Assembly: GCF_030518155.1 (NCBI RefSeq)
Contig: NZ_JAULRU010000172.1
Coordinates: 1-53,733, forward strand
DNA: 53,733 nucleotides
Reading direction: 5' to 3'
Source of the DNA: Gilvimarinus gilvus
GTDB lineage: Bacteria; Pseudomonadota; Gammaproteobacteria; Pseudomonadales; Cellvibrionaceae
Position 1 is the stretch's first letter, and every line of letters starts with the position of its first letter. Positions 1 through 53,733 of the stretch are shown piece after piece. The notes beneath the pieces are model-generated. The model was not told where the DNA came from. It made no database searches and saw only the letters and a list, made by a program, of their open reading frames with translations. Both the position numbers and the translations under genes were made by a program.

Positions 1-1
1 G

Positions 2-112
2 CGCTCGATCACTGAATACATCACTGGCTACTACAGCCAGGTAAGACCACACAGAAACAACAATGGAGTGAGCCCAAATGCAGCCGAGCTGTTGTACTGG
101 GCCGCCTCCTAA
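2..112 (+). pseudogene. IS3-family transposase (orfB) C-terminal tail, truncated by the window edge
   Basis: The frame opening at base 2 runs 36 codons to a TAA at 110-112. It reads like the extreme C-terminus of an IS3-type orfB transposase: a GYYSQVRPH stretch followed by a glycine/serine-proline segment (NGVSPNAAEL), matching the usual YYN-x-x-RPH ... LSP ending of the rve integrase domain. Everything upstream lies outside the window, so completeness cannot be judged. The bases just after the stop (116-139) hold an imperfect inverted pair, tgtggccaa / ttgaccac, which would suit the element's right terminal repeat. The identification rests on about 35 residues only. Confidence 0.6.
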
Positions 113-115
113 ACT

Positions 116-139
116 GTGGCCAAATTTACTTGACCACTA
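116..139. mobile_element. Possible right terminal repeat of the IS3-type element
   Basis: The stretch starts with TG four bases after the transposase stop and contains the imperfect inverted repeat tgtggccaa ... ttgaccac. Its position is where an IS3 right end should be. The left end lies outside the window, so the terminal repeat cannot be confirmed by pairing. Confidence 0.35.
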
Positions 140-147
140 CATTATTG

Positions 148-660
148 TTAACGATTCCAGAAGATATGCACCTCTTCAAAGCCGGTTTCTATGGTGAAGA
201 TGTCACCTCCGACTTCTAAATCGTAGGTCATACGGGCGTAGTCTATAAAGGGCGCCAGGCGCTCTGGGGTGTCACCACTTTCTTCGGTCAGCTCGGCGGC
301 AAAGTCGGCCACACTGGAGTAGCAGCCAGCATAATTCTCCTCAATTACCGTATGTGCCTCCTCAATATCCGTGTATATGTTCAGCACTTCCGCGACTACT
401 TCGCCATGCTCCCCAATAAAAACAGCAACTTCTTGCGCTTCTTTTAAGCCCGTGTACTGAGAAATCTGGTAACTGCGGTAGCCTTCATAGTCGTGAATGG
501 CATACTCCTCCGCATCAGCCACCGGACTGCAGGCAAGCAATTCGCTCACTTGGCTTTGAATATCATCCAGATCTTGTGTGGCATCAATCCAGGCGCCGTG
601 ATGAATGCCGCTGTTATATGCGGCCAGGTCGGATACGTAAATCTTGATATCTTCGCTCAT
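148..660 (-). CDS. ardA: ArdA-family antirestriction protein
   Basis: A 170-residue, strongly acidic protein opening MSEDIKIYVSDLAAYNSGI with the IHHGAWID motif, both typical of ArdA N-termini. Known ArdA proteins are B-DNA mimics that bind and inhibit type I restriction-modification enzymes and are usually carried on plasmids, ICEs and islands. Start: a longer frame goes up to 720, but AAGGGG lies seven bases before the ATG at 660 and family members start at this point. It is transcribed away from the reverse-transcriptase locus and lies next to an IS3 remnant, which suggests an accessory or mobile setting. A GNRA-loop hairpin (cctctg-gcga-cagagg, 724-739) lies in its presumed 5-prime leader. 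Confidence 0.85.
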   Translation of the reverse strand: MSEDIKIYVSDLAAYNSGIHHGAWIDATQDLDDIQSQVSELLACSPVADAEEYAIHDYEGYRSYQISQYTGLKEAQEVAVFIGEHGEVVAEVLNIYTDIEEAHTVIEENYAGCYSSVADFAAELTEESGDTPERLAPFIDYARMTYDLEVGGDIFTIETGFEEVHIFWNR

Positions 661-723
661 GGTCTTGCCCCTTAAAATTCGCTGTTGAGGTTTCTGAGAA
701 GCGCTTAGCGCGCCGCTCATGAA

Positions 724-739
724 CCTCTGGCGACAGAGG
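724..739 (-). other. GNRA-type hairpin upstream of ardA
   Basis: A perfect 6-bp stem (cctctg/cagagg) closed by gcga, 64 bases upstream of the ardA start. A second, wider inverted repeat flanks it further out: aaaaatcaag at 758-767 and cttgattttt at 821-830. Either could sit in the ardA leader or mark an element boundary; no function is claimed. Confidence 0.35.
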
Positions 740-867
740 CCGACTCGGCGGGGGTGAAAAAATCAAGCAAAATTGCGGAGGGTCCGTCCAGCACAGCGCC
801 AGATGGAAACCGTCATTTTTCTTGATTTTTGAGGGGTGGCAGGCCCCTACATCCATTTACTTGGGCA

Positions 868-896
868 TTGACAAGAAATCACAAACACTGTATAAA
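868..896 (+). promoter_or_regulatory. Near-consensus sigma70 promoter driving the repeated element
   Basis: TTGACA at 868-873 and TATAAA at 891-896 are separated by exactly 17 bases. Transcription should begin near 902-905, only a few bases before the first copy of the 127-bp structured element. No start codon with a Shine-Dalgarno sequence follows closely, so the likely first product is an untranslated RNA. It is the cleanest promoter I saw in the window. Confidence 0.75.
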
Positions 897-907
897 AAAA
901 CAAGGAT

Positions 908-1034
908 TCTTGCTTGCCAGCAGTGCGGGCCGATTTCTATCGGTGCTGTTACATCCTGTGCAAGCTACGAACATCACATCAGTGATTTCGGGTGGGTTAG
1001 GACTGACGATCGTCCTCCCAGAGAATGTCTAACC
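908..1034 (+). ncRNA. Structured RNA element, copy 1 (127 bp), upstream of the reverse transcriptase
   Basis: This 127-bp unit matches 1269-1395 at 126 of 127 positions. It folds into three stems. The first pairs gcttgc 912-917 with gcaagc 960-965, continues with cagca 918-922 against tgctg 944-948, and ends in ccgat-ttct-atcgg 930-943. The second is atcac-atca-gtgat 973-986. The third pairs ggttag 995-1000 with ctaacc 1029-1034 around the palindrome gacgatcgtc 1005-1014. The repeat boundaries coincide with the outer edges of these stems. A strong promoter ends just upstream. I infer a noncoding RNA attached to the reverse transcriptase, by analogy with ncRNAs found upstream of retron and some defence RTs. 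The alternative is a coding repeat, because both copies are open in the same frame. Confidence 0.55.
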
Positions 1035-1139
1035 GACTCAGTCGTCCTATACATAACCGGAACTAGGTCCGCAGGTGGCTCTTACCAGACGGTTGTAGGA
1101 TTATTTTTGTGCGTCGGGGTGGATGTGGTCGAGTTCCAG

Positions 1140-1167
1140 TTGCGCATTGCCGTAAAAACGTTATAAA
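1140..1167 (+). promoter_or_regulatory. Weak candidate promoter between the two repeat copies
   Basis: TTGCGC at 1140-1145 and TATAAA at 1162-1167, spacer 16. The -10 is good and the -35 poor. It would lie 26 bases before an 18-codon reading frame with its own GGAG. Confidence 0.3.
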
Positions 1168-1192
1168 TGCCAGAAATATGGAGAACAAGACC

Positions 1193-1249
1193 ATGAAAGC
1201 TAAATCATGCAAAAACATGCCAGGTTTCGGCCTGGGAGGTGCTTACTAG
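1193..1249 (+). CDS. Possible 18-residue peptide between the repeat copies
   Basis: ATG at 1193 is preceded by GGAG (1180-1183) at nine bases and followed by 18 codons ending in TAG: MKAKSCKNMPGFGLGGAY. The coding stretch also contains a hairpin (ccagg-tttcgg-cctgg), so it might be part of a structured RNA instead. I recognise no family. It lies between the two RNA-like repeats and upstream of the reverse transcriptase. Only the start signal and the position support it. Confidence 0.3.
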   Translation: MKAKSCKNMPGFGLGGAY

Positions 1250-1446
1250 CACTAGTGTTTTGCTGGGCTCTTGCTTGCCAGCTGTGCGGGCCGATTTCTA
1301 TCGGTGCTGTTACATCCTGTGCAAGCTACGAACATCACATCAGTGATTTCGGGTGGGTTAGGACTGACGATCGTCCTCCCAGAGAATGTCTAACCTCAGT
1401 GGCGATTGGGTCTAGTTTGCTGGTAGGGCCCCTACCAATTTTATGA
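1207..1446 (+). CDS. Possible 79-residue ORF through repeat copy 2, overlapping the RT start (ATGA)
   Basis: The frame starts at ATG 1207, reads through repeat copy 2 and ends in TGA at 1444-1446, so its stop overlaps the RT start codon as ATGA, the classic layout for translational coupling. The RT lacks a good Shine-Dalgarno of its own, which coupling would explain. Against it, the start at 1207 has no clear ribosome site and the repeated part folds as RNA. Copy 1 is open in the same frame (CGPISIGAVTSCASYEHH is shared), but no start codon follows its promoter. It may be only an accident of the repeat. Confidence 0.25.
   Translation: MQKHARFRPGRCLLALVFCWALACQLCGPISIGAVTSCASYEHHISDFGWVRTDDRPPRECLTSVAIGSSLLVGPLPIL
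1269..1395 (+). ncRNA. Structured RNA element, copy 2 (127 bp)
   Basis: Direct repeat of 908-1034 at an offset of 361 bases. The only difference is position 1283 (T) against 922 (A); this breaks one A-T pair in the first stem while the other stems stay intact. It ends 47 bases before the RT start and is followed by a tight inverted repeat (1421-1437). Whether it is a separate transcript, part of one long RNA with copy 1, or a decayed duplicate cannot be told from sequence alone. Confidence 0.5.
1421..1437 (+). promoter_or_regulatory. Perfect inverted repeat just before the RT start codon
   Basis: tggtaggg and ccctacca flank a single C, followed by aatttt and then the RT ATG at 1443. As RNA it would form a GC-rich stem that could end the upstream transcript or hide the RT start. 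A related sequence, ggcaggcccctac at 838-850, precedes the promoter, so the promoter-plus-repeats module is bracketed by similar short motifs. Confidence 0.45.
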
Positions 1447-2717
1447 GAAAATTAAATCTTTACAGCCAAGTAAGAGATATAAAAAATCTGCGCAAGGCCT
1501 GGGGTCGCGTTCGCCTCAATGCCACATCTTCACAATCAAATTCAATTAAGCAGCAAGCCCTCGAGTTTGACAAAGAAATAGACAAGCATCTATCTAGAAT
1601 ACAAACTCAACTTAGAACGAAAAAATACAAATTCAAACCAGCTATTGGCATTGCGAAAGAAGATAAGCCAGGAAAAAAAAGACCAATCGTTATTGCCTGC
1701 ATAGAAGACAGGATTGTACAACGAGCCATACTTCAAACCCTGCAAAACATTTCCTCTCTCAAATCGCTCATAGAAACCCCTACTAGTTGCGGCGGAATAC
1801 AAGAAAGAAGCGTTAGATATGCAGTAAATATGGCTCATGACAAAGTCCTTGAAGACGGCACGTATTTTATTCGCTCCGATATTCAAGGCTTTTTCACCAA
1901 GATCCCCAAAGATATCGTCTTAAGTGAAATAAAAAAACACTCGCCTGATGACGACTTTAACGAACTAGTCCGAAATTCGATAGAAGTAATACTTTCGAAT
2001 ACAAACGAGCTTGGCAGAGACTTAAAACTATTTCCAACTACGGATATCGGTGTTGCTCAGGGCTCTTGCTTATCACCGCTCCTTGGAAATATTCTATTGC
2101 ATGAGTTCGATAAAGTATTAAATTCAGAAGACGTCCTCTGCTTAAGGTATATAGACGACTTTTTACTGCTCGGACCATCCAGAAAAGCCGTTACAGCCAA
2201 ACTCAAAAAGGGGAACAGAATCCTTAAAGAGCTAGGACTTGAAGCGTATGATCCTCAGCACAATACGGATAAGGCAGCTCACGGGGAATCAAACAGGGGA
2301 ATAATCTTCCTAGGCTGTGACATTAGGCCAAATTCAATCACACCCATGAAGGCCTCACGAACAAGGCTTCTAGAAAAAGTGAAAAATCGCCTAAACCGAT
2401 CTAAAATTTCACTACGCGCAAGCCCAATAAAGGGCCCGCTCGGAGAGCAAAGCTTTGTAGAAAGCCTCGAAAACGTAAGTCATATTGTAAAAGCCTGGGG
2501 AAACCAATATCAATTTTGCAACAACGAACAAGTTATGGCACAACTGGATGAAAAGATAAGCCAAGAAATAAAAGAATACATTTCTTTTTATGCTGACCAA
2601 GCTAGAAAGCTCGAAAGTACCGATTCATTAGCTCGCCGCAGGCTACTAGGTGTTCATGCTCTAGTTGACAGCAAGAAGGACCCAATCGTACCTACAAAAA
2701 AACAATCCACATTTTAG
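1443..2717 (+). CDS. Group II-like reverse transcriptase with YIDD active site
   Basis: A 424-residue RNA-directed DNA polymerase. Palm motifs appear in order: KPGKKRPIVIACIEDR (about 75-90), IRSDIQGFF with catalytic Asp146, the QGSCLSPLLGNILLHEFD block (206-223), YIDD with Asp238 and Asp239, and FLGCDI (289-294). The QG..SPLL..NI..H.FD pattern is that of group II intron and group II-like RTs. There is no maturase or endonuclease extension, and the 52 bases after the stop hold no domain V, so this is not an intron ORF. Retron NAxxH and VTG motifs are absent. YIDD in place of the usual YADD is known from group II-like G2L4 enzymes. Two structured repeats and a strong promoter lie directly upstream. 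Base composition is richer in A+T than in mutS. It is probably a defence, repair or domesticated RT; the exact class is unknown. Confidence 0.85.
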   Translation: MRKLNLYSQVRDIKNLRKAWGRVRLNATSSQSNSIKQQALEFDKEIDKHLSRIQTQLRTKKYKFKPAIGIAKEDKPGKKRPIVIACIEDRIVQRAILQTLQNISSLKSLIETPTSCGGIQERSVRYAVNMAHDKVLEDGTYFIRSDIQGFFTKIPKDIVLSEIKKHSPDDDFNELVRNSIEVILSNTNELGRDLKLFPTTDIGVAQGSCLSPLLGNILLHEFDKVLNSEDVLCLRYIDDFLLLGPSRKAVTAKLKKGNRILKELGLEAYDPQHNTDKAAHGESNRGIIFLGCDIRPNSITPMKASRTRLLEKVKNRLNRSKISLRASPIKGPLGEQSFVESLENVSHIVKAWGNQYQFCNNEQVMAQLDEKISQEIKEYISFYADQARKLESTDSLARRRLLGVHALVDSKKDPIVPTKKQSTF

Positions 2718-2724
2718 TATTCGT

Positions 2725-2769
2725 TATTCACATATAACCCTAGACTAGGAATAACATGCCAGCTTAAAG
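2725..2769. terminator. Convergent intergenic palindromes between RT and HNH genes
   Basis: This short spacer contains cctag-a-ctagg, agcttaaagct and gttagctaac in succession. It separates two convergent genes, so these small palindromes may end transcription from both sides. There is no long T-run, so termination is an inference from position. Confidence 0.3.
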
Positions 2770-3459
2770 CTAAAGATCGTTAGCTAACGGGTTGTTTACA
2801 AGGTAGTTGTGCCTACTGCTAATCCACTCTATGCAGCCTGGAGAATTAATAACGCCATGTAAAAAGACAGACTCCCAATTGTTCGCCGATCCATAGCGCC
2901 TACCAACCCTATCAAGCTGGTCAATAACAGCATCTCTCAATTCAGCTTCTGTAACAACATCACCCTTAGGCATAGTATTAATTACTGAAGAAGGACTATT
3001 CCATACTCTTGTCCAAAGAGTATCTAACCATTTAACAAGTCCAGATGGTTTAACAATATTTTCAACATGGAATTTAATGGATTCATCTATTGGCTGATCA
3101 GTTGGCAACGTCTGAATAGTAATACTTACAACTGGAAGAGCTGGAGCCTGCTCAATTAAACATGATAACAATCTATCATTTAAGCAGTCGTCATAATATG
3201 GATGGAGTATTCGCTCTAAGGCAACTATTGAGCCTGTAACTTTTTTACCTTTACTGGAATTACATTTACATGCCGGAACAAGATTCTTTGAGAATACAGT
3301 ATATTCTGGATAGTACTCCTTGGACAAGTAATGGTCCAAGCTTGATGTTCGTGGAGCTCCGCACATCGGACAGATATCAAGTGAGGAATCCCTTAGGTCA
3401 TTAATAAACTTAAGATCCTTAGGCGGAGCATCAAAATTCTTCTTCAACCCCTCGCTCAC
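2770..3459 (-). CDS. HNH endonuclease domain protein, convergent to the RT
   Basis: A 229-residue protein with a clear zinc-supported HNH core near the N-terminus: CPMC (30-33), the catalytic-type DHYLSK (Asp42, His43), KNLVPACKCN (58-67) and NSSKG. This is the LDHYLPK ... NLVPCC..CN pattern of McrA-like HNH nucleases. The remaining 150 residues match nothing I recognise. The only start in frame is GTG at 3457-3459, with a T-rich upstream stretch and no Shine-Dalgarno; an in-frame TAA lies 11 codons before it, so the N-terminus may have been cut. It is AT-rich like the RT and faces it tail to tail, which fits co-inheritance but not an operon. Confidence 0.7.
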   Translation of the reverse strand: MSEGLKKNFDAPPKDLKFINDLRDSSLDICPMCGAPRTSSLDHYLSKEYYPEYTVFSKNLVPACKCNSSKGKKVTGSIVALERILHPYYDDCLNDRLLSCLIEQAPALPVVSITIQTLPTDQPIDESIKFHVENIVKPSGLVKWLDTLWTRVWNSPSSVINTMPKGDVVTEAELRDAVIDQLDRVGRRYGSANNWESVFLHGVINSPGCIEWISSRHNYLVNNPLANDL

Positions 3460-3465
3460 AAAGTT

Positions 3466-3500
3466 ACAGTAAAAAAAGGGACAGATTTATTTTTCAGCCA
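3466..3500. repeat. A-rich gggacagatttatttt motif abutting the HNH gene
   Basis: The string aaaaaaagggacagattt, continuing into tatttttcagcc, resembles a short dispersed sequence often seen beside REP-associated (IS200-like) transposases in gammaproteobacteria. This is from memory and cannot be tested here. It runs up to within a few bases of the HNH start, so it may mark a recombination joint. A small stem (cagcc/ggctg) follows. Confidence 0.3.
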
Positions 3501-3613
3501 CCAGCGGCTGAGCCCCGCCCCTGCATTCCATTTATACATTAAACCTTTTATGGCTCTCATATTAAGCCTCACTATTTCCGGCCACGTATTGGGGCAAGAA
3601 TATTTTCCCACTT

Positions 3614-3982
3614 TTATTCAATTTGTTCTATCGTGTTATTTTTTACTCTTGAAAAAATGTACCCTGAAGCAGCCTGAAATAAAACGAACGGAAAAAATAC
3701 GACTAGAATAACGTTCAAATTTTTACCACCTAAAGTCGACCAACAAGCCATAAGAACAAAAGATGAAACAACCGTCATCATTGCCGGCTGCCACCAAAGA
3801 AACCGAAAATACCTCACACAAAGATAAACAACCAAAAACGGCATCAGAACAAACAGGAAAGAAACGGTAAGCGCAGCCCTACCCTGGAAAAAGAATATCG
3901 TAAACATTGCAACATAGTACGTAACAGAGGTGATGACACTCAAAAAAATGCCAATTGTTTTCTTGATGACCAGTTGTTTCAT
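3614..3982 (-). CDS. Small integral membrane protein of unknown function
   Basis: A 122-residue hydrophobic protein with about four predicted membrane spans: 8-30 (IGIFLSVITSVTYYVAMFTIFFF), 35-58, 66-85 and 90-110. It has a basic start (MKQLVIKKT) and a charged C-terminus (RVKNNTIEQIE). A weak ribosome site (AGGTAG) precedes the ATG at 3982. I recognise no family. It stands alone between the HNH gene and mutS and is AT-rich, like the rest of this accessory edge. Confidence 0.55.
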   Translation of the reverse strand: MKQLVIKKTIGIFLSVITSVTYYVAMFTIFFFQGRAALTVSFLFVLMPFLVVYLCVRYFRFLWWQPAMMTVVSSFVLMACWSTLGGKNLNVILVVFFPFVLFQAASGYIFSRVKNNTIEQIE

Positions 3983-4545
3983 ATGCTACCTAGCCTTACT
4001 AACCCCATATTTAAAAACAGTAAAACGTAACCAGGACACTTCGAATAGGGGAAATATATCGGTCTCCTTTTACTTTTACATAGATATTTCACTACCATTC
4101 GACCTCAGCACAGGCTGCACAAGAAAGATCAAAAACATTCCCCCGATACAGCACAGACTTAAAAAGACACAAGCTGTATTTTATGCAGTACATTAGCCTG
4201 CCAGAGGAAGACAATATCAATGGGCTTGTCGCTCCAATATCAGCAAGGGCAACAAAGGGGATGCGGGACACTGCAATACAGTGAATTGGGATTGCCGCTG
4301 TGGGCGTATTGCGTGTATCTAATCGAAAACTGGTACGTCCCTGCATACAATCCGGCTTCCTTCATTGTTATCGTTTATATCCTACCTAAAAAGTAACACT
4401 CAGGCGAACTGCCCGCAAGCAGGCACCCTGTCGAGCCTATACGCCAAGCTAACACCAAATCTATCACCTCCACCTTTAGCCCCACCCGCAAATAACGTAA
4501 AATGCCCTGTTTTCACACCCATGATCGCTAATATAAGACGTCTAT
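3983..4545. other. Unassigned 563-bp region between the accessory edge and mutS
   Basis: No gene is well supported. A 58-codon frame (4220-4396, +) begins MGLSLQYQQGQQRG and contains ENWYVPAYNPASF; it has a distant GAGGA upstream and could be a small gene or a fragment. An overlapping minus-strand frame (4092-4346) looks like chance. Both cinA and recA are often near mutS in related genomes, but I see no trace of either here. Confidence 0.3.
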
Positions 4546-7128
4546 ATGCCAGCTAAAACCGATTCCAGCCAGCACACCCCTATGATGCAGCAGTACTTGA
4601 AGATCAAGGCGGAGCATCCCAATGAGTTGGTGTTTTACCGGATGGGCGATTTTTATGAGCTTTTCTTCGATGACGCCAAAAAAGCTTCAGAGCTGTTAGA
4701 CGTCACCCTAACGGCGCGCGGTAAGTCGGGCGGGGAGCCCATTCCCATGGCCGGCGTGCCCTACCATGCGGCGGAGGGGTATTTGGCGCGGCTGGTGCGC
4801 GCCGGTGTGTCGGTGGCGATTTGCGAGCAAATTGGCGATCCGGCCACCAGTAAAGGCCCGGTTGAGCGCAAGGTGATGCGGGTTGTCACGCCCGGTACCG
4901 TGAGCGATGAGGCCCTGTTGGATGAGCGGCGCGATAACTTGCTGGTTGCGGTGCATCGCAATGAGGACACCTACGGTATTGCCTCGCTGGATATGGCCAG
5001 TGGCCGCTTTTTGGTGTTGCAGGTGGATGGGCTGGACGCCGCCAGCGGCGAGTTGCAGCGCCTGAACCCGGCCGAGTTGTTAATAAGCGATGATTTGGTA
5101 CTGCCCGAAATTACCGAAAACCGTAAGGGCGTGCGCCGCCGTGGCCCCTGGGAGTTTGAGCTGGAAACCGCCGAGCGACTGCTAACCCAGCAATTTGGCA
5201 CGCAGGATTTATCCGGCTTTGGTTGCGATCATTTGCACACCGCCATTGCCGCCGCCGGCTGCCTGTTAAGTTACGCACGCGAAACCCAACGCACCGCTCT
5301 GCCCCATGTGCGCACCTTGGCGCACGAAAACCGCGATGAAGCAGTGGCAATGGATTCGGCCACCCGCCGCAATTTAGAAATCGACCTCAACCTAACCGGC
5401 GGCGATGACAACACACTGTTTTCGGTGTTGAATAAATCCTCCACCGCGATGGGTTCGCGCTTACTGCGCCGCTGGCTGAATCGCCCGCTGCGCGATTTGC
5501 ACACACTGCAAGAGCGCCAGGACGCCATTGGCATACTGGTGGATAACTACCGCTTTGAGCCGCTGCGAGACAAGCTAAAACGCATTGGTGATATGGAGCG
5601 TATTCTGGGCCGGTTAGCGCTGCGCTCCACCCGCCCGCGCGACTTATCGCGTCTGTATTTATCGCTGGCCAGTTACCCCGAGCTGCAAGCCGACCTGGCG
5701 CAGTGCGACAGCCCGCGTTTAAAAGCACTGTCGGAATTTATCAGCACCTTCCCCGATTTAGTTGAACTGCTGGACCGCGCTATTGTGGAAAATCCACCCG
5801 TCGTGATTCGCGATGGCGGTGTGATTGCCGAAGGTTTTGATGCCGAGCTGGATGAACTGCGCAGCATTAGCGAAAACGCCGGACAATATTTAGTGGACTT
5901 GGAAACTCGCGAGCGCGAGCGCACCGGCATTAACACACTTAAAGTGGGTTACAACCGGGTGCACGGTTACTTTATTGAATTGAGCCGCGCGCAATCAGAG
6001 CAGGCCCCGGCCGACTATATTCGCCGCCAAACCCTGAAAAATGCCGAGCGCTTTATAACGCCGGAATTAAAAGAGTTTGAAGACAAGGCACTGTCGGCCA
6101 AAAGCCGGGCCCTCGCGCGCGAAAAAGCGCTGTACGAAGAGCTGATAGAAACACTCAACCAACAGCTAGTTGCCCTGCAGGATTCCGCCGCTGGTGTCTC
6201 CGAGTTAGATGTACTGTGCAACTTCGCCGAGCGTGCGGTAAGTCTGGATTTAACCGCGCCCACCTTGCGCGCCGAGCCCGGCATTGCCATCAGCGGCGGG
6301 CGCCACCTTGTAGTAGAACAAGTGCTGGACGGCCCCTTCGTACCCAATGATCTGAACTTTGATCGCGACCGCCACATGTTGATTGTCACCGGCCCTAACA
6401 TGGGCGGTAAATCGACCTACATGCGACAGGCAGCACTCATTACATTACTGGCCCATGTGGGTAGTTTTGTACCGGCCGCATCCGCCACGATTGGCACTGT
6501 CGATCGTATTTTTACCCGTATTGGTTCGTCCGATGATCTGGCCGGTGGCCGCTCGACCTTTATGGTGGAGATGACCGAAACCGCCAATATTTTGCACAAC
6601 GCCACAGAGCGCAGTTTGGTGCTGATGGATGAAATTGGCCGCGGTACCAGCACCTTCGACGGTCTAGCGCTGGCTTGGGCCTGCGCCCGCCATTTGGCGG
6701 AAAACCTGCGCGCCTTTACCCTGTTTGCCACCCATTACTTTGAACTGACCCAGCTGCCCGATTCCAATCCGGGCATTGTCAATGTTCACCTCAATGCCAC
6801 CGAGCACAAAGACAGCATCGTCTTTTTGCACAAGGTGCAGGAAGGGCCCGCCAGCAAAAGTTACGGTATTCAGGTGGCGCGCCTGGCCGGTATACCAACG
6901 CCGGTGTTGCAAAGCGCCGAAATCCAGCTGCAAAGCCTGGAAAGTGGCGATGCCCACGCCCTTTGCACTGATGTACCCAGCGCCCCCCCCGCGCAAGCCT
7001 CGCCGCTGCAGGCAAGCCTGTTTGATGCCCCGGAGCACCCGGCGATTACCGCGCTCGAGGACATTGACCCAGACGAGCTTACACCGCGACAGGCACTTGA
7101 GGCCCTATACAAGCTAAAGTCGCTCTAG
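4546..7128 (+). CDS. mutS: DNA mismatch repair protein MutS
   Basis: An 860-residue protein, the usual MutS length. It has the N-terminal mismatch-reading DFYELF (Phe-x-Glu), the connector and lever domains, and the C-terminal ABC-type ATPase with Walker [10 protein letters not shown] (about 617-625), DEIGRGTST, and [10 protein letters not shown]. The last 50 residues form the small C-terminal dimerisation tail. MutS dimers recognise mismatches and, with MutL, start strand-directed repair. The GC-rich codon use matches the housekeeping block and contrasts sharply with the accessory DNA just upstream. fdxA follows on the same strand after 216 bases, the usual arrangement in Pseudomonas relatives. 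Confidence 0.98.
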
Positions 7129-7134
7129 CTCACT

Positions 7135-7163
7135 GCTAAGGTAGTGGGATTTTAGGCCTTAGC
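7135..7163 (+). terminator. Possible weak terminator after mutS
   Basis: gctaagg (7135-7141) pairs with ccttagc (7157-7163) a few bases after the mutS stop; a cgttttt tract follows eleven bases later. The stem is clean but the loop is 15 bases and the T-run is detached. Confidence 0.4.
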
Positions 7164-7344
7164 AACACGGCGTTTTTCAAAGCAACACAAACGCTATTGA
7201 GGCGCGGGCAAATAGGAACGATTGTCACTTACAAAAATAAGCCGTATTTCTCGGAGGCCGCATGGCCTCTGGCCCTACCAAAAACTGGAAATGCTGGTAA
7301 AATGCCCCCCTTTAAATCGCAACGGTAACCGTGGAGTCCACACA

Positions 7345-7668
7345 ATGACGTTCGTAGTTGGGGAAAACTGCATTAAATGTAAACACACCGACTGTGTAGA
7401 AGTATGTCCGGTCGACTGCTTTTATGAAGGCCCCAATTTTTTGGTAATTCATCCAGACGAGTGTATTGACTGTGCCCTGTGTGAGCCTGAGTGCCCGGTT
7501 GACGCAATCTTCTCGGAAGATGAACTGCCAGAAGATCAGGAAGTGTTCATTGAGCTGAACTCAGAGCTGGCAGAGGTTTGGCCAAACATTACCGAGAAAA
7601 AAGACGCACCTGCCGATGCCGAAGAGTGGGATGGTGTCGAGGGTAAGCTGCAGCACTTGGAGCGTTAA
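7345..7668 (+). CDS. fdxA: Seven-iron ferredoxin FdxA
   Basis: A 107-residue ferredoxin nearly identical in pattern to Azotobacter ferredoxin I. Cysteines for the [3Fe-4S] and [4Fe-4S] clusters are seen in [17 protein letters not shown] and [12 protein letters not shown], and the tail ends GKLQHLER as in that family. It is a cytosolic low-potential electron carrier. The start at 7345 was chosen because family members begin MTFVV and GGAG lies nine bases upstream; a longer frame from 7222 adds 41 unrelated residues. A strong terminator follows. Confidence 0.96.
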
Positions 7669-7693
7669 CACCTCACGGCACAGACATAAAAAA

Positions 7694-7717
7694 GCCGCGC
7701 ACTGCGCGGCTTTTTTA
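7694..7717. terminator. Bidirectional rho-independent terminator between fdxA and rpoS
   Basis: gccgcgc-act-gcgcggc forms a perfect 7-bp stem (7694-7710), with a run of T after it on the plus strand and a run of A before it. It can end fdxA transcripts on the plus strand and rpoS transcripts on the minus strand. Confidence 0.92.
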
Positions 7718-7760
7718 TTGCACTTCTACCTGCAAAACTTACACAACAACAAAACACAGC

Positions 7761-8774
7761 TTAGGCGTTAAACAAGCACTCGCTGTTCAAGCCCTGCTTT
7801 TCCAAAATATCACGCAGACGGCGTAAAGCTTCTACCTGAATTTGACGCACTCGCTCGCGGGTTAAGCCAATGGCCCTGCCCACTTCTTCCAAGGTACTCA
7901 CTTCGTGACCGCGCAGGCCAAAGCGACGCGCCAAAACTTCACGCTGCTTTTCACTGAGGTCATCAAGCCAATGATCAAGGCTGTTGTTAATATCATCGTC
8001 TTGCATCAAGGCGGCGGGGTCAGACTCTTGAGTGTCCGCAATGGTATCTACAATGGCGCGATCAGATGAATTGCCTATGGGAGTATCTACCGAGGTAACG
8101 CGCTCGTTAAGCCCCAGCATTCGCTCAACATCACCCACGGGCTTATCAAGCATAGTGGCGATTTCGTCGGCCGTCGGCTCATGGTCAAGCTTTTGCGTTA
8201 GCTCACGGGCCGCACGAAGATACACATTGAGTTCTTTAACTACGTGGATCGGCAAACGAATGGTGCGGGTTTGGTTCATGATCGCCCGCTCAATGGTCTG
8301 GCGAATCCACCAAGTGGCGTAGGTTGAAAAACGGAAGCCACGTTCGGGGTCGAACTTTTCGACAGCGCGAATTAAACCGAGGTTGCCCTCTTCAATTAAA
8401 TCGAGCAGTGCGAGCCCACGATTAACGTAGCGGCGGGAAATTTTTACCACAAGGCGCAAGTTGCTTTCGATCATGCGCTTGCGTGACGCTTCACAGCCCT
8501 TGAGTGAACGGCGAGAAAAGTACACTTCTTCTTCGGCTGTTAGCAGTGGCGAAAAGCCAATTTCATTGAGGTAAAGCTGGGTGGCGTCGAGAGCTGAGCT
8601 GTCTGCCGCCATGCGGGTGGAGCTGGTCTTTCGTGGTCGTCGAGCTTTGCTGGTCGATACCGGTGGCTCTGCAATTTGTATATCTGCAGCTTCCACGCTT
8701 GCATCAATGGATTGGGCAACTATCTGATCTTGTTGATCGACAGCAACGGTTGTTTCCCTGTTTCTTACTGGCAT
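7761..8774 (-). CDS. rpoS: RNA polymerase stationary-phase sigma factor RpoS
   Basis: A 337-residue group 2 sigma-70. Region 1.2 ([21 protein letters not shown]), region 2 ([56 protein letters not shown]), region 3 and region 4 ([32 protein letters not shown]) are all present. It directs the general stress and stationary-phase programme. The start at 8774 (MPVRNRET) follows AAGGGGG at seven bases; the longer frame to 8849 has no ribosome site. It lies downstream of nlpD on the same strand with a 135-base gap, as in most gammaproteobacteria where an rpoS promoter lies inside nlpD. Confidence 0.97.
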
Positions 8775-8909
8775 GTCAGGCCCCCTTTTTGGATCCTCTG
8801 CGGCAAAAAAACCTTTGCCTTGCCATATGGCCGTAAACTGAAGCGGCACTCTATTACTACGTCCTGTAGAAGCATTTGGTCGATTTTAGCGGGTAAGCCT
8901 TCTTCCTAC

Positions 8910-9749
8910 TCAGCGTCCGGGCAGATACTTGAGAGGATTTACCGGTTTACCGTCACGTCGAATCTCGAAATGCAATTTCTCTTTATCGGTACCGCTAGAA
9001 CCTAGTTCGGCAATTTGCTGACCAGCTTTAACACTTTGACCTTCTTTGACGTTTAGCGCCCTGTTATGAGCATAAGCGCTTAAGTAAGTATCATTATGTT
9101 TTACGATCACCAACTTACCGTACCCTCGCAACCCAGAGCCGGCATAAACAACGTGCCCGCCAGCGGCTGCAACTACAGGCTCTCCCAATTTTCCCCCAAT
9201 ATCAATACCTTTATTTAACCCCCCCGATGAGCTGTAGCCGGCAATCACATTTCCTCGGCTGGGCCACTGCCAGGAAATCGGCCCGCGAATAGTCGACGGG
9301 GGCGCACTGGTTTGTGCTGAAGTTGTTCTATTTTCAGAACGCCCAGCGGAGGACTGAGCACGATTCGCATTACGGGTTGCCGCAGTGCTGGTGGTTTTGG
9401 TCTCTGGAGGGGGCTTTGGCGCAGCACTTCGCTTGGCAATACTGGGCGGTGGCTTGCGCTTGGAGGCATCACTTATATCCAGCCTCAACTGCTGCGAAGC
9501 GTATATGGTATAAGGCGCGCCAATCCCGTTGTGCCTCGCCAGTTGGCGATAATCCAGCCCATAGCGCCACGCAATACTGAACAGAGTTTCATTGGGCGCC
9601 ACAGTGTGAATAAGAATTTTTCGTGTAGGAGGCTGATCTCTATCAGCCACTTGCGCAGGAGGAGCCGAGGAGCACGCCGCCAGAATCAGCATGTTCAATA
9701 TAGTGAACAGCTTAATCAGGTGCCATTTCTGAACAACGGCCAGTAGCAT
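8910..9749 (-). CDS. nlpD: NlpD-type LysM/LytM lipoprotein, amidase activator
   Basis: A 279-residue lipoprotein: lipobox ILAAC (Cys26), a LysM peptidoglycan-binding domain (about 47-90, HTVAPNETLFSIAWRYGL), a proline/serine/threonine-rich linker (about 95-155) and a C-terminal LytM/M23 domain (about 170-279). The metal ligands of active M23 enzymes are missing: the first histidine is Asn in NKGIDIGG, and the HxH motif is KLHFE. That is the NlpD/EnvC pattern, in which the domain activates an amidase at the division site rather than cutting peptidoglycan itself. Position upstream of rpoS supports the call. Confidence 0.93.
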   Translation of the reverse strand: MLLAVVQKWHLIKLFTILNMLILAACSSAPPAQVADRDQPPTRKILIHTVAPNETLFSIAWRYGLDYRQLARHNGIGAPYTIYASQQLRLDISDASKRKPPPSIAKRSAAPKPPPETKTTSTAATRNANRAQSSAGRSENRTTSAQTSAPPSTIRGPISWQWPSRGNVIAGYSSSGGLNKGIDIGGKLGEPVVAAAGGHVVYAGSGLRGYGKLVIVKHNDTYLSAYAHNRALNVKEGQSVKAGQQIAELGSSGTDKEKLHFEIRRDGKPVNPLKYLPGR

Positions 9750-9882
9750 AAATCGCGGCTCCCTCTGAATGGTAATCTTTCTCAGTAGCTTATTTGAATT
9801 GGCAATTAGTAACGTCGGTTTATTAGAAAATTATCTTAATAGCACCCCAAAAAACACGACTCACATCAAATAGTCTTCTAAA

Positions 9883-10830
9883 CTATAACGGTCGATTCCG
9901 TCCAATTTTAGCCACCCACTCCACAAATAACATTAGCAGAGCACCGACTAACGCCAATAACATTACAGATAAAAGCTGCGGGTTTTGACCGTTCAAACTT
10001 TCGTATACCCAGGGCCAAACATTTTCCTGTACCGCCACCACTTCTTCACCATGACGATTTAATTGCGTTTGCAAAACGTGCTTCCACGGCCACACAACCA
10101 CCGCGGCCCCAAATAGAAAACCGGTAAGTACCGCAATTGTGCTTTGATGAAATCGCTGCAAAAGCCAATGTAATAAATGCGAGAAGGCGAGCAAGCCAAA
10201 CACGCACCCAGCAAAAAAAACACCCAACAGAACAAAGTTACCTTCGGTTACGGCATTAATCATTACCGAGTACATGCCCATAACCAGCAATAAAAAACTA
10301 CCAGACACACCGGGTAAAATCATTGCGCAAATGGCAATGGCGCCAGACAAAAACACAGTGACAACGTTGACAGGCACATCCACCGGTTTAATGGATGCAA
10401 ACACAACAGCCGCCGCTGCGCCCAAAACAATTAGCAATAAAGGTCGCCAGTGAATTAAATCGATGGTTTTAGCCAGATAAACAGCTGAGGTGATAATAAG
10501 CCCGAAGAAAAAACCCCACACCTGCAGCGGGTACTGCTCGAGCGCTGCCGATATAAGATGCGAGAACAACGCGATGCTGGTAATGACACCACCAAACAAA
10601 GACAACAAAAAGGTACCATCAATATGACGCCAAAACGCTGCAACGCCTTGTGTTTTCAACAGCAATAAAGCCATAGGGGTGCAAGACTTGAGCGCTTTTA
10701 GCAGGCGTTCGTAAATGCCGGTAATGAAGGCGATAGTGCCACCAGAAACACCCGGTACAATATCCGCGGCACCCATTGCCATACCTTTCAACACAGTTGA
10801 AAGATGCGGTCGCAAAGATTTAAAACTCAT
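9883..10830 (-). CDS. DUF368 membrane protein (PopT-type undecaprenyl-phosphate translocase family)
   Basis: A 315-residue polytopic inner-membrane protein with about nine hydrophobic segments and the two inverted DUF368 signatures, GAADIVPGVSGGT (about 20-32) and MILPGVSGSFLLL. DUF368 proteins such as PopT have been proposed to return undecaprenyl phosphate across the membrane for cell-wall lipid recycling; that role here is inferred from the family. Its ATG overlaps the pcm stop by one base (TAATG), so the two are probably translated together. Confidence 0.9.
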   Translation of the reverse strand: MSFKSLRPHLSTVLKGMAMGAADIVPGVSGGTIAFITGIYERLLKALKSCTPMALLLLKTQGVAAFWRHIDGTFLLSLFGGVITSIALFSHLISAALEQYPLQVWGFFFGLIITSAVYLAKTIDLIHWRPLLLIVLGAAAAVVFASIKPVDVPVNVVTVFLSGAIAICAMILPGVSGSFLLLVMGMYSVMINAVTEGNFVLLGVFFAGCVFGLLAFSHLLHWLLQRFHQSTIAVLTGFLFGAAVVVWPWKHVLQTQLNRHGEEVVAVQENVWPWVYESLNGQNPQLLSVMLLALVGALLMLFVEWVAKIGRNRPL

Positions 10831-11474
10831 TAGCGAGTGGTACCAGACAGCAGAGGAACAAAACGAACGGGCTCGAGCTCTTGCGTGATAAATGTATCGG
10901 AGTCACCGTCGCGAACCACTAAGTACAAACTTTGCTGCTCGCCGCCGGCGGGGATGACCATGACACCACCGGGTGCCAATTGCTGTTTGAGGTCTTCGGG
11001 AATAACCCGTGGTGCCGCCGCACTTAAAATAGCATCGAACGGGCCTTTTTGTGGCCAGCCCAAGCCGCCATCGGCATGGGAAAAAACAACGTTGTGCAAA
11101 CCCAACTCGCGCAGGCGCGTGCGGGCTTTATCTTGTAGGGGCTTAATGCGTTCGACCGAGTAAACCTGCTCCACCAACTGAGCCAATACCGCGGTTTGGT
11201 AACCGGAACCGGTACCGACCTCTAACACCCGCTCGGGTTTCTTGCCGCAGGCGCCAAGCAGAATTTCCGTCATGCGGGCGACAATATAAGGCTGGGAAAG
11301 GGTTTGGCCATAGCCAATAGGCAGGGCAGAGTCTTCATAGGCGCGGTGGGACAGCGCCTCATCGAGAAACCAGTGACGGGGGGTGTTGCGAATAACATCC
11401 AGCACACGCAGATCGGCGACTCCTTGATCTACCAGCCGTTGTATCAGTCGTTCCCGAGTGCGCTGGGAAGTCAT
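10830..11474 (-). CDS. pcm: Protein-L-isoaspartate O-methyltransferase
   Basis: A 214-residue SAM-dependent methyltransferase that repairs isoaspartyl residues in aged proteins. Motif I is [18 protein letters not shown], preceded by [18 protein letters not shown] and followed by YSVERI; the C-terminus RFVPLLSG is typical. The start at 11474 ([10 protein letters not shown]) was chosen because AGAGGG lies seven bases upstream and Pseudomonas Pcm begins the same way; frames up to 11591 lack support. In many relatives surE sits between truD and pcm, but here the 138-base gap leaves no room for it. Confidence 0.95.
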
Positions 11475-11612
11475 GCCAACGCCCTCTAAGTTCAGATTGT
11501 TCAACCCCATATCCTCTGTATTATTCTCGCTAACTGCTTCATTTTTACAGTATTTTGGCCGCCCACTATAGCATAAATGCCCCGTCTGCAACCCGCCAAA
11601 CCACCGGCCGGC

Positions 11613-12566
11613 TCAGCGCACGGTAATCAGCTCACGCGTGACTGCCGTCGCATAGGCGCCTACCGCCAGTTCAAATTGCAGGCGTAAATCGCCCTCTTGC
11701 CAGGCCCAGTCAAGTTTAGCCACTTGGCTGACTAAGGTCCGGCGGTCTTGATCCAGGCCGGTAAATTCAAGCGGCTCGCACCAATGCTGCCACAGGCCTA
11801 ATACCTCTTCTTCCAACTGCTTTGTCACACCACTACTGGCTAGGCGGCCTCGCCCCCACAAGGGGCCGGTTGGCAGGCCGGTGGCTGCTATATCGCCGTC
11901 CAAAACCTGGCACCAGTTGTCCGCCTCTACACGGGCCGCTAACACTTGGTTAAACAACCAGGAGCGGGCGGCCGACAACACTATGGACTTTTTACTGCGA
12001 TTTTTGATCTTGCTGCCGGTCACCAGCATACGCTCAGCGGAATGCAGATTACCGGCATCGATACCGAAGCGTTGCTCACCAAAGTAGTTGGGTACGCCGT
12101 GAGTGGATACCTGCTCTAATTTTTGCTCAAGGGCCGCTCTATCGCCTGCCACATCGCGCAGCCAAATAACAAATTGATTGGCCCGGTGCTGCCCGCGCCG
12201 CAGCTTTTGCCGGTGGCGCGAGGTCTCAAGCAGATCGACCGTCTCGGATTGAAGCGCTGACCAGTCGGGCTCCTCCCCTTTGGGGAAGTACACGCTAAAC
12301 CACTGGCGTGTCACGGCGTGCCGGTCTTTTAAGCCACAGTAGCCCACATCCCGAGCCTCAACACCGGCCAGTTTCGCTATTTGCCGCGCGAGCCATTCGG
12401 TATTGTCGCCATCTTTTTGCAGGTGCAGATAAATGTGCTCCCCTTCGCCGCTCAACTCAAAGCCTAGGTCTTCAAAGACAATAAAATCACTGTTTACTCG
12501 GCGAAAATCCGCTTCGGCGACCGGGCCGCCAAACGCGTAGGGAAAATCCAGAGAGAAGTTGGTCAT
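11613..12566 (-). CDS. truD: tRNA pseudouridine(13) synthase TruD
   Basis: A 317-residue pseudouridine synthase acting on U13 of tRNA-Glu. The family catalytic motif GYCGLKDRHAVTRQWFS carries the catalytic Asp, followed further on by the GVPNYFGEQRFG signature. It is somewhat shorter than E. coli TruD (349), because the inserted TRUD subdomain is short. It starts three bases after the ispF stop, so it is part of the ftsB-ispD-ispF-truD operon. Confidence 0.95.
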   Translation of the reverse strand: MTNFSLDFPYAFGGPVAEADFRRVNSDFIVFEDLGFELSGEGEHIYLHLQKDGDNTEWLARQIAKLAGVEARDVGYCGLKDRHAVTRQWFSVYFPKGEEPDWSALQSETVDLLETSRHRQKLRRGQHRANQFVIWLRDVAGDRAALEQKLEQVSTHGVPNYFGEQRFGIDAGNLHSAERMLVTGSKIKNRSKKSIVLSAARSWLFNQVLAARVEADNWCQVLDGDIAATGLPTGPLWGRGRLASSGVTKQLEEEVLGLWQHWCEPLEFTGLDQDRRTLVSQVAKLDWAWQEGDLRLQFELAVGAYATAVTRELITVR

Positions 12567-12569
12567 AAA

Positions 12570-13049
12570 TTACAACTGTATGGGGGCTAATAAAACCACA
12601 GCTTGCGCGGCAATACCTTCACCGCGGCCGGTAAAGCCAAGCTTTTCGGTGGTGGTGGCCTTAACGTTAATTTGTGAGGTGGAGCAGGCAAGATCCTGGG
12701 CGATAGCCTCGCTCATGGCGGCAATATAAGGTGCCATTCGCGGCGCCTGGGCGATAACGGTCATATCGGCGTTGCCCACCTGCCAACCGCTGGCCCGCAC
12801 TTTGCTCACCACTAAGCGCAACAATTCCCGGCTATTGGCACCGCGGTACTGTGGGTCGGTGTCGGGGAAGTGCTGGCCAATGTCGCCCAAACCGCAGGCG
12901 CCCAGCAAGGCATCGCACAATGCGTGCAACAAGACATCGCCGTCGGAGTGGGCGAGTAAGGTTTGATCGTGCGGGATTACCACACCACCGATCACTATTT
13001 TATCGCCGGGCCCGAATTTATGAACATCAAAACCCTGTCCTATGCGCAT
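12570..13049 (-). CDS. ispF: 2-C-methyl-D-erythritol 2,4-cyclodiphosphate synthase
   Basis: A 159-residue trimeric MEP-pathway enzyme. Metal ligands are in GFDVHKF (Asp and His) and [20 protein letters not shown], and the C-terminus has [21 protein letters not shown]. It forms the cyclic diphosphate intermediate of isoprenoid synthesis. It lies three bases after ispD, whose product feeds the same pathway. Confidence 0.97.
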
Positions 13050-13052
13050 GGT

Positions 13053-13751
13053 TTAACCCTCCAGTTGCTGCGTTAAAATCAGCTCAGCCAATACTAAGTC
13101 TTGCGGGTGAGTCACTTTAATGTTGTCGCGCCCTGCCGGTACTACCGCCGGCCGCCACCCAGCCAGCTCCATGGCGCTGGCTTCATCGGTAACCTGTAAT
13201 TGTTTATCGAGCGCACTTTGCAATGCGTCGTGCAGTGCCCGCAAGGGGAACATTTGCGGTGTTTGCGCCGCCCACAGTTGTGAGCGGTCGAGCGTTGCAG
13301 TAATCGCCTGATCCGACACTTGCTTTACCGTGTCGCTGAGCGGTGTCGCTAATATTGCGCCGGCAGCGCCCGCGCGTTGAATCAGTGTTTCAATATCGTG
13401 AACACGCACGCAGGGCCTGGCGGCGTCGTGCACCAACACCCAATCATCTTCAGCCGCCTCAGCCAATAGGTACTGCAGTGCGTTTAGCACGGAGTCGGCT
13501 CGCTCGTCACCGCCCGCTACCGAGACAATTTTAGGGTGATGGCGACATGCAAGCGCCGGCCAATAGGCGTCGCCGGGGCTGAGTGCCACCACTACCTTTT
13601 CGATTGCGCACACCGATAAAAGCTTGTCGAGCGTGTGCTCGAGGATGGACTTACCACACATTGATTGGTACTGCTTGGGGTGCGAGCCGCCCATGCGCCG
13701 GCCTATGCCCGCGGCCGGAACCACAGCCCAGTACTTTGGTGCTCTACTCAT
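13053..13751 (-). CDS. ispD: 2-C-methyl-D-erythritol 4-phosphate cytidylyltransferase
   Basis: A 232-residue nucleotidyltransferase. The CTP-binding glycine-rich AAGIGRRMGGSHPKQY, the VHDAARPCV motif and a C-terminal NIKVTHPQDL are all present. It makes CDP-methylerythritol in the MEP pathway. It lies seven bases downstream of ftsB and is followed at once by ispF. Confidence 0.97.
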   Translation of the reverse strand: MSRAPKYWAVVPAAGIGRRMGGSHPKQYQSMCGKSILEHTLDKLLSVCAIEKVVVALSPGDAYWPALACRHHPKIVSVAGGDERADSVLNALQYLLAEAAEDDWVLVHDAARPCVRVHDIETLIQRAGAAGAILATPLSDTVKQVSDQAITATLDRSQLWAAQTPQMFPLRALHDALQSALDKQLQVTDEASAMELAGWRPAVVPAGRDNIKVTHPQDLVLAELILTQQLEG

Positions 13752-13758
13752 GATGGTG

Positions 13759-14034
13759 TTATTGCTCTTCCTGGGTCATAAAGAAGGTCTCCCCTTCTTT
13801 AATCATACCCATGTCCTGACGGGCCCGCTCTTCTATAACCTTGTGACCATTTTTTAGGTCGGCCACCTCAACGGCGAGAGCGCGGTTGCGCTCGCGCAGA
13901 CGATCGTTCTCGGCTTGCTGGCGGGTAATATCCTGTTGCAGGCGAGCGCGATGGGCGTAACTTCCCTCGCCCACCCAAAGTCGGTATTGCAGGCCCAAAA
14001 ATACGGCCAGAAGTATTGCCAGCAACCATTTCAT
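13759..14034 (-). CDS. ftsB: Cell division protein FtsB
   Basis: A 91-residue bitopic membrane protein: one N-terminal span (about 3-20, LLAILLAVFLGLQYRLW), then a periplasmic coiled coil (about 30-65) and the GHKVIEERARQDMGMIKEGETF tail typical of FtsB. It joins FtsQ and FtsL in the divisome. In most gammaproteobacteria eno lies directly upstream; here eno is 9.4 kb away, beyond an accessory block. Confidence 0.94.
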   Translation of the reverse strand: MKWLLAILLAVFLGLQYRLWVGEGSYAHRARLQQDITRQQAENDRLRERNRALAVEVADLKNGHKVIEERARQDMGMIKEGETFFMTQEEQ

Positions 14035-14115
14035 AGGCGGCAGTTTAGCGCAGCTGCTAAAACGAGGCTACAAGCAGGCCGCTGGGATTGCTAAAATAGA
14101 GGCCAAACCAAATGA

Positions 14116-14523
14116 ATGAGCACTATGGCCAAGAAGAAACCCGAAGTACGCATTAACAACTGGGGCATTTACACACCCTGGGATCACGACTCAAAAGCCC
14201 TACCCGAGCTGATCAAATCCACCCACGATATTCCCTGTGAAGTCGGTATTGAGTTCGGCTATATTTCCAACATCAAAAAGGCAAAAAACAAAAAGCTGCA
14301 ATACTGCATCTACCACCCGCAAATACCGGATGAGTCTGGGGAGCCCATGGCGCCTTTTGCCGGGGAGGAGTTTATTCGTCAAAATGACTGGAACTTCTTT
14401 ATTGGCGATACCATTTGGGAGCCGGTTGAAAACAAGGTGGGCCCCTGGCGGATTACCCTGGCCATAGACGGCGAAGTGATTGCAGACAAAACCTTTCAAC
14501 TTACCCTACCCACATCACCGTAG
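14116..14523 (+). CDS. DUF3859 domain protein
   Basis: A 135-residue soluble protein rich in aromatic residues and prolines, opening with WGIYTPWDHDSKALPE and ending GPWRITLAIDGEVIADKTFQL. The pattern matches DUF3859 as I remember it, a family without a known function that probably folds as a beta-sandwich. It is divergent from ftsB across 81 bases. Two in-frame ATGs (14116 and 14125) are possible starts; neither has an ideal ribosome site. Confidence 0.65.
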   Translation: MSTMAKKKPEVRINNWGIYTPWDHDSKALPELIKSTHDIPCEVGIEFGYISNIKKAKNKKLQYCIYHPQIPDESGEPMAPFAGEEFIRQNDWNFFIGDTIWEPVENKVGPWRITLAIDGEVIADKTFQLTLPTSP

Positions 14524-14529
14524 GCCGCA

Positions 14530-14568
14530 CTCATACCAAGCCCGCTCTCTTGACCGGTTTGGTGTGAG
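14530..14568. terminator. Inverted repeat between convergent DUF3859 and pseudouridine synthase genes
   Basis: ctcatacca (14530-14538) pairs with tggtgtgag (14560-14568), nine pairs with one G-T. It is centred in the spacer of two convergent genes and lacks a T-run, so termination is inferred from position. Confidence 0.45.
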
Positions 14569-14582
14569 CAACAGCTAACGAG

Positions 14583-15302
14583 CTACTGGATGCTACAGCC
14601 TGCTAGGGTTTTCACCTCATCGGCGGTAAGTTCCCGACTTGCCCCAAGTGCCAGGTCGCCCAATGCAATAGTCCCCACATGGGTGCGGTTCAGCGTCAGT
14701 ACCTCGTTGTCGAAAAACCCAAACATGCGCTTTACCTGATGATACTTGCCTTCCACCAGCGACAATCGGGCCGTGTAGGTATCGAGAATTTCTAAGCCGG
14801 CAGGCTGCGTTGTTATATTTTCGTAAGCGAAGTAAATACCCTGCGCAAATACCGACACGTACTCATCGCTGAGCGGTTGTGCCAGCGTTACCAGATAAGT
14901 CTTGGCCAACTTAGTGGCAGGTAAGCTCACTTGACGCGACCAAGCCCCATCGTTGGTTAATAACACTAAACCCGTGGTGTTAAAGTCCAATCGCCCGACA
15001 ATATGCAAACCCGCTTTTTGCGGGTGATCAATTAAATCCAGTACCGTTGTGTGCTTGTTGTCTTTCGTAGCGCTAACAGTACCCTTCGGTTTATTGAGCA
15101 TTAAATAGACGGGCTTATTATGGTTTAGGCAAACCTCGTCGAGCACCACGTGGGTAAATTTGGTAATGCGCTGGCGAATGGAGTCGGCAGCGACCCCATC
15201 CACTAAAATCCGCTTTTGCGCAACCAGCAAACGAACATCTGACAGCGAGTGCTCGGTATACTTGCTGATAAACCGATCCAGTCGGTAAGCGGTGGATTTC
15301 AT
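14583..15302 (-). CDS. RsuA/RluB-family rRNA pseudouridine synthase
   Basis: A 239-residue protein with an N-terminal S4 RNA-binding domain (about 5-55) and a catalytic domain with LNKPKGTVSATKD, then VGRLDFNTTGLVLLTNDG carrying the catalytic Asp106, and EGKYHQVKRMFG. It makes pseudouridine in rRNA; the 16S U516 type (RsuA) is the closest by length, but the family has several members and the target is not certain. It stands beyond ftsB, outside the usual operon. Confidence 0.85.
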   Translation of the reverse strand: MKSTAYRLDRFISKYTEHSLSDVRLLVAQKRILVDGVAADSIRQRITKFTHVVLDEVCLNHNKPVYLMLNKPKGTVSATKDNKHTTVLDLIDHPQKAGLHIVGRLDFNTTGLVLLTNDGAWSRQVSLPATKLAKTYLVTLAQPLSDEYVSVFAQGIYFAYENITTQPAGLEILDTYTARLSLVEGKYHQVKRMFGFFDNEVLTLNRTHVGTIALGDLALGASRELTADEVKTLAGCSIQ

Positions 15303-15322
15303 GCGCTAGCAATCAATATCCA

Positions 15323-16660
15323 TCACTCAAGTGCATTGTCTTGATCGAGCTGCTCAAACATAGCGGCCATAGTTGGGTTACGCTTGGTGAGTTTCTTTAC
15401 GGTTAAATCGTCGGCCTTGTTGTTGGCTAGGCGCAGATTGTTTTCCGAACCCAATAGCGCATCCTTGGTTTTTTGCAGGTGGGTAATCGTCTTATCAATT
15501 TCATCAATGGCGGTTTTAAACTTCTTAGACGCCAGCTCGTAATTGCGGGCAAAGCCTGTTTTAAAGGCGTCCAGATCGCTCTCGAAATTGGTAATGTCGA
15601 TGTTTTGCGATTTCACCAGCGCCAGCTCCGCCTTGTACTTGAGCGAATTTTGCGCGGCATTGCGCAACAGCGTAATAATGGGAATAAAAAACTGCGGCCG
15701 AATCACGTACATTTTGGGGTAGCGGTGCGACACATCCACAATACCCGAATTGTACAGTTCGCTGTCGGGCTCCAGCAGAGACACCAACACCGCGTACTCA
15801 CAGCCTTTTTCATTGCGGTCTTTATCCAGCTCTTTTAGAAAGTCTTCATTCTTCTTTTTAGTGGCGGTTTCGTCGCTCTCGTTTTTCATCTCAAACATAA
15901 TCGAGACGGTTTCGGTATCACTCGCGGCATTGTCCGTGTCACTGTCGCCGTAGTCACGAAAGATATAATCGCCTTTACTGCCGGTGCGCGCGTCGTTGTC
16001 TTTTTCAAAATAAGCATGGGGAAAGGCCGTGGCGCGAATACGGTTAAACTCCGTCTCGCAGTGCTGCTCCAAGGTCTCGCCGACCATCTTGGTGGATAAG
16101 CGCGCTTTCATATCGCGCAGGCGCTCAATTTCACCCTCGCGATCTTTAATTTGCGCTTCATAGCGCTCCTTCAGAGAATTAGCCTCTAGCTGCTTTTCCC
16201 ATTGAGCCCGCTCAAGCTCGCTCTTTAGCGACTGAAGCTGGGTGTCTTTGGCGGCGGTCGCCTGCTGTAACTCATTGAGTCGCTTCGCCTCGGCAAGTTC
16301 GGCGGCCGCTTTTTTATCTTGCACGGCCTGCTTAAGGTTATTCGCCAGGGTGTCGCGCTCTTTCTCCAGGGCCGTCAGCGCTTCCATCACCGCGAGTTTC
16401 TGCGCATCCTGGCCCGCGGCTAGCTTGGCCTGCAGCTCCTTGATTTCCGCGTCTTTGGCGGCGGCCGCCTTGTCCAACTCCTGCGTCACTTTACTGGTGG
16501 CCAGCTCGACCGCGTTCTGCTTTTCCTGCTCGGCCAACGCTAGTCGCTCGCGCAGCTGCTTTTCAAACTCGTGGTCGCGCACCTGCTTGAGAATATCCGC
16601 ATAACCTGCCTCATCGACTTTGAACGCTTTCTTACAGTGGGGGCAGTTGATTTCGTGCAT
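15323..16660 (-). CDS. DUF2130 coiled-coil protein with predicted nuclease-like domain
   Basis: A 445-residue protein opening with a CxxC pair (CPHCKKAF, Cys6 and Cys9). A long alanine/lysine/glutamate coiled coil follows (about 25-195), then a globular domain (about 200-360) with [28 protein letters not shown] and [10 protein letters not shown], matching DUF2130. The D ... ExK spacing recalls PD-(D/E)XK nucleases, and the architecture resembles RmuC-type proteins that act on DNA ends; that is inference. Its function is not known to me. Confidence 0.75.
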
Positions 16661-16786
16661 GGTGGTTTATCCTTGGTGAATGTCTTACTTAGGTGCCAGA
16701 ATCAGGGCTAAACAAAAGAGAAATATGTGAGGCTATCATACCGAATATGACGCAAAGAAAGCCATTGGCAAACGGCACAGGCTCCC

Positions 16787-16816
16787 TCTTCATAATGCTG
16801 GCGAGCATTATGAGGA
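16787..16816. repeat. 13-bp stem hairpin upstream of the DUF2130 gene
   Basis: cataatgct-ggcg-agcattatg is a perfect 9-bp stem with a 4-base loop (16791-16812); four more pairs, one of them G-T, extend it on both sides. It lies in the 284-base spacer between the DUF2130 gene and an orphan gene. No T-run follows on either strand. A 65-residue frame across it looks spurious. Confidence 0.5.
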
Positions 16817-16944
16817 AACAAGGCATATATTTTTACCTGTGGTAAGCGGAAAAATGTGCATAGTAAGCTAGTTCCACATAGTTTTGTCGTTCTATTTGCA
16901 TACAATAAGTGCTTTTCAAACCCCTACCACCATAATGGAATCAC

Positions 16945-17703
16945 TTAAAACAGCCCTCGCGCTTTCAAAACCCCTTCCATTTTCAGGCGAATAAGCTCCT
17001 CTGGATACACGCCTGACTTGCAGTTTACAAAGTCACCTTCTCTGCCCCAGATAGATGGCGAATAGTTACGAGAAATGTATGACTCAGTGAATTGGGATAT
17101 CGACTCAACAACGGGAGGAGAAAATTTTATATCTGACATAACCACTGGCGTCCCTTGCCAATTGCTTGGCGTCGGATCACCACAATAGGCCCATTTCCCA
17201 TCACTTGTCGGATTAACTGGATAGAACTGATATTTTTCGTGAATCCAGCCATCCTCATTTTTCCTTACAAAAATAAGACTATACTTTCTTGCTAAAAATA
17301 CGGGCCACCCATAGTGGTCATACACTGAAAATGCAATCTTTTTATTATCGTAGTTTCCCCAAACTGGTTGCAGTACTTTATAGACAACATCAAAACGATC
17401 ATTGTAGATAATAGCGGACTCATTATTCTCGTTGTACGTCTCCTCAATTGAGATTGGCTCACCAATAAAGATAAAGTAGTCACTCTCATTGACCCGACTT
17501 TCCTCTGAAGACAAATTATTATTTTGTTGACGCTCCTCGTTTTCTTTACCTATAACGTAACGATCATAAGCAATTAAAGCAAATACGACCGCGGTTATGC
17601 TGACTGCCCCAAATACATAGAACAAGGCATTAGAAATACCGAATTTTCGCCATACCATAATGGATAATATTGTTAGAACCATTACAATAATTGCATATTC
17701 CAT
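16945..17703 (-). CDS. Membrane-anchored protein of unknown function
   Basis: A 252-residue protein with two N-terminal hydrophobic spans (about 3-18 and 25-46), followed by a hydrophilic domain rich in Asn, Glu and aromatic residues. A central tract FVRKNEDGWIHEKYQFYPVN and a CKSGVYPEEL segment near the end contain the few distinctive residues. Two cysteines in the domain (in AYCGDPTPSNW and VNCKSG) might pair. I recognise no family. The gene is AT-rich compared with the housekeeping blocks, which suggests later acquisition. Confidence 0.6.
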   Translation of the reverse strand: MEYAIIVMVLTILSIMVWRKFGISNALFYVFGAVSITAVVFALIAYDRYVIGKENEERQQNNNLSSEESRVNESDYFIFIGEPISIEETYNENNESAIIYNDRFDVVYKVLQPVWGNYDNKKIAFSVYDHYGWPVFLARKYSLIFVRKNEDGWIHEKYQFYPVNPTSDGKWAYCGDPTPSNWQGTPVVMSDIKFSPPVVESISQFTESYISRNYSPSIWGREGDFVNCKSGVYPEELIRLKMEGVLKARGLF

Positions 17704-17847
17704 TAGTTCCTTCTCCCTAATATTTCTATATTAACTATATTGTGAATCCAGCATTGAGGACGAACTAAGAGTGCGTACGCTGCCACACAAAAACCTACCA
17801 TTAGCGCAGCGAGCACTAGCGTAATAATATCGGCTCATGGGCCTATG

Positions 17848-18312
17848 TCATTTCTTTTCAAGAACAAAACCGTTAAACTTATTATGAGCTCGCCTACAGG
17901 ATAATTTGTACATAAAACCTATAAATTTCACAAAGACCTTCCAAAATCCAGACGGCGTACGATCGCTGACGAAATTGTAGTTATAGAATGTAAATAATTC
18001 ACGCTGCTCTAGAACTGTCTCTATGTACCCACCGCCAAAAGTTTCATTTAGCTTCTGATAAGGAATCACCCTAATTTTCAAATAATTCGGACTTTTATTT
18101 TCTTCAACAATTAAAATAGTTTTTACTTTTTCACAAATTACTACTATTCTTTCTCCTTTTCCGAACGGATTCTTCTTGTTATATTCAATTGACTTTATTG
18201 TTGCACGATTTTCCTCGAAGGACATTTTCTTGAAAATCTCTATATCCGTCATGCATGAAAAAACATGATCTATTGGCGCTTTAACCTTAGTCTTACCAGA
18301 ACATAAAATCAT
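17848..18312 (-). CDS. SRPBCC (START-like) family protein
   Basis: A 154-residue protein with the opening of a polyketide-cyclase/START-like fold: KTKVKAPIDHVFSCMTDIEIFKKM, in which a beta strand and the V-A-P-x-x-x-V-F turn are typical. A basic C-terminus (KLSCRRAHNKF) is also typical of family members. SRPBCC domains bind small hydrophobic ligands; the ligand here is unknown. It is AT-rich. It lies downstream of the PhyH dioxygenase gene on the same strand, 60 bases away. Confidence 0.55.
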   Translation of the reverse strand: MILCSGKTKVKAPIDHVFSCMTDIEIFKKMSFEENRATIKSIEYNKKNPFGKGERIVVICEKVKTILIVEENKSPNYLKIRVIPYQKLNETFGGGYIETVLEQRELFTFYNYNFVSDRTPSGFWKVFVKFIGFMYKLSCRRAHNKFNGFVLEKK

Positions 18313-18372
18313 ATAATTACTTTTAATATCGACGCTTTCATATGCAACTCACATGAAGGTCTTTGTTATTGA

Positions 18373-19122
18373 TTACTCCCTCGACAACACCATAAATACA
18401 TCGGAGTTTTCGAGTTTATCCATTATGTCGGAATCGGGCAGACAATTATTATCAACGAATTTCACGAGTTCGGGAACCGGATCGCAGAACAATATATCTA
18501 GCGACATGCGATTCATTCCGTATATTCCCCGATGAATCATATTTGCACTAAAGACCAGAAGATCACCGGCTTCTAATTTAACGGTTACTCCGGTTGAGAG
18601 ATCTTCATGATTTTCGCGGCCATTCAGCTGCAAGCGCACATCAAGTTCATTTTCTGTATCCCAACGCTTATGAGTCCCCGGGATTAACTCCACACCTGGC
18701 TCATCGACCATGGGAATGCGAAAGTGTACAACGTTTGGGCCAAGTAGGGCCTGCTGCTGCTCCTCAACAGACATATGGTACTGGGTATCTCGGTGCCAGT
18801 AGTTTTTTTGCTCTTTGTTCACAGGGTCAAAAAACAGCTGGGTATTCATAAAAGCTGGACAGCTACCCATGATTGAAGTAGCAACATTCACCAACTTATT
18901 TGAACCTAAGAACTTGAACAATACATCCCTTTCAATATTCGTCAGATGCTTGGGGGCTGTCAGATAGGCAGAGTTTACCGCCTTGTCGGCATAGAACTGC
19001 GCATTTTCCTGTTTCCACGATTGATGGAACTGGCTAGCCACTGCTCGTAGCTTCTGAAGCTCGCCCGCGCTTACGAAGTGCTTAAGAACAAGATAGCCGT
19101 TTTCTTCGTATTCTTTTTTCAT
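18373..19122 (-). CDS. Phytanoyl-CoA dioxygenase (PhyH) family protein
   Basis: A 249-residue Fe(II)/2-oxoglutarate dioxygenase. Iron ligands are His110 and Asp112 in YWHRDTQYH and His197 in ANMIHRGIYG; Arg205 is the likely 2-oxoglutarate contact. The N-terminus EENGYLVLKHFVSAGELQKL is typical of PhyH proteins. Bacterial members hydroxylate varied small molecules (ectoine, lipids, natural products), so the substrate cannot be named. An unrelated SRPBCC gene follows on the same strand. Confidence 0.85.
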   Translation of the reverse strand: MKKEYEENGYLVLKHFVSAGELQKLRAVASQFHQSWKQENAQFYADKAVNSAYLTAPKHLTNIERDVLFKFLGSNKLVNVATSIMGSCPAFMNTQLFFDPVNKEQKNYWHRDTQYHMSVEEQQQALLGPNVVHFRIPMVDEPGVELIPGTHKRWDTENELDVRLQLNGRENHEDLSTGVTVKLEAGDLLVFSANMIHRGIYGMNRMSLDILFCDPVPELVKFVDNNCLPDSDIMDKLENSDVFMVLSRE

Positions 19123-19194
19123 ATTCCTACCAATGTGCCTGTAGCTGCGAAAAAAGCAATAGAAGCGAGCGATGCTTCCGGCAAACTACCCTTG

Positions 19195-19485
19195 CTATAT
19201 GTTGATATAAATAATTTGGGATATGGAAGCAACGTAACCGAATAGTGCTATTAAGGATGGTATTTTCCTTTTATTAGCTTCTGGGCTTAAAAACATGTTT
19301 ATTCCCGTAAGAATAAACATGAATGTTGCAAAGAGTAATGCGATGCCAGTGACGCCCGCATAGACCAAAGCAAACAATGTAAATGCACAAACCCCAAAGG
19401 ATATCGCTTTTTGCGGTTCGCTAGAGTAAGTTTCAGTCCAATTTTTAGGCGGGATTAATTCTCCCTGTGTCCATTTACCTCTCAT
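19195..19485 (-). CDS. Small membrane protein of unknown function
   Basis: A 96-residue protein with a polar N-terminus (MRGKWTQGELIPPKNWTE) and three predicted membrane spans (about 28-45, 48-66 and 77-95). I recognise no family. The upstream sequence has no strong ribosome site, so the start is tentative. Confidence 0.5.
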   Translation of the reverse strand: MRGKWTQGELIPPKNWTETYSSEPQKAISFGVCAFTLFALVYAGVTGIALLFATFMFILTGINMFLSPEANKRKIPSLIALFGYVASISQIIYINI

Positions 19486-19929
19486 TACACATAATAACCT
19501 TTGAGCATGACTGTGCCATATTCGAAGATGCCCCTAGTTCAAGCATATATCGATTAAGAGCTACTCCAATAGTCCCTGTAATTTGTCGCGAGTTGGTTAT
19601 TTTTGACTGCTCCGTGCCTAGGGAAAGTTCGCCTGCAGCTGCTTAACCCACAATGTAAGGGTTTTAAGGCCGCGGGGCAAGAATGGCGTAACCATCTGAT
19701 AATTATAGAAAATAATGGATTAAACTGTTACCAGGGTGCAGCTCGAGAGCTTGCCGTTGAAAAGCGGGATGCGGAGGGCTGTGAACGGAGCGCGCTTTAC
19801 GCTTGATGGCACGCCAGAGCCATTGTGTACCTGATAATTGTCAAATACCTGCATCCAATAGGCTTTTTGCCCCGTAACCGAAGTGTTAATCAATCATTTA
19901 GCCAAAAAATGGCTATATAAGGAGGCATT
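19486..19929. other. Unassigned 444-bp spacer upstream of the redoxin gene
   Basis: A 67-codon plus-strand frame (19603-19806) crosses it but has no ribosome site and no recognisable motif, so I do not call it. At 19898-19914 tagcca-aaaaa-tggcta forms a 6-bp hairpin just before the Shine-Dalgarno of the next gene and may affect its translation. Confidence 0.4.
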
Positions 19930-20547
19930 ATGCGCCTAAAGGCACCGTGTAAAGCTGTCGACTTCCGCGGCAAGGATGTATTTGGCAAACCGTTCCGGCT
20001 CACTGACCACTTGGGAAAGCGGGTTATGCTCTCGTTTTTTCGCGACGCCGGCTGCCCGTTCTGTAACTACCGGGTGTACGAATTGAGCAATAATTACCAG
20101 CGCTGGAAAGATCACAACCTGGAAGTCGTGGTGGTATTCAGCGATACCGCCGAACAGGTTAGGCGCTTTGTGGCCCAACACCCCCGCCCCTTTACCATGA
20201 TGGCCGATCCCAAGCTCAAGCTATATAACCACTATGGTGTAGAGCACTCCGCCCTTGCACTGCTCAAGGCGCTAATGTTTAAGCTGCCGCGCATCATTAA
20301 AGGCATCGCCAAAGGTGGGCGACCCAGCAACAACCCCCATGTGCGCATTGTACCGGCCGACTTTCTGGTAAACGAAGAAGGCTACATTGAGCACATTTGG
20401 TACGGCCGTGATACCAGTGATCATATACCGCTCGATACGGTGAACGAATTTATCGATGAAGGTCGAGCCCGCGCCCCTAAAATACGACGTGCTCACAACA
20501 GCCCTTACGCAGCCAGCACCTTCGGTATGCCAGGCGCACCGACATAA
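19930..20547 (+). CDS. Peroxiredoxin-like (AhpC/TSA, redoxin) protein
   Basis: A 205-residue protein with a thioredoxin fold: DFRGKDVFGKPFRLTDHLGKR, then MLSFFRDAGCPFCNYRVYEL, where GCPFC supplies a CxxC pair in place of the TPxC of classical peroxiredoxins, and a VVVVFSDTAEQVRRF strand. It likely acts as a thiol reductase or peroxidase in the cytosol; no signal peptide is seen. AAGGAGG lies six bases before the ATG, an excellent ribosome site. The last 25 residues are basic and low in complexity. Confidence 0.75.
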   Translation: MRLKAPCKAVDFRGKDVFGKPFRLTDHLGKRVMLSFFRDAGCPFCNYRVYELSNNYQRWKDHNLEVVVVFSDTAEQVRRFVAQHPRPFTMMADPKLKLYNHYGVEHSALALLKALMFKLPRIIKGIAKGGRPSNNPHVRIVPADFLVNEEGYIEHIWYGRDTSDHIPLDTVNEFIDEGRARAPKIRRAHNSPYAASTFGMPGAPT

Positions 20548-20572
20548 GGTTTGCTCACGTTAAGCTTATACT

Positions 20573-20608
20573 CTGTATAGAATCAGGGTATAAGCTTGCC
20601 AGAGGCGC
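20573..20608. terminator. 10-bp inverted repeat after the redoxin gene
   Basis: aagcttatac (20573-20582) and gtataagctt (20599-20608) are perfect complements with a 16-base spacer, 25 bases after the redoxin stop. No T-run follows, so it may be a stability element or an operator rather than a terminator. Confidence 0.45.
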
Positions 20609-20692
20609 GGTAACGAGCAGGGTTCGGCAAAGCCCGGAAGGGCTGCATACTAGCAGCTGTTGAAAAACCCCATGCATGCTCAGCGTAGCCCG

Positions 20693-20914
20693 CTAGGAAA
20701 CAAAGGTCGAAACATACAGTTGCTCGACCTTGTCGCGTGCCCAGGGGGTTTTGCGCAAAAACTTGAGGGATGACTTTATAGACGGGTCACTTTTAAAACA
20801 GTTAATGTTGATTCTCGCGGCCAGTCCGTCCCAGTCATAGTGCTCAACTAACTGGGTCAACACGGCCTCCAGGGTAATACCATGAAGCGGGTTATTGGGC
20901 TGTTCTTTACTCAT
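20693..20914 (-). CDS. VF530-family (DUF2132) small DNA-binding protein
   Basis: A 73-residue protein with the family pattern [33 protein letters not shown] ... [12 protein letters not shown]. Family members are small helical proteins reported to bind DNA; the physiological role is unknown. The C-terminus follows the usual KVEQLYV. It lies 17 bases after the DUF3010 gene on the same strand, so the two are probably cotranscribed. Confidence 0.8.
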
Positions 20915-20931
20915 AATGCTTCTCGTGTGGG

Positions 20932-21360
20932 CTACTGTGGCGACATATGCGCCGCATAGGCAACCGTAAAAGCCTGCTCCTGGAATACTTTAAGCCCGGT
21001 ATCAGCAAACGGAATTGGCAAAGGGTTCTCCGCTAAAGACTGCTTGATGGCCGCAGGCGACATGACATCAACACCGATTTCATCAATTAACTGGATCGCC
21101 GCTTCCATCTTAAAACTCACCGCACCGCCGGCAAATTTACCCTTGGTCATACGCTCGCGAATCACAACGTTAGTCACCTTGTAATCCTGCATTAACTTGG
21201 TAAAGGCCGCCTGAAACTTCTGCAAGTCTTCCCGGCTGTGCTCTTTGGGCAAACTAATCTTGCGAACCCGACACTCGGGCAAAGTAAACTGCCCGGCAAT
21301 CAGCTCAAGCAAACACACCACGGCATCATTGCCCGTTAACTCAACACCACAAATTCTCAT
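20932..21360 (-). CDS. DUF3010 family protein
   Basis: A 142-residue soluble protein opening [20 protein letters not shown] and carrying [27 protein letters not shown], both as I recall from DUF3010. The alternating acidic/hydrophobic strands at the N-terminus look like an RNase H-type fold, but I cannot name a catalytic set with confidence. It is the first gene of a probable pair with VF530. Confidence 0.75.
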
Positions 21361-21519
21361 TACTGCACCTTTATTAATCGGGGTTGTTTACACGTAAAAA
21401 ATCCATACATTTTATTAAACAACGACTGATGACCAATGCCGATTCAAAAACGGCGTTGTGCAGCGTTGAACTTAACCTTATGTATCGACGGCTCAGAACG
21501 GACTGGACTCTACATTATA

Positions 21520-21903
21520 CTAAGATGCTAGCTCAAATGGCTCAACCTTAGTGCCCTGATGGAAAATCATCTTCCAACCATCATCAAGCTTTTGCCAGAA
21601 GCTACTACGCAAGGAGTATGTACCTTTCTCTGAATCGCAGTCTTTAACAAAAGCCCGAAACACCAGTTGGCAAATATCCTTACTATGCTGAGTAAACTCA
21701 AAATCTTGAGCGACCGCACTCCAGGATTGCTCAGCTGGCAAGCGCTCCAATAAGTCATCCAAACTGAAATGGGCACCAGAAGCACCTATTTCTTTAAATT
21801 CTGGAGCTATACGTTTACGCAATTCAACTTCAGAGCGCCGCACCTCAAAGGTAAGCAAAGACTTTTCTAGTTCAATGATCGTTGCTTCAATATTCACATA
21901 CAC
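21520..21903 (-). CDS. NTF2-like / DUF4440 family protein
   Basis: A 127-residue alpha+beta protein starting with an amphipathic helix (IIELEKSLLTFEVRRS), then APEFKEIGASGAHFSLDDLLERL, and ending SSFWQKLDDGWKMIFHQGTKVE. This is the layout of the SnoaL/DUF4440 group, cone-shaped proteins that bind or isomerise small molecules. No catalytic residues can be assigned. Confidence 0.7.
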   Translation of the reverse strand: MYVNIEATIIELEKSLLTFEVRRSEVELRKRIAPEFKEIGASGAHFSLDDLLERLPAEQSWSAVAQDFEFTQHSKDICQLVFRAFVKDCDSEKGTYSLRSSFWQKLDDGWKMIFHQGTKVEPFELAS

Positions 21904-22032
21904 CTCAATACATACAGCAGTTTAACCTGCATGGACTGTTCATTTTCTAATATTAATTTGAACCAAAACCCAAAAGAAGCGAAGCATAAGCCTCCCAACC
22001 CAAAAAGTGTGGCGGAATAGCCCAGCCTTTCA

Positions 22033-22419
22033 TTATTTCTTGTTTTCACGACCGCGAAAGTTCAAATATATATATGCGAGAAGAAAAAAGCCAAGCAACA
22101 TCAAAACCCCAACTTTAGTGTTCTCATCAGTAGTCAAGGAACTTGAATATTTGATGTACCCAGAAAACGCAAAAACAACAAGCATTAGAGGAATCGATAG
22201 AAACAACACCACTCCATACCAAGGTATTCTTGCGGTATACTCCTCCCTAATCTCTTTTTTTGTTTTTAGAATAAATCCAGACAGCACAAACACTACAACC
22301 AGCGGATACCTAGCCAAACTCGGGTATAAATATACACCCAACAAAACCATAGCGTTTATAAAGAACCAAACATGTAGACGCCAATTCACCAACGAACCTC
22401 TCTTACTAGTAGTAACCAT
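22033..22419 (-). CDS. Membrane protein of unknown function
   Basis: A 128-residue protein with about four membrane spans (23-34, 41-54, 68-89 and 104-120) and a basic end (NFRGRENKK). The start was placed at the ATG at 22419; a TTG 15 bases further upstream is possible. I recognise no family. The gene is AT-rich and stands alone. Confidence 0.5.
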   Translation of the reverse strand: MVTTSKRGSLVNWRLHVWFFINAMVLLGVYLYPSLARYPLVVVFVLSGFILKTKKEIREEYTARIPWYGVVLFLSIPLMLVVFAFSGYIKYSSSLTTDENTKVGVLMLLGFFLLAYIYLNFRGRENKK

Positions 22420-22486
22420 AGCGTGCAGCACCAACTATTAGGTCACACGGAGCCATTTGCCTCACCCAACCGCCTCTTTTTCACTA

Positions 22487-22969
22487 TCAGTCTTTTATAT
22501 CTTCTTCGCGATTCTTTTCTCTGTAGTGGATAATTGATTTACCAGGGGCTGGTTCACCAGAAGCCGCCGGTTCAATTTCCACTATAGCGGGCTCTTTTTC
22601 TGATAAAACATCAATGACATCATCTTCTGTTACGATTTGAAAATGCTGCATATTGGGGTAATAGTCGTCCAATAACGGCTCTTTCTCTCCTATCATTTTA
22701 TGCCATACTGAATCAGGGTACTTTAAAGTAAAGCCTAAATCATTTTCAATGATATTTAACTTATGCCATAGCTCAAATCTAAACTCCTCTAAAATATTCT
22801 GATAGATAGGAGCTTTTTCAAATATTATACTCCAGCGTTTTCTTGCTGGACTCCTTAGGTCTTCAACAGTTATTGTTAGTTGACCGTCATCAACTAATGT
22901 AACCATCTGGAGACTTCTGATGTCAGACAGCTGAGTACTCCAGCGAACAGCATTCCATTTTTCGTACAA
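22487..22969 (-). CDS. Soluble acidic protein of unknown function
   Basis: A 160-residue protein. The first 80 residues look folded, with tryptophans and mixed strands (WNAVRWSTQLSDIRSLQMV, TVEDLRSPARKRWSIIFE). The last 40 are proline- and glutamate-rich and end in a charged tail. The shape recalls small immunity or regulatory proteins, but I have no family to offer. It is the last gene before the enolase spacer. Confidence 0.5.
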   Translation of the reverse strand: MYEKWNAVRWSTQLSDIRSLQMVTLVDDGQLTITVEDLRSPARKRWSIIFEKAPIYQNILEEFRFELWHKLNIIENDLGFTLKYPDSVWHKMIGEKEPLLDDYYPNMQHFQIVTEDDVIDVLSEKEPAIVEIEPAASGEPAPGKSIIHYREKNREEDIKD

Positions 22970-23216
22970 TTATTTTCTCCCAACGATTCTCAACAAAGAA
23001 TGAAGAAGTGGTCATTTGGTAACGACTTCCTGTCTGATAAATATGCGACTCCGTCAGAATAATAGCGCAAAATCGAGCTTTTATCGACCAATGGAAATAA
23101 CGCTTAATGTCGGAAGTCTGACGAAAAATCTATTCTTCACTACGAAGCCCCCTCCCCCATCTCATCCAGCCTAATGTAAAGCGATTTTGTGGGTTAATCG
23201 CGCATGGAGAAGGTGA

Positions 23217-23345
23217 ATGTTGCGGAGCAACAGAGAGGCCAGCCTGGGCTGCGCGCAGGAGCGACGGGTTACTTTTCGCCGTGCCACGAAAAGTAACTCG
23301 CCATGCCCGGCGACACGGGCATATAAACCAAAGCCCTCCTTCGCG
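23217..23345. repeat. Tandem-hairpin intergenic repeat (REP/BIME-like)
   Basis: Two strong hairpins lie in tandem. The first is gttacttttcg (23268-23278) against cgaaaagtaac (23287-23297), extended to 14 pairs with one G-T. The second is atgcccg against cgggcat (23303-23322). The surrounding GC-rich text yields low-complexity frames on both strands that look like proteins but are not convincing. Such sequence is commonly dispersed through genomes as a repeat, so more copies elsewhere in this genome are expected. Confidence 0.55.
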
Positions 23346-23370
23346 GCACCCAACCCAAAACATCAAAAGC

Positions 23371-23405
23371 AAAAAAACCCCGCCCTGAAAAATCAGAAAC
23401 GGGGC
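23371..23405 (-). terminator. Rho-independent terminator of eno
   Basis: Read on the minus strand, a ccccg/cgggg stem with an inner ctga/tcag pair is followed by seven T. It lies 50 bases after the eno stop. Confidence 0.75.
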
Positions 23406-23454
23406 TCTCTCAGTAGGCATACGCCAAAAACGTTTACCTATAATTTAAAACGAC

Positions 23455-24804
<1,350 letters not shown>

Positions 24805-24811
24805 CTAAAAA

Positions 24812-25672
<861 letters not shown>

Positions 25673-25674
25673 TT

Positions 25675-25709
25675 AAAATAAAACCCGGCCACGCGCGAAG
25701 CGTGCCGGG
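25675..25709 (-). terminator. Terminator or attenuator between pyrG and kdsA
   Basis: On the minus strand cccggcacgc-ttcgc-gcgtggccggg (one bulged base) is followed by ttttatttt, ten bases after the pyrG stop and twelve before the kdsA start. It should stop or reduce read-through from pyrG into kdsA and eno, so these genes need either partial read-through or their own promoter. Confidence 0.85.
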
Positions 25710-25718
25710 TGAAAGTCA

Positions 25719-27365
<1,647 letters not shown>

Positions 27366-27554
27366 TTAGAGAAATCGTAGGGAGAGCGGCGGCCGTAGCC
27401 AACACACTCAAAGCACATCCGTTGCATTAGGCGCCTCAAAGGAAGGCAGCTCACAGGCAAAATTGAAGGTGCTGTTAGGACCTGCGTTATAGGTCCGTAG
27501 ATGGGGCGCCAGAATACCAGAAAGCCGGCCAAGGCTCAATCACAAATGCGCGTA

Positions 27555-28955
27555 TTAGCCACTCGCCGCACCGCTTTGGGGGAATTGCCACTGTAATATT
27601 ACAGCCTCGTCACCCGGGTTAGCGGCAAAGGCTTCGCACACCCATAAGTTCGCCACCGCCGCCAATTCGTTGTCGATATAGACCAACGGCAACCTTGCCC
27701 GCAGCCAAGGTGGTAACTGGTACTCCTGCAGCAGCCTTTTTAAGGTTTGCGAGTGTCGCCGACCGGCGGGCTGACAACGCTCGGAACCGCTGCGCCAATT
27801 AACCATAACCGCTCGCTCCAGGTGTTGACGTGCAAGTGCCCGCCCCCAACCTACAGAACTCGACACTTCGAGCGGCTCACCAACCGTATAATTCTGCCAG
27901 CAGAGCCAGTCGTCACCCGGCAGCGCCAGTGAACCGGCGGGCTCAGACCATTGCAGGCTCAACTCACCGGGCCCAGGCGCCCAGTGCACGGCCAAACTCA
28001 AACCGTACAAACGCCCCTGAAACTGACGCAACAATGTGCGCTTGCCCTGCACCTGAGATTCGGGGCTATTTCCTACTATTAATTGCGTTTCAATATCGGC
28101 CAACAACTGATAACCGGCGGTTTCGGCGAATCTCTGTTGTAACCAATAGCGCAGTAAGTTGCGCTGCCTGGCGACACTCAACTGACTAAGCGCGACTAAA
28201 TCCAGAGAGAAACCCATCGGCTCCGCGCGCTCGGCCATAGTGGCTAAATCTAGCTCGGCGAGTTCTTGCAATAATGCATCGGCCTCGCTGCAGTGACGCG
28301 CCGCCCGCGCCACATTGTCATCGGCCTCGGGCCAACGAGTGCGCAACTTCGGCAATATATCGCGCCGCAAGAAGTTGCGGTCAAAGGCGGTGTCGGTGTT
28401 GGATTCATCCTCTACCCAGGCAAGCTTTTGCGCGCGGGCATAGGCTTCAAGATCCGGGCGCCCTGCCGCCAGGAGCGGCCGAACAATAGAACCACCCGCA
28501 AAAGAGCGCTGCGCGCGAATGCCGCCTAAACCGGTAACACCAGCCCCGCGCAACAAGCGGAACAGCACCGTTTCGGCTTGATCTTGGCGGTGGTGCGCAA
28601 GCAGTAAGATGTCACCCTCGCTCATAACTCCTTGAAAAACCTTAAGTCTCGCCTTACGGGCGCGCTCTTCAATAGCGCCCTCGCCTGCGATATTGACCCG
28701 CTCCACAAGCAACTCAACCCCAAGCTCCCGGCACACGGACTCGCAATGGCGCTGCCATTCATCGGCATTCACCGAAAGGCCATGATTAATGTGCACAGCA
28801 ACAATGGGCACTGAGCCGGCCACCTCTGTTAAGGCGTGCAGCAACACCGTGGAATCCAGCCCGCCACTAAGGCCCACCAGCCAGCGGCCGGCGCTGTTCG
28901 CGGGCAAAGCCTCAATAAGTAGTTGCTGAATGTGATTCACGGTTTGTTGGGTCAT
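27555..28955 (-). CDS. tilS: tRNA(Ile)-lysidine synthetase
   Basis: A 466-residue N-type ATP pyrophosphatase with the P-loop VGLSGGLDSTVLLH, a VAVHINHGLS strand, the LLLAHHRQDQAETVLFRLLRG block and a C-terminal TilS_C domain (WRSGSERCQPAGR, then WLRARLPLVYIDNELAAV). It puts lysidine on C34 of tRNA-Ile2 so that AUA is read. The start at 28955 (MTQQTVNH) was chosen over 28991 because the extra 12 residues are not family-like. The S9 peptidase gene is divergent across 130 bases. Confidence 0.93.
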   Translation of the reverse strand: MTQQTVNHIQQLLIEALPANSAGRWLVGLSGGLDSTVLLHALTEVAGSVPIVAVHINHGLSVNADEWQRHCESVCRELGVELLVERVNIAGEGAIEERARKARLKVFQGVMSEGDILLLAHHRQDQAETVLFRLLRGAGVTGLGGIRAQRSFAGGSIVRPLLAAGRPDLEAYARAQKLAWVEDESNTDTAFDRNFLRRDILPKLRTRWPEADDNVARAARHCSEADALLQELAELDLATMAERAEPMGFSLDLVALSQLSVARQRNLLRYWLQQRFAETAGYQLLADIETQLIVGNSPESQVQGKRTLLRQFQGRLYGLSLAVHWAPGPGELSLQWSEPAGSLALPGDDWLCWQNYTVGEPLEVSSSVGWGRALARQHLERAVMVNWRSGSERCQPAGRRHSQTLKRLLQEYQLPPWLRARLPLVYIDNELAAVANLWVCEAFAANPGDEAVILQWQFPQSGAASG

Positions 28956-29084
28956 GCTTGCATTAAACCCCAGCGACAATTGGCCCGGCAAGGGGAGCTA
29001 AGTAAAACATCGGCCCCGCTCTTGCGCCAAGGCCAGACAATGGGTAGTGTTTGGGGCCTTTACGTAACTACGCATTTGGGATTT

Positions 29085-31034
29085 ATGAGTAAAAACAACA
29101 GCCTGCAGACAGCCCCGTTCGGCACCTGGCCCTCGCCTATTACCGCCAACACACTTACCAATAACGCTCTGCGTTTATCTGACCCTCAAGTGTGCGGCGA
29201 AATGGTTTACTGGTTAGAGTCACGCGCGGATGAAGGTGGGCGCAGCGTATTGATGCAACAACGACTGGGCAGTGATGCGCGCGAACTGCTCGACGCCAGT
29301 ATCAGTGTTCGCACACGCGCTCACGAATACGGCGGCGGCGCTTTTTTTGCGACCGAAGACGCGGTATTCGCCGTTTTCGATAGCGACGGCTGTGTTTACA
29401 AAATCCCATTGCGCCAAGGCCACTCGTTGACCCCCATCGCCCTGACCAGCGAAGACCCCTACCGCTACGCAGATTTTTGCCTTGATAAAAGCCGACAAAA
29501 ACTTATTGCCGTACGCGAAGACCACAGTGGCAGTGATGAAGAGCGAGCAGAAATTGTTGCCATCGACATAACCGGTGAGCACGAGCCAAGCGTTTTGGTC
29601 GGCGGCGCTGATTTTTACAGTAACCCTCGCATTAGCCCCAACGGGCAGTCGCTGCTATGGCTGTCGTGGGCACACCCCAATATGCCTTGGGACAGTACAC
29701 AGTTGCTGTGCGCCAATTTTGACAATGACGGAAATATCGACACGCCCAGCCTGATTGCCGGCGGTAACGGCGAATCCATTTTTCAGCCGCAATGGAGCCC
29801 ACAAGGCGATATCTTTTATATCAGTGATGTCAGCGATTGGTGGAACCTATACCGCTACGACGGCCATAAAGGCCGCTGCATTGTCGCCATGGAGGCGGAG
29901 TTTGCCACGCCGCAGTGGGTGTTTGGTATGTCGACCTACAGTTTTATCGACGACGACAAAATCATTTGTTGCTTTAGCCAAAACGGCCAGTGGTCTTTGG
30001 GCTATGTCACCCGTAACAAGACCAATCGCGGCTTTAAATTCAGCGCGCTGGCAACACCATTAACCGACATCAGCGGCATTGCCGCTAACGCCGATCATGT
30101 GGTTTTTCTGGGTGCCAGCAGCACGCGTACCAGCACCCTTTACCACTTGCTAAGTCAGTCTATAGGCCATAAAGCGGCGCCCCCTATGCAGATGCTGCGC
30201 CGGTCACAGGCGGATCTAGTCGACGCCAGTTACTTTAGCGATGCCGAGGCCATTGAGTTTCCCACCACAGATGGCGAACATTGCCACGGCTTTTACTACC
30301 CACCCGTCAGTGCCGAGTATTGTGGCCCACAAAGCAGCAAACCACCGCTGTTGGTTATTTGCCACGGCGGGCCAACGGGTGCAACCAGCGCTGCGCTGAG
30401 TTACAAAGTTCAATACTGGACGTCGCGAGGCTTTGCGGTACTCGATGTGAATTACCGCGGCAGTACCGGCTACGGCCGCCCCTATCGAGACCGCTTAAAA
30501 AGTCAGTGGGGCGTGACCGATGTGATTGATGTGGCCAGCGGCGCTCAACATTTAGTGCAACAAGGTTTAGTCGACCATAACAAATTGATTATTCGTGGCT
30601 CCAGCGCCGGCGGCTACACAGTACTGGCCGCGCTGACCTTTACCGATACCTTCTGCGTAGGTGCCAGCTTGTACGGCATCGGAGATTTATCGGCTCTGGC
30701 CGAGGATACGCACAAATTTGAATCGCGCTATTTAGATTCACTGGTGGGCCCCTACCCCGAACAAAAAAATACTTATGATGAGCGTTCGCCCATTCATAAT
30801 ATTGAGAAACTAACCTGCCCGGTGATATTTTTACAGGGCTTGAAAGACAAAGTTGTACCTCCAGCACAAGCTGAAAAAATGGTGGAGGCGTTAAAGCAAA
30901 AAGGCATCGCCACCGAATACGTCACCTTCGCCGATGAAGGTCACGGCTTTCGCAGCGCCGACGCTATTGAGACTGCGTTTGAGCGTGAACTGAATTTCTA
31001 TGTCACGCAACTCAATCTAAACGAGCACTCATAA
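29085..31034 (+). CDS. S9 family prolyl oligopeptidase / acylaminoacyl-peptidase
   Basis: A 649-residue protein. The N-terminal half is a beta-propeller with repeated FYSNPRISPNGQSLLWLSW-type blades. The C-terminal half is an alpha/beta-hydrolase with RGSSAGGYTVLAAL (nucleophile Ser507), GLKDKVVPP (Asp) and DEGHGF (His). It cleaves short peptides; no signal peptide is seen, so it is probably cytosolic. The start at 29085 has a modest GGGA; the longer frame from 28923 runs into tilS on the other strand. The sub-type (dipeptidyl, oligo- or acyl-peptidase) cannot be fixed. Confidence 0.92.
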   Translation: MSKNNSLQTAPFGTWPSPITANTLTNNALRLSDPQVCGEMVYWLESRADEGGRSVLMQQRLGSDARELLDASISVRTRAHEYGGGAFFATEDAVFAVFDSDGCVYKIPLRQGHSLTPIALTSEDPYRYADFCLDKSRQKLIAVREDHSGSDEERAEIVAIDITGEHEPSVLVGGADFYSNPRISPNGQSLLWLSWAHPNMPWDSTQLLCANFDNDGNIDTPSLIAGGNGESIFQPQWSPQGDIFYISDVSDWWNLYRYDGHKGRCIVAMEAEFATPQWVFGMSTYSFIDDDKIICCFSQNGQWSLGYVTRNKTNRGFKFSALATPLTDISGIAANADHVVFLGASSTRTSTLYHLLSQSIGHKAAPPMQMLRRSQADLVDASYFSDAEAIEFPTTDGEHCHGFYYPPVSAEYCGPQSSKPPLLVICHGGPTGATSAALSYKVQYWTSRGFAVLDVNYRGSTGYGRPYRDRLKSQWGVTDVIDVASGAQHLVQQGLVDHNKLIIRGSSAGGYTVLAALTFTDTFCVGASLYGIGDLSALAEDTHKFESRYLDSLVGPYPEQKNTYDERSPIHNIEKLTCPVIFLQGLKDKVVPPAQAEKMVEALKQKGIATEYVTFADEGHGFRSADAIETAFERELNFYVTQLNLNEHS

Positions 31035-31081
31035 CCTGGGACGGTGGCGACCAGATTGGTGAAATCTTTCTCAATTGATCA

Positions 31082-33073
31082 TCAAGGCTGGTTGCCATGA
31101 AATAGTTGCTGAACCCGATACAAAGCCTGCCGTGCTACCCTTGCCCCGATTATTCGCCCCCTCAAATCATCCACCGGCGGATGAATGCCACCCCAAATTC
31201 GCGATAGGCTACATTGGTCCGAAGCGTCTCGATAGGTCGCCCACTGCAAAATAACATCGGTGCTAGGCCCTTGCTCAAACACCAAAAATTCATCTTTAGG
31301 TGCCAAAAATTCGCCCATACCGCCGGGGAAGTACTCACTGCCGGTAATCGCTGTTAACACATCAGCCGCGGCACGTGAAAAGGTAGAGTGGCCCGATACA
31401 TATCCGGCAAAGGGCGGGGTGACAAAAGTCGGGCGTTGATAGGGCCACCAGTTTTCAGCCAAAATCCATCCGACACCTGCCACATCGGTTTGTGGCGATT
31501 CAATAGTTTCTGGCCCGCGCCAAGAGTAGAGTTTTATTTTCCCGATATTCTCAGGCTTGCCGTCAGCAAGTGGGTCGCCCGCTTGCACCAATTCGATATA
31601 ACCCTCGTACAAAGGCAGGCCATCGGGGTGGTAGGATGCCGCATCCGGATCAGTGGATTGCCCCAAATCCGCCATGGCCCGTATGGCCGATACGGGTCGA
31701 ACGAAATCGTACCAACCTTTGTTGCTCCAGGCCGCTACCGCCGAATCATGCATAGCGCCCCCCAAACTAAAATAAGCCTTAATATCCCACTCGAGCGGTC
31801 CCACCTGTTCTGAGCCCCACAGTTGGCGCTCGAACTCGGGGTGGTCCACCACATGATTCAGAATGACAAACCAGTGCCCCGGTGGCGTTTCAGATTCGGG
31901 GCCATCGGCCCAGAACTCCGCCAACACCCGCGTATAGTCGCCCAGCGACACACTCTGAGGCTCGTAGGGCTCTCCCGTGAAAGGGTTTATAGCGTGCCCC
32001 CTACCCGGGTCGCCGCCATCAAACAGTGCGTAAAACTGATCATATTCGCTAAACTCACGGGGGAAGTCGGCGATATCCAAGTTGCCCAAAGCCGCGGGAG
32101 AAATATCGATAATGGGCGTTTGTTGCGGATCCAGGTGAGAGCCCCAAATAGCAACCAAAGCAAAAGTGCGCTGATAAATATCCCGGTAGTGACTATTGGG
32201 ATAGGGCGGCTCGCCCGGATCGAGATAAACGGTAAACTGATTGCCATCGCGCTGGTGGTGCTCCCGGTCCGCTTCGGTAAGCGCAAAAGGCAACACATCG
32301 CCCCACTCCGCTCCAATAAATTCGGGCACTGCAGATACCTGATTGCCCGCTTGATCAATAGAGGTTTCCAGCTCAATGGCCTGCCATCGGCCCAGGTCTT
32401 TTATCTCTGGGTTGCCGGGCTCAGCGGGAGCGATGGGAGGATTAACCGGTTGGTAGTAGCGGCTTTGATAACTGTTTGCTTCATTGGAGCCGTCTTGCAG
32501 GCCGTAGCGAATATAACAGTCGGCAATATAATTACCCAGCTCGGCCGCATTGCCCTCGGCACTGGAGGCGACCAGCGCTGGGTTCAGCCCCAGAGCTTCC
32601 ATCAGCTCATTTGATTGCAGCAAGGTATAAGCCACACTGGGTGAATTGGAGAACCGGTGGGTAATCAGTCGATAAGCTGCATAACTTATCGTCGCTTCGC
32701 GCGCTTCTACACTGTATTGTTGAAACGCATCGCGGGCGAAAGGACAGGAAAAACCATTTAAGGTTTGCCCCAGCAAATATGCACTTTCTTGAGTTGAGTA
32801 GGCGGCCCAGGCATCATACATGGCCGCGGATAAATGAAATAGGTTGCGCGAATGGGAGGTCGGGCGCGCATAATCGTTGCGTATAGCCTCCAGCAGAACC
32901 TCATTCCACCTCCGGGCCACTGAAGGCGACTGAACATCGGCCAAGGGCTTACTTTTATCGGGGCCCATAGCCGGCGGAGACACCGAGTCCGGCTCCCCTT
33001 GCCCGCCGCCACACGACGATACAAAGACACAGACGATGGCGACCAATAATAGTGGGACTGTTGTTATTCTCAT
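31082..33073 (-). CDS. Vanadium-dependent haloperoxidase-like (PAP2-superfamily) lipoprotein
   Basis: A 663-residue lipoprotein (signal peptide and VSSCGGG lipobox, Cys21). The C-terminal third has YVSGHSTFSRAAADVL and RIWGGIHPPVDDLRGR, the two conserved motifs of vanadate-dependent haloperoxidases and PAP2 phosphatases, including the axial-type histidine in IHPP. Catalysis of halide oxidation is possible but unproven; distant bacterial members are often annotated this way without a test. It starts nine bases after the CRTAC1-type gene, so the two form an operon. A clear GAGG lies eight bases before the ATG. Confidence 0.82.
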   Translation of the reverse strand: MRITTVPLLLVAIVCVFVSSCGGGQGEPDSVSPPAMGPDKSKPLADVQSPSVARRWNEVLLEAIRNDYARPTSHSRNLFHLSAAMYDAWAAYSTQESAYLLGQTLNGFSCPFARDAFQQYSVEAREATISYAAYRLITHRFSNSPSVAYTLLQSNELMEALGLNPALVASSAEGNAAELGNYIADCYIRYGLQDGSNEANSYQSRYYQPVNPPIAPAEPGNPEIKDLGRWQAIELETSIDQAGNQVSAVPEFIGAEWGDVLPFALTEADREHHQRDGNQFTVYLDPGEPPYPNSHYRDIYQRTFALVAIWGSHLDPQQTPIIDISPAALGNLDIADFPREFSEYDQFYALFDGGDPGRGHAINPFTGEPYEPQSVSLGDYTRVLAEFWADGPESETPPGHWFVILNHVVDHPEFERQLWGSEQVGPLEWDIKAYFSLGGAMHDSAVAAWSNKGWYDFVRPVSAIRAMADLGQSTDPDAASYHPDGLPLYEGYIELVQAGDPLADGKPENIGKIKLYSWRGPETIESPQTDVAGVGWILAENWWPYQRPTFVTPPFAGYVSGHSTFSRAAADVLTAITGSEYFPGGMGEFLAPKDEFLVFEQGPSTDVILQWATYRDASDQCSLSRIWGGIHPPVDDLRGRIIGARVARQALYRVQQLFHGNQP

Positions 33074-33082
33074 GGTTTAACC

Positions 33083-34792
33083 TCAAAAATTTCGGTCCGG
33101 GTGACTAATCGTTAGGTGCGCTTTGGAAAAAGGGCCTTGGTGCAGGCTAATGCGGCCATCCTGCCAGCGCACCTCAATAGACTCGATCGTATCGCCCGGA
33201 GCAAACCCCACGTATTGAATCGCCGGATTATTGGAGACGAAATTACTGTTTGCCGTGACTTCTCGCATTTGTGTCGCTTGCGATGATACGATTTTGATCT
33301 TGCTGCCGATGGCGGCAGTGTTCGGGTGGGAACCCAGCAGTTGAATACGCAACTGAGTCGAAGCGTTTGAATGGTCGTCTGCGTGTGTATTTTGATAAAA
33401 CTTGAACGGTGTTAAGCCCTCATCAAAAATACCGTTGGCGGTAATAATATCCACATCGCCGTCATTGTCCGAATCAAAACACACCACACCTCGGCCTTGG
33501 GTACGATCGGTAATGCCGGCAACTAAGGCCTGTTCACGGTAGTAAAGGGTATTGTCACCGGCGTTAACCTCGGCCATATACAACCGCGATCGATCGTCGG
33601 CATAACTGGCCCCAAACAGCCCCGCCTGCCAACCGTTAACATGAAAAATATCCAGCAAGCCGTTATTATCAAAATCGGCAAAGCAGGCTCCCCAACCCCA
33701 GCCACCGTCTACCACCCCTTTTTTCTGGCTAACATCGGTAAACATTTGCTCTGCACCTTGGGAGGAGAGATGATTGTTTAGATACAAGCGATTGCCTTGC
33801 CCCGACGCGGTGGCTATACCACTGACAAACCAATCCAGATCACCATCGTTATCCAGATCCCCCGTCGTACCGCCCATGCCATTATTGATGTCGATTTCAT
33901 CAGAGGCATACTTTTGATAGACACCATCGCAGCGATTGAGAAACACTTGCGAGGTTGTAAAGTCACCGATTACCAGTAAATCCGGGCAGCGGTCATTGTT
34001 AATATCACTAAACGCTCCGGAAAAACTGTAATCCACCCCGGCGCCCAATACCGCCGTATTATTGGGCTGTAATACCATATGTTCCGCCAGCCCAGCCTCT
34101 ACAGTGGTATTTTCAAAACGCTCGCCCCCCAGATTGCGCCATAAATGCTCTTTGGGGGCCGACTCAGGGGTTCCCCAGTGTCCTAAAAATAGGTCAAGCC
34201 AGCCATCACCATCGTAATCACCAAAAGAGGCCGAAATGGTGTTGGGAGAAACCATATCCGCCAATCCGTACTCTTGGGTTTTATCTATAAAATGCCATTT
34301 GCCTTGGTTATCCTGCTGCTGGAGCCATAAATAACTTGGGTCCCCATCGATACCGCCAATAAATATATCCAGCCGATCATCACCATTCACATCCGCAAAG
34401 GCCGGGCCACAACCCTTATGATCCTCAATATCAATACCCCAGTTATCAGTCGCCTCACGATAACGATTATCGCCATTATTTAAATACAAGCTGGGTTGAT
34501 CTATATCCCCTTTGATAAAGAACAAATCCACCAGACCGTCGTTATTCACATCACCCGAAGCGACGCCGCCGCAATATTTCATAATATCGCTAACACCTTT
34601 CGAGGTTTTATAACCGGCGAGAAACTCTATGCCAGTTTCGTTCGTACGATCGACAAATAACTTAGACGGGGCAGAGGTTGAGCCTGCAGACGAATGATCA
34701 GAGCCCGCCAGAGAGGAACCACTCGTCGACCCGCCACCACAAGCCGCCAAAAAAACTGGAATACAACACAGAAAAAATCGCTGTACAAACAT
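33083..34792 (-). CDS. CRTAC1-family FG-GAP/VCBS-repeat lipoprotein with ASPIC/UnbV domain
   Basis: A 569-residue lipoprotein (lipobox LAAC then GGG). Repeated calcium-type blades (GDVNNDGLVDLF, ADVNGDDRLDIF, GDYDGDGWLDLF, GDLDNDGDLDWF) make up a beta-propeller of about seven blades, and a C-terminal ASPIC/UnbV segment has FAPGDTIESIEVRWQDGR. Such proteins bind ligands or partner proteins outside the cell. The start at 34792 is preceded by GAGG; the longer frame to 34810 is not. Pairing with a PAP2 haloperoxidase-like gene recurs in marine bacteria as I recall. Confidence 0.85.
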   Translation of the reverse strand: MFVQRFFLCCIPVFLAACGGGSTSGSSLAGSDHSSAGSTSAPSKLFVDRTNETGIEFLAGYKTSKGVSDIMKYCGGVASGDVNNDGLVDLFFIKGDIDQPSLYLNNGDNRYREATDNWGIDIEDHKGCGPAFADVNGDDRLDIFIGGIDGDPSYLWLQQQDNQGKWHFIDKTQEYGLADMVSPNTISASFGDYDGDGWLDLFLGHWGTPESAPKEHLWRNLGGERFENTTVEAGLAEHMVLQPNNTAVLGAGVDYSFSGAFSDINNDRCPDLLVIGDFTTSQVFLNRCDGVYQKYASDEIDINNGMGGTTGDLDNDGDLDWFVSGIATASGQGNRLYLNNHLSSQGAEQMFTDVSQKKGVVDGGWGWGACFADFDNNGLLDIFHVNGWQAGLFGASYADDRSRLYMAEVNAGDNTLYYREQALVAGITDRTQGRGVVCFDSDNDGDVDIITANGIFDEGLTPFKFYQNTHADDHSNASTQLRIQLLGSHPNTAAIGSKIKIVSSQATQMREVTANSNFVSNNPAIQYVGFAPGDTIESIEVRWQDGRISLHQGPFSKAHLTISHPDRNF

Positions 34793-35098
34793 TTCATCAG
34801 CCTCAAACATTATTATTTTTGAGTAAAACTACCCGAATCACACCTTCTGCCCGATCACGTTAGCGCTTTCACTGCGAAAAAACGTTCGCACTTCGGTTTT
34901 ATTCGCCAGAGCGGGTTCGAATAAACGCTTGGGGCGCGAACTTTATCGGTTTTTTGCAGGTTCGACCTTAAAAGTAACCTGCTCGTACGACACACAGACA
35001 AGGTGATTTTATAGTGGTGATTGGCCACCATTTTGTGGCCATTCACTCAGCGTAATGCTGCTCACGAATAACGAAGTGACCAAATAATGGAGTCACCT
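34793..35098. promoter_or_regulatory. Divergent promoter region between CRTAC1 and GH3 genes
   Basis: No gene is present. Two signals stand out. Bases 34913-34922 read gggttcgaat, identical to half of the perfect palindrome upstream of the AraC-type regulator (45862-45883). Bases 34956-34962 and 34976-34982 form the inverted repeat gcaggtt/aacctgc. A third motif, ttagcgcttt near 34860, has the AGCGCT core of some LacI-family operators but is not symmetrical beyond that. Confidence 0.4.
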
Positions 35099-37354
35099 AT
35101 GAAAAAGCTATTGACTTACTGCCTGCCAGTAATGTGCCTCGGCGCCCCACTCGCGAGTGCCGACGCAGTGGAAGAACGTATCGACACCCTGCTTGAGACT
35201 ATGACCATTGAGCAAAAAGTAGGACAACTCGCTCTGCGTGATTTTGGCACTTACAGTGCAGAACAAATACCGGCCCTTAAAGAACAGATTCGCCAGGGCG
35301 AGGTTGGCGGTTTTTTGAACGTTAATTTCTCCTCCGTTAACGACAACGCTTTTGCCGAGCTGCAAAAAATCGCCGTGGAAGAAAGCCCTCAGGGCATACC
35401 GCTGATTTTTGGCCAGGATGTCATTCACGGTTACGAAACCATTTTTCCCATACCGTTAGGCCAGGCGGCCAGCTGGAACCCAGCGCTGGTTAAAAAAGGC
35501 GCACGCATCGCCGCCGAAGAAGCAACAACTGATGGCATTCGCTGGACATTTGCCCCAATGATTGACATATCCCACGACCCGCGCTGGGGCCGAATTGCAG
35601 AAACTCTGGGAGAAGACCCTTTTTTGGCCTCCATATTGGGGGTCGCTATGACCGAAGGCTTTCAAACAGATGACCCTAGCCGCCCCGATGCCATGGCGGC
35701 CTCGGCAAAACACTTTATTGGTTATGGCGCAGCAGAAGCCGGGCGCGACTACAATGCCGCCTATATACCTGAAGCGAGATTGCGCGACACCTTCCTACCG
35801 CCATTCAAAGCAGCGGTAGACGCGGGGCTAATGACCATCATGAGCTCTTACAACACCCTGAACGACATTCCAGCTACCGCCAATCAGTACGCACTGAAAA
35901 CTATCTTGCGAGACGAATGGGGGTTTGACGGATTTGTGGTCAGCGACTGGAATGCGGTCATGGAAATGTTACCTCACGGCTTTGCCCGAGACGCCAAACA
36001 TGCCGCCGAGCTGAGTGCCAACGCGGGCATTGACTTTGAAATGTACACCGATACTTATCAGCAGCATCTGCCCCAGCTTATTAAAGAGGGAAAATTTACC
36101 GAGGCGAAGTTAGACCAGGCGGTCCGTCATATGCTTCGGGTCAAGATGCGCCTGGGCCTGTGGGAGAACCCTTACCCGAGGGGCAACCGCGAGGCGGTTA
36201 TCCTTAGCGATGACCATCGACAAGCTGCACGTGAAGCTGCGCGGGAAAGCTTTGTTTTATTGAAAAATGACAATTCGATATTGCCACTTGCCCCAAAAAC
36301 CAAGATTGCATTAATCGGCCCGTTGGCCAATGTACCCCATGAACAATTGGGCACATGGATTTACAATGGTAACAAGAAAGACTCAGTGCCCTTAGTACCG
36401 GCACTTGAACAACATCTTGGCGGAACCGATTCGTTTACCTTTGTTCAGGGACTGGAATACAGCCGCGACACATCGACAAAAGGGTTTGGTAAAGCCGTAG
36501 AGGCAGCACAACAAGCCGACGTTATCGTGTATGTGGGTGGTGAAGAATCTATTTTATCGGGTGAGGGGCACAGCCGCGGTGATATTGCATTGCCTGGGGC
36601 GCAACAAGAGCTGGTAAAAGCCTTAAGCGAAACGGGGAAACCTCTGGTGACCGTTATTATGGCAGGCCGTCCTATCGAGCTGGGCAAAGTACGCAGCCAA
36701 TCCGATGCCATCATGATGGCATGGCACCCTGGCACTATGGCAGGCCCCGCTTTAGTTGATGTACTTTACGGAGAGTATTCCCCTGTGGGCCGCTTACCCA
36801 TTACCTGGCCCAAGGGCGAAGGACAAATTCCCATTTATTACAATCGAATGGCAACTGGGCGCCCGGCCACTGATGACAATTACACTCTCATTGGTGAAAT
36901 TGAACTAGGCGTATTCCAACACGGTCCCGGTAACTCATCGAACCACCTAGACTATGGTCATGAGCCCGAGTTCCCCTTTGGTTTTGGCTTGACCTACAGT
37001 GAATTTGAGTATTCCAATCTCGCTATTGCTAAATCGCGCATCGCCTTGGGAGAGACGCTTAAAGCCAGTGCCACCATCAAAAATACTGGCAAAGTAAAAA
37101 CCACAGAGGTAGTTCAGCTGTATATTAGGGATTTGGTTGCATCACGTACTCGCCCCATTCGAGAGTTAAAAGGCTTTGAACGCGTAACACTTACACCGGG
37201 TGAATCTCGGGTCGTTGAATTTGAAATATCCACTGATGCACTCGCATTCCACAACCAAAAAATGGAAAAAGTCACTGAGGCTGGAGAGTTCGAATTGTGG
37301 ATTGCCAAGGATGCAACATCAGGCTTAAAAGGTCGCTTTATTGTTTACGAGTAA
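35099..37354 (+). CDS. GH3 family beta-glucosidase, periplasmic
   Basis: A 751-residue protein with a signal peptide (MKKLLTYCLPVMCLGAPLASADA), the GH3 N-terminal barrel with the GFDGFVVSDWNAV motif (nucleophile Asp), the C-terminal sandwich with GGEESILSGEGHSRGDIALPGAQ and a final fibronectin-like domain (TIKNTGKVKTTEVVQLYI, LTPGESRVVEFEI). It resembles BglX-type enzymes that release glucose from beta-gluco-oligosaccharides. The start at 35099 has GGAG six bases upstream. It lies next to two GH5 genes and is the probable last step of the beta-glucan route. Confidence 0.94.
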   Translation: MKKLLTYCLPVMCLGAPLASADAVEERIDTLLETMTIEQKVGQLALRDFGTYSAEQIPALKEQIRQGEVGGFLNVNFSSVNDNAFAELQKIAVEESPQGIPLIFGQDVIHGYETIFPIPLGQAASWNPALVKKGARIAAEEATTDGIRWTFAPMIDISHDPRWGRIAETLGEDPFLASILGVAMTEGFQTDDPSRPDAMAASAKHFIGYGAAEAGRDYNAAYIPEARLRDTFLPPFKAAVDAGLMTIMSSYNTLNDIPATANQYALKTILRDEWGFDGFVVSDWNAVMEMLPHGFARDAKHAAELSANAGIDFEMYTDTYQQHLPQLIKEGKFTEAKLDQAVRHMLRVKMRLGLWENPYPRGNREAVILSDDHRQAAREAARESFVLLKNDNSILPLAPKTKIALIGPLANVPHEQLGTWIYNGNKKDSVPLVPALEQHLGGTDSFTFVQGLEYSRDTSTKGFGKAVEAAQQADVIVYVGGEESILSGEGHSRGDIALPGAQQELVKALSETGKPLVTVIMAGRPIELGKVRSQSDAIMMAWHPGTMAGPALVDVLYGEYSPVGRLPITWPKGEGQIPIYYNRMATGRPATDDNYTLIGEIELGVFQHGPGNSSNHLDYGHEPEFPFGFGLTYSEFEYSNLAIAKSRIALGETLKASATIKNTGKVKTTEVVQLYIRDLVASRTRPIRELKGFERVTLTPGESRVVEFEISTDALAFHNQKMEKVTEAGEFELWIAKDATSGLKGRFIVYE

Positions 37355-37801
37355 ACTGACGACGCCACCAACCTAACTTTTTGTTTAACAAACCCCCGAC
37401 ACGCCGGTTCCACCCGCATGTCGGGGATACACTTATATCAAGTATGGTTGAGACCGGCTGTTATCCTCACCCCATACCACTGTGTCATTAAAGCTTATTC
37501 TCCCCTCTTCACCATGACTTCCGGCAGTCTTGGTTCACAACTCGCAATGAATGCGCAACGATCTACTATATTTATGGGCAGCCATTAAGCGCCAGATAAT
37601 ATTTTATAGGGTAGTAATAAAGGCCGCACCGACGGTGCGCTATCATGAGCGGAGGGAAAGGGTGGAGATCACTTAGAAGGATATTTAAGGTTCTTAACCG
37701 TCAAGAAAAAGGGGCTCGTTGCCCAGAAGACAAAAGCCCAATGCCTGACAATATAAAAAGATAGTAATTCGAAACACTACCCCAAACGGAGTTCTATCAG
37801 T
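37355..37801. other. 447-bp convergent spacer between GH3 and GH5 genes
   Basis: No gene is supported. The inverted repeat ccccgaca (37394-37401) / tgtcgggg (37419-37426) lies 40 bases after the GH3 stop and probably ends its transcript, although no T-run follows. A second small hairpin, gcacc-gac-ggtgc, lies near 37626. The remaining sequence has no signal I can name. Confidence 0.5.
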
Positions 37802-40351
37802 TTACTGCACAGAATCAAACCGCCATTTTTGATGAGATGACTGTGTGACGGTACCCGTGCGAATATTTGCGCCGTTGGCTGTACCGCCACCTGCTACTTC
37901 CAGAGCGTCGCCCAAAACCGAAGAAACTGTATAAAAACCATTCGGCTGACTTTCAATAAACCAGCGCTGATTACTGTTGCTCTGGCAGGACCATTGATGC
38001 ACATTATCGCTGCCAGCATCGGCATCGAGACAAGAGCCACTATTAAGGCTGACCAGTTCATAGCTGCCATCGCTTAAAGGTTCGACCAGCCACTGCTGAT
38101 TGAGACCGCCGGCATAATCCCACTGATGAACATTGGCACCATTTTGAGTAGATACCCCAGAGACATCCAGAACCTTGCCGCTGGCGTCGTTGGTAATAAC
38201 ATAGGTCCCAGCTTGTAAATCAGCGTTATCGGGTGTGCTTTGCGCGGTAAAGTCAACCCAATTGACATTAAAGCCGCCGCTCACAAAGTTAAAACGAACA
38301 CTGTGGTCGCCGGCACTCAAAGTTATTGGCACCGCTATTGATTGCCAGTTCTGCCAACCACCCGTGGCGGGAATGTCGATGCCACCGACATTGCTACCAT
38401 CAACTTCTATATTCATGCGACCACCACCATTTTGACTCGCCACCCGAGCGCTCACGGTAAAGTCGGTGTTCTCACTCACAGTCAGTTGATATTGCGTCCA
38501 GTCGCCGTTATCAATCCAGCCGATGTTGTCGCCTCCACCGCTGTCGGCTGTCGCCTCTGTCTGCACACCTTGCATAGCGCAATAGTTTTCTGCCTCTATT
38601 TTGGCAGGCAAGCTCAGAGTGGTACCAGCACACGGATCGACAGGATTCGGCTCGGATGCACCTGCTTCAAACGCTACCCAATTTAGATTGAAGCCACCGG
38701 TTAAGAAATCCAGGCGCAGGCGATGATCACCCGCGCTCAGCGTAACTTCCCGAGTCACTGTCTGATAGCTTTGCCAATCACCGGTTACCGGCGTGCTTAC
38801 ACTTGCGATTGAGGCACCGTCTACTTTGACATCTATTTGACCGGAGGTGGCTTGCCCTGCCGTGCGTAACTTTAGAGTATAAATACCGGTACTCGGTACA
38901 TTAATATTGTATTCGCCCCAATCACCGGGGCTAATAAAACCCACATTTTGTCCACCATCGACATCACCTGTAGTTTCAGTTTGCAGGCTTGAGCTTTGGC
39001 AAAATGATTCCGCCTCTACTCTTCCAGGCAACTCAGTTATCGGTGCTGCGCCGCAGTCCGGCTGGACCACTTGAGCAGAGGGTGCTACAGCATCGTAAAA
39101 GCTCTGATGCCAGGTATGACTGGAGTGACCATTGCGAATGTTGTTCTGAGCAAAGTCAATCATTTCATCGAACAGATGAGTCGGAGGTGTCCCACCATTA
39201 TTAATGAAAGCCTTAATGTCGTTATAAGCATTATTGGGCGGTATTGTCCACAGGGTTTTATCGTGTGACATTTTCTTAAAAGACCAGGGGAAATAACCCG
39301 ACAACTCTTGTTTGGCCCAATCGGTTATAGCGGCCAGATTGCCAGGGTCGGTTTCGCCATACTCGCCAATAATGAGGGGGATATTCAAATTATTGGTAAT
39401 ATCTTCACGGCCACGCGTTGTGGAAACCGGACCATAGTGATGAATTTGATAGACCAAATTATTATCCCACTGGGCACTAACGCCTGTCTCGGCCTGAACC
39501 TGCGGATCGCTCCAGTCGATTTTGGTCAAATCCGATCCCCACCACGAACCTTCAGCGACAATGACATGATTTGAGTCCACCTCGCGAATCGCATCGCGCA
39601 TTGCGATTAGTGAACCCAACAGTTCAAATTCACGGCCGGGCTGGGGAACAGGTTCATTTATTAAGTCGTAACCCCAAATTACCGATTCATTTTTATAGCG
39701 ATCGGCAATATGTCGCCAAACCGAGCTGGCAATATTCACATTATTACCATCCCAGAACGTTACAGTATCGCGGGGCTGGCTGGCGTTAGAGTTAATGTTA
39801 TCGGCGTGATCTCCCGGATTCTGGTATCCCGGCGCGGCATGCATATCCAACAGAACGTAAATTCCCTGATCACGACAAGCTTCAATTATTTGGTCAAAAT
39901 ATTGAAACCCTTTATTACTTAAGCTGCCGTTTTCCCAAAACATATTGTAGTGAAAAGGCACCCGAACCGAATTAAAACCCAGCGCTTTGAGATCGGCTAT
40001 AGCCTTATTATCCACATAATTTAATCGCCATTGATGCTCAAACTCTTCAGCTTTAGAGGTACTGCCGAACGCTTGAGAAAGGGAATCAAAAAATTGCGAG
40101 TGGGTTCGATAGTTAAAATCCCCCATCATCAAGTAGCCTTCCCACAACAGCCAGTTACCAAGATTGATACCGCTTAAGAAAAGCTCGTCACCATTTTCAT
40201 CGACAATCTTGGTGCCTTGTGTCGATACATATTGGGCCTGGCTAACCGTACTGAACATAACTCCACTTAGAAGTAGGGCCCAAAAGGCCCATTTTTTCGC
40301 ACTTATATATAGATTGAATAAGCATTTTCGATTATTCGCTTTATGCTTCAT
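37802..40351 (-). CDS. Modular GH5 glycoside hydrolase with two CBM6-like and one ricin-type domain
   Basis: An 849-residue secreted enzyme. After a signal peptide (ending near STVSQAQ), a GH5 domain (about 45-430) opens LFLSGINLGNWLLWEGYLMM and has the acid/base Glu233 in DLINEP and the nucleophile Glu330 in IIGEYGE. GINLGNW-type openings recall exo-beta-1,3-glucanases, so laminarin-like beta-1,3 or -1,6 glucan is a plausible substrate, by inference only. Two CBM6-like domains follow (about 440-560 and 580-695), then a ricin-type QxW trefoil (about 705-849) with HQWDYAGGLNQQW and VHQWSCQSNSNQRW. The start at 40351 has GAGG at six bases. Confidence 0.9.
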   Translation of the reverse strand: MKHKANNRKCLFNLYISAKKWAFWALLLSGVMFSTVSQAQYVSTQGTKIVDENGDELFLSGINLGNWLLWEGYLMMGDFNYRTHSQFFDSLSQAFGSTSKAEEFEHQWRLNYVDNKAIADLKALGFNSVRVPFHYNMFWENGSLSNKGFQYFDQIIEACRDQGIYVLLDMHAAPGYQNPGDHADNINSNASQPRDTVTFWDGNNVNIASSVWRHIADRYKNESVIWGYDLINEPVPQPGREFELLGSLIAMRDAIREVDSNHVIVAEGSWWGSDLTKIDWSDPQVQAETGVSAQWDNNLVYQIHHYGPVSTTRGREDITNNLNIPLIIGEYGETDPGNLAAITDWAKQELSGYFPWSFKKMSHDKTLWTIPPNNAYNDIKAFINNGGTPPTHLFDEMIDFAQNNIRNGHSSHTWHQSFYDAVAPSAQVVQPDCGAAPITELPGRVEAESFCQSSSLQTETTGDVDGGQNVGFISPGDWGEYNINVPSTGIYTLKLRTAGQATSGQIDVKVDGASIASVSTPVTGDWQSYQTVTREVTLSAGDHRLRLDFLTGGFNLNWVAFEAGASEPNPVDPCAGTTLSLPAKIEAENYCAMQGVQTEATADSGGGDNIGWIDNGDWTQYQLTVSENTDFTVSARVASQNGGGRMNIEVDGSNVGGIDIPATGGWQNWQSIAVPITLSAGDHSVRFNFVSGGFNVNWVDFTAQSTPDNADLQAGTYVITNDASGKVLDVSGVSTQNGANVHQWDYAGGLNQQWLVEPLSDGSYELVSLNSGSCLDADAGSDNVHQWSCQSNSNQRWFIESQPNGFYTVSSVLGDALEVAGGGTANGANIRTGTVTQSSHQKWRFDSVQ

Positions 40352-40502
40352 CTCTAGCCTCATTTTATTCATTATGTGTTTGGCGAAGCGTCATAAGTCA
40401 CTGATACTACGAAACAGATAAAGGTCGATCATGCAGCTTAATGAGCCTGAGCAAACCTAGCCTGCTTCAGCCACAAACTCAAAACCCGTCGCACAAAGAG
40501 TG

Positions 40503-40531
40503 CACGCCGTCCCTTGGATCGGGGCGGCGTG
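40503..40531 (-). terminator. Strong 11-bp hairpin after the second GH5 gene
   Basis: cacgccgtccc (40503-40513) pairs with ggggcggcgtg (40521-40531), with one G-T and a 7-base loop, 11 bases after the stop of the upstream GH5 gene on the minus strand. It lacks a T-run, so it may protect the 3-prime end or act as a rho-assisted terminator. Confidence 0.55.
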
Positions 40532-40541
40532 ACATTCTGGG

Positions 40542-43109
40542 TTAAGGGTTTTTGATCTCAAACCAGTTTAAGTTCCACTGGTTATCGACCGAGCGTAAAC
40601 GCAGCGTTGATCGCCCTTCAGGAAGCTCCACATCGAAGCTAAGAGTCTGATAAGACTGCCAACCACCGGTATTTGGTACCGTAACAGTGGTTAATACTTG
40701 ATCGGCGACAATTACTTCAAACTGTACGCTACCCACCTGACTGGCCAGACGAAAATCCATTACGTAAGAGCCAGCGGAAGGTACATTAATGTCATAATCG
40801 ACCCAGTAGCCGCTCTCAAAGCTTCCGATATTAAAGCCGCCGCCTTCATCACCAGCGGATTCAGTTTGCACACCAGGATGTGCCGCGGAGTAACTCTCGG
40901 CTTCAATTTTTGTCGGCACTGTATAGAAGGTTTCACCACTTGCCATGATTTCACTGGCGTAGCCTTCATCGGTGTCATTAAAGGCTGCGACATAATAGTA
41001 ATAAGTGGTATCGGCGCTCACGGTATCGTCGTTGTAACGGTTGGCCTCGACGGTTGCGATCTCCTCAAAACCGGAGCGAGGCGCCAACGAACGGTATACT
41101 TTGTAGCCTACCACTTCGCCTTCGGCACTATCCCAACTTAGCGCTACATTGGAATCACTGACATCGAGCACCAAGTTGCTGGCTTTACCCGGAATATTGG
41201 TAAATATTGTTGCAGGCTCTTCCGACGTCAGCGACTTTTTAACCCAGTGGTTAACGACATAGTCCATTTCATCTATGGCAAAGAAGCTGAAGTACTCTTC
41301 AATTTCTTCAATAGAAGATGAATTAACGTTGACACTGGGAATGGCTCGACCGGTGACATCGACCCACTCTTGTGGCATATCAGGCACCAAATAGATTTCG
41401 GCCCAAGTATCACTACTGCCTAAATCCGTAAATTTTCCCGACAAGGTGTAAGACTCGCCACCTTCCACTTCAACCGCTTGATAAATCAGCGCATGGCTGC
41501 CTGCCGGTGATGTAACACGCAGGGCTTCACCGCTATCACTGCCAGCAAATTCACCCGCTGAATAGCCGAACTCATAATTTCGGGGATCGCCCCACAGTGA
41601 TACCTCGGTCCAGCTGGACTCGGCCCCAGAGCCAAACTCACCATTTACGATAATGTTGGTTCCATCTGAGTCTTTATTGAGTTGGATACTGTCGTAAACG
41701 ACATCGACACCATTAAAACCACCGGTTTTAATGACTAGGTACATGGTTTTTGTACCTTCCCCCTCGTAAGGCGTTGTGCTACTGGCCGGCACATCACAAG
41801 CATTGGCAAAGGTAGACTCCCAGCCTGCACAGCCCCAGGTTTGGGCCTTGGTAATAAGTTGATCGCCATTGTTCGTAACATAGCCCCAGGTACCATTGCC
41901 CAAGCCACCAGACGCGGTTGCGACTTTATACGACCAAGCGGTGCCCGCCCAGTTGAGGTCATTGTAAGTATCGAAGGTGGCGCGGGTGATTTCACCACCC
42001 ATTTCACCTAACCCATTCCAGGGCTGCATTTCTCCAACGAGCATAGGCGTATAGACTTTGCGAGCTCTGTTGGCCCAATCGCACACGCCTGAGTCACCGT
42101 TTTCACCGCAGGTCAGCCAATCGCGGTGTACGTTGTAACCAATTTCACCCCAGCCAAATAAGCCCGGATAAAAGTGCGGTTCAAAAGCAACGTTTTCCAT
42201 GCCGTAATCCATAGGATCACCATAAGCGGATATACCGTCGGCGTTGTGCCCCGCAAGTATGACGACATGCTCTTCATCATGAGCTCGTATTGCATCGTAT
42301 AGCTCAACTGAGAAATCTCGTAAAGTTGCCGAATCTGTTCCCCAGGGCTCGTTTAGCAACCCATAACCAGCTACGGTAGCTTCACCTTGATAATGCTTAG
42401 CAATCTCACCCCAAAGCCATTTGGTTCGCTCTTGATACGAGTCATTGCTCCACAGTTCGTTTTGCCCTTCACAACCGGTATGTTGCTCGACGCCTTGGCC
42501 TCCGACAGCACCGTGCAAGTCCAGCACTACATAGATTTCGCGCTTTTTAGCTTCGGCCACGGCCCAATCTAAATACTCCCAGGCATCGTCTTTCAACGTC
42601 ATGGGCGCATCATCATTCTCGATCAGACTGTAGGGAAAAGGAACGCGCACCACGTTAAACCCAGCTTCGGCAATCACATCCCAATCGGCTTCGGTGAACC
42701 AGCTGTCGCGGTGTAGTTTTATTAATCGATCTTTTTCAGCCTCGCCAAAACGCTCTGTCAAGGTCTCTTCCAACGAGCACTGGTCGGGGATGTTCTCACC
42801 CAAGGGGTTATCCCCATTGTCAAACATCCACAGCTCCATGCTCAGCCAGTTACCGATATTAATACCGCGCAGGGATACTTTTTGTTCATTCTGATTCACC
42901 CACATGGTGCCATCGGCTTTGAGAGCGGTATAACTTTCCGTACCAGCGACGGGAGACTCTACCGCGGGCGGAACAGGGGTCACAGTTTCAGGGCCGCTTC
43001 CGCCACAGGCACTCAACCCAAGTACGGCACTAAGCACTAGCGTGCTAACTGCCATGTGACTGGAGTTGAATTGTCTTTTTGTACGAGCGCCAAACATTGA
43101 AGTTTTCAT
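40542..43109 (-). CDS. Modular GH5 lipoprotein with fibronectin III and CBM6 domains
   Basis: An 855-residue lipoprotein (GLSACGGS, Cys35) held at the outer membrane. The GH5 domain (about 65-440) opens KVSLRGINIGNWLSMELW and has the acid/base Glu254 in LLNEP and the nucleophile Glu360 in LVGEMQPW. A linker region with a CBM-like fold (about 450-580) follows, then a fibronectin III domain (about 660-745, VALSWDSAEGEVVGYKVYRS) and a C-terminal CBM6 (about 750-855, IEAESYSAAHPGVQTE). Surface anchoring suggests it cuts polymer at the cell for the neighbouring TonB receptor. It is clearly a relative of the next GH5 gene. Confidence 0.9.
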   Translation of the reverse strand: MKTSMFGARTKRQFNSSHMAVSTLVLSAVLGLSACGGSGPETVTPVPPAVESPVAGTESYTALKADGTMWVNQNEQKVSLRGINIGNWLSMELWMFDNGDNPLGENIPDQCSLEETLTERFGEAEKDRLIKLHRDSWFTEADWDVIAEAGFNVVRVPFPYSLIENDDAPMTLKDDAWEYLDWAVAEAKKREIYVVLDLHGAVGGQGVEQHTGCEGQNELWSNDSYQERTKWLWGEIAKHYQGEATVAGYGLLNEPWGTDSATLRDFSVELYDAIRAHDEEHVVILAGHNADGISAYGDPMDYGMENVAFEPHFYPGLFGWGEIGYNVHRDWLTCGENGDSGVCDWANRARKVYTPMLVGEMQPWNGLGEMGGEITRATFDTYNDLNWAGTAWSYKVATASGGLGNGTWGYVTNNGDQLITKAQTWGCAGWESTFANACDVPASSTTPYEGEGTKTMYLVIKTGGFNGVDVVYDSIQLNKDSDGTNIIVNGEFGSGAESSWTEVSLWGDPRNYEFGYSAGEFAGSDSGEALRVTSPAGSHALIYQAVEVEGGESYTLSGKFTDLGSSDTWAEIYLVPDMPQEWVDVTGRAIPSVNVNSSSIEEIEEYFSFFAIDEMDYVVNHWVKKSLTSEEPATIFTNIPGKASNLVLDVSDSNVALSWDSAEGEVVGYKVYRSLAPRSGFEEIATVEANRYNDDTVSADTTYYYYVAAFNDTDEGYASEIMASGETFYTVPTKIEAESYSAAHPGVQTESAGDEGGGFNIGSFESGYWVDYDINVPSAGSYVMDFRLASQVGSVQFEVIVADQVLTTVTVPNTGGWQSYQTLSFDVELPEGRSTLRLRSVDNQWNLNWFEIKNP

Positions 43110-43194
43110 TATCTGTTACCTTTTATAATTCACATCTTTGTCGATTAGTCTGGTGCCAAGTCGAGAGGCTTAGCACCAGTGGCGATTTCATTTA

Positions 43195-45600
43195 CTAGAA
43201 GCTTGCGTTGACTCTTACACCGTAGGTGCGCGGCGGCGCATAGCGCCCGGGAAAACCGGCAGCGGTGTTGTTATCGACAGAGGCGCTGGATTTGGTCATC
43301 TCATCAGTGGCGTTATTGACAAACACATCCACCGACCAGCTATCGCCCGGATCAAGCGTAAGGCCAAGATTCACTTTGGTATAAGCATCTTGTCCAGCGG
43401 GGTTGCCCCAGTAAAAGCCGGTTTGCTCTTCATCATTAATAATATTATTGATAGGAGCGCCATTTTCATTTTGATCGCGGAAGAACGTCTCATCCACATA
43501 GCGCACATTGACGCGAGGTGTAATTAGGCCAATAGCTGTTTCAAAGTCCCAACGCAAAGTCGTATTGAGGTTAAATTCAGGGGACTGGGGTAACTTATTC
43601 CCTGCCAGATCGTAGAAGCCTGTAGGTTCACCATCAGGACCAATAATGGGTGTTAAATTGGTGCCGTAGCCAGCACCATCGACGACATAATCGGTGTACT
43701 CGGCATTCAGGTAACCACCACTGATATCCAGCTGACCACCGCTGCCAATCATCCAGGTAAGCTCGGCCTCAACCCCGGAAATTTCAGCACCCGCCACGTT
43801 CGAGTTCACGATCTGGTTTAGATCTTCGTCGAAGCCCGAACGAATTAGATCGTCATACTCCATAAAGAAAGCCGCGGTATTCAACCGGAAAGAACCCGTT
43901 TGATACTTGTAACCGACCTCGTAACTGGTGCTGCTTTCAGGGTTAGTCGCCTGTCCGCCGTCCTGAATCACACCCGCGCGATAGCCGGTGCTAACGCTAG
44001 CGTAAACCATAGAATCGTCCCAATCGTAACTAGCCCGAGCCAGATACGTCAGTTGATCATCCTCACTTTCCACGTCGTTGCGTAGAGTAGCCGCACACTG
44101 GCCTCGAGTGCGCTCGCGACCGGTGTAATCGTCTAAACCGTCTGCGCCCTCTCCTCCTGTGGTGTTATTAAGGAAGTCTTCGAATACGGATAGATTCTCT
44201 CCTCCCAGAGTTGGGCGAATAAATTCGTTCTCACAATCTTGAATGTTTCGGCCACCGCGATCGTACTTAAGGTCGTCGGTATAGCGAACGCCCCCGGTAA
44301 TTGAAAACTGATCCGTCAGATGCCAGGTTGCCTGCGCATAAGCGGCTCCCGACTCGGTGCCACGTGCGGGCTGAATAAACGTGTTGCCCCCCTGCAACCA
44401 GCTGCCTTGACCATCAAAGTCAAACCGAATCGAGGTTTCCTCTTCAAAGTAATAGGCACCTATTACCCAATCAATGACCTCGCCTTCAATATTCTGCAAT
44501 TTGATTTCGTGGCTTTCGGCGGTGGAGTCTTGGTATTCCGTACGGCCCTCTTGAAAACGAGAGGTAATACCACCATCCTGATCCACCACCTGCTCGCGGT
44601 GTAAATCACTAATACCTGCAATATATTGAAGGTTGAGATTGTCGCTGATATCAAAGTTCACCGTAGAGCGCCAAACGTCGCTCTGTAGCTCTAGCGAAAC
44701 GGGAGAATCGATAAACGAATCAAAATTGTCTTGTTCTACCAATACTGGGTTAAGCAATATGCCATTGTTGCCATTATCGGTGAAAGTCTCGTAAGACACA
44801 GTCCAGGACAGACTATCGGTGGCATCCCATAAACCGGTAATACGCGCTGAGCGCACATCCGTATTATTCAGTTTTAAACCCACATTGGCGGTACGGCCCG
44901 TGGAAAGACCCGAGAAGTTATGCTCGCTGCCGCGGGGGTCTTCGCTAATCGCATTGACCCAACCATCGTCTTGGTCTGAGTAACCGGCTACCCGGAATGA
45001 TAAGTTGTCCAATACCGGTAAAGTGACAGCGCCTGAAACTTGCTGGCGATTATAGCTGCCGTAGGTAGTCTGGAAGTTACCTTCAAACTCGTGGCCTGGC
45101 TTAACGGTTTGCAGCAACAAGGCGCCACCGGTGTTGTTGCGGCCGAACAAAGTGCCTTGGGGACCACGCAACACCTGTACATTTTCCAGATCGTACATCA
45201 ACGCCAGGGCGCCCTGAGCACGTGCGGCATATACGCCATCAACGTACACGCCAACGCCCTGATCACCGGTTTCAGTGGGGTTATTGGTACCAACACCGCG
45301 AATGTAAATCTTGATGTCCGATTGCTCTTCCTGCCCGGTAACCATCAGGTTAGGGACGAAGCCGCTCATATCCGTTACATCTAAAATGTCATTTTCGGTC
45401 AAAGCAGCTTGGGATAATGCAGTAACCGCTATGGGCGTAGATTGTAGATCGGCAGGACGGCGCTCTGCCGTTACCAATACCTCTTCTAACATACCCACTT
45501 GGGTAGATTGCCCGGGGTTATCTTGAGCATGAACTTGCGTTATGTGACCCGCCGCGGCAATAATGCCCACAGCCATCGCCAAAGGATTTTTAAGGTGCAT
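43195..45600 (-). CDS. TonB-dependent outer-membrane receptor
   Basis: An 801-residue receptor with a signal peptide (ending THVHAQ-like at about 26), a TonB box (MLEEVLVTAER), a plug domain with VQVLRGPQGTLFGRNNTGGAL and a barrel ending in an aromatic residue (RVNASF). It is 85 bases downstream of the GH5 lipoprotein gene boundary and divergent from the AraC-type regulator, so it likely imports the GH5 products. The ribosome site AGAGGA precedes the start. Confidence 0.92.
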   Translation of the reverse strand: MHLKNPLAMAVGIIAAAGHITQVHAQDNPGQSTQVGMLEEVLVTAERRPADLQSTPIAVTALSQAALTENDILDVTDMSGFVPNLMVTGQEEQSDIKIYIRGVGTNNPTETGDQGVGVYVDGVYAARAQGALALMYDLENVQVLRGPQGTLFGRNNTGGALLLQTVKPGHEFEGNFQTTYGSYNRQQVSGAVTLPVLDNLSFRVAGYSDQDDGWVNAISEDPRGSEHNFSGLSTGRTANVGLKLNNTDVRSARITGLWDATDSLSWTVSYETFTDNGNNGILLNPVLVEQDNFDSFIDSPVSLELQSDVWRSTVNFDISDNLNLQYIAGISDLHREQVVDQDGGITSRFQEGRTEYQDSTAESHEIKLQNIEGEVIDWVIGAYYFEEETSIRFDFDGQGSWLQGGNTFIQPARGTESGAAYAQATWHLTDQFSITGGVRYTDDLKYDRGGRNIQDCENEFIRPTLGGENLSVFEDFLNNTTGGEGADGLDDYTGRERTRGQCAATLRNDVESEDDQLTYLARASYDWDDSMVYASVSTGYRAGVIQDGGQATNPESSTSYEVGYKYQTGSFRLNTAAFFMEYDDLIRSGFDEDLNQIVNSNVAGAEISGVEAELTWMIGSGGQLDISGGYLNAEYTDYVVDGAGYGTNLTPIIGPDGEPTGFYDLAGNKLPQSPEFNLNTTLRWDFETAIGLITPRVNVRYVDETFFRDQNENGAPINNIINDEEQTGFYWGNPAGQDAYTKVNLGLTLDPGDSWSVDVFVNNATDEMTKSSASVDNNTAAGFPGRYAPPRTYGVRVNASF

Positions 45601-46051
45601 AGCTTTTATTCCTCTCGATTATAGTCGTTATTCTTGTTTGCCGTTCCTTCCGACAGGTTGGTGTAAGGACTTAATACCTACCGGAGAAGGGGCTGCTTCT
45701 GTTTCGATCAGCCACCCGCTATTATGTTTGAGCAATTTGCATCAAATGGCTGATTGGTACTAGGTTATGTTCAGCTGGGCAAGACGTCGTTCGGGTAGGA
45801 TCAGCAATAAGTTCGAATAAATAATTGGGCGCAATGCTAGGTATTAATATCGGCTCATACAGGGTTCGAATTAATTCGAACCCCTTGCCACCACTGCTTT
45901 TGGTGAGTTAAAGTTGGGCTCTCAATAACTCAAAAAATCAGCGTATCCTGACATAAATTCAGTAATTTAAACGTGTAATTCAGCCCCGATCCGGCACCAA
46001 CCCCATAGAAATTGGCGCTTGGTGGGCATAATAATCAGAAACCAATACCCC
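45601..46051. promoter_or_regulatory. Divergent regulatory region between TonB receptor and AraC-type regulator
   Basis: Three elements stand out: the inverted repeat atcagcca (45707-45714) / tggctgat (45747-45754), a ttcgaat box at 45812-45818, and the perfect 22-bp palindrome gggttcgaatt-aattcgaaccc at 45862-45883. The 11-mer gttcgaataaa occurs both at 45811 and at 34915 near the GH3 promoter. This suggests a shared operator for a carbohydrate regulator. Confidence 0.55.
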
Positions 46052-47257
46052 ATGGATACAGTGCTTTTTAATTTCCACGACCTGGTGTTAATCCTAACGG
46101 CATTCGAATGCTTGTTATTTGCTCTTCTGCTGAGTGCCACCAACCAAAAGAGGGTTCTGAGCACCGCTTTTTTTGTCGGTTTTTTAATCTGTCACATTTT
46201 TATTCCGCTGCACGAGCTCACCTTTTGGGGCAAGCAGTTTAGAATATGGCTGCTGGATATATCACCCAATCTGTTCTTTTTGGGCAGCTACGCCTATTTT
46301 GTAGACGGGCCATTACTGTACCTTTTTGTTAGATCACTACTGTACAAAGACTTTAAGCTGCGTCGTATCCATCTACTTCACGCCCTACCGGTGGCCCTGT
46401 ATTTTTTTCATATGTTGGTATCGTTTTACCTGCAAAGTTACGAGCGCCGCGAAATGCTGGTCGAAACTCAACATATTGCCTATTCCGCGCCTTATCTATA
46501 CTTTGATGCCGCTGGACGCTTTATACGTGTTATTTACGCCATACTATGCCTTAAGCTGGCCTTCACTTACGGCGAGCAACTTAAAAACGTGTTTGCCAAC
46601 CTGAATAAGCGTGATCTTGCATGGCTAAAAGTCATGTTAGTAAGCTTTTTAGGACTCTTTGCCTGGGAGGCAGTCTTACTCACCCTCAAGCTGTACGGGA
46701 ACGCTACGGATAACTTCAACTTAGACTTACTCAATGTTATTGGCCTATCCGGCTACTATTTAACTTTTTTTATGCTCAATCTCCTGATTGGACTAAAGTT
46801 CACATTATTTACTTCAGTAGCGGCCATCAACGAGTCGTCCCCCTCACCGGCAGCGCATGAAAATTTGCCAACAGAAGACAAAACGCACGTAGAATCCATT
46901 AAACAAACCATGCTGCAGACTAAAATTTATACTGAACCGGATATTACGATTGATCAGCTGGCGGCAACGTTAAAACTTCCCACGAAACGTCTATCTCAGA
47001 TCCTAAAACAAGATTTTCATGCTAACTTTTACGAATTTATTAACAGTTATCGTGTAGAAGATGCCAAACAACAGTTAAGGGATCCTGCCGGCGCAAGCAA
47101 AACAATCACTGAAATATATTACGAGGTGGGATTTAATAGTAAATCTGTATTTAACACCTTTTTTAAACGGAAAGAAGGTTGTACACCGAGCCAGTATCGC
47201 AATAAGAATACTGTTCCGGTTTCGGCTCAAGAAGATAACAACAACTTCATACCTTAA
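46052..47257 (+). CDS. Membrane-anchored AraC-family transcriptional regulator
   Basis: A 401-residue protein. The N-terminal half has about seven hydrophobic spans (from LVLILTAFECLLFALLL to YYLTFFMLNLLIGLKF); the C-terminal 100 residues are an AraC/XylS HTH pair with DITIDQLAATLKLPTKRLSQILK and EIYYEVGFNSKSVFNTFFKRKEGCTPSQYR. Membrane-embedded sensors with AraC output are known near polysaccharide loci. It lies divergent to the TonB receptor, so it is the probable regulator of the glucan genes. The start at 46052 is an ATG; the longer frame opens on TTG. Confidence 0.88.
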   Translation: MDTVLFNFHDLVLILTAFECLLFALLLSATNQKRVLSTAFFVGFLICHIFIPLHELTFWGKQFRIWLLDISPNLFFLGSYAYFVDGPLLYLFVRSLLYKDFKLRRIHLLHALPVALYFFHMLVSFYLQSYERREMLVETQHIAYSAPYLYFDAAGRFIRVIYAILCLKLAFTYGEQLKNVFANLNKRDLAWLKVMLVSFLGLFAWEAVLLTLKLYGNATDNFNLDLLNVIGLSGYYLTFFMLNLLIGLKFTLFTSVAAINESSPSPAAHENLPTEDKTHVESIKQTMLQTKIYTEPDITIDQLAATLKLPTKRLSQILKQDFHANFYEFINSYRVEDAKQQLRDPAGASKTITEIYYEVGFNSKSVFNTFFKRKEGCTPSQYRNKNTVPVSAQEDNNNFIP

Positions 47258-47888
47258 ACCATCAACCCTTGCCTCTCATTTTGCAACAATCATTACAATT
47301 CACAGTTATAAAGTGGCTTGCCCTCACCTAGCGAGCCTGTGGTAATACTCAAGGGGCGGCACAAAACATGCACTCTTGTTTTTTAAATAGTTAATGACTT
47401 TATCAAATTTAGTAAAGCTGTCCTCGCTCCACCTATCTAGATGCCCTTGACCACTACAATGCAACAGCAGATACAAAAATTTACAACTACGATAAGCCGC
47501 GAAAAACTACTGAACGAGACCGTACTTATCGAGTTATCCAAATGATTATTTGGCCCCCTTTCTAGGCATACCCCAGAGAAGCGAGCGTCTTGACAGTAGA
47601 GCCATACCTATACCGAAGGGTTTTGCTCCAGCACGTCGAAAATGATGTCATCGGACTGACTGTAGGGATTTCCAATAGCAGTGAGCGCTATACCAACTAC
47701 CATCTTATCCGCAAACAAAGGGCACTCGGTCCATTTTCATCAAACATCACCGCTGGTTGACGGCGTTGAAACAAACATCTGCTTCGAGCTGCCACATCTT
47801 AATACTTCCACACCGAAATTTAGCCTGCTCATATAACTAAAACATCAAGATATATCCAACTATAGCGCCCCACAAAAAGTTTACCAAA

Positions 47889-47898
47889 ATGTATACAT
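47889..47898. promoter_or_regulatory. Candidate GntR-type operator upstream of PL7
   Basis: A perfect 10-bp palindrome, atgtatacat, with the GTnnnAC-like core of FadR-type regulators. It is 238 bases upstream of the alginate lyase start. GntR-type repressors control some alginate loci, but no such gene is present in the window. Confidence 0.3.
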
Positions 47899-47973
47899 AT
47901 TGGACTTCTTGTGTTGTAGAATCCGACTTGAACACTGGTAATTACCTATTTTTAATAACAGCCCCTGCCCCCA

Positions 47974-48028
47974 GTATCCGCCAAAGGCGGAACAGCTCAG
48001 CATCTATATAGGCCTGAGCTGCGGATAC
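47974..48028. repeat. Nested structured element with competing folds
   Basis: gtatccg (47974-47980) pairs with cggatac (48022-48028), enclosing the 8-bp stem cagctcag (47993-48000) / ctgagctg (48014-48021). An alternative hairpin, ccgcc-aaa-ggcgg (47978-47990), competes for the same bases. The element lies in the leader or promoter zone of the PL7 gene. It may be a regulatory RNA or a dispersed repeat. Confidence 0.45.
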
Positions 48029-48135
48029 GGAGCGATTGATTCTGATAGCCACCACATGGCCCAGCGCCATTTTTGGCGATGACACCCACGGCTATTGATT
48101 AATGACGTATAGACGACACACCCCGGAGTAGACCT

Positions 48136-49575
48136 ATGCCCAAAACAAATTCAAAGACCATCGCGTTAATTCTGGCGGTAACGCTATGCACTGCATGCTC
48201 GGGCTCGGGCTCTGATTCGTCAGGTTCTGGTAGCTCATCGACTCCCACTTCTTCAAGCTCCTCAGCGGCATCGAGCAACGCATGCTTGGCAAGTGGCCGG
48301 CTTGTCGTAAGCGCGGTGAGCGACGATGGAAGTCACGACGGGCACGCACCAGAGAATGCTGTAGATAGCAGCTTTGACCGTGACTCGCGCTGGTCCTCAC
48401 TGGGTGATGGTAAAATATTGCACTTGGATATGGGGACGCAAGCCACGATCAGCGAAGTTAAGACTTCATGGCTAGATGCAGATACGCGCACAGCATTCTA
48501 TGAAGTTGAAAGCTCTGCAGACAACGATAACTGGAGCACTCTTGTAGCAAACGGCCAATCTAACAGCACCGAGCTGTTCGCTGTGGATTCGTTTGACCCT
48601 GTTGAAGCTCGCTACGTGAGAATTATAGGCAGGGGAAATTCTGAGAATACCTGGAATAGCCTGCTTGAGGTAGAAATACACGGCTGCAATGGCATCGAGC
48701 CAATTTCTGCCCAACCGAGTGGCGCACCGCTCGCGAGCACACTCGACCCCGGCCTCCCTCCTTCCGATAATTTCGACCTTTCACGCTGGTATATCAGCAT
48801 CCCCACGGATGAGGACGGCAACGGTCGCGCCGACAATATTAAAGAAAATGAACTGAACGACGGCTACGAGCAACCTGATTTTTTCTATACCGGTGCTGAC
48901 GGAGGATTGGTTTTTCGCGTCGGCCCCACGGGGTTTAAAACTTCGACCAATACCAGCTACACGCGCGTTGAGCTGCGTGAAATGTTAAGGGCAGGCAACA
49001 CCAGCATCAGCACTCAGGGAGTGAATAGAAACAATTGGGTATTCGGCAGTGCGCCAGCCTCCGACCGCGCCGCTGCCGGAGGCGTAGATGGTAATATGCG
49101 GGCCACCCTAGCTGTTAATAGGGTTTCGACAACGGGTGAAGCCTATCAAATTGGGCGCGTCATTGTCGGCCAAATACACGCTAACGATGACGAGCCAATT
49201 CGCCTGTACTACAGAAAACTGCCCGGCAACACCAATGGTTCGCTTTACTTTGCTCACGAGTTAAATGGTGGCGACGATATCTGGCATGAACTGATCGGAA
49301 GCCGGTCAAATAGTGCGCCAAACCCTTCTGACGGCGTTGCTCTCAATGAACAATTTAGCTACGAAATTGATGTTGAAGGCAATATGCTGAGCGTTTTTAT
49401 CTACCGAGTGGGTAAAGAGACCGTTAGCAAAACGATAGATATTAGCAGTAGCGGTTACGACGAAGGCGGCCAATATATGTACTTTAAAGCTGGGGCCTAT
49501 AACCAAAACAACAGTGGCGAGGAAGACGATTATACTCAGGTGACGTTCTACGCCCTGGAACACTCACACCAATAA
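48136..49575 (+). CDS. PL7 family alginate lyase lipoprotein with F5/8 type C (CBM32-like) domain
   Basis: A 479-residue lipoprotein (lipobox LCTAC, Cys21). A serine-rich linker (about 22-48) is followed by an F5/8 type C domain (about 50-185, WSSLGDGKILHLDMGTQATISEV) and a PL7 lyase domain (about 210-479). All three PL7 motifs are present: RVELREM, VGQIHA and YFKAGAYNQ. The QIH variant is usually linked to cutting guluronate-containing blocks. It cleaves alginate by beta-elimination at the cell surface. GGAG precedes the ATG. The TonB receptor that follows on the same strand probably imports its products. Confidence 0.93.
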   Translation: MPKTNSKTIALILAVTLCTACSGSGSDSSGSGSSSTPTSSSSSAASSNACLASGRLVVSAVSDDGSHDGHAPENAVDSSFDRDSRWSSLGDGKILHLDMGTQATISEVKTSWLDADTRTAFYEVESSADNDNWSTLVANGQSNSTELFAVDSFDPVEARYVRIIGRGNSENTWNSLLEVEIHGCNGIEPISAQPSGAPLASTLDPGLPPSDNFDLSRWYISIPTDEDGNGRADNIKENELNDGYEQPDFFYTGADGGLVFRVGPTGFKTSTNTSYTRVELREMLRAGNTSISTQGVNRNNWVFGSAPASDRAAAGGVDGNMRATLAVNRVSTTGEAYQIGRVIVGQIHANDDEPIRLYYRKLPGNTNGSLYFAHELNGGDDIWHELIGSRSNSAPNPSDGVALNEQFSYEIDVEGNMLSVFIYRVGKETVSKTIDISSSGYDEGGQYMYFKAGAYNQNNSGEEDDYTQVTFYALEHSHQ

Positions 49576-50025
49576 GCACGAAACAGCCTGTTCGCCAAGT
49601 GGGCAATGCCTGGTAAGACAAACTCAGCTACCCGGCATAGCCCCAAAGCCCGCCCCCCCTCAACCGCTTAGCTATCGGCGTAAAAAATAGCGATTCCCAG
49701 CCCTATTCATGCTCACTAGCCACATTGGTTAACCAATCCTTATGTGTTGGTTATTGATTCTGCTCATAAAGCCCGAAAAAACCACTATCGCGTTGTTTTA
49801 TAACAATAAATTAGGGTCTGGCGAGGATTGCTTCATTACTTCTGACCATCTCCATCTTGTATTTCGCGCAATACCCTGAAGAAATTGACGAACTTTTCTA
49901 CCAAACCCCTTGCATAATGTAGCCATTTTGGTTGACAATATTATCTGCCATATGTATTTAAATTGGGCGGCAAAAAGCACCAACTCGAATATAATCAATA
50001 TAAGAGGCATTCCCGGAGGAACTTC
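49576..50025. promoter_or_regulatory. 450-bp region upstream of the second TonB receptor
   Basis: A good promoter, TTGACA (49932-49937) and TATTTA (49955-49960) with a 17-base spacer, lies 66 bases before the receptor start. Upstream, the perfect palindrome attggttaaccaat (49724-49737) is followed by a further half-site ttggtta at 49747. No gene is seen. Confidence 0.55.
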
Positions 50026-53000
50026 ATGCAGTATAAAAATAAGCGAATCAACTCAACTAGCAGGCAGAATGGTTTTAAAAAAACGGCATTGGCCGCCACT
50101 CTCGCTGCAGTATCATGCGCTCACTTAACATACGCACAAGAGTCCGCAGGCAGCGCTAACTCTGAAATGCTCGAAGAAGTCATCGTAAAGGGTGCCCGAG
50201 CAACGATTCAAACAACTATCGACATCAAGCGAAATTCAACAACCATCGTCGATGGGATGTCGGCCAACGATATTGGTGATATGCCGGCACTTTCCATTGG
50301 TGAAGCACTCGAGTCCATCACGGGCGCCTCTTCACACCGCGAAAATGGTGGTGCCACTGAAATTTCGATTCGAGGCCTTGGCCCTTACCTGAGCGCAACT
50401 ACATTTAATGGACGCAACGCCTCAAATGGCAGCGGAGACCGCTCGGTTAACTTTTCTCAATTTCCGTCAGAGCTTATCAACAAACTGGCGATTTATAAGA
50501 CTCAGGACGCCAGCCTAATTGAAGGCGGCGTAGCGGGCTTAATTGCACTGGAAACCGTTAAACCTCTGGAATTCGGCAAGCCTCGCCTGCAGGTTGAGGC
50601 CAAGGCTGGATACCAACCGAACCAGCAAAACATCACCGATTCAATGTCTGGCGATGTAGGCTTTCGTGGTAGCGCCAGTTACGTTGATCAGTTTGAATTT
50701 GACAACGGTATGGCCTTGGGTATTTCTTTGGGGTACGAACAAAGTGATATTGCGCAACCAGAGTCTGAAATGCGTGCTTCAAGCCCGAGCGGCAGCTCCC
50801 TGTTCGCATGTATTAATGACCCTACTGTTACCAACCGGGGCTACTACCAGCCCTCAGCTGGCGACTGCGAAGACCCAACCGATGGGCCTTCAAATTCGGG
50901 CGATTACAATACGGAAATCAACCCTGACACTGGCGAAGCTTACGATGCAGGCAAAGACTATGCGTTTGCTCCGAGCTCTAATAGCTACCGCCAGAACGAT
51001 ACTTCTGATGAGCGCGAAGCTTTCTTTGCCGCCGTTCAGTTTCAGCCCAATGACAAGACTGATATCAACATTGACTATCAGACATCTGAGCGAATTCAGG
51101 CGGAAAAGCGTCACGATCTGAACTTTGCCAACCAAAAGCGCACAACGCCCGGCGTCACTCCGGAAAATCTAGTGGTTAGCGACACAGGCGCGATTACCAA
51201 CTGGGTAGGTGAAACGGCAATCGAATCCAACAGCGAACTTTATCGTCGCGACGAGGACTACACCGGGTATGGCGTCAATGTAGCCTATGCTCTGACTGAC
51301 GAGCTGACGATTTCGGCGGATTACTCGTTCTCTGAAACAACCCGCATTGAAAACCAGATGCTACTTCGCACACAGTCAGATAACCGAAATGTTTTCGCGG
51401 AAGAAGTTTCACAGTACCGACCACTGGTACAGTGGGATCGCGACTCTGGTATTCGCCAGTATCAAATCACAGGGTTTGATATCACCGACCACACACTATT
51501 CTCCGATCGCTATCGCGCCCGTATCGACAGCGACGTTGATCGCACCAACACCATCGAAGCCTTCCGTGCAGATTTCGACTGGCGGCTGGATGGGGCTATC
51601 ACAGCAATCAAGGGCGGGGTTCGTTTCTCTGAGCTCGAATACCTGGACATGGGCCCTACGGTTCGAAACGAGTTTGAAGTTACGATTGGCGAGCACGAGT
51701 TTCTATCTCAAGTAAACCAAACCTGTGCCATCGAATTCCCCGAAAGTGATTTTATGGCTACCGAGCGTGACGGAGCCCTCTTCACGATTCTTGATGACCA
51801 AGGCAATATCGCTAAAGAAGTTAATAGTTGGGCCACCTTTGATACCGCCTGCGCCGTATCTATGCTTGCAGAGCATACCGATAACAGCACAGATTTCCCC
51901 GAAATGCCCGAGTCGAAAGCCGGCACCACCGACGTTACCGAAACCACGAATGCCGCCTATATAATGGCAGATTTCGATAGCGACTTTATGAGCAAAACTA
52001 TTCGCGGTAACTTTGGCTTGCGAGTTGTTCAAACAGATGTGACATCTATTGGCTACCGTACGCCATACACAATTGCAACCTCAGACAACGATATCCTCTC
52101 GCTCGTGCCCGTTGAAGGCGCAGATTTGGAGCGCGTTGAAGCCGGTGGCGACTATACCGAAGTGCTCCCCAGCATTAATCTGATTGTAGACTTGCGCGAA
52201 GATCTCATGCTGCGCGGCGCGATATATCGCGGCCTATCCCGACCCGAGCCTGCCGACATGAGCTATCAGCGTGGCTTTACAGTGAGCAGCGAAGAAGACA
52301 TTACCGAGCTTGACGAACTTATTCAGAATGTTAGCGGCGATGGCAATCCCAACCTGCAGCCTCTCACATCCTGGAGCTTTGATACGGCAATTGAATGGTA
52401 TCCAAACCAAGACACCATGCTCGCCTTCGGTCTTTACCATAAAGAATTCCAAGGTGGTTTTGAAACGACACGAACCACCGAAGAGTTCTTGATTGATGGT
52501 CAGGTGGTGCCGGCGGATTTTGATCTAACGAAAACCAATGAAGACGCCAGTAGCCTGACAGGCTTCGAAGTGACTGCAACCCACAACTTTTCTTATTTAC
52601 CCGGCTTCTTAAGTGGATTCGGTTTCAAGGCCAGCTATAACTATGCAGACTCTGACTTCGAATTTGAGGACAGTAACTACGGCGATCTAACTGTGCGTGA
52701 TGACGAAGGAAATGTCGTTTATGAAACTGACGGCATTGTAGAGCCAGGAAACGTTCCTGGCTTCTCAGATCACGTGTTTTCGGGCCAACTTTATTACTCA
52801 GTGGGTGAGTTTGATGCCAGCCTAATTTACAAATACCGCAGTGAATACTTCCAGCCTTACACCAGCAATGGTACTCGTCTTCGCTTTGTGGGTGATACCG
52901 GCGTATGGGAAACACGTCTGTCCTACTACATTACGGACAATGTTCGCTTGAGTCTTGAAGGTATTAACTTATTCGACGAACCTAAGCGTCAATACCACTA

Positions 53001-53076
53001 CACCCGTGACAATTTGGGTGAAGTGAATAGCTACGGTCCTCGCGTGTTCTTTGGCGTAAAAGCCAAGTTTCTATAA
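50026..53076 (+). CDS. Large TonB-dependent receptor, alginate-associated
   Basis: A 1016-residue outer-membrane receptor with a signal peptide (ending AHLTYAQ), a TonB box (MLEEVIVKGAR), a plug domain (ALSIGEALESITG, EISIRGLGPYLSATTFNGR, SQFPSELINKLAIYKTQDASLIEGG) and a long barrel ending VFFGVKAKFL. The size and the RGLGP plug pattern match the TonB-Xanth-Caul group that imports oligosaccharides. GGAGGA six bases before 50026 fixes the start; the longer frame from 49963 begins inside the promoter leader. Position after PL7 suggests alginate oligomers as cargo, by inference. Confidence 0.93.
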   Translation: MQYKNKRINSTSRQNGFKKTALAATLAAVSCAHLTYAQESAGSANSEMLEEVIVKGARATIQTTIDIKRNSTTIVDGMSANDIGDMPALSIGEALESITGASSHRENGGATEISIRGLGPYLSATTFNGRNASNGSGDRSVNFSQFPSELINKLAIYKTQDASLIEGGVAGLIALETVKPLEFGKPRLQVEAKAGYQPNQQNITDSMSGDVGFRGSASYVDQFEFDNGMALGISLGYEQSDIAQPESEMRASSPSGSSLFACINDPTVTNRGYYQPSAGDCEDPTDGPSNSGDYNTEINPDTGEAYDAGKDYAFAPSSNSYRQNDTSDEREAFFAAVQFQPNDKTDINIDYQTSERIQAEKRHDLNFANQKRTTPGVTPENLVVSDTGAITNWVGETAIESNSELYRRDEDYTGYGVNVAYALTDELTISADYSFSETTRIENQMLLRTQSDNRNVFAEEVSQYRPLVQWDRDSGIRQYQITGFDITDHTLFSDRYRARIDSDVDRTNTIEAFRADFDWRLDGAITAIKGGVRFSELEYLDMGPTVRNEFEVTIGEHEFLSQVNQTCAIEFPESDFMATERDGALFTILDDQGNIAKEVNSWATFDTACAVSMLAEHTDNSTDFPEMPESKAGTTDVTETTNAAYIMADFDSDFMSKTIRGNFGLRVVQTDVTSIGYRTPYTIATSDNDILSLVPVEGADLERVEAGGDYTEVLPSINLIVDLREDLMLRGAIYRGLSRPEPADMSYQRGFTVSSEEDITELDELIQNVSGDGNPNLQPLTSWSFDTAIEWYPNQDTMLAFGLYHKEFQGGFETTRTTEEFLIDGQVVPADFDLTKTNEDASSLTGFEVTATHNFSYLPGFLSGFGFKASYNYADSDFEFEDSNYGDLTVRDDEGNVVYETDGIVEPGNVPGFSDHVFSGQLYYSVGEFDASLIYKYRSEYFQPYTSNGTRLRFVGDTGVWETRLSYYITDNVRLSLEGINLFDEPKRQYHYTRDNLGEVNSYGPRVFFGVKAKFL

Positions 53077-53088
53077 GCCGTCTTCCCC

Positions 53089-53143
53089 GCCGTCCTTAAG
53101 GGGCGGCTATATTTTTGGCCCGCGATACTCGCGGGCTCTTTTT
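53089..53143 (+). terminator. Tandem rho-independent terminators after the TonB receptor
   Basis: The first is gccgtcc against ggggcggc (53089-53107, with G-T pairs) followed by tatattttt. The second is gcccgcga-tac-tcgcgggc (53118-53136), a perfect 8-bp stem followed by tcttttt. Both lie within 70 bases of the stop. Confidence 0.92.
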
Positions 53144-53733
53144 ATCCCCATCCGTCTTACTCTCCATTATCTGTACTTATTGCTGAGTCAATACTCCGTT
53201 CCTTTACCAGGAATAGCCAGGTTTCCAGTTAATTGTGGCGAACGAAGCGGACCATAGCAGTAGTCCTACGCCGCATTTGAACTGACTAAATACATGCGGA
53301 GCAACGTATAGCCGGTTCACACTGCCCCCTCATAAGCGCCCCGTTACGGTTTCGCCTAAGACAACACATTCGCACTCCTCTTCCGCTAAAGCGCTGCAAG
53401 TGACACTGATTGTTAGCAGGCAACATTTCCTAGAGAAACATTGCGATCTAGAAAAGTCGCTTTGTGCCGCTTCACATCAACGTCCGTTACACCATTACCC
53501 GAGATCATTGAACAACCAATATTAGGTCTATAGCCCGCAAAATAATGGGGTTTGTAACTCGTACCGTTTAAGTAGAATATTTTATTCTGAGTAGAATGGC
53601 ACTTACTTAAGCTTTTTCGGATGACCACTCTTTCTGACTTCTTCGCGTGCTTGATCTCTTGGTTTTAACAGTAGTGGGAACGGTTTTGGCCTTCTCTTGA
53701 CGGCTCGGGGCTCTATACGCCTAGGTCGATTAC
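53144..53733. other. Final 590 bp without a supported gene
   Basis: The only frame of note is a 71-residue minus-strand one (53413-53628) with no ribosome site and no recognisable motif. No RNA gene or repeat was seen. A gene may begin beyond the window. Confidence 0.4.

Follow-up and report, generated by a model that had tools for sequence, protein, structure and literature searches.

At positions 868–2717 of the window, the whole 53,733-nt stretch of Gilvimarinus gilvus DNA that was analysed, the gene for a G2L4-class reverse transcriptase (RT) follows a promoter (P1) and two copies, DR1 and DR2, of a structured RNA-like unit (Table 1). The copies are 127 nt each, are spaced 361 nt start to start and differ by a single mismatch (922 A/1283 T); the unit is present at one place only in its own genome. 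P1 is the top-scoring promoter candidate within 70 nt 5′ of DR1, and its predicted transcript start, ~903, coincides with the left edge of DR1. An earlier note on this DNA had pointed to the promoter, the near-exact repeat with one mismatch, and the RT ORF; all were recovered. It had also read each unit as three stems, and the predicted fold of the window unit consists of three stem-loops (−44.4 kcal/mol). The small ORF starts at the ATG inside the CATG-CAAAAA-CATG hairpin motif, for which 100% of cells are paired in a 7-locus alignment. A counterpart of the second promoter-like sequence, P2, occurs at the equivalent position in 9 of the 10 loci listed (L037 is the exception), a count that carries no shuffle control. 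The second promoter, the x/x′ helix and the concerted evolution described below are all absent from the earlier note.

Table 1. Features of the RT locus, in window coordinates
Feature	Position	Strand	Remarks
P1 promoter, TTGACA-17-TATAAA	868–896	+	−35 at 868–873, −10 at 891–896, 11 nt between −10 end and DR1; read from sequence; top candidate 5′ of DR1
DR1, first copy of the structured RNA-like unit	908–1034	+	three stem-loops
x	1035–1046	+	partner of x′ 1401–1412 (12 bp, −21.0 kcal/mol)
Motif CCAGACGGTTG, middle segment	1085–1095	+	near-identical motif in 10 of 13 two-copy loci
P2, promoter-like TTGCGC-16-TATAAA	1140–1167	+	
Hairpin motif CATG-CAAAAA-CATG	1206–1219	+	motif in 11 of 13 two-copy loci
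Small ORF, 79 aa	1207–1446	+	hydrophobic start; spans DR2
DR2, second copy of the RNA-like unit	1269–1395	+	
x′	1401–1412	+	partner of x; between DR2 and RT start
Local hairpin TGGTAGGGCCCCTACCA	1421–1437	+	5′ of RT start; read from sequence
G2L4-class RT, 424 aa	1443–2717	+	YIDD active site

Class of the RT and comparison with known systems

The window RT is a member of the G2L4 class. Its residues 5–410, near full length, match the crystallised Pseudomonas aeruginosa G2L4 enzyme (PDB 9d5x) at 9.7e-77 with 39% identity, and a profile built on 8 loci matches 9d5x at 3.1e-126. In the tree, 9d5x clusters with L043, L044 and L045 (support 89/96); the RTs of L043 and L044 are 86–89% identical to the crystallised enzyme, and the repeat is present at these loci also. 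G2L4 RTs are marked by YIDD in place of YADD in domain 5 (PMC4244168), and YIDD is found in the window and in 13 of the 14 other loci, with YVDD in L037. An RT3a insertion bearing paired arginines is also described (PMC12337344); in the alignment, the window RT has GRD with gaps against RRK in 9d5x, and no RR pair. The P. aeruginosa enzyme (9d5x, 9d4s), which shares class and YIDD motif with the window RT, is described as a DNA end-joining repair enzyme. It is reported to be active in repair once transferred to E. coli, to perform snap-back synthesis and to disfavour annealed primers of at least 10 nt (PMC12337344). The available text of that paper does not mention an upstream repeat or a partner ncRNA. 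Thus, the RT system that the earlier note took to be perhaps undescribed belongs to a class already described, with a published DNA-repair role in P. aeruginosa (PMC12337344).

How does the locus compare with other RT systems? Group II intron RTs supply the top NCBIfam match of the window RT (TIGR04416), at 162 bits against a 300-bit cut-off, and Rfam, run on the window and 10 loci, detects no intron RNA. As in retrons, complementary segments flank a candidate template beside the RT gene. Retron inverted repeats a1/a2 enclose msr-msd; here, x and x′ enclose the middle segment and DR2, with DR1 outside. However, there are two template copies here. The sole NCBIfam retron model matched, RT St85, gives 52.7 bits against a cut-off of 235, and the same Rfam searches detect no retron RNA. 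By RT score and Rfam, the RT fails as a retron or group II intron enzyme, in agreement with the earlier note, which saw neither retron nor intron traits. An RT next to two near-identical repeats of ~130 nt is also reminiscent of diversity-generating retroelements (DGRs), whose repeats are typically of that size. DGR template and variable repeats differ at adenines; the 0–2 sites that separate the copies here cannot make up such a pattern, and no target gene within the window ends in a copy. DRT2 with neo likewise combines an upstream ncRNA with an RT, and shares a possible joined-frame readout and hydrophobic bias (PMC12039810), but the unit here is 321–485 nt with long direct repeats, and the window RT reaches 40 bits to NCBIfam Drt2, for which the cut-off is 390. 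On scores or anatomy, membership in each of these systems, and in Drt3a, was rejected.

Wider searches gave few matches. In the window, Rfam reports nothing at gathering threshold and, at E up to 5, two snoRNA matches alone (E 0.99, chance level). The motif ATGCAAAAACRTGCCA occurs in 28 stretches in viral contigs, with an RT and a long repeat in L034 only, which is L006's contig; a DR pattern search matched this contig alone, and viral contigs scanned at the protein level gave no match to queries from the window, L004 and PDB. The L044 locus has no match among E. coli genomes, and the window locus has no DNA match in plasmids. The search around G043 gave 0 of 46, and that around G410 gave 1 of 2, G410 itself.

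Conservation and concerted evolution of the repeat

The architecture is conserved. The sample comprises 15 G2L4 loci, the window among them; L001, L002, L034, L035, L042, L050 and L051 were left out as repeats of counted loci. Two upstream repeats are present in 13 of the 15 and a single one in L045, while L049, with an NN gap inside its DR, is counted neither way. With L049 set aside, 13 of 14 homologous loci have a long upstream direct repeat, which is more than chance; the outgroup (L039–L041, YADD, without the repeat) is a weak control. The layout of a duplicated RNA followed by an RT, as the earlier note had it, is thus conserved. That note had also considered an RT class working without RNA, with relatives lacking the repeat; instead, G2L4 members have it. 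In all 13 two-copy loci, DR2 and x′ lie directly 5′ of the RT start.

The copies evolve in concert, agreeing near-perfectly inside a locus and changing jointly from locus to locus. For example, the window and L003 differ at 28 sites where both copies have changed, against 2 where the copies differ, and in three Pseudomonas pairs the DR is 99.3% identical despite an RT synonymous divergence (pS) of 0.51–0.66. Between copies there is one difference in the window (A/T), two in L046 (A/T, G/T), none in ten loci and a 13-nt indel in L005. Near base-identity extends over 120–140 nt, loops included.

The predicted fold of the DR is accompanied by covariation. One DR pair is changed on both sides between the window and Parahaliea, and over 10 loci 15 of 24 consensus pairs are changed on both sides in at least one sequence. 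The covariation score lies above every one of 500 shuffles, while the count of further pair types shows no excess (345 of 500). In L036, L037 and L038 the RNA model has no DR match; a single family that covers every locus is therefore not established.

The long-range helix x/x′

A helix of 9–15 bp links x, just 3′ of DR1, with x′, just 3′ of DR2, in 10 of 10 loci tested, and lies at the same place in 3 further loci. This helix is new and is first described here. The distance from the 3′ edge of DR1 to x is −1 to 9 nt. The contiguous-helix test gives p 0.0005–0.026 per locus and Fisher 2.3e-9 over 6 lineages, and was picked after complementarity had been seen by eye and after an earlier gapped duplex-energy test had failed to separate real from shuffled sequences in 10 of 10 loci (p 0.13–0.86). 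Fisher tests here and below use one locus for each lineage, with L045 and L049 excluded from ORF and helix tests. In the window, the shuffle p is 0.0055, and all 12 pairs form in the minimum-energy fold with a mean probability of 0.95. The helix is part of the minimum-energy fold in 4 of 13 loci, and forcing it costs 0.6–7.4 kcal/mol in the other nine. The 7-locus alignment contains no x/x′ pair changed on both sides; rather, the sequences are lineage-specific, and it is because they differ from lineage to lineage that they support the helix.

Since x comes right after DR1 and the predicted transcript start lies at its left, DR1 is the span between that start and a possible fold-back helix. 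Across loci, the top-scoring −10 ends 5–11 nt 5′ of the DR in 9 of 14, an interval set after looking at the data; by lineage the count is 4 of 8 (P=0.033).

Possible roles of the repeat and the RT

What might such an arrangement do? The best explanation, to which we give an even chance, is a two-part RT-ncRNA module of the G2L4 RT with the leader RNA of its gene: one repeat is copied by the RT into DNA antisense to the other. The RT class, the conservation of the DR, its covariation, x/x′, the repeat edges, the concerted change, the neighbouring genes and the published snap-back chemistry all argue for it, and the presence of the repeat behind the RT in nearly every relative suggests that copying this repeat RNA into DNA may be the RT's natural job. 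We infer that transcription from P1 would begin at the left edge of DR1 and yield an RNA with two structured domains, DR1 and DR2, and a strand of the x/x′ helix after each. The helix would set the RT, bound to this RNA, beside a DR end, and the RT would copy that DR into cDNA. Priming could take either of two forms: x′ may fold back onto x as primer, with DR1 copied and run-off at the RNA 5′ end, or DR2 may be copied in a retron-like manner with x and x′ acting as a1 and a2. The cDNA from either DR would be antisense to both copies, and could pair with the other RNA copy or repair the chromosomal copies, which would then stay identical. Such a module would probably work as a switch in phage defence or stress, exerting its effect via the small hydrophobic ORF and the RT message. 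PADLOC-named defence genes lie near the RT in two relatives: ShosA (2e-86) and RmrA (8.6e-151) at most 5 kb away in L006, and RmrT (8.4e-43) adjoining the RT in L036. Counted against the two-part module are L045, with an intact RT but one DR and no x, the indel in L005, and the position of P1 when counted by lineage. The same holds for the failed gapped test of x/x′, its rarity in minimum-energy folds and its lack of two-sided changes, for the pair-type count, the RNA model's misses and the weak outgroup control, and for the reported repair activity in E. coli and dislike of annealed primers of at least 10 nt (PMC12337344).

A different, rather unlikely reading is protein-RNA feedback, in which the DR is an RT binding site, end joining is the real work and the RNA is left uncopied. 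One copy, on the P1 RNA, would serve the working particle; the other, in the RT leader, would repress RT translation, and x/x′ would be a regulatory switch 5′ of the RT start. The location of DR2 and x′ fits this, as do the local hairpin there in the window and the reported repair activity in E. coli; moreover, group II intron RTs bind their own leader. By itself, however, feedback explains neither the near base-identity of the copies, loops included, nor the tendency of the repeat's left edge to match the predicted transcript start. It is very improbable that the locus is a neutral tandem duplication with copies kept alike by ordinary gene conversion. Recombination can homogenise short tandem repeats, and L045 resembles a collapse, but the duplication is kept in 13 of 14 loci whose RTs have diverged deeply, and anatomy and helix match among them.

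The locus could also hide a gene read by DRT2-like template jumping, although we consider this improbable. The cDNA would reach the RNA 5′ end in DR1, its end would pair with DR2 and copying would go on, letting the hydrophobic ORF, with P2 5′ of it, extend across the DR and on into the middle segment, giving 106 aa in the joined repeat unit. Compared with shuffled sequences, the longest circular ORF is long (6 loci, Fisher 4e-5; individual p 0.007–0.18). In 13 of 13 two-copy loci the frame has no stop in the DR, stays open for 37–97 codons past DR1 and ends sooner after DR2 than after DR1, but this openness is partly by construction because the frame was picked as the longest. Over 7 lineages, the N part is hydrophobic (Fisher 3.8e-7) and the C part open (Fisher 0.004), but hydrophobicity is not significant in L005, and there is no signal from L038, for which the scored piece was 26 nt long and the ORF start was placed differently in different ORF tests. 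The pooled N-part pN/pS of 0.64 is the lowest among three frames; against this, codon-level selection is not seen on the DR and C part (pooled pN/pS 0.88 and 0.97; 5 pairs, L048 in two of them), and for the C part a different frame gives a lower value (0.53). L036/L038, added separately, is no better (0.67 versus 0.83 and 0.75, with amino acid identity not above that of another frame). Nucleotide conservation is also the reason given for most conserved residues of DRT2 neo, alongside a hydrophobic bias (PMC12039810). Structure prediction for the 79-aa ORF is uninformative (mean pLDDT 51). The idea of a split gene as the main content of the region is weakened by the substitution pattern and is retained as a rival only. 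We likewise consider improbable the broader proposal that G2L4 RTs are gene-assembling or cDNA-switch immune systems. On that view, the RT would jump between two identical RNA repeats and build DNA absent from the genome, from which a membrane-targeted protein would be expressed; the genome itself would hold the two halves of this protein in the wrong order.

What would a conserved partner RNA imply? G2L4 RT has been studied by crystallography and imaging, and the model of its repair role is built around protein and DNA. If the two-part module is real, the native substrate of these enzymes has been overlooked, and their snap-back and strand-annealing chemistry may be an in vitro echo of fold-back RNA copying. 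G2L4 would then be another RT-ncRNA class, with a layout of two identical template copies and a lineage-specific clamp helix, and this layout predicts cDNA ends in a testable form.

The reverse transcriptase and its relatives

The promoter, the near-exact 127-nt repeat with its single mismatch and the reverse transcriptase (RT) ORF described in an earlier note are all borne out by their coordinates in the window. The RT-repeat region lies at a single place in its own genome, and an Rfam search of the window gave no match; at E up to 5 there were two chance-level ones.

Features of the window and paired stretches x/x' of three loci
Feature	Window position (strand)	Basis or remark
36-aa end of an ORF	2-109 (+)	contig start
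ArdA antirestriction protein	148-720 (-)	directly upstream of RT module; Pfam 9e-37
Promoter P1, TTGACA-17-TATAAA	868-896	sequence
127-nt unit, first copy (DR1)	908-1034	direct-repeat comparison
Hairpin CATG-CAAAAA-CRTG	1206-1219	
127-nt unit, second copy (DR2)	1269-1395	one mismatch to DR1: 922 A / 1283 T
RT, 424 aa	1443-2717	ORF
Relative of PADLOC candidate PDC-M01B	2770-3459 (-)	converges on RT; 2e-28
Polysaccharide-use cluster	35087-53076	GH3, two GH5 proteins + CBM6, AraC regulator, alginate lyase
x/x', window		GACTCAGTCGTC/GGCGATTGGGTC
x/x', L044		TCGCCCGACTGCTGC/GTAGCAGTTGGGTGA
x/x', L037		TCCCATCCG/TGGATGGGG

What class of RT is this? General protein-family libraries gave only distant matches. 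Several classes fell below their cut-offs: group II maturase (162 bits against 300), Drt3a (53.6 against 200), retron St85 (52.7 against 235) and Drt2 (40 against 390). The nearest numbered PADLOC class was UG17, at 122 bits. In the Protein Data Bank, the RT matches the G2L4 RT of 9d5x and 9d4s over its full length (9.7e-77), and a profile of eight relatives does so at 3.1e-126, which clearly points to a G2L4 RT. One study describes YIDD as distinctive for G2L4 RTs (PMC4244168); this motif is present in 14 of the 15 loci, L037 having YVDD. An RT tree places 9d5x within the repeat-bearing family, grouped with L043, L044 and L045 (support 89/96), whose RTs are 82-89% identical to it. The placement of L037, which sits on a long branch, is unsure.

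RT relatives are rare among the genome sets searched. A single-protein query at E 1e-30 recovered 1/390 genomes of the order, the one from which the window comes; relatives also occur in 2/369 of the class, 7/398 of the phylum (three being YADD RTs), 3/368 of one family, 5/189 of one of its genera (one already found) and 2/181 of a further set (both already found). Around genome G043 there were none in 46, and around G410 one in two, twice, it being the same genome both times. The 15 loci in total include one from Parahaliea (L003), one from a P. aeruginosa plasmid (L004) and one from an IMG/VR contig (L006).

Repeats, promoters and a small ORF

Two direct repeats precede the RT in 13 of the 15 loci, with a unit of 121-142 nt and a spacing of 321-485; the exception is L005, where 59 identical nt are followed by a 13-nt indel between copies. 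The larger spacing (485) in L046-L048 appears to arise because the middle segment contains a second copy of the stretch holding the internal promoter-like site P2 and its hairpin, which seems itself to be tandemly duplicated. L045 has an intact RT and a single DR, the left side of which matches the DR1 flank (7 nt) and the right side the DR2 flank, as a deletion between repeats would leave behind. In L049 there is an NN gap inside the DR. No upstream repeat was found in the YADD outgroup L039-L041, a weak control in that only ~510 nt of L039 and ~420 nt of L040 are available upstream of the RT, too little to hold the repeats; L041 has a longer flank.

Across ten loci the DR forms stem-loops in which 15 of 24 consensus pairs are changed on both sides in at least one sequence, and several are broken in up to four. 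In a 7-locus alignment, which counts DR1 and DR2 both so that the DR evidence enters twice, pairing holds in 92.7% of cells. None of 500 shuffles reaches the covariation score of the real alignment, though shuffles do match it in the number of further pair types. A covariance model built from ten DRs detected the pair of copies in L006 and in all two-copy loci that went into it, the latter a success partly by construction, with no match in 11 control loci. It found no DR in L036, L037 or L038, whose repeats are either too diverged or another RNA family.

The best P1 -10 element ends 5-11 nt before DR1 in 9/14 loci (binomial 1e-4), or in 4/8 with one locus per lineage (P=0.033). The candidate site P2 has the form TTGAC-15/16-TA in 7/10 loci, TTGCGC-16-TATAAA in the window and TTGCAA-16-TATATA in L003; it was not found in L037. 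The hairpin motif ATGCAAAAACRTGCCA follows P2 in 11/13 two-copy loci, and the tabulated hairpin and its equivalents show tighter conservation at the DNA level than would be required by the peptide that begins there. Downstream of P2, an ORF with a mostly hydrophobic start passes through DR2.

Pairing beside the repeats and possible roles

The stretch just after DR1 (x) is complementary to that just after DR2 (x'). A contiguous helix of 9-15 bp is present in 10/10 loci (p from 0.0005 to 0.026 per locus in shuffle tests; Fisher 2.3e-9 for the six lineages combined). An earlier gapped-duplex test gave no signal and the pairing was spotted by eye ahead of testing, so these values are generous. L046-L048 have a 14-bp x/x' at the equivalent place, identified through string matching and not in a blind search, and the helix appears in the whole-RNA fold of 4/13 loci (window, L003, L005, L037). 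The sequences are lineage-specific. In every one of the ten loci the own helix is stronger than mean cross-pairing; it is the best in four, and in L003, L004, L006, L043, L036 and L038 one related-locus partner pairs better.

There is about an even chance that the RT copies the DR RNA. DR1 is the stretch from the predicted RNA 5' end to x; x' would fold back on x, making DR1 the next template, and copying would end at the RNA 5' end. Such folding back would predict both repeat edges. Snap-back synthesis and strand annealing are known for the G2L4 RT, and annealed primers of at least 10 nt are disfavoured, according to PMC12337344; the latter argues against simple extension of the 9-15 bp clamp. 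In a retron-like alternative, DR2 would be the template. The cDNA from either template would be complementary to the RNA of the other copy, and could in this way both keep the pair alike and influence the RT message. Feedback regulation, as the role of the arrangement, is less likely.

The copies evolve in concert. Between the window and L003, 28 differing DR sites are common to both copies and the copies differ at 2; the figures are 26 and 0 for L048 and L044, and 41 and 2 for L044 and L004. Closer pairs share 0 or 1 such sites. DRs are 99.3% identical in L004/L006, L043/L044 and L047/L048 though RT pS is 0.66, 0.51 and 0.54, and 98.5% identical in L046/L048 (0.25), as against 77% in window/L003 (0.85). 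For the Pseudomonas pairs, this marks constraint on the nucleotides themselves.

A hidden gene, made by DRT2-like template jumping that continues the small-ORF frame through the DR into the middle segment, is still less probable. The frame has zero stops in the DR in 13/13 loci and extends 37-97 codons past DR1; it was chosen as the longest circular one, a choice that only the longest-ORF shuffle test takes into account (Fisher 4e-5). In pooled substitutions there is no sign of protein-level selection on the DR or the continued part. Together, these results suggest that the small ORF may encode a genuine short membrane peptide, with its joined, permuted version a possibility only.

Neighboring genes and earlier literature

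The window RT is flanked by ArdA and the PDC-M01B relative, which has no Pfam match and whose cysteines and histidines are arranged in a way that suggests an HNH-type nuclease. Relatives of ShosA and RmrA lie within 5 kb of the RT in L006, and an RmrT relative adjoins it in L036. L004 has a gene annotated as a TIR protein (Pfam TIR_2 below its cut-off); both its scanned neighbors lack a PADLOC match, and one in L005 has a weak one. The scan covered eight neighbor proteins from four loci, so linkage to defence is only suggestive.

Among the papers that literature searches listed, no title or abstract opening links G2L4 to a repeat or a partner ncRNA, the available parts of PMC12337344 and PMC4244168 mention none, and PMC13015716 holds no repeat- or ncRNA-type terms. 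A prior mention may exist in the Cell paper of 2022 about repair by G2L4 or in supplements.

Elsewhere in the window, the ORF at the contig start has an end that we take to resemble a transposase C-terminus, without a Pfam match. The polysaccharide-use cluster also has ORFs that read like TonB receptors.
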